Positions 1 to 64,000 of a DNA stretch of 64,000 nucleotides are shown here, one piece after another (position 1 is the first letter of the stretch; every line of letters begins with the position of its first letter). The DNA lies in NCBI RefSeq assembly GCF_025698545.1, contig NC_068570.1:54393924-54457923 (forward strand), in the 5' to 3' direction. Position numbers and translations under genes: made by a program. The DNA comes from Gossypium raimondii (lineage: Eukaryota; Streptophyta; Magnoliopsida; Malvales; Malvaceae). A model generated the notes under the pieces. The model did not search any database. It saw only the letters and a list, made by a program, of their open reading frames with translations, and had not been told where the DNA came from.

Positions 1-1852
1 CGCAATAGCTGACTTCTTGGTAAGTCAAACAACGGAGGAATACGAGCCTTTGAGATTTGATTTCCCAGATGAAGATTTGATGTGCATTTCAGAAAAAGAG
101 GGCGAGTCATCAAAAGAGAAGTCATGCAAGATGAGCTTTGATGGTGCATCAAATGCATTGGGGCATGGGATCGGAGCAGTCTTAGTGTCAACTGAAGGGG
201 ACCACTACCCGCTTACTGCCAGATTGAATTTCTTCTGTACCAATAATATAGCAGAGTATGAAGTTTGCATCATGGGGCTTCGTGCAGCTATCAGGAGGAA
301 AATTGAAATTTTAGAGGTACACGGGGACTCAGCATTAGTCATTTATCAAATTCGCGGAGACTGGGAAGTAAGGGATTCAAAATTAGTCAAATATCGCGAT
401 CTGGTGACAGAATTGGTCAAAGAATTCAAAGAAGTGACTTTTAACTATTTTCCACAAGAGGAGAACCAATTGGCTGATGCCGTAGCCACCTTGGCTTCGA
501 TGTTCAAAGCAAACAGAGAAACTGAGATAATGCCTATCCAAATGAGAATATATGAGACCCCCGCACACTGTTTTAGCATTGAGGAGGAGTCAGATGGATG
601 ACCGTGGTTCCATGATATCTTGGAGTACATCAAGAATCAAAGGTACCCCGAGCGGGCAAACGAGAATGACAAAAGAACAATCAGAAGAATGGCTATTGGA
701 TTTGTTCTTGACGGGGATATTCTCTACAAAAGAGGAAAATATCAAGTGCTCCTGAGGTGCATGGACGTTGTTGGAGCTAGAAAGATACTTGAGGAGGTTC
801 ATGAAGGAATTTGTGGAACGCATGCTAGTGGTTTCACCATGGCCAGGCAGATTGTGAGACTTGGTTATTACTGGCTGACGATGGAAACGGATTGCATTTG
901 CTATGCATGAAAGTGCCACAAATGTCAAATTTATGGCGATAAAATTCACGCAGATCCGTCGCCCCTTCATGTCATGACTTCTCCGTGGCCTTTTTCTATG
1001 TGGGGCATGGATGTTATAGGGTCAATCTCCCCGAAGGCTTCTAATGGGCATCGATTCATCTTTTTGGTTATAGACTACTTCACAAAATGGGTAGAAGCCA
1101 CTTCGTTTGCTAACGTGACAAAGGCTGCAGTCTGTAGGTTCTTAAAAAAGGAGATTATATGTCGATATGATCTGCCTGAAAGAATCATTTCAGATAATGC
1201 TTTAAATTTGAACAACAAGATGATGAAATAAGTATGTGAGCAATTTTAGATAAAGCATCATAATTCTTCGCCCTATCGCCCGAAGATGAACGGAGCAGTA
1301 GAAGCAGCTAATAAGAACATTAAGAGGATTCTCGGGAAGATGACTGAGACATATAAAGACTGGCACGAGAAGCTACCATTCGCTTTGTACGCATATCGCA
1401 CCTTTGTATGAACGTCTACAGGGGCAACTCATTTTTCTCTGGTCTACGGGATGGAGGCCGTTCTGCCTATCGAAGTAGAGATCCCATCCCTACGTGTCTT
1501 GATGGAGACAAAGTTAGAAGAATCAGAGTGGCTTCAAGCTCGATATGATCAGCTAAACCTTATTGAAGGGAAACGCTTGAAGGTAATTTGCCTTGGACAG
1601 ATGTACCAGAAAAGAATGATCACGGCCCATGATAAAAAGGTGCGGCCAAGAGAATTTTGCGAAGGGGAGCTGGTACTAAGAAAGATTCTCCTGATACAGA
1701 AGGACTTTCGAGGAAAATGGTTACCAAATTGGGAAGGGCCATACGTTGTAAAAAAGGCATTCTCAGGAGGAGCTCTGATTCTCACTGAGATGGATGAGAA
1801 AGAATTACCTAATCCAGTGAACTCAGATGATGTGAAGAAATATTATGCCTAA
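1..1852 (+). pseudogene. Ty3/gypsy pol 3' part: archaeal-type RNase H and integrase, broken
   Basis: This is the 3' part of a retrotransposon pol gene in one reading frame (from position 17), entering from outside the window. About 134-490 encodes an RNase H fold of the archaeal type found as a second RNase H in Tat/Ogre elements (SFDGA, NNIAEYE, GDSALV, ADAVATLAS, giving the D-E-D-D residues). About 620-940 holds the integrase H2C2 zinc region. About 970-1330 is the integrase core, with D in GMDVIG, D in IISDN and E in GAVEAANK all present. About 1450-1850 is the C-terminal region (GMEAVLPIEVEIPSLR). In-frame stops lie at 599-601, 908-910, 1229-1231, 1247-1249 and 1409-1411. No frameshift was noticed. 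The enzyme is therefore dead, and the breaks are point changes. Assignment to the Tat lineage is by motif memory. Confidence 0.9.
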
Positions 1853-1866
1853 CAAAAAACAAAACA

Positions 1867-1897
<31 letters not shown>

Positions 1898-2812
1898 CAA
1901 GAAAAAAACAAAAAAAAGAAGAAAAACATTAAGATGAAAACCCGAAAAGGGCGTCTTAATAAACAGAAAAGATTAGGATGAAAACCTGAAAGGGCATCCT
2001 AATGAAACAGATTCGGACTTAAGGAGCAAGACGACCTGAGCGGGGAGTCGAATGGCGAGATTACAATATTTGAAGCATTCTCAGAAGCTCGAAATCTTCT
2101 ACACAGGAAGCCATGCTCGAAAAGATCATTGACAAAGAAACATGGAGAAGTTCATGCGTTGGATAACTAGAGCATTCATGGCCATTGGATTCACTTTCCT
2201 TTCTTTACGATGCTTTCTTTATTTGAACTATTCCTTGTCAATTTTCTTTGTTTGTTGTTTTTGAAAAGAATATGAATGTGAGGTATTGCTTTCATGCCTA
2301 CTTTGCCATTTCTTCATACATCTCGTGTTTGATTCATTTAAATGATAAATAGTAAGATGACATACTCTAAACAAAAGGAATGTTGAACATTACCTGGATG
2401 AGAATGTGACAAGTACAAGGGCCCCAAAGCATGAACAAAGTTCAACAAAGGGGCATGAGTGTGGTATACGAAAATGTAGATTACTCACAGAACTTGAGGA
2501 TGAGTACAAAATTGGAGAGAAAAGTCAAGAATTGAGGAAATGAATGCGGACCCTCAGGAAAATCCAAAGTGAGGCACGTGACAAACAGCTCAGGGTGCAT
2601 TGCATGATCATGTAGACACAAAAGCATTTAGGACAAACATGTGCATATCATAATAACATCATAAATGACATATACAGGTATACCAGTAGAGCAAGGAATA
2701 CTGGGAGAAAGCTGCACAGAATCAATGATGAAGAAGGCTTTTAGCTTTACCAGATGTTTTTTGAAACCCTGTTTCTTTCAAGAAATATTTTTCACTTTCT
2801 GTTTTTTTCAAA
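1853..2812 (+). other. Retrotransposon 3' untranslated internal region
   Basis: Sequence between the pol stop and the tandem repeat array. It begins with an A-rich tract (1850-1925), then two similar hairpins (1928-2003, separate entry), then about 800 bp in which no gene was recognised. The short open frame at 2665-2859 runs into the repeat array and has no recognisable homology. Confidence 0.6.
1928..2003 (+). repeat. Two hairpins with GAAAACCC...GGGC core
   Basis: Hairpin a (1928-1960) has arms ATTAAGATG/CGTCTTAAT, a one-sided AAAA bulge on the 5' side, then CCC-GAAAA-GGG. Hairpin b (1972-2003) has arms ATTAGGATG/CATCCTAAT, the same AAAA bulge, then CCT-GAAA-GGG. The 9-bp arms differ between the two, yet both pair. 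The same architecture recurs at 23234-23721 in another element. Function is unknown. Confidence 0.7.
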
Positions 2813-3560
2813 TATCAACTCATAATACGAGAGGTGAGTTGAACCTCGGGTCACGCTGAAGTATTTTTAATTTCGGTCTTTTTTTAAATCAACTCATAAT
2901 ACAGAGGTGAGTTGAGCTTCGGGTCACGCTGAGGTATTTTTAATTTATGTCTTTTTTTAAAAATCAACTCATAATACAGAGGTGAGTTGAGCCTCGGGTT
3001 ACGCTGAGGTTTTTTTAATTTATGTCTTTTTTTTTTAAATCAACTCATAATACAGAGGTGAGTTGAGCCTCGGGTCACGCTGAGGTATTTTTAATTTATG
3101 TCTTTTTTTAAAATCAACTCATAATACAGAGGTGAGTTGAGCCTCGGGTCACGCTGAGGTATTTTTAATTTCGGTCTTTTTTAAAATCAACTCATAATAC
3201 AAAGGTGAGTTGAGCCTCGGGTCATGCTGAGGTATTTTTAATTTTTGTCTTTTTTAAAAAAATCAACTCATAATACAGATGTGAGTTGAGCCTCGGGTCA
3301 CGCTGAGGTATTTTTAATTTCTGTCTTTTTTTTTTAAAAATCAACTCATAATACAAAGGTGAGTTGAGCCTCGGGTCACGCTGAGGTATTTCTTTTAAAT
3401 TTCTGCTTTTTTTCAAAAAAATCAACTCATATTACGAGAGGTGAGTTGAGCCTCGGACCATGCCGAGGTATTTCTTTTAAATTTCTGTTTTTCAAAAATC
3501 AACTCATATTGCTAGAGGTGAGTTGAGCCTCGGGCCACACGCCGAGGTATTTTCAATTTC
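2813..3560 (+). repeat. Tandem array, about 11 units of about 70-85 bp, each with two inverted repeats
   Basis: Each unit contains CAACTCA...TGAGTTG (about 10-12 nt between the arms) followed by CCTCGG...CTGAGG (a 6-nt spacer in most units), then a T-rich spacer. The last two units read CATATT instead of CATAAT and CCGAGG instead of CTGAGG, which turns a G-T pair into G-C. The array lies between pol and the 3' LTR of the same gypsy element. Tandem repeats in this position are a known habit of Tat/Ogre elements. Confidence 0.85.
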
Positions 3561-3619
3561 TGTTTTTCAAATAAAAAGAAAATTTTTGGATAGTCGAACA
3601 AAATTCAGTGCTTTTAAGT

Positions 3620-3664
3620 CTTTGCTCTATCCCTGTTTCATAGCGATGAGCAAAGAGGGGCAGC
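3620..3664 (+). promoter_or_regulatory. Polypurine tract with abutting 36-nt hairpin
   Basis: The purine run AAAGAGGGG followed by CAGC ends directly at the LTR start TGTAAT (3665), so it is the likely plus-strand primer. The 36 nt at 3620-3655 form CTTTGCTC/GAGCAAAG arms around an inner stem (ATC/GAT, a C-C mismatch, then CTGT/ATAG pairing). The 3' arm overlaps the first bases of the polypurine tract. The same layout is present at 26063-26107. Confidence 0.75.
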
Positions 3665-6100
3665 TGTAATCACTGAATTTTGTCCGGCTCGATTTCATTT
3701 TTAAAAAAAAAATTCAAAAAAATTCAAAAATAAAAATTACATCTTGACCCCTAATATTTTGTAAATTACACTTGGGCCCCTAAACTTTTTAGAAATTACA
3801 CTTTAGCCCTATATTTTCCTAAAATTGTATTTTTACCCCAAAAACTTTGCGCCCTCTACAATTTAGTCCTTCTAGACTAGTCAAATCACCCAATCGGCAG
3901 CCGAGCTACTCCAGCAGCCTCCCTAGGCCATGATTGCTCTAATGCCACCTGCAAATAAAGAGGAAGAAGACAAAATTGGGGGGTTAAAAAAGAAAAATTG
4001 AAAAGAAGAATGGGGGGCAAGCAATAAAAAAAAGAGCAAACAACAGAAGCAAAAAAAATTCAAAACAGCAGCAGCTCCTTCCGTCGCACCAGCGCCACCG
4101 TGCCCACCACCGCAGCACCACCATCGCCTACACTTAGCAAAGCAAGCATGAATAAAAAAAAAACAACAAGCAAAATCCAAAAGAAAAAAGAGAGAAAACC
4201 TAAAAAGAAAGAGTCAAAGAAGCAGCAGCCAATGGCCGAATTTAGAGGAGGGGAAAACGCTTACCTTTGAGCCGTCGGCCACCGAGTGAGGAGAGAAGCC
4301 GAGGACGACCACAGCGGAGTTGCTTTCGACTTAAAGGGGGTGGCCGAATTACAAAAGAAAGAGGAGATAGAAGAAAGAGGAGAGGGAAGAAAGAAAAGAA
4401 GAAAGGAAGAAAATGAAAAAGGGAGAAAGAAAAGGGGAAGAGGGGAGCCATCCATAGCCACCGAGGGCGGATGAGATCGGCGCAAGTGACAGCGACGGCG
4501 TGGAGCTAGGGGGCGACCCGAAGAAGAAGAAAAAAAAGAAAGAAAAAAAAGAGAAGAAAAAGAGAGAAAAAGGGAAAGAAAGAAGAAAAAGAAAAAAAAG
4601 AAAAATCAACAGTCGGGTCAACTTGACCCGACCACCCGACCCGACCCGACCCGGGTCCGATCCAAACTGCAGCAGCCCCCAGCAGCAGTTCAACAGCAGA
4701 CTGAATTAGGCCCAATAGCAGTGACAGCTCAAGCAGCAGAAGAAAGGAAATAGCAGGCCTCTAGCAGACCCAGTAGCGCAGGCCCAACGCAGGCCCAGCA
4801 GCAGCAAGCCTCCAGGCTCAGCAGCAGCAGGCCGAGCAGGTTCCCCCAGGCCCAACACCCAAGCCCGAATTCGGCGGCCCAACTCCTAGCAGACCTAAAA
4901 AAAAAGAAAGGAAAAAAAAAGAAAAGGGCTTTTTGGTAATTTCTTGATCTTTTTAATTTAATTCATTTATTTAAATATTGCCTCATTTAAATTAAATTAG
5001 CATTTTTTTAAAATAGTTTTTTAAAAAGATAATATTATTATATTCATTTTACTTGCATGGTCAAAATAAAAAAATGAAATAAAAAAAATTATTTTAATGC
5101 ATAAGGCAACAGACCTATTGAACACCAAGCCGTTGATTTCATCGCTATGTTGGGTGAATATCGATGGCTCGTGTTAAATACGGGACGTCCTTCTAAAAAT
5201 CAAAATATATATAAAAAAAATCTTCGTGTTTTTAATAAAAATTCTCGTGTTTTATTAGAATCCTGATTTAATATTAAATTGAATCGGTTTGACACTAATT
5301 CGACGATTTCATCACCATGTAGGGGTGAACATCATCGATTCGTGTTAAATACGATACGTTTTTTTAAAAATAAAATTAAAAAATTCGTGTTTCAAATCTT
5401 CGTATTTTCGAATTTTACTCGTATTTAAAAATTTTCGACTTTTCGTATTTTCAAGAGTTTTCGTGTTTCAAAAGAAATTTCGCGTTTTAAAAGAAAAATT
5501 TCAGATTTCAAAATTTTCGTGTTTCCAAAATTTTGCGTATATTAAAATTTTCGCGTTCTCAAAAATTTCTCGTGTTTCAAAAAATTGTCGTGTTTCGTAA
5601 ATTTTCGTGTTGTAAAAATTTTCAAGTTTTCAAAAATTTTCGTGTTTCTAAAATTCTCTTGTTTCAAAAAAATTCTGTGTTTTCAAAAAAAAAATATTGT
5701 GTTTCAAAATTCTCGTGTTTTCAAAACAAGAGATTCTCGTGTTTCAATCGAATCACGATTAAATATTAAATTGAACTCGTATTTTTGAAAATTAAGACAA
5801 CGCGCGTTTAACGAGATACCAATTTTGGGCGTCGCGAGGGTGCTAATACCTTCCTCGCAGCAGAATCGACTCGAACCCTAATTTTCTCTGGATTTTGACG
5901 TGGACCTAAAATTGCCTCTTTTTTAGAAAAGTTTTTTAAAGAAAAATTTCTTCTAAAAAGAGATTTTTGAAGGTGTCCGATCACACCTAGAAAAAAGATC
6001 GGTGGCGACTCATTTTTTTTAAATAAAATCAAAACTCCATTTTCAAATTTTCAATAATTACTTCGACTAGCGCCCGTACCGAAATTTTTAGGTCGCTACA
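3665..6100 (+). mobile_element. 3' LTR of the first Ty3/gypsy element
   Basis: The LTR runs from TGTAAT after the polypurine tract to CTACA at 6100, about 2436 bp, with TGTA/TACA ends. It contains an A/G-rich low-complexity part (3950-4620), a GC-rich stretch with repeated ACCCGACCCG (4615-4665), an AT-rich part, a TTTTCGTGTTTC-rich part (5370-5760) and the box ACCAATTTTGGGCGTCGCGA near 5818, shared with the other LTRs of this window. The 5' LTR lies outside, so neither target duplication nor LTR divergence can be judged. Open frames inside are low-complexity. Confidence 0.85.
5370..5760 (+). repeat. Short degenerate repeat TTTTCGTGTTTC inside the LTR
   Basis: A dozen or more imperfect copies of TTTTCGTGTTTCAAAA-like units follow one another in the downstream half of the LTR. 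Spacing is irregular, about 16-40 bp. It is probably a slippage product, and no coding meaning is seen. Confidence 0.7.
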
Positions 6101-8130
6101 AAACTAATCTTAGTTGTTGATGTAATTCTGTAACAACTCGTTTTCAGTGGTTTCAGGATCACAATTTCGACCAGTGAGTCAAAAAATATTAATATTTACA
6201 AGGTTATTAGAGTGTTGTATTAAAATTTGCTTTAGAATTGTAGCGTTCGGTCAGTTAATTAAGGAAAAAAAAACTAAATCGTAAAAGTTGCAAAATTAAT
6301 CGTTATTAATTTATATTTGCTAAATCATTATAAAATTTTAATTGGAGGGTTTTATGAGGCAAATAGACCATGCTATCTATAATCACAGTTTAGGTATGAT
6401 ATTTTATGAAATTTAAGTTATTTTAAAAGGGTAAAATAGTCATTTAATAAATAAAACATAAACTAAAACAAACAAAGGTTACCATCTTCCTCATTTTGAA
6501 TTCACCAACCAACAACCACCATTGACAAGGGTCTAATAATTAGCTAAGCTTGATCTTCTTTCACGCAAGTCATTTGGATACTCATTTTTAGTAATTTTTA
6601 TTTTTTTAGATCGTTATAGCTTAATCTAGTTATTACATGGACTATTTTGTAAAACTGTTATAGGTTTGAAAAATCACCATTGATGAATTTGATGTTTTTA
6701 TATGTTAAATGGTTGAGCTTGAAGAGTTGTTTTGATGTGAGATTGTTTTGTAAAGTGAATTTGGTTAATTTTAAATTTAGGGACTAAATTGATAATATAT
6801 TGAAATTAGCATGAAATCCTTGTAAAATTTCATTGATTATGGGCTTTAAATGAATAAGAGTAAATTTAGTTTGCATGCTTTGGGCTTGATTGTGATAAAT
6901 GTGTAAGTTTCGATTTTAGGGACTAAATTGAATAAAAGGAAAAAAATTTAAGGTAATAATGTAAAATGTTATTAAAAGGTCAAGTGCATGTATTTAAGTA
7001 TTTTAAGGTATTTGAAATGGTTAATTGAGTTAAATTATTATATAGATCATGAAACAGACCAACCAGTAGATAACCGCGGGGAGGGGAAAATTACGGAGTA
7101 ATCCTTGGTGTGGTGTTTGTAGCTGTTTTGTTTAGGTAAGTTTGTATTAGGTTTTTTCTGTTTATAAAATGTTTGAATTGAATTATGTATGAGTATAAAT
7201 GTATAAGTGTTGGTATGGTTTTTTGAGAAAAGTATTGATGTGGAATCGAGGGATTGAAATGTAAAGTATAACAATTATACGTGTTTGAAATGAATTATAC
7301 TATTACAAGGTATGAAAATGACCATGTTGAATATGGTGTTATATTATAAAGATGGAAAGAATATGGGAAATGAGTTAAGGCCCCTGTGAGCTTAGTGAAT
7401 GATTAGGATACAACTGACATGTCATTAGGGTTTATCAGGCACTATGTGTCGGTGATTACGGTTATTAGGTACTTTGTATCGGTGTTACAGCTATCAGACA
7501 CTTTGTGTTGGCAACATTGAGTAATGATTAATGTTCCAATTGTCAACTTGTGTGAGCAAAATTATCCCGAGTATCTGAAGTTAATTTACTATAGTTCCCC
7601 AGAGAAAATAAGATAAAGAAATGAATGGAAATGTTGAGTATGTGTTACATATGAATCATGTGCTTATCATGTTAATAGATTGTATGAAATGATGTACTAA
7701 CCTATTTGGTTATGTTGTGAAAGGTGTAAGAGATTATGGAATGATATGTATGTATGTTAATTACATTAAGTAAATTATGAAATATCAAGTACGTTGTGTC
7801 TAAGTTTTATACGAACTTACTAAGCTTTAAGTAAGCTTATCTCGTTTTGTTTTTTTCCTTGTAGATTGTCGAATTTGCGCAGTCGATTGAATCGTCTTGG
7901 GAAATCACACTATTCGTCAACTCTTTTGGTAGCTATTTACTTATTTTGGTCTGGTTATAAATGGCATGTAAATAGGTTAATGACAATATATGTACAAAAG
8001 TAATTTGATTATGTTTTGTGCCAATTTGAAGATGAACTATGTGTGTAAGGATGCATGCAAACTATAATGGTTGTTTTGGTGGTTTGTGGCTTGTGTTGGT
8101 ATAAGCATATTTGGTATAAGCCATATGCTT
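6101..8130. other. Unclassified AT-rich stretch, probably old repeat
   Basis: No gene was recognised. A TGTAACAACTCG at 6129 looks like an LTR start, and imperfect repeats of CACTTTGTGTCGGTGTTAC-like units lie at 7440-7510. No matching LTR end, target duplication or coding domain was found. Open frames are short and lack family motifs. Confidence 0.4.
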
Positions 8131-8139
8131 CAACCTTTC

Positions 8140-9360
8140 AGAGTAATAGCTGAGGTCCTCAGTACACAGTATAAATAGATATGGAGACAGTAGATCTCCC
8201 TGTTATAAATCCCAATGCGATGAAATAGGCCCAACTTTCCAACCGTTCAGAGAGATTAACTAATTGTAGTCACACACAACATGATCCAATTAACCCAGCA
8301 CTCATCAAACCCCATTTTGCTCATTATAAACTATAAAAAGAACCCCGTCATTCTGGTTATAAGCCTTATAGATATCGATCTTCATAGCAACTTCTCCTTT
8401 CTGCTCTCTCTCCCTATATTTCACAAATAATGGATTAGCTCAAACGCAATTAGAATATTATTTGTAATTAATCATCCTGGAATAAAAATCGTCAATAGTA
8501 ACTTTTTTTAACTAACTAGCAAGGACCTTCACAAGAATCTTGTATAGAACATTGCAAGGAGCTATAGGCCTAAGATCCTTCCTAGAAGTTGGCTTATCCT
8601 TCTTTATGACAAGCACTACAATAATCTCGTTTAAGCATTCCCGGAAATAGTTCACTCCAGCCAAGAGCAACACTGCACATACACATCCTGTCCAACACTA
8701 GGCCAACACCGTTGAAAAAATGTAAGATTCAGACCATCTGGCCCCGATGCTTTGTCCAGGTGCACCAACATAACCGCCTCCTTAAACTCTCAAGTCTCAA
8801 ATGCAGCAAGCAAGGATGCATTGTGGTCCGCATTGACAGAAGGCGCAAACTCGACATATGCAGAATAATCATAAGAGATTGATGCAACAAATAGATCCTA
8901 AAAGTACCCTTCCACAATCACACACATACCATCATCACTGGTACAAGGATTACCTGATCCATCTAGCAACATAGATACTTGATTAATCCAACGACGCTTT
9001 GATTCTTGGGCGTGAAAATACTTGGTATTCGCCTCCCCATGACACAACCATAAAACCTTAGCCCTTTGACGCCAATACACAGCCTGTTGAGAGAGCAAGA
9101 AGTTAAGTTGGGAGCGCAACTCCAGTAAAGATAAATCATTAACCCAACAAGCTTGCGCGATGTTATACGTCGCTTTAGATCTTGGATACGAGGTGCAAAG
9201 TTAGTAGCGGCTGACTAGTGCTAGTGCCAAAATGCCTCACTACAAGCATGCAGACGCTCAATTATACCAACTGAAGCAGAATCGTTCCAACAACCTGACA
9301 CCACTCCACTAAAACCTCCTTCGAGAGCCATGAGTTTTCGAACTTAAACCTCCTCATACG
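8140..9360 (-). pseudogene. LINE (L1-type) reverse transcriptase relic
   Basis: On the minus strand the translation contains, in order, FKFENSWLSKE (near 9355), YWRQRAKVLWLCHGEANTKY with FHAQESKRRW (about 9085-8980), DKASGPDGLNLTFFQRCW (about 8755-8700) and QGDLLSPYLFILCTEDLS (about 8200-8150). These are the linker and reverse transcriptase motifs of plant L1-like non-LTR retrotransposons. They fall in different frames and are separated by stops, so the relic is old and dead. The YxDD region and endonuclease are not visible. No poly(A) tail or target duplication was identified, so the ends are approximate. Confidence 0.85.
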
Positions 9361-10035
9361 ATAACAAGCAAAACAAGCTTATTATCTGACGTTTCACTGA
9401 CCAACTTATATAACTTGAAGAAAGGAAATAATTGCATCCAAGACAAAGGTGCAAACCAACCGTTCCACCACAAAAGAAGCAGTTCATAACTAGTTTTTCT
9501 CACCCCCAATAAGAAAACAAACTTCTGTATTACATGAATTTCGATTAAATATGTAATGTCATACGAAAATTTTGATTTTGTGTGTAATTTTATAAATGAA
9601 ATTTTGATTTCATTCAATTTTCATAAATCATTAGTAACATTATCGAATTAGTATCATTTTGCATTAATATATTGTATACGTAAATAATTATATTAATCCA
9701 ATATGAAAGTAAATATATATATTCATTAATGAATATAATTACACAAAGTCAAAGTTCATATATCAAATTACATATTAAACTAAAATTAATATTAAACTAA
9801 AATTAATGTATAATTTAATATTTATCCCTTTAATTAATAAAAAATTTAACTTGGGCATTTAAAGTTACCCAAAATATCTTGTTTTTATGTTAATTGGATC
9901 AAAATTTGTACCTTAACTTGACATTACCATGGAGATCAAACCTATGGATCGGATCCTTATCATCATCCACAATCTATTTTGGAACTTTTAGATAAAATGC
10001 CCTCCATTATTGGGTTTAAAATCTAGTATAAATTA
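9361..10035. other. AT-rich intergenic sequence
   Basis: No gene, RNA or clear element was recognised. The open frame at 9354-9617 (minus) begins in the LINE relic and shows no family motif in its remaining part. Confidence 0.5.
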
Positions 10036-10406
10036 GGGAAAATTACTCCGTTAGCCGGTCCGGTTTAAACAGTGGTTACTTTTTTTTGTCTTCACTCAAT
10101 TTTTTTTTGTTAATTTGGTTAGTTCAAAAGAAGAAAATGGTCAAATTGGCCACTCCGTCATTAAATGGCGTAATAGAAAGACTAACGATGTATTTTCACA
10201 TATTATTTTGTGGTGACCAAAATAATAATGACCCCTATTTGAAATGGTTAATGTGGAAATGCACCGCCAGCATTCCGTTACAAGTTGAAGATGGAGCGAC
10301 CAATTTGATTAATTTATTGTTTAGAGTGACAAAATTGATTAAAAAATTTTAGAGTAACCAAAATAAGAACGACTTCTATTAAGAATGACTAACGAATAGT
10401 TTACCA
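10036..10406. mobile_element. MITE-like repeat with degenerate terminal inverted repeats
   Basis: The left end GGGAAAATTACTCCGTTAGC and the reverse complement of the right end, TGGTAAACTATTCGTTAGT, are similar. Inside, phrases such as 'ggttactctaaa' recur in opposite orientation on the two sides. Flanking 9-mers (TATAAATTA and ATAAAATTA) match only in part, so the Mutator-like assignment is weak. The 88-codon frame inside is not considered a gene. Confidence 0.4.
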
Positions 10407-10633
10407 ATAAAATTATTTTTTTAAGTCTGATTAAAAATTAATTACTTATTAATATCTAATTAAAAATATTAAATTTACATTTTATCATATAAAAATATAG
10501 ATATTACTACAACCTTACCTGTAATTAGTTTTGCGGTGCATTTAAGATTAGCGTAGTTCACGTAAATTGACACATCTATCGGCTCTCTAAACGAGCCGAC
10601 AGCTGACTCATCACTTCTTATAATATCATTATT

Positions 10634-11068
10634 GGTCAAATTCTGTTAGTAGTCTATGTACTATATGAAAATTATGAATTTAGTTCTTATACTTTAATTT
10701 CATCAATTTTAATCCTTATACTTTAAGAATTTTGAAATTTCAGTTACTATCTAATTGGGAGCAATTAAATCTATTAGATTAAATTCTACTATTTTTCCCG
10801 TACAGCGTAAGTTGCAGATTTAATCCATATTCTTCAATTTAAATTCATTAACTAAAATTACATGACTTTTATGTGTTTATTATGCAAAAATAACAAACAG
10901 ACATGACAGGATATATGTGATAATATGTTTGCAATATAAAATTTTGGAATTATTTGATCAAAATTCTTATTTTATAATCCAAAAAATATAAAGATTAATC
11001 AAATTAGAGTACATAGATTAAAATCTATAATTTACTCATAATATAGGGACTAATATAACAATTTAACC
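10634..11068. mobile_element. Mutator-like MITE upstream of the RopGEF gene
   Basis: A 435-bp non-coding element whose ends are inverted (GGTCAAATTCTGTTAGTAG and the complement of CTAATATAACAATTTAACC). It is flanked by 9-bp direct repeats with one mismatch, ATCATTATT (10625-10633) and ATGATTATT (11069-11077), as expected for Mutator-type insertion. A related copy lies at 32948-33321. It ends 276 bp before the RopGEF start codon, so it is in the likely promoter. Confidence 0.7.
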
Positions 11069-11344
11069 ATGATTATTTTGAACCTATTTTGATAGACCTT
11101 TTCTCACAAAATGCAGCTTTTAAGAGAGACGTTAAACCAATGGCACGTGCCCCATCTGTTCTTCTTCGTCTTCAGTTCAAAAAATCAAATCCTTTTAGCC
11201 CACTCACCATCTCTCACTGTCTCAGCAAATGTCTTCCCTTTGTAACTCAAAGCTTTTAGCCTCTTTTTGGGGTTTCTGTTTTCAAAGATAAAGAAAAGGG
11301 TAGGGTGTTTTTTTTTTTTTGTAAAGTTAGCAAAGTATTTAAAT

Positions 11345-22890: not shown

Positions 22891-24880
22891 GCTGATAAAG
22901 AAATCTGCACAACAGCACGATGACAGAAATTTGCAGTAGGAACGATGCATTCCTTTGTCGAGGCAACGCCTTTCTCGTGGAGTCAGCATAGTTTTGCCCA
23001 TTTGAAGTCGAGTTTCCATCCCTTTAAGATGTTTTCTTGTCGTAGTTGCGCCCCAAAAGGCTCTATGAAGGAATTTGATATCAGAGAAGATTCTTCGAAA
23101 GGAATAACAGGGACTTGCCTAATCCCAAGAGTTTAAATCCAATTCAAAAAGAAGAAAAATAAATCAAAATCAAAGTCAAAATGAAAATAAAAAAGAGAAA
23201 AGAAAAAGAAAAAGGAAAAAGAAAAGGAGAGGCCAGGGCGAAAACTTGCAAAAGGCGCCTTGTGACCGAAGGTGGTTTTGAGTTGAAAACCCGAAAGGGG
23301 CGACTCAAATTTCGAGTAAAATGGGGGGTGAACATCACCATTATCGAAGGTTTCTATTGGGCACTGCTTCGCTATTGAGATCATTAATTACTTCATCAAA
23401 TGAATAGAGGCTACTGCATGCGTCAATGTCATCATATGCCGATATAGAACTCCAGAAAAGATGGTATTGAAAATTGCATTGAACTTGAATGACAGCACGA
23501 TAGCTAAGGGCTGTAATCAGTTCAAAATCAGACATCACGGTTTGTCACCGTACACAATGGATTTCAAGAATAAAAAAACAAAAAAAAACAAAAAAAGATG
23601 AAAAATGAAAATGAAAAATGAAAAATGAAAACGGAAACGGGGAGGCTAAGGGGAAAACCCGCAAAGGGCACCTTAGGCAAAAGGGGATTTGAGTTGAAAA
23701 CCCGAAAAGGGCGGCTCAAATATTGATTAAAGTGGGGCATGAGGTAATCAAAGCAACTCGAATCTTGACCAAACAAGGCATATGGTGATCTTTCTATGCC
23801 TGAATCAACAGGAAAGGATAGGCGACATCTTGGGGCATCGACAGAGCACTGTAGATCTCCTAAACACATGTCCAACTCAAAATGATCTTTAGAAAGTTTG
23901 TACAGAGAAGTTCAAGCTGCGATATCTGGGGCACCCAATTCTCATATTATTTGTTGTTCTTGGAATACTTTTTCCTTTCCAAGATATACATTCCCAATTA
24001 ATTTCTTTGTCATCCTTCTTTACTATTTTCGATAATTTGTTCTTTCGAGCTATGCTCAGAACCAACTTTATTCTTATCCATTGTTATGACCTTTTTGCAA
24101 ACATGTTGCATTGGAATAATGATTAATGGACTAATAAAACTTTCACAAAGGAAGTTTTGCATATTACTCTGAAAAGTTTCTAAATAATATAGGAGCCTGA
24201 AACAGGACTATTGTTTAGAACACACCAATTTTAAAGGTTGGAAATCTGAGAAGGAAGAGGCTGAATTTAGACTTTCTCTTTGAATTTTGTTGTCGAATGC
24301 ATTGGTTGAACAAAATGATAAGTTGACGGGTTAATGACAAAGCTTAAATGAACAAGCAAGCAATGATCACCAGGCAAGAGGAGGAGGTTACCTCGGAGAA
24401 GAGAGCCTTCATCTGCGCATAAGTCTTTGGTACGACACCCTGTAAAGGGTGTAAGAAACCAGAACGGTTCAGATCTTATATCCCCGAATTGTGTTAAAAG
24501 AGGACTGAGGAAAAGTCACATATTTCTACCCTTGGATTACAGTGGGAGAATGATGGTATAAATTCTTGTGCCCCAGTGGATTAAACTTTAAGGTTTACAA
24601 TATGAGGCAACCTGGCTAATTGTTTCTTCAGAAAAGCCAGTCATGCAAGAAGGCGTTGTAGCACGTCAGTCGCAAAGCTTTAATAAACTTCGAGTAATGA
24701 AAACCTAAGCGAGATCATTCTCAAAATAAATAAATAAATAAATAAAATTCTGTATTCAAGCAAACACCATTCACACATGTCTAGTTAGGAGCATTTGATT
24801 CATTTTGATCATGCCATCCTAATCATTAGGCATAATTAGGTTCATTATACATGTCATGTTCCCCAGAGAACAGATCAGTG
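22891..24880 (+). other. Non-coding 3' internal region of the gag-only element
   Basis: No gene was recognised. It contains A-rich tracts (23140-23225, 23575-23635), each followed by hairpins of the GAAAACCC...GGGC family (23234-23721), the same order as at 1850-2003 in the first element. Open frames at 22945-23875 are short and lysine- or phenylalanine-rich and look accidental. Confidence 0.6.
23234..23721 (+). repeat. Four more hairpins of the GAAAACCC...GGGC family
   Basis: Units: 23234-23262, arms CAGGGCG/CGCCTTG, inner CTT-GCAAA-AGG; 23277-23309, arms TTTGAGTTG/CGACTCAAA with one extra G after the inner stem, inner CCC-GAAA-GGG; 23646-23676, arms CTAAGGGG/CACCTTAG with one mismatch, inner CCC-GCAAA-GGG; 23687-23721, arms ATTTGAGTTG/CGGCTCAAAT, inner CCC-GAAAA-GGG. 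All have the one-sided AAAA bulge. Arms differ widely but still pair, counting G-T pairs. Confidence 0.7.
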
Positions 24881-24894
24881 AATATTTCAGATCT

Positions 24895-25955
24895 TATCTC
24901 CCTGAGGTTACAGTGGAGCAGATCGAAGATGGCGAATCTTATCTTCCTAAGCAGTAGTGAAGCAGATTTAAGCCACCAGTCCTATCTCCCTAAGCAGTAG
25001 TGGAGCAGGTCGAAGATTGTAGATCTTATCTCCCTAAGCAGTAGTGGAGCAGATCGCATCAAGTCTTATCTCTCTAAGCAGTAGCGGAGCAGACAAAAGA
25101 AACCAGTCCTATCTCCCTAAGCAGTAGTGGAGCAGGTCAAAGATATTAGATCCTATATCCCTAAGCAGTAGTGGAGCAGATCAAAGACGACGAATCTCAT
25201 CTTCCTAAGCAGTAGTGAATCAGATTTAAGCCACCAGTCCTATCTCCCTAAGCAGTAGTGAAGCAGGTCAAAGATATTAGATCCTATCTCCCTAAGCAGT
25301 AGTGGAGCAGATCGAAGACGGCGAATCTCATCTTCCTAAGCAGTAGTGAAGCAGATTTAAGCCACCAGTCCTATATCCCTAAGCAGTAGTGGCGCAGATC
25401 AAAGACGGTGAATCTCATCTTCCTAAGCAGTAGTGAAGCAGATTTAAGCCACCAGTCCTATCTCCCTAAGCAGTAGTGGAGCAGGTCAATGATATTAGAT
25501 CCTATCTCCCTAAGTAGTAGTGGAGCAGATTGAAGACGGCGAATCTCATCTTCCTAAGCAGTAGTGAAGCAGATTTAAGCCACCAGTCCTATCTCCCTAA
25601 GCAGTAGTGGAGCAGGTCAAAGATATTAGATCCTATCTCCCTAAGCAGTAGTGGAGCAAGTCGAAGATTGTAGATCTTATCTCCCTAAGCAGTAGTGGAG
25701 CAGATCGCATCAAGTCTTATCTCCTTAAGCAGTAGCGGAGCAAACAAAAGAAATCAATCCTATCTCCCTGAGCAGCAGTGGAGTAAGTTGAAGATTGTAG
25801 ATCTTATCTCTCTAAGCAATAGTAGAGCAGATCGCATCCAGTCTTATCTCCCTGAAGTTACAGTGGAGCAGACTAAGACCACAAACATCGTCCCTCTGAA
25901 GTTGTGGCAAAGAAGATTGAAGCTTCAAGTTAGACCTCTCTGAAGCGTAGTGTAG
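24895..25955 (+). repeat. Tandem array, about 24 units of about 43 bp, each a small hairpin
   Basis: The unit core is CTCCCTAAGCAGTAGTGGAG, which pairs as CTCC-CTA-agcag-TAG-t-GGAG. Most copies belong to a higher-order pattern of about three units (about 128 bp). Variants include CTTC/GAAG, CTCT/AGAG and CTG/CAG pairs. A few units are mismatched (for example near 25155, 25205, 25253 and 25376). The array lies just upstream of the polypurine tract, as in the first element, though its sequence is different. Confidence 0.85.
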
Positions 25956-26062
25956 TGGATTGAAGCAATAGGACACAGTGGATTAGAATGGGGCTACTTG
26001 AAGAAGAAAAGCACCAAGAAGTCAAGACTCAACGAGACCGGGAAAAATTGGTCTTTCTTAGT

Positions 26063-26107
26063 CTTTGCTCTGTTCTCGTTACACGACAACGAGCAAAGAG
26101 GGGCAGC
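26063..26107 (+). promoter_or_regulatory. Polypurine tract with abutting 36-nt hairpin (gag-only element)
   Basis: The tract AAAGAGGGG plus CAGC ends at the 3' LTR start (26108). Positions 26063-26098 form CTTTGCTC/GAGCAAAG arms with a bulged T, then GTT/AAC, a C-C mismatch, TCGT/ACGA and a 3-nt loop. Length, bulge, mismatch and loop size equal those at 3620-3655, while several inner pairs differ. Confidence 0.75.
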
Positions 26108-27696
26108 TGTACAAGCCCAATTTGCCCGGGCCCAACAACCAAATAAAACCCAAACCAATTAAACTAACCCACCAGCCTAACTAACCCAATACCCTTCAGC
26201 CCAAACCAATTACAACCCGGGGCCCAAACTAAAAGACTAAGCCCAAATAACTCAAACCCAACAATGAGTCAAACTAGGGTTTCAACTTTTCTGAAACCCT
26301 AGACGCTGCCCCTTTCTTCGGACCTTTGGTCTCCCAAGCGCTGCATGCTTCAGACCTTTGGTCTTCTACCACCACCGCCTCTGTCCCATCCGTCGGCGCC
26401 CATCAAATGCCTGCAAAAAAGAAAGAAAACAGACAAGTAGCAAGGGAATAGAAAAATGAGCAAATCGGCTATATAAAGGCCGAACCACATTCTGTATTTC
26501 TCTCTTTTTTTTTACAACATTTTCGAATACAAAAATAAGCAGGTTAAAAGAGCAAAAAAGGTGGATACCGGTTTTTATTTTTTTTCTTGTGTTTATCTTA
26601 TTTCAATTTATTTTTTTATGTTTGTTTATATTTTTTTTACAACCCTATTTAACGAAAACGAAACAAACGGGGAAGAAAATACCTGTTCGCAACGAAAACC
26701 GGTGTCGGAGCCCATCTTCGCCTTCACCGGAGTCGAACGGGGAGGGTTTCCTTTCTTTTTCTCTCGGTTCCATGGCTGAGAGGGACTAGCCCTCAGGGAC
26801 GCCTTAAGGAGAGGGTTTTGAAAGGCTGTTTGCGCATCTCGACCACATCACGAAAGCGGTCTGGCGAAGGCCAAGGGCCAAGGGCCGGATACCCCTGAGG
26901 AGAAAAGAGAGAAATTTTTTAGGTTTTAAAATTTTTGTAAAAATGACAGTTTTCAAAATTTTTTGGGTTAAATATTGTTTTCCGAACGGCATCGTTTTGG
27001 CAACAGGGGTCAGGTGCCAAAACGACGCCGTTTTGGCCCTGACCCGTGACCCGACCCGTTGGCCCTCAGGATTCGCGTGTTTCTGCGGTGAATGGGCTAT
27101 TTGCGCGCAAGGCCCTTCCTCTTTTGAGCTATAGTGCAATCGGGTCCTTGTGGTTCTTATATTTTTGGCCTTATAATTATCTGATTGTTTCCTTTTGGTC
27201 CGAATTGAAACGCTGTGTTTGGGGGCTGGGAATATTGCACGGTCGATCCCTTGTCCCTTAAACGCGTTTCATTTTGGCCCCGAGCCATCTTCTTTGTTTA
27301 TTTGCGATTCAGACCCCAGAGTTCTGTTTTGAGTTTAAATTAGTTCCTGTTTTGTTATACTCTTGCTATTAAATTAATTTATTTCGATAACGTTACCATT
27401 ATTTTTACTATTATTATTTTATATATTGTTATTATCATTATTTTGCCTATTATTATATCTTTGTAATTTTAGATTTAATTACATATATATACATTTCGGA
27501 TATATATATAGATACATACTTATATTCTTATATTTTGTGATTTATATTCGTGCATGCATATTTTGCTTTCATAAATATATATATATATACTCTTATATAT
27601 TTTTAAGATTTTAAAATGTAATCTCCTTTATACATGTTCATAGTTCACAAGCATATATATATATATTTTTATATATACTTATTAATTCTAACATAC

Positions 27697-27728
<32 letters not shown>

Positions 27729-28739
27729 TTATCATTTTATTCATTACCATTATTTCCTTTGGTATACATTTATCTATTTATCTATTTACATGCTCATCAT
27801 TATTACTTATTTAAATGCTTAATTTTTTATTTGTGTATACATTATTGATTTCTTTTCATTATATATTTGCGCTTTATTTATTTATCTTTTATTATTTGCC
27901 TGTATTATTTTGTTTGCATTATCATCATTATTCTTTTACATTCATTTCGGATTCGTCAAAAAACAAAAAATTTTAAAATGAAAATAATACTCGATATTTA
28001 GAATTTTCGAGAATCGAGCCCTAACGTATTGGGTTCCGATTTTCCTCGTTGAATCTAAATAATCGAGATTACTCTTTTAAAAATAATAAAAAGCTCATTA
28101 TCGGGAATTCAATATGTTGTATCCTAACGCATTGGATATGACACGTTGTTTTCCTGATATGAGAATTTTTTCTAAAAAATTCTAAAGTAAGCCAATGTTT
28201 TGCGTTTGGAAATTCGAGAAAACATGCCCTAAGGTGCTGGGTGTCGTTTTTTCTCGTTCAACCAAATAGCTTAATATCCTTCCCAAAATTTCAAAATAAG
28301 GCAATGTTTTGCGTTTGGAAATTCGAGGAATGTGCCCTAATGTGCTGGGTTTTGATTTCTCGTTTAACCAAATTGCCAAATATCCTCTTAAATTTTAATC
28401 CATGCCATTTGAGTTTTTTTCTAAGGATCGTATTTTAAATTTCTTTAAAGTTTTCAGTTTTTCGACACTAAGACATTAAGTAATCAACTAGGTACCAATT
28501 TTGGGCGTATCGAGGGTGCTAATCCTTCCTCGTGCATAACCGACTCCCGAACCCATTTTTCTGAATTTCGTGGACCAAACTTGTTGTTTTAATAAAATCA
28601 AATCGTTTATTAAAAACAACCACTTTTCGAGGTGATCCGATCACACCTCATCAAAAAGGATCGGTGGTGACTCCCATTTTTGTTTTCATTTTCCAAAACC
28701 TAAGTCGACCCCGTTTTCCATCAAAAAATGGTGTCAACA
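26108..28739 (+). mobile_element. 3' LTR of the gag-only element
   Basis: A 2632-bp copy of the 5' LTR, ending at the target duplication GGAGC. It differs by scattered substitutions and by much shorter TA microsatellites (27574-27589 against 18343-18398). The TATA inverted repeat is at 26465-26483 and the palindrome AAAACGACGCCGTTTT at 27019-27034. Confidence 0.92.
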
Positions 28740-29369
28740 GGAGCACTACAAAAACATATAGGCAAAATCTTACATGATATTCATTTGTGTATTCATATTA
28801 TATTCGCATCGAGTAATCGTACCTGGTGGAGTTTACGTACTCAAAAATGTTGCGACCGTCAATCAAGTTAAAACAAGATGCAGGCAAAGGAAAAAGGCTA
28901 GAATAGTCAATATTGTTGCCCTGGTCTCGAGCCACGGTCCCAGCTGCACCAGCCAAAAGGGCTCCTATCCCGTTAGTAAGTATCGTATCACAAAGAACAA
29001 TCTTACCCTTCACCAAATTTTTATCCAATGAATTCGGAAAACAGAATCTGCACTTCAACGATTGGATCATTAAAATATTAATAGTATAAAGAGATACGAA
29101 AAGATAAAATACTTTAGTTTTACACATGTGTAACTGGATCAATTAAAAAAGAAAAAAAAAGGCTAAGTTTATGTTACCTCGATGATATAGTAGATGTTGA
29201 AGTAGTGTTTGCTGCGTCTCCGCCATAAATCATAGGGTACGTTTTATTCTTGAGATCAAATGTATTTATTGATACTCCCTACGTACAATCATACGTGTAT
29301 ATATGTATATGATAGCTATCATTATAAATCATAAAATTGATATATGATTACAAATCATGTATGTATTTA

Positions 29370-29912
<543 letters not shown>

Positions 29913-30015
29913 TTAGTTAGACATTTGAAGCACTAAGATTTCTCCCATATCGAACATATACTTGTATCCGAAACGCACCCTAAACCCGGTAACATAACCC
30001 AAGAAAAAAAATTTA

Positions 30016-30291
<276 letters not shown>

Positions 30292-31896
30292 TCAAATTAA
30301 GCTCGAAGATCTGCATCTTAATCCACAGAGTATTTTCGCTTTGATTTTTAAAGTAGATCTATTATTATAACTAGAACTTGAAATTTTAATTTGTTTAACT
30401 CGAATATGAACTTGATTTAACTTGATTTGATATAAAAAGTAACACTATGAAACCAGAGGGGCATGCTAAGGTCTTGACCCTCACCTTGGTTGAATGAGGA
30501 CTCTTTAATCCTTACCAAAAAATTGTATTTTTTTAGCATCTTCAAAAGATTAATAATATACTTTAAGCTTTTTAATATAAAAATTTTAACCTTGATACCT
30601 TCAAAATTTTATAATTTTATTTTGGATCTCTAAAAAATTCATGGCTTCACACTTGGAACTGGCTCAACTTGAACTTAAAAATGAACCAAACTTAAGTGTC
30701 AAATCCGAATGAAAAACCCAAAAAGCTCAATTGAAAAACCTCAATGATTTAATTTTGAAATTGACCTGAAATCAAAATTATTCAAACTTGAAATAATATA
30801 AAATTTTAAAACTTGAATTGATTCAATCTAAAATAATCAAATTTGGAATCAATTGAATATGTTCGATTACAAGTCTACTTGAACTTATAGTGCTCTCTGT
30901 TTTACTTGAAATTCTTATAATTTTGTCTAAAGTTTACCAATCTAACCCTTGATTGAATCATTCAAATCATCTTTTAAGTCAAATTGGTTCGCTCAAGTAT
31001 AAATGTTGACCTAATAATAATTAAATAATTAATTCAAAATTCATAAATATTATAAAATATTATAAAATCGATTCAAGCGCTAATTTTTTATTTTGATTTC
31101 TAGTTTTTTTAATTGAACCCAAGTGATTCACTCAAAAATTAATTCAACTCTTGTTTTCATATCGATATATTGATCGGTCTTGTTCAACCAATCCGACCTA
31201 TCAATCTGATTCGATACAAATAACACTGTTTTTATCTCATAAAGAATAATTGATAAATACAAACTTAAATGTTTGTGTATATATCATAATGGATTTGAAG
31301 AAATTTTAAATGTGAGGTTGGAGTGTTACACTTACCGGCCATTTTTTGTGCTTCTTCCTCAGTCAAATCCACCACGAACCCATTAAAACTCTTTTTGTAG
31401 CAGTACAGCACTGTCTTCGACTCACTGCATTCATTCCAATTGCATGCTCAATCTCAATAAATAGTAGGTTTTATTTTGTTTTGGGAATAATTATAATTAA
31501 TTATTACAATTATTAGGAATGGCTAAGGCTATTGACTGCCCTTTTACCTTGGTCCCTGTTTATATATATACGATATAAATCAGAGGCAGCATATGTTTAC
31601 ACACCTGCCAAAAACATCTTGTACCATGCTGCTGTGAAGCAAAGCTGTGGAAGCTCCATCTTTAAGTCGGTCACCCATATACACAATATAGCTCCGAATA
31701 TTCACCGATTACAATTTTTATTTTTTTTAAAATGAAGTTCATCACCAATGGAAATTTAAAAAAAAAAAAAAAGACAAGAAATTAAATCCAGTATTAACCT
31801 TTTGATTGGCATTGGCGTTGGATTGAAAAAGATGAGAGGCTGCTTTGTTAGTAAGAAGAGCTAAAAGAAAGCAATGAAGTAGATATTTTCCTCCAT

Positions 31897-34862
31897 TGAA
31901 ACAATGCTCACACAAAAATAAATAACAAACTTTTCCAAGTAGTATATTTATGGAGAAAAATAGATGCTAAAGTCTTAGTCTTTGTGGAAATAAATTATAT
32001 TATAAATTTAAACTTTTCATACTTTTCTTTTGTTTTAATTTATATTTGGGATAATATTTAAAATTGTATATAAATTTGTTGGATAATTACTACAAAATTT
32101 CCTTTACCGTAATTTTAGTAAAATGTCAAAGTTTTGAGAAAATCAACAAGAATGAATGAAGCTCTCTTGTTGCTTATAAAAATAATGACCTCCTATTTAT
32201 AGGATTCGGGTAAAGTAGTTCACGAAATTCAAAGGTGATATTGCAATGATTAGATTCTAACGGTCATATTATTGCATTACCTTCGTTATAAATTATATTT
32301 GGGATAATATTTAAAAGCTGGACATGAATTTTGGTCAAATATGTAATGTTATAATTATTTCTTTAAATATAATTATATTTAAAAAGAAATTGGATAAACC
32401 ATTTATTTTATTTATGTTTGGATTAAATTTTAATTTTAAAAATAATCGTGTATTATGTCTATTTCCTACCATGGTAGCTTATTAAATAAGTGTTCCTAAG
32501 TTTTTATATTTTTGTGGATATGAACATATGACCTACACATTTTGATTTTCTTTAGTATCAATAAATTTGGGGTCACCAATTGCTACAACTAGTGAACTAC
32601 TTTTCAATATTATTATTATTTCATTAAAGATGGAGAAAAGTATTTTGAGATTGAGAAATTATTAGGTAAATTGTTCCTATTAAATAAATTATTGTTTTAT
32701 TCGATAATTTATTGTATAATAATGTTTTAAAATTTTTTCTTAAGTATTACTTAAGGGTGAATTCATTTGATTCGATAATATTTTTTAAAATTATTTATGA
32801 TAATTTTGAGTTTTAAGTTTTGGATTTTATTTTAACAAAAGGATATATACATATATTGAAAAATAAGTTTCATATAGAATTTTAGGTATTTCTAAAGGAT
32901 TTGAATAAGTAACAAACTTAAGCACGAAGTTAGAATAGGAGAAAATATGTCAAATTCTGTTATTAGACACTATATTTTGAATAAGTTGTGGATTTAGTAC
33001 CTATATATTAATTTAGTCATTTTCAATCTCTATACTTTTAAAGTTTTAATCTTGACCAAATGAAAACTATCACATTAATTAAGTTCTGTTATTTTTAAAA
33101 TTTGACACGTCAAACATATTATCGCATATGTAATGTCATGTCAACTTGCCATCTCCATATATTACTCACAGAAAACCAATTAATAAATTTAACAGTTGTC
33201 GTTTACATTAAGATTAACGTTTGGAAATTAGAAAATATAAGACTAAGAACGATCCAATTCGAGAACATGAACTAAATCTCTAACTTTACACATAATGTAG
33301 GACTAATAATAGAATTTAACCAAATAGATTTAATTGCTATTGTTTGGTCAGAATAATTTTTTAAAATTTAAAAAGTAAATAAACTAAAATTGATCAAATA
33401 CAAATACATGTATTAAATATACAATTGATGTAAAATACATGTTCTAATGGCAGAATTTGACCGGAGAAAATATGATAAATCAGTTTGATTTTAGCTTGTA
33501 TGTGGTAGAATGACATTTTATTTGGTGGCGTGTATGGGAAGGGTAAACCTCATTCTTTAATAGCTGATTCAATTATTAATATATTTTTACTTGTGGCTGA
33601 ATTACGTATTTGAGAATCAAATCCATAGAATTTATATATGTAGAGATTAAATCGATTGACTTAATTCAGAATTAGGATTATATAAATTTAAAAGCTAAAT
33701 ATATTATTATACCAATTAGATAAAAGTCATATTTTCTATTAACAATTTAATAATAATGTTAGTGATAAATTTGTAAATTTTTATATTTTGGGTGTCTACT
33801 TGCTATATAAAATTTTTAGTTTTCATAATCATTTTTCCAAAAATTATTTTTCAAATAAAAAATGATTTTTATATAACATTTTAGCTAAAATTCTAAACTG
33901 TGGAAATAAAGAAGAAGCTTGACTACGAACTAATTTGTCTCCTAACATGTCCAGAGGGAGACAGTGCGTTAGAATAGGAGAAAATATTACAAATCAGTTT
34001 GATTTTAGTTTAAAGAGGTGAAATGACCTCTTGGCATTATTTGTCGGTTTGTATGGGGACGCAAGAAAAATATTACAAAAAGGCATAATGTCAATTTTAG
34101 ATTTTCTCTCTTTTTAACTTTTATTAATTTGGTCCTTTTTTAATTAAATTTGAACATTTATTTTTCCAAAAAGAGTTAAATTGTTTTTCTTAAATAAAAA
34201 TACTGATTATAATATTATTTCTAACAATTTTAGCGTGTGAACTCGCTTAATAGTCTATTTGTGCTATTTATAAAAATATTTAAAACTAAAAATATAAAAA
34301 GACGGTTGTTCTTTCATTTTCGCACTTTTTATTTTTTATGAAGAAATTAAACCCTTAATTTTCTTTTCTTTTTTTCCAATTAAAATGTTAAATCACCGTT
34401 AAAAAGAATTTTTAAATAATTAAAAATAAAAAAAATATTTTAAAAGAACTATAAAATTTTCAAATATATATTAAAAGAAACCCATCGTGGGTTCTTGGCA
34501 GTTGGCATCGTAGGTGTGGAATCTTTCCTCACAAGGTCTTGGATCTGGAAAGAAGCCGATAAGCAGTTCAAATAAGGGCTAAGGCCACTCCAAAGTCCAA
34601 ACGAATAGACATCCCGTTTTTGGGTGGGTGGGTCCGCCCTCGGTGACTCCTCCCATTCAAACCCCTCCCCCCCGGGCCAAAAAAAAACAACTTTTTGGCT
34701 TTCTCAAGTAACCCACATTTCTTCACCACTTTCCTAACATGTTTTTAATGATTATTTAACATTTTTCATCCAAATCAAGCAATTTTACAAACAAAAAAAA
34801 ATTTAAAATTAAAAGATGAACTTTTTTTAAAACAAGAGTCAAAATGAAAAACAGAAAAACAT
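31897..34862. other. AT-rich intergenic region upstream of the subtilase pseudogene
   Basis: No gene was recognised. It contains a MITE (32948-33321) and phrases that recur in diverged form, such as 'aaatcagtttgattttag' near 33478 and 34000. The first few hundred bases beyond 31896 would be the old subtilase promoter. A GC-rich spot with C runs lies at 34615-34680. Confidence 0.5.
32948..33321. mobile_element. Second copy of the 10634-11068 MITE family
   Basis: It begins TGTCAAATTCTGTTATTAG and ends CTAATAATAGAATTTAACC, inverted ends matching those of the element upstream of RopGEF. It is non-coding. No convincing 9-bp target duplication was found here. Confidence 0.6.
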
Positions 34863-35049
34863 TAAGAGCACGTTTGGTTCGCTGTATTGGATTAGAGGTG
34901 TATTGGATTAAAGGTGTAATGGAATAGAGGTGTAATAGCAAATCAACTGTTTGGTTAAATGTAATGGAATAGAGGCGTAATAGTAATCTTGTGTTTTGTT
35001 GAATGGAATAGAGGTGTAATAGCATAATGGAAAAAACTAAAATGACTAG

Positions 35050-35700
35050 AATACCCTTAGCATAAATTTGTTTTGGTAAATGATTATTGTTATTGTTATT
35101 TAAATTTTAATAAGATTATTATTATCAATAATAAATAATTTAATCATATTTAAACATAATTATTATTAAATATATTTTAATTAAAATATATAATTTAATA
35201 AAATTCTTAAGAATTAATATTCTTATATGAATTTACTCAAATCATAATATATGATCTTGTAAAATATAAATTAACATAATTATTATTAAATATATTATAA
35301 TTAAAATATATAATTTAATAAAATTCTTAATAATTAATATTCTTTTATGAATTTACTCAAATCATAATATATGATACTATAAAAAATTTGAAATAATTAA
35401 TATTAAATATATTTTAATTAAAATATATGATTTAGTAAAATTTAAAATAATTATAACTAATAAATTATATTTTATGAATTTGTATAATTTAAAATAATAA
35501 TTATTACATATAATTTAATAATAATATATAATTTCATAAAATTCTTGATAATAAATTTTCTTATATGAATTTATACAATTTAAAATAATTAATATTAAAT
35601 ATAATTTAATAGTGATATATAATTTCATAAAATTCTTAATAATAAAATGTTCTTATATGAATTTACAAAATAAATATATAACTTGAGAATTATATTCTGC
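35050..35700. repeat. AT-rich direct repeats inside the Pack-type element
   Basis: Units of roughly 100-120 bp built around 'ttttaattaaaatatataatttaataaaattctta' recur about four to five times with divergence. They lie between the left end and the captured genes. No coding sense was seen. Confidence 0.7.
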
Positions 35701-35792
35701 ATAAACATAATTAACTTATATTAAGAAAATGTTTGATAAAAATGAAATTCTACATCCTAATCCATATATTATATAGTTTTACAACATCAAAA

Positions 35793-36115
35793 ACTTCCAT
35801 CATCTTCAACATGTACTTCAAAATCCCATCCTGTGCCCTCGACATCTTCTTTCTCCTTGCCTGTTCTTGTGACAGGCGCTGTTTAGCAATATCAATCCCC
35901 TCCTTGCACTTATTCTGCTCTTTAAGCCGTTTGAGACGTATTTTGTCCCTCCACATCCTCCTCTAAAGTTCATCCACATCAATTTCTTCATCACTATAAT
36001 CATCCTCCACCGTCGCCTCTGGTTCAATTTGTGAGGCTGCCACATCTTTTTCCCCAAGTGGAGCACTGAAGAAATCCATATCCCCACAAATTCCCATCTC
36101 GTCAAACATCATCAT
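35793..36115 (-). pseudogene. EIN3: EIN3/EIL transcription factor, captured N-terminal fragment
   Basis: From ATG at 36115 the minus strand encodes an EIN3-type N-terminus: MMMFDEMGICGDMDFF, an acidic stretch (VEDDYSDEEIDVDEL), then [19 protein letters not shown] and [23 protein letters not shown]3 and EIL proteins are the nuclear transcription factors of ethylene signalling, and this covers the start of their DNA-binding region. The codon between DEL and RRMW is a stop (TAG, 35965-35963, codon 51). Homology ends after MMEV, far short of the normal length of about 600 residues. It lies within the Pack-type element in the same orientation as the other fragments. Confidence 0.9.
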
Positions 36116-36382
36116 TGTTCCAAGATAGGAACTCAAATATGGCTGAAACTTGAGAGAACCTCTAATCTGCTAGTACTGATATAAGTTCAACCCACCCAAA
36201 AATAGGCCTTAGTTAACCTATTAAAAATTGAATAAATATACTGGTTAACAAATACCCAGAGTTCCTTGATAAACTTGCAGCATCTAACCAATAAAATTAT
36301 ATACACAGTCAAAATATAAATTTAACACCACACACAAACAGACACATATGTATATACATGTATACATATATGTAAACTCTGG

Positions 36383-37795
36383 CTAAAGAAACATAGATGA
36401 AGTAATCAAAAAATTAAACAGATCAATCAGTGGATCCTCCACATCAGACACAGCCCAAGTCTTATCCCGGTGAATTGAAATATTTCCATTATCTGTGACA
36501 ACTGTGACCACCTCTTTCCGGGTCAAAAGCTCATTGGCTACAACTGCATTCATTTTGTACTTTTTCAGAGCCATAATGGCCTTCTCTAGGAGAATTTTTG
36601 AATCTGTCTCAAGCTGTTGATCGAAACCAGATAAAATGGAGCCAATCAATTCATGATACATGACACGAAGAGCATTCATTTGAGACACGAAGAGCATTCA
36701 TTTGAATAACAACTTTCAATAAGTTCTAGCTTCCAAAGCAAACAATAAAGCAAGTGCACCATTGTGTCTGACCTTGAAGGATATGCAGAAAGCCTTGGGA
36801 ATTCATTCCGTCCTTAACACTGAGAGCATCTTTGGCACTTGCATAAGTCGCATGTCCAAAGGACCAGATGCTGACTGAATCTTGTGCTCTACCTGTGCAA
36901 TTAATCAGTGTTTTTGCCAAAGAAGAGAAATTATAAATGAGTATTCAAATGAAAATAATATTTCAGTCTAGAAAAGGAAGATGATTTCATTATATTGAAC
37001 CAATACCATGCTCTTCCAATGAACATAAAAATCAGAGACAGCAGCAGCAAGATAAAACATTGCACGAGGTCCAAGGGTTCTCATTGATGAGGCAGTGATC
37101 TTTAACATCTTCACTTGCAAGAAAAACCATTCAGGTCATAAGAGATGGTTGCTGTATATGATGAATTTCAGATGTTTTCAGTGTAATAACAAAGGGCATA
37201 CTTAAAAGCTATTTATCTAATGACAGTGAGAACTAAATATGGTTACCAAATCTGAAGAAAAACTGAAAACATAGAGTGACTAACATTTTCTCCTAAATTT
37301 TACTTCAGAATATCTCTCCCAGTGCATTCATCAACATAGAGAGGTCATGGGCTCAGCCAAAGCTATCATTATGCTTTGCCAAAAGCAAAGATAAGAGACC
37401 ATTAAGTTAAAGCAATATTAACCAAAATGGTAGCTCACCCATGAAAAAGCATATAATAATGGCTAAAGCTATCACTATGTTTTGCTAAAAGCAAAGAGGA
37501 GAGACCATTGAGTATAAGTTTTTTTAACCAAAATGATAGCTACCCCAGGAAAAAAGCATATAATAAAGGCCAAACTTTTAAATATATTTAACTGTACACT
37601 CGAAGCTTCACCCACAAAATACGCATTATGAGTTCCCAAAGGTACAAATATATCAACATTGGCAATGGGCCATTAATATGAACCTCAAGGAGTCATATGA
37701 AAGTTTATTGAAGCCAACCTGAAGATACTCAAATATGGTTGCAAAGGGTAGCTTCAAAAGGAGACCATCTGCTACTGCCTGCAAGAAAATGCGAT
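36383..37795 (-). pseudogene. PPCS: Phosphopantothenate-cysteine ligase (coenzyme A synthesis), captured fragment
   Basis: Minus-strand pieces in gene order match eukaryotic phosphopantothenoylcysteine synthetase: AVADGLLLKLPFATIFEYLQ (about 37787-37725), [19 protein letters not shown] (about 37085-37020), [20 protein letters not shown] with IPKAFCISFK (about 36900-36770), and [12 protein letters not shown] with [13 protein letters not shown] and DVEDPLI (about 36620-36400). The enzyme joins cysteine to phosphopantothenate. The pieces are separated by intron-like gaps, so genomic DNA, not a processed transcript, was captured. A TGA stop interrupts the piece near 36803. The N-terminal part is missing. 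Confidence 0.88.
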
Positions 37796-38151
37796 GAGGC
37801 CAACTGTTAAAACAATGTTGATAAGGCTTGCAACCATTAACTAAAAGAGCCACAAGCTATATCAAAGATAAAACTAGAAGAACGATTAGTTAGTAATGTT
37901 GACAGCCCATACAGCATGATGATCTCTAATGGTCCCCTTCACTACTTCAGAATGTGATTGCCGCACTAAAATATTAGACATAACCCAGTAAAGATAAACT
38001 ACGATTCATAAATCTTCTAGCTGCGATGACTTCTCCTGCGTAACAAACATGAATACTTCCCTAAATGCAAACTTAAGAATGTTAAGAAAAGCATACAAAA
38101 TACAATGTATCGTCTTTCATACCATGTTTATAGTTTAAGACGCTGACCTCA

Positions 38152-38880
38152 TCACAGAAAAGAATTGGTTCTTTTCATGTGAGCGCAGCGACATCAAGCC
38201 GCAGTGTGCAATCCTCCCAATGGAGGCCTGAGCTCCCCTCTGAAATTTCTTCCCTTGGGTTCTGATTGCAATTTAAAATGACAACAAAATCATCATCAAT
38301 CACTATCCTAAATATCCTGGGACACAAAAATAAACCTTTGCAAAATTTCCTAGTCTCTAAATTCTCAAACAAAAATTGCTAATGCATGACATAGAACAAA
38401 AGCCTAATTCTAGCAGCTCCTTTAAAAGAAAATATACCTTGTTTGAATCAAGCTCAACCATGTCACTTCCACAGTCATAGTCCAATATCACTGTAGGAGC
38501 GGTTCTTTGAAACATCCAAACAATCAATTTTGCTTCACTTTTAGTTTAATATTCAAAAGTAGAATTAAATCAAACTAAACGATCGTAAAACTGAATTTAA
38601 ATCACCAAAAACGTTAAATAAAATAATCGACATTTCTTTTTACCTCTGAATTCCATTGAGCAGCAGAAGGAACTTCAACAGGAGGCAAACCTTCATGCTT
38701 CCAACCGGAAAAAGCATCTAATGCATTGAAATGAATATCGTTGCTGCTTGCGACGTCTTTAAGAGAACCAAACAACTTTCACCGAATATCATTTCTGGTA
38801 AAGTGGCGAAGTTTGGAGTCTTTGTTCCCATTGTTGGAGAGCCAATAAGTTGAGAATCAAGCGGTTACCACCATGAAACA
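38152..38880 (-). pseudogene. TIP41L: TIP41-like protein (PP2A/TOR pathway), captured fragment
   Basis: Minus-strand pieces in order match TIP41-like proteins, regulators of type 2A phosphatases: LALQQWEQRLQT, then LPEMIFGES, then ALDAFSGWKHEGLPPVEVPS with AAQWNS (about 38880-38650), VILDYDCGSDMVELDSNK (about 38500-38442), and HWEDCTLRLDVAALT followed by KEPILFCDE (about 38225-38155). A frameshift lies near 38770, a second shift near 38800, and a TGA stop sits between AALT and KEP. Intron-like gaps are kept. The C-terminal half is absent. Recognition is from memory of the family, and the order of motifs supports it. Confidence 0.82.
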
Positions 38881-41674
38881 GCAACAGGGTTGAGCGGATG
38901 AAGAAGAAGAAGCAGTCTGCTAATGAGTGATGAAGAAGAAGCAGTTGTGGCGGCCGAAAGGAAGGAAAAAGTTATGGAATCAGAAAAATCAGAAGAAGCA
39001 ATTAGGAGGGTAAAACAGGGTAGAAGAAATGGGGAGAACTTAATACGCAAAGACAAAAGCAGCTTTTCATCCGGAATAGAAATCGGTGGATTTTGGGGAT
39101 TAGGTCTGTAATGGATTAGACCTGTAATAACAATACACTGAACCAAACAATGGATTAAAGGGGTATTAAGTGGGGCCCACCGATTAGGGGTGTATTGGCT
39201 ATGCCAATACACCCAACCAAACATGCTCTAAGGGTTAAAGTTGACATTAAAACGCCTTTTGAGTACTAATTCTTAATTAATAAGCAATAAATAAAATTAA
39301 AATCTACATTTTCAAAGGTTAATATGTTAAGGGTAGACTATATCATTAGTCACTAAATTATAGATAAGTTTTCGTTTTAGTTACTGAACTATTCAAAAGT
39401 TTTCATTTAAGTCGCTGGACTCTTAAAATCGGTGCTATATGGTTTTCTCTATTCGCACTGCCTACACCAATCAAAAGTTCTCTTTCCATTCTCTTTTGCA
39501 GTTTGTTTGTTTTCATAAAACAATTTTAGACATCATGAATCTGCGAACCAAATTTCAAATAGCTTTTTTTTCTGATCTTTGATACTGACCGTCAGATCAA
39601 CTTGGACTTGAAGTATATTCTTCTACTCATAGATGGGTACTAATCCATCATATCGATCATCATTTGGAGCTTGTTGGTGGAACTTTAAAAAAAAAACCCT
39701 AATAGCTTAGTAACTTGAATAAAAAATTTTGAACAGTTCAGTTGTTGACACCATTTTTTAAATAAAGCGGAGTCGACTTGGATTTTAAAAATGAAAACGG
39801 AAACAGGAGTCGCCACCAATCCTTTTTGATAAGATGTGATCGAATCACCTTGAAAAGTGGTTGTTTTTAATAAATGGTTTAATTTTATTAAAACAACAAT
39901 TTTGGTCCACGAAATTCAAAAAACGGGTTCGGGAGTCGGTTACGTACGAGGAAGGATTAGCACCCTCGTAACGCCCAAAAATTGGTACCTAGTTGATTAG
40001 TTAATGTCTTAATGTCAAAAATTGAAAACTTTGAAGAATTTTAAAAATTCGATCCTAAAAGCTTTTGAACAATATGGGTTGGAATTTAAGATTCTCTTGT
40101 TCCGAAAGCATATCACATCCAGCACATTAGGATATGATATTTTAAACTCTCGAAACCAAGATCACCTTATGGTTTCCAAAACCCATACTTTGAAACTTTA
40201 AGAGGGTATTTGGCTATTTGGCTAAACGACAAATCGAAACCCAGCACATTAGGGCACGTTTTCTCGAATTTCCAAACGCAAAATATTGCCTTGGAAATTG
40301 TAAAAGGATATTTGGCTATTTGGTCGAACAAAGAAATCGAAACCTAGCACATTAGGGCACGTTTTCTCGAATTTCCAAACGCAAAATATTGCCTTTATTA
40401 TTTTTTAGAAAAATCCTCATTGTACAGCCCAATATTTGCCCAGCCCAAAACCCAATAAACCCAGACCTGGAGCCCAAATTGACCCAACAAATATAAGCCC
40501 AAAAACTAGCCCAAAGAGCCCAAATCTAACCCTAACAACAAAACAAAATTTTCAAACCCTAGGTGCGGCCGCACGTCCCATCGCCGTGCCTACTCTCTGC
40601 TCCACCGCCCGCCCACTTGCCTTGCCTCGTCAAGGTACCTGCAAACAATAAAAGAATAGCAGTACCAACAGCAGAAGAGGGAGAGAAACAAACAAAAAAA
40701 AGAGAGTGGAAAAATGGCTATAAAAGGCCATTCAAAACAAATTGTAAGGGGTTCGGCCTCTATTTGATAAAGAACAGAAATAAAAAAGGTTCAACATTTT
40801 GTTCAGTTTTCTTTTTTCTTTTGCTTACTTTTTTTATTGTTTTTTTTAAAGTTTATTTTTTTCTTTTTTAACCCGAAAACATAAAGAGGAAAACACCTTA
40901 CCTGTGCCGCGTCAGAGGAGGAGGAGACGAGCAGTTTCTCCTTATTTTCGGGCCTTGGGCTCATCTTTCTCGAAGTTCCGCCTTGGATTCGTGTCCTAAA
41001 GGCGTTTAGCTTCAAAAAGGAACCGAAAAGGTCCAGTTTTGTACTTCTGGCCGCCGCCCACGGCGTTGCTACGGCGGAGGTGCGCCGGAGCCTTCGTCGG
41101 ACCATGGCCGGAGGAAGGACCGAGAGAGAGAGAGAGAGAGAGAGAGCTTTTCTCTCTGTTTTTTAGAAAAAATGAGGAAACTGATTTTTTTTAGTTTTTT
41201 TTATATATTTATACTAATTAAAAAATGGCGTCGTTTAGCTATAAGGGTCAGGCGCCAAAAGCAGCTGCTTTTGGCCTGACCATGTGATGTTTGACCACAG
41301 GGGAGGACCGCGTGTTTTCACTAGAGGGGATATTTGCGCCATAGGCCCCTCCTCCTTTGTGGCGTGTTCGATGCGATCCTTTTTTGATTTTTGATTTTGG
41401 CCACATAGTTTTTCTTTTGTTTTAATTTGGTCCCGACCATGCACACGCGCCTCACTGGAACGACGCCGTTTGATCGGTGAGGGAATATTTCCCTTTTCGG
41501 TCTCTTCCCTTTCACGCGTGTTGTGATTAGGTCCTTTTAGTGTTTTTCTCTTTTAATTTGACCCTAAACTTTATTTATTTTTAATTTAATCCCTAATCTA
41601 TTTTTGTAGTTATTTTTCTACTAAATTAATTGTTTAAATATTATTAATGCTATCATTATTAATTTTGTATTAGC

Positions 41675-41713
<39 letters not shown>

Positions 41714-41811
41714 CATTATTATTATTATTATCAATATTATTGCTAACATTGTTATATTCATATTTATACTCATTTATGTAAATTTCAAATATCACTACAC
41801 CAAAGCAGGCT

Positions 41812-42395
41812 TTTAGCGGCGTTTTTCGCGGCGTTTGGATACAAAACGCCACTAAAGATAGACCATTAGTGGCGCATCATTAAAAACGCCGCTGAAAATA
41901 AACATTACCGGCGTTTTAGGTACAACGCCGTAAAAAACCTAGCGCAACGACGCCATTTCAAGAGTATTTGGTGATTTAGCGGCGTTTTTAAGTAAGCGCC
42001 GCTAAAAACCCTAAGCCCAACGACACCGTTTCTGAGATTTTGGGGATTTAGTGGCGTTTGTATAAAAGCGCCGCAAAAAAACTAAGCGCAATGACGCCGT
42101 TTCCCGAGCTATTCACGAAATTAGCGGCGCTTCCTATAAAGCGCCGTTAATGCTCAGGTCTTTAGCGGCGTTTCTGGGAAAGTGCCGCAAAAAAATCTAG
42201 CGCAACGACATCGTCTCGCCAGCTTTCAGGGATTTAGTGGCGCTTTATAGGAAGCGCCGCTAATTATCAGGCTTTTAGCGGCGTTTGTTGTAAAAGCGCC
42301 GCTAAAAACCTAAGCCCAACGACGTCGTCTCCTTATCTTTTGGGGTTTTAGCGGCGTTTTAAAAAAGCGCCGCTAATGCTCAGGGATTTAAAATA
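41812..42395 (+). repeat. CACTA 5' subterminal repeats
   Basis: More than a dozen copies of TTTAGCGGCGTTTTT or its complement AAAACGCCGCTAAA, often paired as inverted repeats, alternate with CAACGACGCCGTTTC-like segments. In En/Spm elements such subterminal motifs bind the TNPA-type protein. Confidence 0.85.
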
Positions 42396-42589
42396 ATTTA
42401 AAATATTTCTTAAAAATTGAAAAATTAAAAAACTATTATTTAAAATATTTTTAAAGTTTTTTGGATACATTACTGATTTTTTTAGTTTATATATTAAATA
42501 ATTTCTTATATAATCGTAAAAGAGGTAGTATTAAATTTAAAATATTGAATTAATTATCATTATAGTATATGGTTTAGAGTTTAAGGAGT

Positions 42590-42800
42590 AGGTCAGGATA
42601 TGAATTTAGGGTTTGAGATTTATGGTTTAGGGTTTAGGTGTTATGCTTTTGGGGTTAAGGGGATCTAAGAGTTAGGATTTAGGGGTTTAGGGGTTTAAGG
42701 GTTTAGGGGTTTAAGAGTTTAGGGGTTAGGGGTTTAAGGGTTTAGGGGTTTAAGAGTTTAGGGGTTAGGGGTTTAGGGATTTAGGGTTTAGAGTTTGAAC
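42590..42800 (+). repeat. Telomere-like degenerate TTTAGGG repeats inside the CACTA element
   Basis: A run of TTTAGGG, TTTAGGGG, TTTAAGGG and TTAGGGG units covers about 200 bp. Similar shorter runs occur at 43068-43150 and 43810-43915. The units are irregular and internal, so this is not a telomere. Confidence 0.8.
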
Positions 42801-43013
42801 GGTAAAGTTAGAGTTTAAGTTTAGATTAAATATCTTTTATTAATTTTTATATGAAATATGTTATTTAAGTTAATAAGAAATTTAATATATTTAAATTATG
42901 AGTATATAGTTTATATTATTTAAGAGATATAATAGATAGATGATCGATCACTTTATGCATGTAGATTGATACATGTATCAAATACTTTTAAATATTACAT
43001 AATGTTTTTAAAT

Positions 43014-44498
43014 AATATTTATTGACGTAAAATTTAAATAGTAAAATTGTATAATAAATTTTTTTAGGGGTTTTGCTTTAGGGATTAGGGAGATTTAGGA
43101 GTTTAGGGTTTATGCTTTAAGGGTTAAGCGGGATTTAGGGTTATGGGTTAGGAATTTTTATATTAAATACTTTTAAATATTACTTAAAATATGAATAATT
43201 ATTAATGTAAAATTTAAATTAAATATACAAGAGATAAATAAATAAATAACAAATTTTATTCAAATTTTAGCAAATATTTATTGCATTTTTTTGTGGCGTT
43301 TTTCAAAAAACGTCGGAAATTATCTTTAAAATGAAAACGGCGTTGTTTCAGTAAATCATTTGTGGCGTTTTTATGAAAACGCTAGAAAATTTACTTATAT
43401 TTTATTAAAACGGCACCGTTTGTTTACGTACATAAAATTTTAGTGGCGTTTTTGGTAAAAGCGCATAAATATGAACACAATATCTGCAATTACTTATAAA
43501 TAAATATAAATAATTTAGTGGCGTTTTTGTTACAAACGCTGCAAATAATATTTGAAAAATTGAATAAAACGGAGCCGTTTCATGATATGAAATTTGTAAG
43601 ATTTGTGGCGTTTTCTTTAAGCGCCGCTACATTAAATGAAATTATACTAGCATATCTCCATCAACCCAATTTAACTTAAAAAAATAGCATAAATTTAAAA
43701 TTGTAATACATTATTTGAATAATATCAATAATTTATAAATTGAATGTTGATAAAGTTTGAATATTTATTTACGTAAAATTTAAATAGTAACATTGTATAA
43801 TAAAATTTTTAGGGTTATGCTTTAGGGGTTAGGGAGATTTAGGGGTTTAAGGTTTATGCTTTAAGGGTTAAGGGAGATTTAGGAGTTATGGGTTAGAAAT
43901 TTGAGAATTAGGGGTTATTAATTTTTATATTAAATACTTAAAAATATTACTTAAAATATTAATAATTATTAATGTAAAATTTAAATTAAATATACAAGAG
44001 ATAAATAAATAAATAATAAAATTTAAATTTATTTTAGCTTTGTGGCGTTTTTATGAAAGCATGGAAAAATTCTTATGTTTTAATAAAAGCGGCACCGTTT
44101 GTTTACGTACATGAAAATTTAGTGGCGTTTTCTACTAACGCGCATAAAAATGAATAATATCCGCAATTACTTATAAATAAATATAAATAATTTAGTGGCG
44201 TTTTTTTAAAAGCATAAATAATATTTGAAAGATTGAATAAAACGGAGCCGTTTCGTGAAATGAAATTAATTTAGTGGCGTTTTTGTAAGAAACGCCGCAA
44301 ATAATATTTGAAAAATTGAATAAAACGTAGCCGTTTCGTGAAATGAAATTTAATAGATTTGTGGCGTTTTCTTTAAGCGCCGCTACATTAAATGAGATTA
44401 TACTGGCATATCTCCATCAACCCAATTTAACTTAAAAATATAGCATAAATTTAAAATTGTAATACATTATTTGAATAATATCAATAATTTATAAATTC
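43014..44498 (+). repeat. Direct duplication of about 740 bp inside the CACTA element
   Basis: 43014-43741 and 43757-44498 share the same order of blocks: AAATTTAAATAGTAA, a TTAGGG-rich patch, GTGGCGTTTT and ACGGCACCGTTTG segments, ACGGAGCCGTTTC, and a shared AT-rich end. The second copy has an extra ACGTAGCCGTTTC block. Confidence 0.75.
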
Positions 44499-44914
44499 TT
44501 GATAAAATTTTCATTATACACCCTTTAAGATTTATAAAATTTATTAAAATTTAACAATTAAAATTAATGTATTAAATATGTAACATATTTTAAATAATAT
44601 TATTGAAATAATATTAATAAAGTCATAACAATGTACACCTTAAAAATAATGTTATATGAATGTATCAAATTCATAAATATATATCTTATAATTTGAAAAC
44701 TTATAAACTTATTAATATATATATTTTAAAAGTGAATAATTAGTGGCGTTTTCCTGAAAAACGCCACACAATCAAAACCTTAGTGTCGTTTTGCCAATAA
44801 ACGCTGCAAATAATATTCTATAAATTGAACGAAACAGCGACGTGTCACTTTGGGAATTAAATATTAGTGGCGTTTATTCTCAAAACGCCGTAAATGTTGG
44901 AAAATTAGTGGCGT

Positions 44915-45420
44915 TTGGTTGTTAGCGCCGGAAAAGTTGGAATTGAAAACGGGGTCCTTTTAAACATATTTCAGTTTTGGACTAAATCCCCGCCCCCAGC
45001 ACCAAATCCCCAATCAGTCGAAATCCCTAATTCTTTTTTCTATCTGCCATTTCTCACATCCGATTCTTCAATTGAAAAGCTTCTTACATCCGATTTCTTA
45101 CATCCGTTGTTCGGTTTCTTGCAAACTTGTAGGATTATTTACCTTCATTGTTTCGGTTTGTTGCTAACTCACATTACCCAGACAGAGAAGACGGAGAAGG
45201 TGGGCAGACATTCGGATTCATCGTCGGGGAATCAGTATTTAAGGTACCAATTTCCCGATTCTGCGCATTTAAACATTGGGTTTTATTGTGTTTGTTAATT
45301 TTTTTTGTTTGTTATTTGTTGATGACCCTGATATGTCTTGAATTCGTCTTCTCTGTGTATAGGGTTTTCAATCGTTTCATTTTGCTTCATCGTCGCGAAG
45401 GTACACTATAGCTTTCACTT
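44915..45420 (+). other. Possible leader exon region of the CACTA transcription unit
   Basis: A pyrimidine-rich, relatively GC-rich stretch follows the last GGCGTTT motifs and contains a 127-codon frame (44915-45298) without recognisable homology. Its place, before the transposase, suggests promoter and 5' UTR. Coding is not supported. Confidence 0.35.
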
Positions 45421-47387
45421 CTTTTATACTGGGAATGATTTCATTGGTTTGGAGTAAATGTTATGTTGTTGGTGACGACGGTTTGGAGTATGCATCAAAT
45501 GCTTTCATTTCTTCTCTGTTGGTGTCGATGAAATCGTGTGGTTGTTTTTTTAGGTGAAATTTTGCTCGTGTAATTTAGGTTTTTTTAGGGGATGACATTT
45601 GCAGGTAATGAATTCGATTTTAATGGATTTTTATGAGACTATGTTTCTCAAGATTTTAATGACAGATTCCTTCAATTTAGGTTTGAGGTTCGTAATAGTA
45701 GTTTACTATCTCAGAAAATAAATTCAAAAAATCATTCCAGAAATGTAAAAAAAAATGGACCGGTTTTGAATTATAATTGGTTTTTGCAGCTAAGATGGTA
45801 CATTCTACTGGTTTTTGCTGCTAAGATGGTACCGCTTCTATTGAATTATAATTGGTTTTTGTAGCTAAGATGGTACTTTCTGGTCATAATCTGGTTTGCA
45901 CATTATGCATAATCTGGTTTTCCATATCATTTAAGCATATGAGTGTCTTTAAATAACTATTTTTTAATTTAAGAATGTGAGTTAAAATATAATGTTGGGT
46001 TCTTATCTATATTCTGGTTTGTATCTTAAATTATAATGTTCTAACTATGACTCGTAACTGGATGTAAACTTATTCATAACCACATTTAGACTTTGCTTAA
46101 ATCCCAATTTGTACCTCATGTGTTCGGTTTTCTTTGTTGAAAATCAATTGTTTTACTTAGTATGCAGTTCTTTTAGCATAGAAAGGATTATGAACACGAA
46201 TTTTCCTTTATCATGTTTTTTCTACAATGACTTCGTGCAAAAAACGCAATCATATAATTAATTGAAAAGAACTATTAGTTTTTAAAAACATAGGACTATG
46301 AGATCTCGTTTTTATTTCACATATGAAAATAACTAATGTTATAAACAATGGGGTAATTTTATGTAAAATTTGAAGGTTTTATTTCACCAAAAGATTGCTA
46401 TAAATAATTAATTTATTAAAGAGTATACCTTATAATTAATTTTTGTTGTCATGTTATCATAAAAGATAAAATAAAATATAAAAAAATATGTGGAATATTA
46501 AAATTGACTATTAAAATAAAATGTGTTTAGAGGATTATCATACCGTATGTTAAACTCATTTTAATATTGGCTATTGTGACTTAAGACAACGGTGAGATGC
46601 TAGATTGAAGCAAATGATATTAGGCAATGAAATATTCTTAATAATAATATTATATTAAAATTATTATTAAATATTGTTAATAATTATATTAGTAATGTTA
46701 TTAAATTATATATTATTTTATTAAATTTTATTTTAACAATAATTATGTTAAAATATAATTAAATAATTTATTTTAATAAATATTGTTAATAATTAAATTA
46801 TTTATGTTAAAACATAATAACTATATTAGTATAATTATTTATGTTAAAACATATTATTTTATTAAAATTTTAGTAAATATTGTTAATAATTAAATTATTT
46901 ATGTTAAAACATAATAACACTTAACTTACAACTTACATAATACATTTAACTTACAACTTACATAATACATAATAACTTACAACTTACATTATACACTTAA
47001 CTTACAACTTACATAATACATTTAACTTACAACTTACATAATACATAATAACTTACAACTTACATAATACATTTAACTTACAACTTACATAATGCATAAT
47101 AACTTACAACTTACATTATACACTTAACTAACAACTTACATAATACATTTAACTTACATAACTTACATAACTTACATAATACATAATAACACAACTTACA
47201 TTACATACATTACTTTCATAGATTTAGATTTCGGACTTAATACATAACTTATACACGCACATAACTTACATAATTTACTTAATACATAAATATATATCAT
47301 ATGATATACTCACATAACGCATTTATACTTACCTTGAACAACTTACCATTGTAATTTCGGTGAAAATCGGACTTCAAGATCTAAGAA
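45421..47387 (+). other. Non-coding CACTA interior with short repeats
   Basis: AT-rich sequence without recognised genes. At 46910-47180 an ACTTACAACTTACATAATAC type unit of about 20-25 bp is repeated many times. It may be an intron or spacer before the transposase start. Confidence 0.6.
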
Positions 47388-50300
47388 ATGGACCGGTCTT
47401 GGATGAATTTGTCAAGGGTAGCGACGGTTATCGAAATGGAGTCTGAGACTTTTCTAAATTTTGCATTTCAATATGCAAGCCAAGAGAACATGATTCTTTA
47501 CCTGTGTAAGAAGTGTGTCAACATAAACTGGCATTATCGTGAAGTTGTATATGAGCATCTAATTGTTGATGGGTTTGTTCGGGGTTATAAACAATGGTTA
47601 TTTCATAGAGAATGCCCGCCTAGTACCTCCTCTTCAAGGATGGATGTAACTTGTCCTGATACTGCTTACCATCAGTCTGATAGAGGGGATGACATGGAAG
47701 GTATGTTGCGGGATGCATTTAATATGCACAATCATGGTGTCGAATCATTCCCAGCGGACTTTATGGCCTCTGATGATTGTAATATTAGTGGAAATGCTTT
47801 TACCGAACCGGGAAGTAGTGTTCATCATGAAGAGCCGAATAGAGAAGCGGCGAAGTTCTACGCGCTACTTAATGACATGAACGAAGAACTGTATGAGGGA
47901 TCAAAATTTTCAAAGATGTCCTTCTATGTTCGTCTTTTTCAATTAAAGTGTTTGGGAGGGTGGACCGGAAACTCGTTGACAATCTTTGTTAGAGTTTTTG
48001 AGAGAGATGTTCCCGTTTGCAAAAATCCCTCGGTCATGCAAAGATATGAAGAAAATGATAAAAGATTTAGGCCTTGGGTATAACAAAATCCATATTTGCC
48101 CAAATGACTGCATGTTGTATTGGTGCGATCGGAGAAACCAACAGCGCTGTCATGTATGCGGCCACTCTCGTTGGACAAGTAGAAACACAGAAGATGGGAA
48201 CGACGATGAAAATGATGCACAGTCATGGAAGAACACAGCCAAGATTTTGCGGTATTTTCCGTTGATACCAAGGCTTCAAAGGCTTTACATGTCGTCGAAG
48301 ACAGCGGAGTCAATGACATGGCACCATGATGGACGAACCGATGATGGATTACTAAGGCATCCGGCAGATTCTTTAGCTTGGAAATCATTTGACAATAAAT
48401 TTACAAGCTTCGCAAGCGATCCTAGGAGTGTGAGGCTTGGGCTAGCATCGATGGATTTAATCCTTTCAAGATCATGAGCACCGCCTCTCGATGACTTGGC
48501 GATGAGTGCTTGTTCCTTACAATCGCCTCCGTGGATTTGCATGAAGCAATCTTCCTTTATCTTATCTATGATTATCCTTGGGGAGAAAGGGCGGGAATGA
48601 TATCGACATTTATTTGACCACTTATTGAAGAGTTAAAACAATTGTGGGTGGTGTCGAGACATACGATGTGGTGAGAAAGGAGAACTTTAATTTACGTGCA
48701 GCTTTGATGTGGACCATTAATGACTTTCCCGCCTATGCCAATTTATCCGATTGGAGTACCAAGGGTCGTTATGCTTGTCCTTGTTGTGCTGCACAAACAT
48801 GTTCGCAATGGTTGTACAATGGGAAGAAGTTCTCTTACATGGGGCATCGTCGGTGGTTACCGGAAAATCATAGATTTAGATTTGAGTTCAGATTTGTGAT
48901 CTTGAAGAGTTCAGAGAAGCTCCTTCGCAGACCAGTGGCTTTGAAATCTTGTTCATGTTGGAAGATATGAATTTCATTTATGGGAAGATGAACCAACCGC
49001 CAAACACGCAAAGAAATAGAAGATCCAATGATGAAGCTGATGATGACTCTGATGAAGAGGACGATCCTAATGAGGCGGAGTTGTGGAAAAAAAGAAGTAT
49101 TTTTTTTGAGTTACCTTATTGGGAGCATCACCTTCTACGACACAATCTTGATATTATGCACATTGAGAAAAATGTCTGCGAGAACATTGTGGGTACAGTT
49201 TTGAATATCGACGGAAAATCAAAAGACAATCTTCAGAGTCGACTTGATTTAGTCCAAATGGGAATCCGACCTGATCTTCATCCCAATCCACTACCGAACG
49301 GGAAATATCGATTGCCGCTTTCTATTTTTTCAATGTCGAAGACGGAAAAAGAATTGTTCTGCACGGTGTTGAAGGATATAAAGGTTCTAGATGCGTATGC
49401 ATCAAATATATCTCGATGTGTTAGTGTTAAAGATCGAAGATTATATTCGCTAAAATCACATGACTATCACATCTTGATGCAAGATTTACTGCCAGTGGCT
49501 CTACGATGTTGTATGTCCAAGAAGGTGACGTCTTGTATAATTGAACTATCCAACATAATGAAAGCCATTTGTGGCAAAGTTTTGGATGTTCAAGAACTTC
49601 AGAAGGTACAGGATCGAGCCGCTTTGACTTTATGCAACATGGAGAAAATCTTCCCACCTTCCTTCTTCACCATTATGGTTCACTTGATAATCCATCTCCC
49701 GCACGAAGCAATTCTTGGCGGACCCGTTTTCTATCGATGGATGTATCCCATAGAAAGGTGTGAACTATGAGTTTTTTAAAGTTTTCCTTCATTCACCTCT
49801 ATGCCTTTAGTTTCAATAATTAAGAAATGTTGTATATTGTGTTTAGGTTTCTATCCAAATTAAAGTCCTACTGCCGCAACAAGCGATATCCGAAGGATCG
49901 ATTCTTTGAAGGCTACTTAGCGTAAGAATGTATGACCTTCGCTCAAGATATTTGGAAGATGTTGAAACAAGGTTAAGCAGACCAAATAGGAATCTTTGGA
50001 CTCACGGACCATAACCTATCCGATACTTATTTGTTCCAAAGTTTTGGAGAACCAATCGGAAAAGTTGAAATTGCAGAATTAGATCATTTATCGTGGGTAC
50101 AAGCACATCGATATATTCTGTTTCACCACGAATTATTGGAACCTTTACGGAAGTAAGTTCTACAAATTTAATAAATATTTATCAAACTAATAACTGTTTA
50201 TCTTCTAACAAAAATCACATTTTTTTAACACAGTGAGTACAAACAAATATTGAGATCTCGTTTACGCTCCCGAAGAACACAACATCAAGATATCAATAAG

Positions 50301-51063
50301 TTGTTTACAGAATCTTTTTATGAATGGTTAAGCCAAGCGGTATGCGATTCGAGCTTAAACACAAATAATAATGTTTTCTCATAACAAATGAATTACTCGG
50401 TTTACTTTTCATTCAATAGGTTTGGAGTGGGAATAACGTAAGCACGATGTTAAATGGCTCTCCCAAGGTCCAAATCGAGTGGTTAAAAGATATAGTGCGT
50501 TCCTCATCAACGGATTCAAATTTCATACAAAATATCGCGAGAGGTTGAGGAGAACGCAAATTTGTGGAATAGTTGTCAATTCTGCAATTACAAGTTATGC
50601 TAGTGCTAGGGACAATAATCCTGTCGAGGAAATGTGGAATATTTCGGACAACTTACTGACATAATTGAGTTGGATTACTATGGCAAATGGAAAGTTGTCT
50701 TATTTCATGGTGATTGGGCGATGTTAATACACTCGTGGAATTAAGCAAGATCAATTTGGTTTTACAATGGTGAACTTTGACCGATTGATTCACGGGACAA
50801 CAAGCGATAGATGAGTAGTATGTATTCTCATCTCAAGTCAAACAAGTTTTTTACTCAAAAGATCCAACTGATGAGGGTTGGTACGTTGTACTCTGTAACA
50901 TCCCTAGAGACTTGTTTGACATGGGCAGTGGAAGTAGAGATAACATCGACGATAGATCAGTAACTTTGCCCTTTCTAGAACAAAACTTAAACGATAATAT
51001 CCCTAGTACTAGTGCACAATTTGGATGGGTTCGTCAGGATACCGATGAAGATATTTATGAATA
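47388..51063 (+). pseudogene. CACTA TNPD/Tnp2-like transposase, decayed
   Basis: The first frame starts MDRSWMNLSRVATVIEMES and matches the transposase-associated domain (ASQENMILYLCKKCVNINWH). Transposase_21 (Tnp2) motifs follow in shifting frames: LGYNKIHICPNDCMLYW (about 48070), WTINDFPAYANLSDWSTKGR (about 48710) and HNLDIMHIEKNVCENIVGT (about 49140). A DUF4218 region (HDYHILMQDLLPVALR, about 49460) is split by a GT-AG intron at 49759-49847 and resumes at FLSKLKSYCRNKRYPKDRFF. A DUF4216-like part (NGFKFHTKYRERL, ITSYASARDNNPVE, LDYYGKWKVVLFHGDW; about 50510-50720) and a tail to 51063 follow. Frameshifts near 47985, 48450 and 48960 and several stops inactivate it. The protein would cut and join element ends. 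Confidence 0.9.
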
Positions 51064-51212
51064 ATGAAGTAGTAAGATTTTACGATTGTTTAATTATATG
51101 TAATATCATAATTTAAATCTTCGTCTTATTATATATTTCAACTGTTTTATATGTGCTGTTATTGTTGTAATTAGTTATTAAGTAATTAACTATTTTATGT
51201 GTATTGTAGATA

Positions 51213-52890
51213 AAATGCCTAGAAGAAAAATTCTAAAGGGAAGCATTGTTCAAAATGATCCAAACTCGTGAAACACATAATCTTGAACAACGAATGCAGT
51301 TGGATCTTCAAATGTTCGATTACGGTGAGGATCTCTGAAGTTCAAAGTAATTTTACATTTAATTTACATGCGTGTTTACGTTATAGTTGGTTTATTTTTC
51401 AAATTCTTACATTATAATATACCATTTGTAGCTGAAAATGGTGGGGCCTTGCAGAGGTCGAGGACGACGCTACTTAGAGAGTTGTACGAGTTAGATCCAA
51501 TCGGCGTGTCAAAGTTGGACGAAACAGTTTTGGTCAGCCTGTTGGATCAGAAGCTCGACTTTTAGCTGGATACATGGGCATTTTAGCACGAAATTCGAAT
51601 ATGTTGCCTATAAACTACGAGTCATGGCATCAAATGCCCGATAGCAACAAAAACCAAGCCCTCGATAATATTAAGGTAACAAAATGTTAATGTCATCTAT
51701 AATGCTTGGGAAATAATTTCATTTATATTTACTTGATTAACTTGTGTTTTTTGTTTTTTGTAGGCGAGGTTTGCTTTAGAGGTCTCGGATGCTTATGTAA
51801 AGAAGGCATTGGGAAAAATATGGAGAGACAACAAAAGTACTTTGAAGAAAAATTATTATAAGACAAAAACAACCCTCGATGAGAAATTGCAAAATGTCCC
51901 GCCGGGTATGTTGAGGTACCAATGGGAAGATGCGGTTAGATTTTGGCATTCGAATAAAGGCGAGGTATGACGTACTTCTAAACTATTGTAATTATTTTGG
52001 TTTATAGTATTTTCTATTTACGTACTAAAAAATTTCGTAACGTAGGATCGTGAACAAGTTGGAATAAGCGTGATGAAACAAAAATTCACCCACAGTAAGA
52101 TCGAGAAGTTTTGCATGTGTAGTGAGGCGGAGGTATTTTAAATTTATTAATTTTGTCGAATATGTATAACTTTGCCCTTTTAATATTTATACTACTATAT
52201 TGTAGGAACGGTCGTCCGGTCAAAAAGTTGGACGCCTTCAACTTTTTGAAATTACACATAGGAAGAAAGATGGATCTCCCATGACTCCTGAAGCTGGTGA
52301 AATAATGGTACGTTTACTTAATACGATTTGACTTATTTTAGTTATTTATAGTGTTTATTTTCTAATGGTTTAATTCATTGCTTGTAATGCGACTATTGTT
52401 ATGTTGCATATGTTTTTCAATATATAATATTGCGTTCCTAACTATGTGATTTATTTATTAGGAAAAACTAAAGGATAAAAAGGCGGAGTACGAAGCGATT
52501 GCTTCTAGTGATAGTTCGGTTCATCTTGAAGATATTGATAACCGGATTATTACTGAAGTTTTGGGTCCTGAAAGGTATGGTCGGGTTCGATTTCAAGGAT
52601 GTTTTGTTAGCCCAACCCAGTATTTTGGATCCAGCTCCCACCAATACATGGCTTCCGGGAGTCGGGCTCAAGTGAAGTTCGAGAGGTTAAAAGACCGGAT
52701 GGCTCGGATGCAAGCGACTACAATTGAGGTTCAAAGGAAATATGAAGAACTCGGCTACAACTTAAAGCAGAGGTGAGCGAGGAAGCGGTGGCGGGAAGCG
52801 GAGGCTGTGAGAGAAGCGAGCAGAGCAAAAAGTCTGACGAACTTCAAAGACGAGTTCAGATTATGATGAAGATGTTTAAGTCGCAACTTC
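51213..52890 (+). pseudogene. CACTA accessory protein, Transposase_24 (Ptta/En/Spm) type, decayed
   Basis: Pieces on the plus strand match the plant transposase family of En/Spm elements: LAGYMGILARNSNMLPINY and WHQMPDSNKNQALDNIK (about 51565-51675), an exon with RFALEVSDAYVKKALGKIWR and PPGMLRYQWEDAVRFWHSNK (51765-51966), VGRLQLFEITHRKKDGSPM with TPEAGEI (about 52225-52305), and a tail with FERLKDRMARMQATTIEV (to about 52775). Gaps between them look like GT-AG introns. Stops in the first piece (after 51267) and a frameshift near 51555 break it. Proteins of this type are thought to bind subterminal repeats. Confidence 0.8.
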
Positions 52891-53104
52891 CGCCTTCATA
52901 GTGTATGACATAAATATTTTAATTTGGTTTTAACATTTAACATTTTTGCAAAAATAATATGAATTCACTTTTATTTATTGATATTAATATTATTTTATTC
53001 CCTTATGTTGAAATATTATATAAATTTATTGCTATTGGTTGCTTTTGAATTGTTGCTACTGAGGAGGACCGAAAAATGAAAAATTTAATATAAAAAATCC
53101 CAAA

Positions 53105-53495
53105 AATAGTGGCGTTTTTGTAGAAACGCCACTAAAGAACATGTTCTTTAGTGGCATTTGTAAAAAGCGCTCTGAACATGTTCTTTAGCGGCATTTGTAA
53201 AAAAGCGCTAAAGAACATGTTCTTTAGCGCTTAGAAAAAACGCCGCTAAAGACCATGTTCTTTAGCGGCGCTTAAGAAAAAACACCGCTAAAGATCATGT
53301 TCTTTAGCGGCGCTTAGGAAAAAATGCCGCTAAAGAACATGTTCTTTAGCGGCGTTTTTGTTTGTAAACGCTGCAAACGTTTGTGACGTTTTCATTAGCG
53401 GCCTTTTTTGCGGCGCTTGAGGAAGCGCCGCAAAAACCTTTAGTGGCGTTAAAAAGCGCCGCTAAAGGCCTAAAAAAACGCCGCTAAAAACCTGT
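53105..53495 (+). repeat. CACTA 3' subterminal repeats with a 16-bp palindrome
   Basis: About six copies of AAAGAACATGTTCTTT (perfect or one base changed) alternate with AGCGGCGTTT and its complement at 53105-53360. Further GGCGCTT and AAGCGCCGC motifs continue to the end. The 5' end lacks this palindrome, so the two ends differ. Confidence 0.8.
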
Positions 53496-55788
53496 TTTGG
53501 TGTAGTGTATATTTATCTTAGTATAGTATTATTATTATTATTTTAATTACTTATATATATACGCATATATATATATATATATATTTAAACTCTAGATTAT
53601 TTCGTTGTTCTATTAGTAATATTATTATTATCCTTATTTCATTTATGTTTTCTTTCATTTTATTTTTATTTTATTATTTATTTATTTATTTATTTTTCTT
53701 TCTTTTCTAAAAGATTGTTATATATATTACATACACGCACATATTTTTGTAACATATATATGTATACCTTTAAAGGTTATTAGATTTATCTTTATATTTT
53801 GTTTTTTATATATTATGTAATTAATTTACATACGCAATTATATATATCTATATGTATATTTTTAATCTTCATAAATGCGTGTATACATATGTATATGCTT
53901 ATACGTTTATAGTATGTAATTTGTATACATACCCATGTACATACCTTTTAATTTTCATAAATATATGCATGCATGCTTATTTACATTACTTATTATGTCT
54001 TATAATATATATACATACACATGTACATCCATACATTTCTTGCATTTTTATAATTTTATTTGCTTGATTCATTTATTCATTTATTTATTTACTATATTTA
54101 TTTATCCAATATGTTCATTCTTACTCAGATTCTTGAAAATGAAAATTTTAAAAATAAAAGTAATACTCGATATTTGGGATCTTTGAGAGAATCGAGCCCT
54201 AATGTGTTGGGTTCCGATTTTCTTCGTTGAATCTAAATAATCGAGATTACTCTTTTAAAAATAATAAAAAGCTCATTATCGGGAATTCGATACGTTGTGT
54301 CCTAACGCATTGGATATGACATGTAGTTTTCTCGAGATGAGGATTTTTCTAAAAAATAATAAAGGCAATATTTAGCTTTTTGGAAATTCGAGAAAATGTG
54401 CCCTAATGTGCCGGGTTTCGATTTTTTCTCGTTCAACCAAATAGCTAAATATCCTTTTAAAAATTTCAAAATAAGACAATGTTTTGCGTTTGGAAATTCG
54501 AGAAAACGTGTCCTAATGTGCTGGGTTTCGATTTTTCTCGTTCAACCAAATAGCCAAATATCCTTCGAAAAATTTCAAATAAGGCAATGTTTTGCGTTTG
54601 GAAATTCGAGGAACGTGCCCTAATGTGCTAGGTTTCGATTTCTTGTTTAACCAAATAGCCAAATATCCTCTTGAATTGCAATCCATGTCATCCAAGTTTT
54701 TTTTAAGGATCGTATTTTAAATCTCTCTAAAGTTTTCAGTTTTTCGACACTAAGACATTAAGTAATCAACTAGGTACCAATTTTGGGCGTATCGAGGGTG
54801 CTAATCCTTCCTCATGTGTAACCGACTCCTGAACCCATTTTTTTGAATTTCATGGACCAAAATCGTTGTTTTAATAAAATTAAATCGTTTATTAAAAACA
54901 ACCACTTTTCAAGGTGATCCGATCACACCTTATCAAAAAAAGGATTGGTGGCGACTCCCGTTTTTGTTTTCATTTTTCAAAACCCAAGTTGACCCCATTT
55001 TTATCAAAAAAATGGTGTCAACACTCATCTCGAGAAAACGTGTCATATCCAATGCGTTAGGACACAACGTATTGTATTCCCGATAATGAGCTTTTTATTT
55101 ATGTTTTTTGATTAAAGAGCATCCTCGATTATTTAGATTCGACGAAGAAAATTAGAACCCAATACGTTAAGGCTCAATCCTCTCGAAGATCCCAAATACC
55201 GAGTATTGCCTTTATTTTCAAAATTTTCTCTTTTTTACGAATTTTGGGTAAAAAAATCATATATGACGGAATAACAATTACGATGATGTAAGTAAAAATA
55301 ATACGATTGATACCAATAAAGATGAATGAATAAAATGACAAATTAATAACATGCGAGAATAATAAATATGTGAACAAATTAGACTGAAATATTCTTTTTT
55401 AAATAATAAAGACGTGAATAGATAATTAAAATGAAAATGAACAAAATTATAGGAGTATAAAAGTATAAATATGCATATAGATATGTACGTGGAAATTATA
55501 AAATCTAAAAACAAAACAACAAAGATATACGTAAATATACCAATAAACATCAAGTAACAAAAATATAAAAATATGTGTGTATATATATACATTGTAAAAT
55601 TATAAAATATGACAAAAACATATGTATATATATAAATTATAAAATATATGTACATATATATATTATCAAAATGTATGTATGTATACATAGATATATATAA
55701 AAAGAATATATGTATATATATAGGGGTTATAAAATATACCTATGTATGCATGTATATATATATATTATAGAAATGTATATATACACAT

Positions 55789-57996
55789 TGTCGAAACCAT
55801 TTTTAAATTTGAAAAAACGGGGATCGAATTTGAAAATAAAAAGGGAGTCGCCACCGATCTTTTATTGTGGTGTGATCGGATCACCTTGAAAATAATTTTA
55901 GGTCTGCGAATTTTGAGAAAACAGGTTCGGGAGTCGATTACGCACGAGGAAGGGTTAGTACCCTTGTGACGCCCAAAATTGGTACCGAATTGATTGTTTA
56001 ATGTCTTAATGTCGAAATTTTGAAAAGATTTTAAAATACGATCTTTTTATCTTGAATAAAATGAATTGGATGATAAGGTTCACTTATTTCAAAGAAATAA
56101 ATTGTTACACTCAGTAAGTTAGAGTGCAACATTTCAAATCCTCAAAATTAAGTTTATCCTTTGATTTTTATGCATTTTGAGAAGGATATCTGATTATTTG
56201 GGTCAAATGAGAAAATCAAAACCCAGTAAGTTTGGGTTCGATTTTACAAAATTCCTAAATATCGAATATTGCCTTTATTTCCATTTATTAGAAAGATCAT
56301 TGTCTCAAGAAAACAACATGTCTTATCCAATGCGTTAGGATACAACGTGTCGAATTCCCGAGAATGAGTTTTTTATTTATGTTTTTGATTAAAGCATATC
56401 CTCGATTATTTAGATTCAACGAGGAAAAATTGGAACTCAATACGTTAGGGCTCAATCTTTTCGAAGATCCTAAATGCCGAGTATTTTGAAGATTTTTGAA
56501 TAAATTGGTTTTGATACTTAAATGATATGAAACATAACCTTTTAAGCGAATAAAATGCAATAGAATAATAGTGTACAATGCGAATTGATTATTCATAAAT
56601 TTAAATATACACCAATGAATACAAACAATCAATAGGTAAATACAAACAAACATAGTAACAATAACCTCAATTATGCCAATATCAACATCAACATTCAAAA
56701 TGAATACTATAAAAAGATAAATCAAAATGCATTAAATCATATACATATATTAATTTAAAAAATAGTACATGTGGAAGGAAAATTTTAATAATAATATAAA
56801 CAATAATATATACATAATAATATACAAAAGTTGAAATAAGCAAAATATATTAAAGTAGGTTTTTGTTTTTTTTGTTTTTAAAATGTATGTATAAATAAAT
56901 AAATAAAAGATATAATATAAAATCAATAATATGTTATATATACACCTAAAATAATATTATATAATAATGTACATACATAAAAAAAATATGTAGATAAATA
57001 TATAAACTAATATAAATAATAATACTAATAATAATGATGATAACCAGGATAATAAAAATAATTTAATAATAATAATAAGGCAAAAAGGGGACTAAATCGA
57101 AACTAAAACCAAATTTAAAGGATGAAAAATGCAATTCGAAATGTCCAAAGGTTGCGTTGAAACGCGAGCGTAATATTAGGGATCAAATAGGGAAATAATC
57201 CCTTGCCCAAAACGCAGCGCTTTAATGCGGATTAAAATGAAACAAAAATAAACTGATAGATTAAATCTAAAAAGAAATAAAGGGATTGGATTGAAGTGAG
57301 CTTGAAAAGTGGAGGGGCTGTGCGAGCAAATAGACCGTCAAACAAAATGCGCGGATCCTTCCCTCGGATCGGGTTACCGCGCGGATGCTAGCGTCATACG
57401 ACGCCGTTTTGAGACCATCAAATTGGCATAAAACGACGTCATTTATTACTACACTTATAGACCAAAAATAACCCTAAAACTAGCAGCCATTTCATTTTAA
57501 CAAAACAAAACAGAAAAACCTAAACTAAAACACTCTTCTCTGCACCGCTCCGCCGTTTGCAGCCCAGAGACGACCCCCTTTCGAACTCCGATTTCAACAG
57601 AGCAGAACGGGGGTTAACGGCACCATCAAGGTAACTTTCCCTCTTTGTTGTTGCTGCTGTTTTCTGTTTGTCTTCTCTTCTGTGTACTACGACGGAGGCC
57701 AAGCGTGGCAAGACGGAGGAGGCCGTCTGAAAGCGTGCGTGGTCGGGGAAAAGCAATATTTGGAGGTTCTTTATTGCTTGGCGCTTGTGTTAAATTTGAA
57801 TGCCTAAGGTTTCCTTTAGTTGTTAGGCCACATAGCAATTGGGCCGGGTGTATAAGCTTGGGCTAGGTTAATTGATTTGGGCCACATTGGGCCCATGTAT
57901 TTGGATTGTGGACTGTTTATTAATTTTTGTTTGGTTTATATTTTTTATTTTGATTTGATTTTTATATTACGGGCCGGGCAAATTGGGCCTACTACA
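55789..57996 (-). mobile_element. Solo LTR (minus) nested in the outer solo LTR
   Basis: On the minus strand it starts TGTAGTAGGCCCAATTTG (57996) and ends GGTTTCGACA (55789), 2208 bp, with exact 5-bp duplications CACAT (55784-55788 and 57997-58001). It has no internal region. It shares the ACCAATTTTGGGCG box (complement near 55970) and an ACGACGCCGTTTT palindrome (57398-57410). The G-C rich stretch at 57535-57760 may be the promoter and first exon zone of the element; no gene is proposed. Confidence 0.92.
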
Positions 57997-59541
57997 CACA
58001 TATATAACAAAGTTTGGAATTAAAAAAATAAAATAAAATAAAATAAAAAGGACATAAATAAACAAACAACAATATTAATATAATAAGACAAATATCTTTA
58101 ATATTTAAATAAGTAAACATAAATAACAATAACAAATGATAGTAATAATAATACATAGTTTACTAGTATTATTAATAAAATAACTAAAATAATAAAACAA
58201 ACAGGTTAAATTGAATTTTGAAACGAAATCCAGGTTTAAAACGTAAATAAACGAAAAATGGGGCTTCAAGGACCAAAATTTAATGCGCTCAAAGAACGAA
58301 TGGCTGATTTGGAAAATATCCTAAGCCCTATGCGCAGCGTTTTGGCGCAGACTGAAATGAAACAACAATAAAATTATGCGGCTAAATTAAAATAAAAGAA
58401 AAGAAAGAAAAAAGACTAAATCGCAACACGCTGTAAAATCGGAAGGACCGCGCACGCAAATACGGATCCTCTGGCGGGTCGGGTCGCATGCGCGGGTTGA
58501 GTGGCTAAACGACGTCGTTTTGGGCATTTGAGGCCAGTCCCAAAATGATGTCGTTTTGGGGGGCCTATAAAATTCAATTTTTTTCTCAAAAAATTTCATT
58601 CTTCCCCTTTTTCTAAAAAAAAAACAAAAAATCCTCTCAAACTCTACATTTTCTCTCCAACCGCCGATCAAAGGCCCAGCCATCGGCCATTGCGCCGGCC
58701 GTCGGTCGCCGGCGCCGGCATCACCGTACACGGCGGTCGAAAAATTGAAAAGTTTTCCCTTTTTTCTCCGATGCAAACCCTCGGCCTCTAAACACTCCGG
58801 CGGCGACCAAAAAAGGTAAAAAGGCTTCTCTTTTTTATTTTATGCGTTATTTTGAAAAAACAAAACCAAAAAAAGAAAAAAAATTATAAAACCAAAATAA
58901 AACGAAAAGATCACCTTTAAAATTTTTGTTGTTATTTATTTATTTTCTCCAAAATCCCCCCGAATTACAATAGTTGCTATGGCTTTATAGCCATTTTTAC
59001 AATGTTTTTTAATCTATTTTTGCTTGTCACTTCTCTGCAGGCAAGTGGGGTGATGGGACGGTGGCAGAAGCGGCAGGTGGGCAGAGTTGGTGGCGGTGGC
59101 AGGTGACGCGGCAGACATAGGGTGCGGCGACTAGGGTTAGGAGCTAGGGTTTTTTTTATGTTTTTTTTATGTTTTTGGGTATTGGGTTAGTTTTTTTTAT
59201 TTGGGCTTGTATTTGGGCATTAATTGGGTTGTTTGGGTTAATTTGGTTTGGGTAGGTTTAGGTTAGTTTTTGGGTTTTGTTTTATTTTGATTTTGGGTTT
59301 AATTGGGCTCCGGGTAAAAAATTGGGCCCTACATCAGTGACTTAAATGAAAAATTTTGAATAATTAAATAACCAAATTGTATCTTTTTTAAGTTAGTGGC
59401 CAAAACTAAGATTACCCATTATTTAGTGACTAATAGTATAGTTTACCCACATATTAGATAAGACCTTGAATTTTATCATCACTTTATTTAGATAAAGCGC
59501 TTATACTTTTACTATACTTAAATAAATCATTAAACTTTTAT

Positions 59542-60277
59542 GGGTAAACTAAATTAGTAGTCATCCAACTATTAATAAATTTTTTAGTCACTAAATTATG
59601 AAAAATTACAAAATGGTCACCCAACTATTCAATTTTGTCTTTTTGGTCACTAGCTAGCTAACGGTGGTAGCTTTTAAAATTGACATAATAGCAACTTTAA
59701 CATTAAATATTTATAAATTATGTCAATTTAGTCTTGATTCTAAAAAATTAACTTTCAACATTTACACAATGTGTAATTTGGTTTTTTGTTGCAATTTTAC
59801 TTTTCTTTGTGAACCCAAAGGTTAATTTTAAAAGAATGAGAAAAGATTAAAATTATTATCTTAGAATTTTTGGTATTTTCATTTTTGTATATTTTCAATC
59901 AAATTCAACTAATAAAATTATTTTTTTAGCTTTTTAGGTGAAAGGGTCACAAAAAAAAACTTCAAAAAAGACCAAATTACTCAATATGTAAACGTTGAGG
60001 GTTAGATTTTTTTTGAATCAAGACTAAATTGATACAATATACAAAATGTCAAGGGTTAAAGTTACTATTATGTCAAATTTAAAAGCTGCCACCGTTAGTC
60101 TAATAGTGACCAAAAAAGACAAAATTGAATAATTTGGTGACCATTTTGTAACTTTCTATGGTTGAGTGAGCAAAAAATAAAATAAAATAATTAAGTGACC
60201 ATGTTGTAACTTTTGATAGTTAGGTGATCAAAAAAGAAATTTACTAATAGTTGAGTGACTACAATTGCAGTTTATGC
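59542..60277. mobile_element. Mutator-like MITE with long inverted repeats
   Basis: A 736-bp non-coding element with a perfect 9-bp target duplication AACTTTTAT (59533-59541 and 60278-60286). Its two halves are inverted copies over roughly 250 bp: CAACTATT, ACAAAATGGTCACC, TTCAATTTTGTCTTTTTGGT and TAACGGTGG appear on the left, and their complements on the right. It lies about 245 bp beyond the stop of the second subtilase. Confidence 0.88.
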
Positions 60278-60521
60278 AACTTTTATTGGTACCTAATCTC
60301 AAACCTGTATACAAATAAACCCTTGAAATTTAAGTTATATCTAAATAAAACTCTTAATATAAATCATTATTTCATTTACAATAAGAGCTAATTCAAATAC
60401 AAATAAAAGTATAATAACTTATTTGGGTACAACAAAAAATATAGGGACTTATTTAATGAATGTAATCTACTTCAAGGGCACTTTTGGTAGTTTAGCCTTT
60501 TCAAATTTCAGGTTTTCACAG

Positions 60522-61268
60522 CTATGATATTGAAGCAAATACAACTATTGGACTCCTCGCTTTATGCACACCATCATCCCACACTAAAGAACCAGAAACC
60601 ATAGATGCATCCATTGTTCCTTCAATTATTACTTGAAAAGACAGCTTTTGTCCCACAGATGTAAACGACAAAACATTAGGGTTAACTCGGACTCTAGCTG
60701 TTCTTGTCCGAAAACTCACTCTTGCTCTATACGTCGCCATCGGAGATCCCACATTCGTAACAGTTCTATTGAAAACACGACGAACAGTTGTTGAAGAAGA
60801 AGTGAAAACAGCAAATGAAGGATAGTGTAGATCCGAAAGTACTGTTCCATTTGTTGCTGCAGAACATGTTGCATTATCCCTAGTAACTTGTCGAAGAAAC
60901 CGAGTGTCATATCCTTGTCCGCATAAAAAATTTATGTAATCAACTTCATTGGAATCGTAGATTAAGCCTGGATTTATAGCTTTGATTGGGTTCAAATGGC
61001 CTGATCCGTATGCAAACTCAGCGTCCGAGTTCATGCCTGAACTCATAGGGGAAGCTGTAGTGATAAGGGAAGATTTGATAGCAGAAGGAGACCAAGTGGG
61101 ATGGAAAGATTTAATGTACGCAGCTGCGGCAGAAACATGGGGACAAGCCATTGATGTGCCTGAGATTATGTTAAATGGAACCCATCTATTATCGCCTCTA
61201 TTTCGGGAAACTGGTGAAGCTAAAGACCATGCAGCTACAATATCAACCCCTGGTGTTGACAAATCTGG
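60522..61268 (-). CDS. Cucumisin-type subtilase, last exon (gene continues upstream)
   Basis: The exon starts after an intact acceptor (TTACAG/CCAGATTTG) and runs open to the stop. It encodes the catalytic Ser region (ISGTSMACPHVSAAAAYIKS), the segment [18 protein letters not shown] and a fibronectin-III-like C-terminus (TVTNVGSPMATYRARVSF, LVWDDGVHKARSPIV), about 248 residues. The upstream exons with Asp and His are not in the window. The next 413 bp are intron, cut by a gypsy LTR at 61682. It is a paralogue of the pseudogene at 15057-31896 but lacks the intron that separates the last two exons there. Whether the whole gene works cannot be seen. Confidence 0.85.
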   Translation of the reverse strand, partial: PDLSTPGVDIVAAWSLASPVSRNRGDNRWVPFNIISGTSMACPHVSAAAAYIKSFHPTWSPSAIKSSLITTASPMSSGMNSDAEFAYGSGHLNPIKAINPGLIYDSNEVDYINFLCGQGYDTRFLRQVTRDNATCSAATNGTVLSDLHYPSFAVFTSSSTTVRRVFNRTVTNVGSPMATYRARVSFRTRTARVRVNPNVLSFTSVGQKLSFQVIIEGTMDASMVSGSLVWDDGVHKARSPIVVFASIS

Positions 61269-61681
61269 CTGTAATTATTACCCACAAAAATTTAGAAAAC
61301 TTGGGATTAGGTTACGCCTAAGCTTACTATTACCATATTTTATAAGCTCTCCCCGAGCTTAAAATTTTGTTTAAATTAACTCATATTTATAAATAATTAA
61401 TTTAAATCTATTTTAGATCTACCCATATTATTTTTTTAAAAATAAAATATATATTTATATTATTTTTAATTTAATATTTAATAATTTTATATATTTTTTA
61501 TTTATTAAAATTTTATATATAATTACCTAATAATTTTTAATTTTTAGATTATAGTAGTATTATATAGTACTATAGATTTAATTTTTATAAATGGTATAAT
61601 ATATAAAAATAACATAATATAAAATATTAGAAACATAAAAATTGAGTCGGACTTGGGTTTTAAATGTTCAATCATAGAGAT
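61269..61681 (-). other. Intron part of the second subtilase
   Basis: AT-rich, without genes. It is bounded by the exon acceptor on one side and by the LTR start on the other, so the gypsy element appears to sit in this intron. Confidence 0.6.
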
Positions 61682-63093
61682 TGTACAGCCCAAATTTTTA
61701 CTCGGCCCAATACTCAAATTAAAACCAAGCCCATTACAAAACAACCCAAACCCGGACTCCAACTAGCCTAACCCGAGACCCAAACCTGACCGGCCCAATA
61801 ACTAAGGCCCAACTCCCCCCCAAAAAAATCTGCCTAGGGTTTCAGAGACTGAAACCCTAGGCGCCGCCTCTAAGGTTTTGACCCCTGGCCTTCTGACACA
61901 GCCACCGTCCCATCGGCGCCGCCTGCAGTCAAGTCGACCTCCACTTGCGCCGTCACCTGCAAAGAAGAAACAAAACAAAGAAACAGAGAGCAGAGAACGC
62001 AAGCAATAGTGGAAATCGGCTATAAAAAGCCAACAAAATGTAATTTTTTGTTTTTCGGGCAATATTTGTAACAAAAAAAACAGATATTAGCAAAAAAAAA
62101 ACATTCAAGGTGATTTAGACTTCTGGATCCCTCTGTTTTCTTCCACTTTAAGTTTTTATTTTATATATATTTTTCTTTTCATTTGGATTTATTTCTCTAA
62201 AAAAGGTCAAGAAAAGGGTGAAAGGCGATACCTTTCACTTGCGTCGCGCCACCGTCGGTGATCCCTTCTACGCTGGAGCCGTAGAAATCCTCTGGGGTTT
62301 CGTTTAGGCCGCGTCAGAGGAGAGACGGGCAAAAAGGAGCAGCCCCTCCCCTTATCTTTTCATTTTCCGGCAACGCGAAGCCGCGATGAGGCCACGGCGA
62401 GGCCTTCGCGCGAGCTCACCGATGGTGTGGCCGGATTCAAAGGGGAGAGGAAGCGTTTTTAACAGAGAGGGGAAGAGAGTGATTTGAGTTTTTTATTTAT
62501 TTTAACTGTAAAAAATGTATTTTTTGTAAAAATTTCTGTTTAAATAACCCCCCACGAAACGGTGCCGTTTTAGGCTTCCCTGACCCCGCGGTGACCCGAC
62601 CCAGGGGAGGATCCGCGCGTTTTCTATAAATGGGGTATTTGCGCAATAAGTCCCTCCGAGTTTGTGGCACTTTCGAGGCAGTTCTCTGTAGTTTTGCAAT
62701 TTAGCTCCGCAGTTTTGTTTCTTTTTCATTTTAGTCCCCTGAAACGCCACGTTTTGAGATTTAGGTTTATTTTCCGTTTTGGTCCCCCCTCTTTCAGCGT
62801 GCATCGTGATTTAGTCCCTTTTGCCTTTTCTTATTTCGATTTCGCCCTATACTCTTGTTTTTATTTCGATTTAGTCCATATTTTAGTAATTCTATTATTT
62901 AGTTATTATTATTATCTTTATTATTATTATTATATTTATTAATATTATTGTTATTATTATGTTTTTATATTTACTTATGTAAATTTTAGATATGTGTTGT
63001 ATTATACTATTATTATATAATTTTTTATACATATATGTATATATATATATTTCTAACTTATTTAATATATATAAATACTCAATTTTATATACG

Positions 63094-63125
<32 letters not shown>

Positions 63126-64000
63126 TAAAATATGTATATCATATATTATTTTATGTTATTTTATAATCCACATATGTATCTCTTTACATTTAATTGTATT
63201 TACTACTTATTTATTTCATTTTCTTTATTTTTTGAATAAATGTTTTAATTTATTTGTTTATATATTGTTATTTTATATGATTGTAAGTATGACTTTTATT
63301 TATTTTATATTGTTGCTATTGCTCGTATCATTTTTATACTTTTGCGTACATTATGATTTTATCATGCATAACAACAATGTAATTGGCTTTCGTATTTTTT
63401 TTCTACGATTTTCGTATTTCATTTTATTTGATATAACAATGTTGTTTTGAATAAATAATATTTTGTGTTTAGATTTGAGAAAATCGTACCCTAACTTACT
63501 GGGTTTCGATTTTCACGATAAACGCAAATGCACGAATCTTTTTAAACTTGAATTCTAAATAATCTCGGGTTTTAAAAACAAAATCGCGTCCTAACTTACT
63601 GGTCGTGATCTCAATTTTAAATTCGAGATAGCTAAAATATCTTTTAAACAAGCATTTTTGGGCGTATTTTGTCCTAACTTACTGGATATCTTTTAAATCT
63701 CTAAAATTCGAGATATTGTGTCCTAACTTACTGGATATGATTTTCTTTCTCGAATAACATGAAATATGCCCTTTCTTTGAAAATTTTCAACGTTTTAATA
63801 CAAGGATCGTATTTTTAAATTTCTTTAAAGTTTTCGGTTTTTCGACACTAAGACATTGAGTAATCAGCTAGGTACCAATTTTGGGCGTATCGAGGGTGCT
63901 AATCCTTCCTCGTACGTAACCGACTCCCGAATCCGTTTTCTGAATTTCGTGGACTAAACTCGTTGTTTTAATAAAATTAAACTGTTTATTAAAAACAACT
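61682..64000 (+). mobile_element. LTR of a third gypsy element, running past the window end
   Basis: It starts TGTACAGCCCAAATTT after an AT-rich intron and shows the family marks: a TATA box between GGC and GCC (62018-62031), GAAACGGTGCCGTTTT (62556-62571), AT microsatellites (63030-63125), four hairpin units with loop TAACTTACT (63480-63750) and GGTACCAATTTTGGGCGTAT (63871-63890). By comparison with the others it lacks roughly the last 100-150 bp. Whether it is a 5' LTR or a solo LTR cannot be decided. Confidence 0.88.

Follow-up and report, generated by a model that had tools for sequence, protein, structure and literature searches.

The window analysed here is a 64,000-nt stretch of Gossypium raimondii DNA (GCF_025698545.1, contig NC_068570.1, 54,393,924-54,457,923, forward strand). 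It holds two LTR elements, whose features, including the polypurine tract (PPT) of each, are as follows.

2..1852, + strand: element 1, additional RNase H (aRH)-like (RVT_3) and integrase fragments in separate ORF pieces (Pfam)
3598..3610, + strand: element 1, outer stem, left arm; 13-bp perfect core pairing with 3671-3683, ungapped arm 3592-3613
3620..3655, + strand: element 1, inner hairpin, 36 nt (sequence, fold)
3652..3661, + strand: element 1, PPT AAAGAGGGGC (sequence, position ahead of the LTR)
3662..3664, + strand: element 1, spacer AGC, 3 nt, from the PPT to the TG of the 3' LTR (sequence)
3671..3683, + strand: element 1, outer stem, right arm, within the 3' LTR (pairing)
16875..19533, + strand: element 2, 5' LTR, TGTAC...CAACA (sequence comparison)
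19534..19554, + strand: element 2, spacer GCT (3 nt) and PBS-like stretch (sequence), no tRNA assigned
20657..22228, + strand: element 2, gag ORF, 523 aa stop to stop (Retrotrans_gag, 7.6e-11)
23347..23502, + strand: element 2, integrase remnant (64 aa aligned with element 1 at 41% identity)
26038..26055, + strand: element 2, outer stem, left arm, 78% complementary, ungapped, to 26113-26130
26063..26098, + strand: element 2, inner hairpin, 36 nt (sequence, fold)
26095..26104, + strand: element 2, PPT AAAGAGGGGC (sequence)
26105..26107, + strand: element 2, spacer AGC, 3 nt, reverse complement of the GCT at 19534-19536
26108..28739, + strand: element 2, 3' LTR (sequence comparison)
26113..26130, + strand: element 2, outer stem, right arm, nt 6-23 of the 3' LTR (pairing)

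Element 2 is flanked by GGAGT at 16870-16874 and GGAGC at 28740-28744. The LTR start of element 1, whose 5' LTR was not located, was set by analogy with element 2. From its location just before the LTR, and from what is general in LTR-element biology, we take AAAGAGGGGC to be the PPT; it has exactly two perfect matches in the window, one per junction, where 0.06 are expected. A third candidate at 61045 (two mismatches), at or beside an ORF that is presumably subtilase-like, was rejected because equally many loose matches (three) were found in 15 of 100 shuffles, and three are therefore not above chance. Two tRNAs were the only Rfam families to reach gathering score in the window.

Pfam matches in element 1 run from RVT_3 (9.5e-18) to rve (7.8e-07; 29.7 bits, slightly below the curated cut-off of 32.6), and the window holds nothing further upstream; the pieces at 602-910 and 1412-1852 had no Pfam match. 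We take RVT_3 to be the aRH. At two loci of a third family (L229 and L230), RT_RNaseH, a stretch like the RVT_3 of element 1 and integrase (INT) follow one another in this order. The RH-aRH-INT gene order is that of Tat Ty3/gypsy elements; angiosperm Tat elements (Ogre, Retand) are described, in the available part of PMC6317226, as having the additional RNase H between RH and INT. In element 2, where tblastn gave no aRH match and only the integrase remnant is present, the Tat order was not found. Pfam detected no RT domain in the ORF pieces of elements 1 and 2 or of the third family.

The original prediction placed hairpins of the same structure, overlapping the PPT, at 3620-3655 and 26063-26098, and both sequence and folding confirm them. 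They share one dot-bracket (8 bp, a bulged T, 3 bp, a C-C mismatch, 4 bp and a triloop), and in both elements AAAG is common to the hairpin 3' arm and the PPT. Their energies of -13.8 and -14.8 kcal/mol compare with means of -4.1 and -4.7 for shuffled sequence (z = -4.78 and -4.80, respectively; 0 of 200 shuffles equalled either). All data come from a single genome of 751 Mb. The PPT core occurs 1,940 times in it, at 1,487 of these with a perfect GAGCAAAG arm. Arms at 20-nt spacing gave 1,672 + 1,665 matches on the two strands against 0 and 1 for a reversed control; because the motif is nearly palindromic, the number of sites is about half of this. At least six of the eight basal pairs are retained in 99 of 100 consecutive sites on C1; the analysis behind this count, which also served the tree null below, comprised 145 of 152 sites, leaving out L001, L161, L164 and four sites with indels in the hairpin. 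A rearranged copy (L001) and a hairpin-deleted copy (L161) are both present in the genome. In the main set (n = 112), the C-C mismatch 13-25 is retained at 81 sites, the loop bases show little variation and the mid-helix bases are variable.

The two-sided base differences between the window hairpins, from which selection for pairing had been proposed, are real. However, of the four pairs only 10-28 changed recurrently on both sides (GC 48, AT 41, AC 13, GT 5, other 5; n = 112). It ranks first of 528 column pairs, with E 0.8-1.1 against a tree-based null. Pair 12-26 is CG at 7 and TA at 100 of the 112 sites, with one double change on one tree and none on the other, and pair 14-24 is standard at 55 of 112 and C-A at 54. 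Pairs 15-23 and 16-22 lie in a CpG context in many copies, 10-28 in part, and methylation decay at CpGs may confound 15-23 and 16-22. Covariation above phylogenetic background, on which the proposal depended, was not found for the inner hairpin in this sample from one genome, since no single inner pair was significant against the tree null (best E 0.8-1.1) and hairpin halves could be swapped between nearest relatives (56 pairs, two trees) with no consistent cost (own better in 17 versus 16 and 20 versus 16). The original interpretation is partly supported: a conserved structure at the PPT does find support, mainly outside the four pairs, in the almost universal retention of the hairpin, in the third family, whose hairpin is largely different, and in the outer stem.

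In the outer stem, upstream sequence pairs with the 3' LTR over its initial ~28 nt (median arm end, nt 28). This stem had no place in the original prediction. The left arm resembles the reverse complement of the LTR start, and the arms hold mismatches and bulges. With eight sites of the element-1 group set aside (104 of 112 sites), the own duplex scored -22.6 versus -19.9 for permuted arms (sd 0.29; 0 of 10,000 as good), and taking 70 LTR clusters as units again gave 0 of 10,000. The replication set consisted of 40 hand-picked sites on C2-C10, from 100 listed among 151 sites at which position 32 is not C, a choice that makes a mutated 3' arm at this position a property of the sample. Permutation of 35 of the 40 (three of the element-1 group, L161 and L164 set aside) gave -22.42 own versus -20.35 permuted (0 of 10,000), and 0 of 10,000 also with L161 and L164 retained (37 sites). 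Among representatives of the 70 LTR clusters, conservation of the LTR start falls from 0.80 through 0.73 and 0.69 to 0.63, against 0.62 when shuffled; it is at the shuffled level past nt 30, in agreement with the median end of the arm. The outer stem would explain the likeness of the first ~30 nt in otherwise unalignable LTRs, and in practical terms it offers a route to 3' LTR junctions that is independent of LTR sequence.

Discrimination between types is modest: type-2 left arms scored -20.5 with type-1 and -18.8 with type-3 LTR starts, compared with -22.6 for their own (L001, L161 and L164 left out). The type-3 own duplex scored -23.3 versus -18.3 with a shuffled LTR start, and neither in type 1 nor in type 3 did own arms outscore permuted ones. 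When an upstream-only tree was cut into clades, 181 of 10,000 permutations were as good at k = 13, 3 at k = 40 and 166 with clades of at least three (k = 5); coarser cuts (k = 1-4) were uninformative. Own arms were not preferred in swaps between nearest relatives (56 pairs, two trees; 27 versus 22 and 28 versus 21), and no outer-stem column covariation was significant in a MAFFT alignment (best E about 3), in which the register slips. The outer-stem score does not exceed the 99th percentile of shuffled sequences at 29 of the 112 sites, window element 2 among them, and 17 of 40 duplexes in the replication set exceed the 1% tail. MFE folds (n = 112) contained at least six outer pairs in 84 cases, the inner arms in 75 and both in 51. 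As RNA, the two 103-nt window stretches gave z = -4.87 and -3.32. Exposure of the GGGG is not clear-cut (mean unpaired probability 0.40; > 0.7 at 26 of 112 sites).

The third family, whose aRH and INT pieces share 46-83% identity with element 1, keeps the architecture with an outer stem (GGTGTCTAC/GTAGACACC) unrelated to the others and a largely different inner hairpin. Outer stem and inner hairpin are both formed in the folds of 33 of 40 copies; the advantage of the copies over shuffles is only weak (mean z -1.94; 17 of 40 below -2). An Rfam search of one locus of this family (L190) returned three sub-threshold microRNA-family matches (best E 0.11, 20.1 bits versus a cut-off of 95).

The original prediction knew of no earlier description. 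This does not hold for Ty1/copia, for which inverted repeats on either side of the PPT have been published (Bousios et al., 2010; PMC2829016): the part of that paper available reports them in Sireviruses (arms of ~28 bp) and roughly 50% of the classic Ty1/copia elements (19 bp), and not at upstream PPT copies. In the copia repeat as in the Tat elements, the left arm lies 5' of the PPT, the right arm in the 3' LTR, and the PPT and attachment site between them. As in copia, an upstream arm is complementary to a 3' LTR arm, the 29 sites not above shuffles aside. The same text, which treats Ty1/copia, has the left arm always adjoining the PPT, whereas in the present Ty3/gypsy elements, with their Tat gene order, PPT AAAGAGGGGC and spacer AGC, a 36-nt hairpin intervenes; one copy, the hairpin-deleted L161, comes near to abutment. 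The Sirevirus PPT octamer AGGGGGAG, with its AT/TG attachment site, differs from AAAGAGGGGC/AGC/TG, and in Sireviruses the PPT is repeated several times in identical form close to the 3' LTR, compared with a single AAAGAGGGGC per junction in the window. The structure is a nested-hairpin version, in gypsy, of the PPT-flanking inverted repeat known from copia.

PPT-containing hairpins were also noted by Benachenhou et al. (2013; PMC3601003), who could not make LTR models for plant Metaviridae; the available text contains no plant gypsy example. A search for PPT-flanking structures elsewhere was called for in 2013. SHAPE data on the HIV-1/SIV PPT and cPPT likewise point to conserved RNA structure (Pollom et al., 2013; PMC3616985). 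There, however, an unpaired A-rich part of the tract precedes a paired G-rich part, the accessible portion describes no nested hairpin of the present kind, and RNA structure was judged unlikely to modulate lentiviral PPT function, its authors being doubtful that it takes part in priming. In the RNA genome of Ty3, from the same superfamily, the PPT is also in a base-paired region, but with pairings of lower predicted probability and, within the text at hand, no outer stem with the LTR (PMC11381356). The available parts of PMC11963269 and PMC10508981 contain no PPT structure and that of PMC3465219 only LTR-end inverted repeats. Among open-licence papers, searches for the PPT string GAGGGGCAGCTG gave nothing relevant by title or abstract start, and those for a PPT hairpin, stem-loop or inverted repeat, in partial listings, no description for Tat or Ogre. 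Viral contigs gave 0 PPT matches and 2 arm matches, which we read as chance.

It has long been asked how RT and RNase H single out one short stretch of purines. Structure at the PPT in copia, in lentiviruses and, within one genome, in three gypsy families suggests a requirement common to them. The structure keeps its position and is retained in three sequence versions, its arms matching better within than between elements. From this we infer, with a probability of roughly 0.5, a two-tier cis-acting PPT structure at the 3' end of Tat-type gypsy elements, its pairing selected, that acts in reverse transcription; plus-strand primer definition appears the likeliest role. The outer stem would form between the upstream region and the initial ~28 nt of the 3' LTR and enclose the ~36-nt hairpin, whose 3' arm would take in the first PPT bases, so that the remaining PPT and the AGC/TG attachment end would sit between two helices. 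Such a structure would help to fix the PPT primer ends and hence the AGC at the end of the linear cDNA; it would do so in genomic RNA during RT/RNase H passage or in minus-strand DNA after RNase H. Its persistence in elements with pol remnants only would fit a signal for proteins supplied in trans.

The structure might instead serve the genomic RNA in packaging, nuclear export, stability or 3' processing, the PPT marking merely the LTR/internal junction. The strong folding of the 103-nt RNAs agrees with this, as do the nearly invariant loop, the C-C mismatch and the varying mid-helix, a pattern typical of protein-bound RNA hairpins. We nevertheless consider it rather unlikely, as in all three families the structure sits at a fixed place relative to the PPT and the LTR start, and the copia repeat is likewise placed (PMC2829016), which argues against it indirectly. 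Mutation without selection is improbable as the source of the pairing. Template switching during DNA or cDNA synthesis, which is known to correct quasi-palindromes, could copy arm onto arm, and both the left arm, reading as the reverse complement of the LTR start, and the copies L001 and L161 would fit; yet the arms are not perfect copies, their mismatches and bulges persist, and a hairpin at 99 of 100 sites requires selection or very frequent correction. Very improbable, in our view, is shared descent of a motif self-complementary by chance, with a few ancestral double changes and CpG decay. The tree-null E near 1, the sister pairs without signal and the CpG context of 15-23, 16-22 and partly 10-28 are in line with it. 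Against it stand the different arms at the same place in three families and the preference for own arms, seen both with LTR clusters as units and in the replication set.

Returning to the structure acting in reverse transcription, we regard as quite unlikely a stronger form, in which purine sequence would not suffice to define the Tat plus-strand primer and a two-tier clamp would do so; recognition in trans would be of this clamp and not of the remaining LTR. Were it true, pol-remnant elements with unalignable LTRs would stay mobile via an RT with two RNase H domains.

Minus-strand cDNA may be where the clamp acts; a plus-strand A-C becomes a G-T wobble there. Read on the plus strand, outer-stem mismatches comprise 185 A-C versus 65 G-U (48 versus 12 LTR clusters). 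We rejected this asymmetry as a guide to the strand because swapped arms are equally skewed, so that composition suffices. Ratios of own to swapped arms under four scoring schemes (G-U 0.66-0.83; A-C 0.98-1.32) are suggestive at most. In the third family outer-stem decay is balanced, with 16 G-U versus 13 A-C among the six commonest combinations per pair.

The original prediction described two 36-nt hairpins of the same form at the polypurine tracts (PPTs) of two gypsy retrotransposons, and checking of sequence and fold found that description exact. Both hairpins fold ∼ 4.8 sd better than shuffled sequences, and within the window the PPT, AAAGAGGGGC, occurs at those two junctions only. In 103-nt folds of both elements an outer stem, formed by an upstream arm and the start of the 3' LTR, closes over hairpin and PPT. 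Its arms are unrelated between elements (ACAAAATTCAGTG/CACTGAATTTTGT and CCGGGAAAAATTGG/CCAATTTGCCCGG). Since the right arm belongs to the LTR and the left arm to the internal region, the outer stem can form at the 3' junction only.

3620-3655: inner hairpin, element 1
Upstream of the element 1 PPT junction: coding remains, additional RNase H (aRH)-like and integrase fragments (5' LTR not located)
16875-19533 and 26108-28739: LTRs of element 2, flanks GGAGT and GGAGC
26063-26098: inner hairpin, element 2
Element 2 coding remains: gag ORF and integrase remnant

A search of the genome (751 Mb, 281 contigs) gave 945 + 995 copies of the core AGAGGGGCAGCTGT, 723 + 764 of them with the full arm GAGCAAAG. 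We assembled 112 sites: 100 listed core sites, all on contig C1 (L001-L070, L101-L130), 10 with the full arm (L131-L140) and the two window sites. Standard basal pairs among the 100 listed sites numbered eight in 66, seven in 28, six in 5 and four in 1. One site with six pairs, L001, was read as a rearranged copy; at its junction (C1:2615095-2618114) a second hairpin was found ∼ 108 nt from the PPT, and LTR-start sequence is also present upstream of the PPT. Positions 29 and 31 were both changed at 9/1,940 core sites genome-wide; L157 and L161 were already in hand and the other seven were added for inspection. Among the nine, L161, L186 and L187 were read as hairpin-less copies and L184 as something other than an LTR junction. 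The inner hairpin missing from L161:1-203 (C5:41777209-41777411) was apparently deleted between AAAG repeats and the outer stem remains, an arrangement similar to that of copia elements.

Covariation between the two window hairpins had been taken as a sign of selected pairing. Under a tree null, a simplified version of the kind used by R-scape (528 column pairs, two trees), pair 10-28 did rank first of the 528 (E 0.84 and 0.79, 112 sites); on 145 sites E was 1.14, with 0/600 in the null for its own columns. However, at E ∼ 0.8-1.1 this falls short of significance, and all other helix pairs were far from it across all pairs (12-26 came next among them, E 3.2-3.5). Pair 14-24 is C-A in 54/112. 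Because no helix pair is significant under the tree null, the two-sequence inference was stronger than the data allow.

LTR starts are very diverse within one internal lineage (window 16872-17171 and 26105-26404; 112 genomic sites). Beyond nt 45 (nt 45-290) the LTRs of the 112 copies form 72 BLAST clusters, against 3 for upstream internal sequence. Despite that diversity LTR nt 1-30 stay alike; conservation from nt 31 on is at the shuffled level. Own outer arms bind better than those of other elements at 104 sites, with 70 LTR clusters as units, and in replication on 35 sites from contigs C2-C10 (each 0/10,000 permutations, figures inflated by relatedness of the copies). A 37-site version of the replication, also 0/10,000, took in L164, from a third family, and the hairpin-deleted L161. 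Against arm coevolution, nearest relatives showed no preference for their own arms. Within arm sequence types 1 and 3 the preference was absent, and discrimination between types was modest; column covariation of the outer stem was not significant. By a symmetric outer-stem score 29/112 sites, including window element 2, are not above the 99th percentile of shuffles. The matching signal is at family level, as would follow from decay of copies once inserted.

L164, found among the replication sites, has 39 scored relatives at 82-92% identity (131 initial candidates), and the third-family set comprises all 40. Each pair of their outer stem is standard in between 33 and 39 of the 40 copies; both tiers are present in the folds of 33/40. 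These copies have less thermodynamic support, since mean z against shuffles is only −1.94 (17/40 below −2). The inner hairpin matches the other two families in architecture and differs at several pairs; that of L190 has 7 bp, 1x1, 4 bp, 1x1, 5 bp and a triloop. Parts of it (CTTTG/CAAAG, GTT/AAC) look homologous to those of the other families. L229 and L230 carry aRH and integrase pieces that share 46-83% identity with their element 1 counterparts, and the domain order at these two loci (RT_RNaseH, aRH, INT) is that of Tat.

In Sireviruses, and in nearly half of the classic copia elements, Bousios et al. (2010, PMC2829016) described an inverted repeat that flanks the junction of PPT and 3' LTR, and Benachenhou et al. 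(2013, PMC3601003) asked for a systematic search. Our data extend this to a gypsy lineage, with a hairpin nested inside the outer stem and three versions of the sequence; the open-licence literature searched yielded no prior description of a nested PPT structure for Tat or Ogre. Comparative analysis favours plus-strand priming over other functions, because all three families have the structure where the PPT meets the LTR end and copia elements have a comparable repeat. For HIV-1 and SIV, PPT structure has been seen and a priming role doubted, according to Pollom et al. (2013, PMC3616985). In priming, the structure might shape RNase H cut sites while RT passes, or folding of the minus strand might enclose the PPT hybrid from either side. 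Simple exposure of GGGG is unsupported (mean unpaired probability 0.40). By tblastn, integrase pieces only and no aRH were found in element 2 and L231; their retained structure fits a signal used in trans, such mobilization being putative.

The cDNA ends of element 2 would be symmetric, GGGGC/AGC/TGTA on the PPT side and CAACA/GCT before the PBS-like stretch, if cut where we infer (slashes). An array of ∼ 75-nt tandem units (2803-3486) lies just upstream of the element 1 PPT; a different array (24853-25833; steps of 44, 87, 127 and 131 nt) precedes that of element 2. Stretches related to the element 2 LTR end lie at 54702-54939, 63813-63999 and 39780-40395, one of them inverted, and in the window no PPT of this type (≤ 2 mismatches) appears to go with any of them. 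Two tRNA matches of equal score lie 135 nt apart on the minus strand, at 14213-14284 and 14348-14419.
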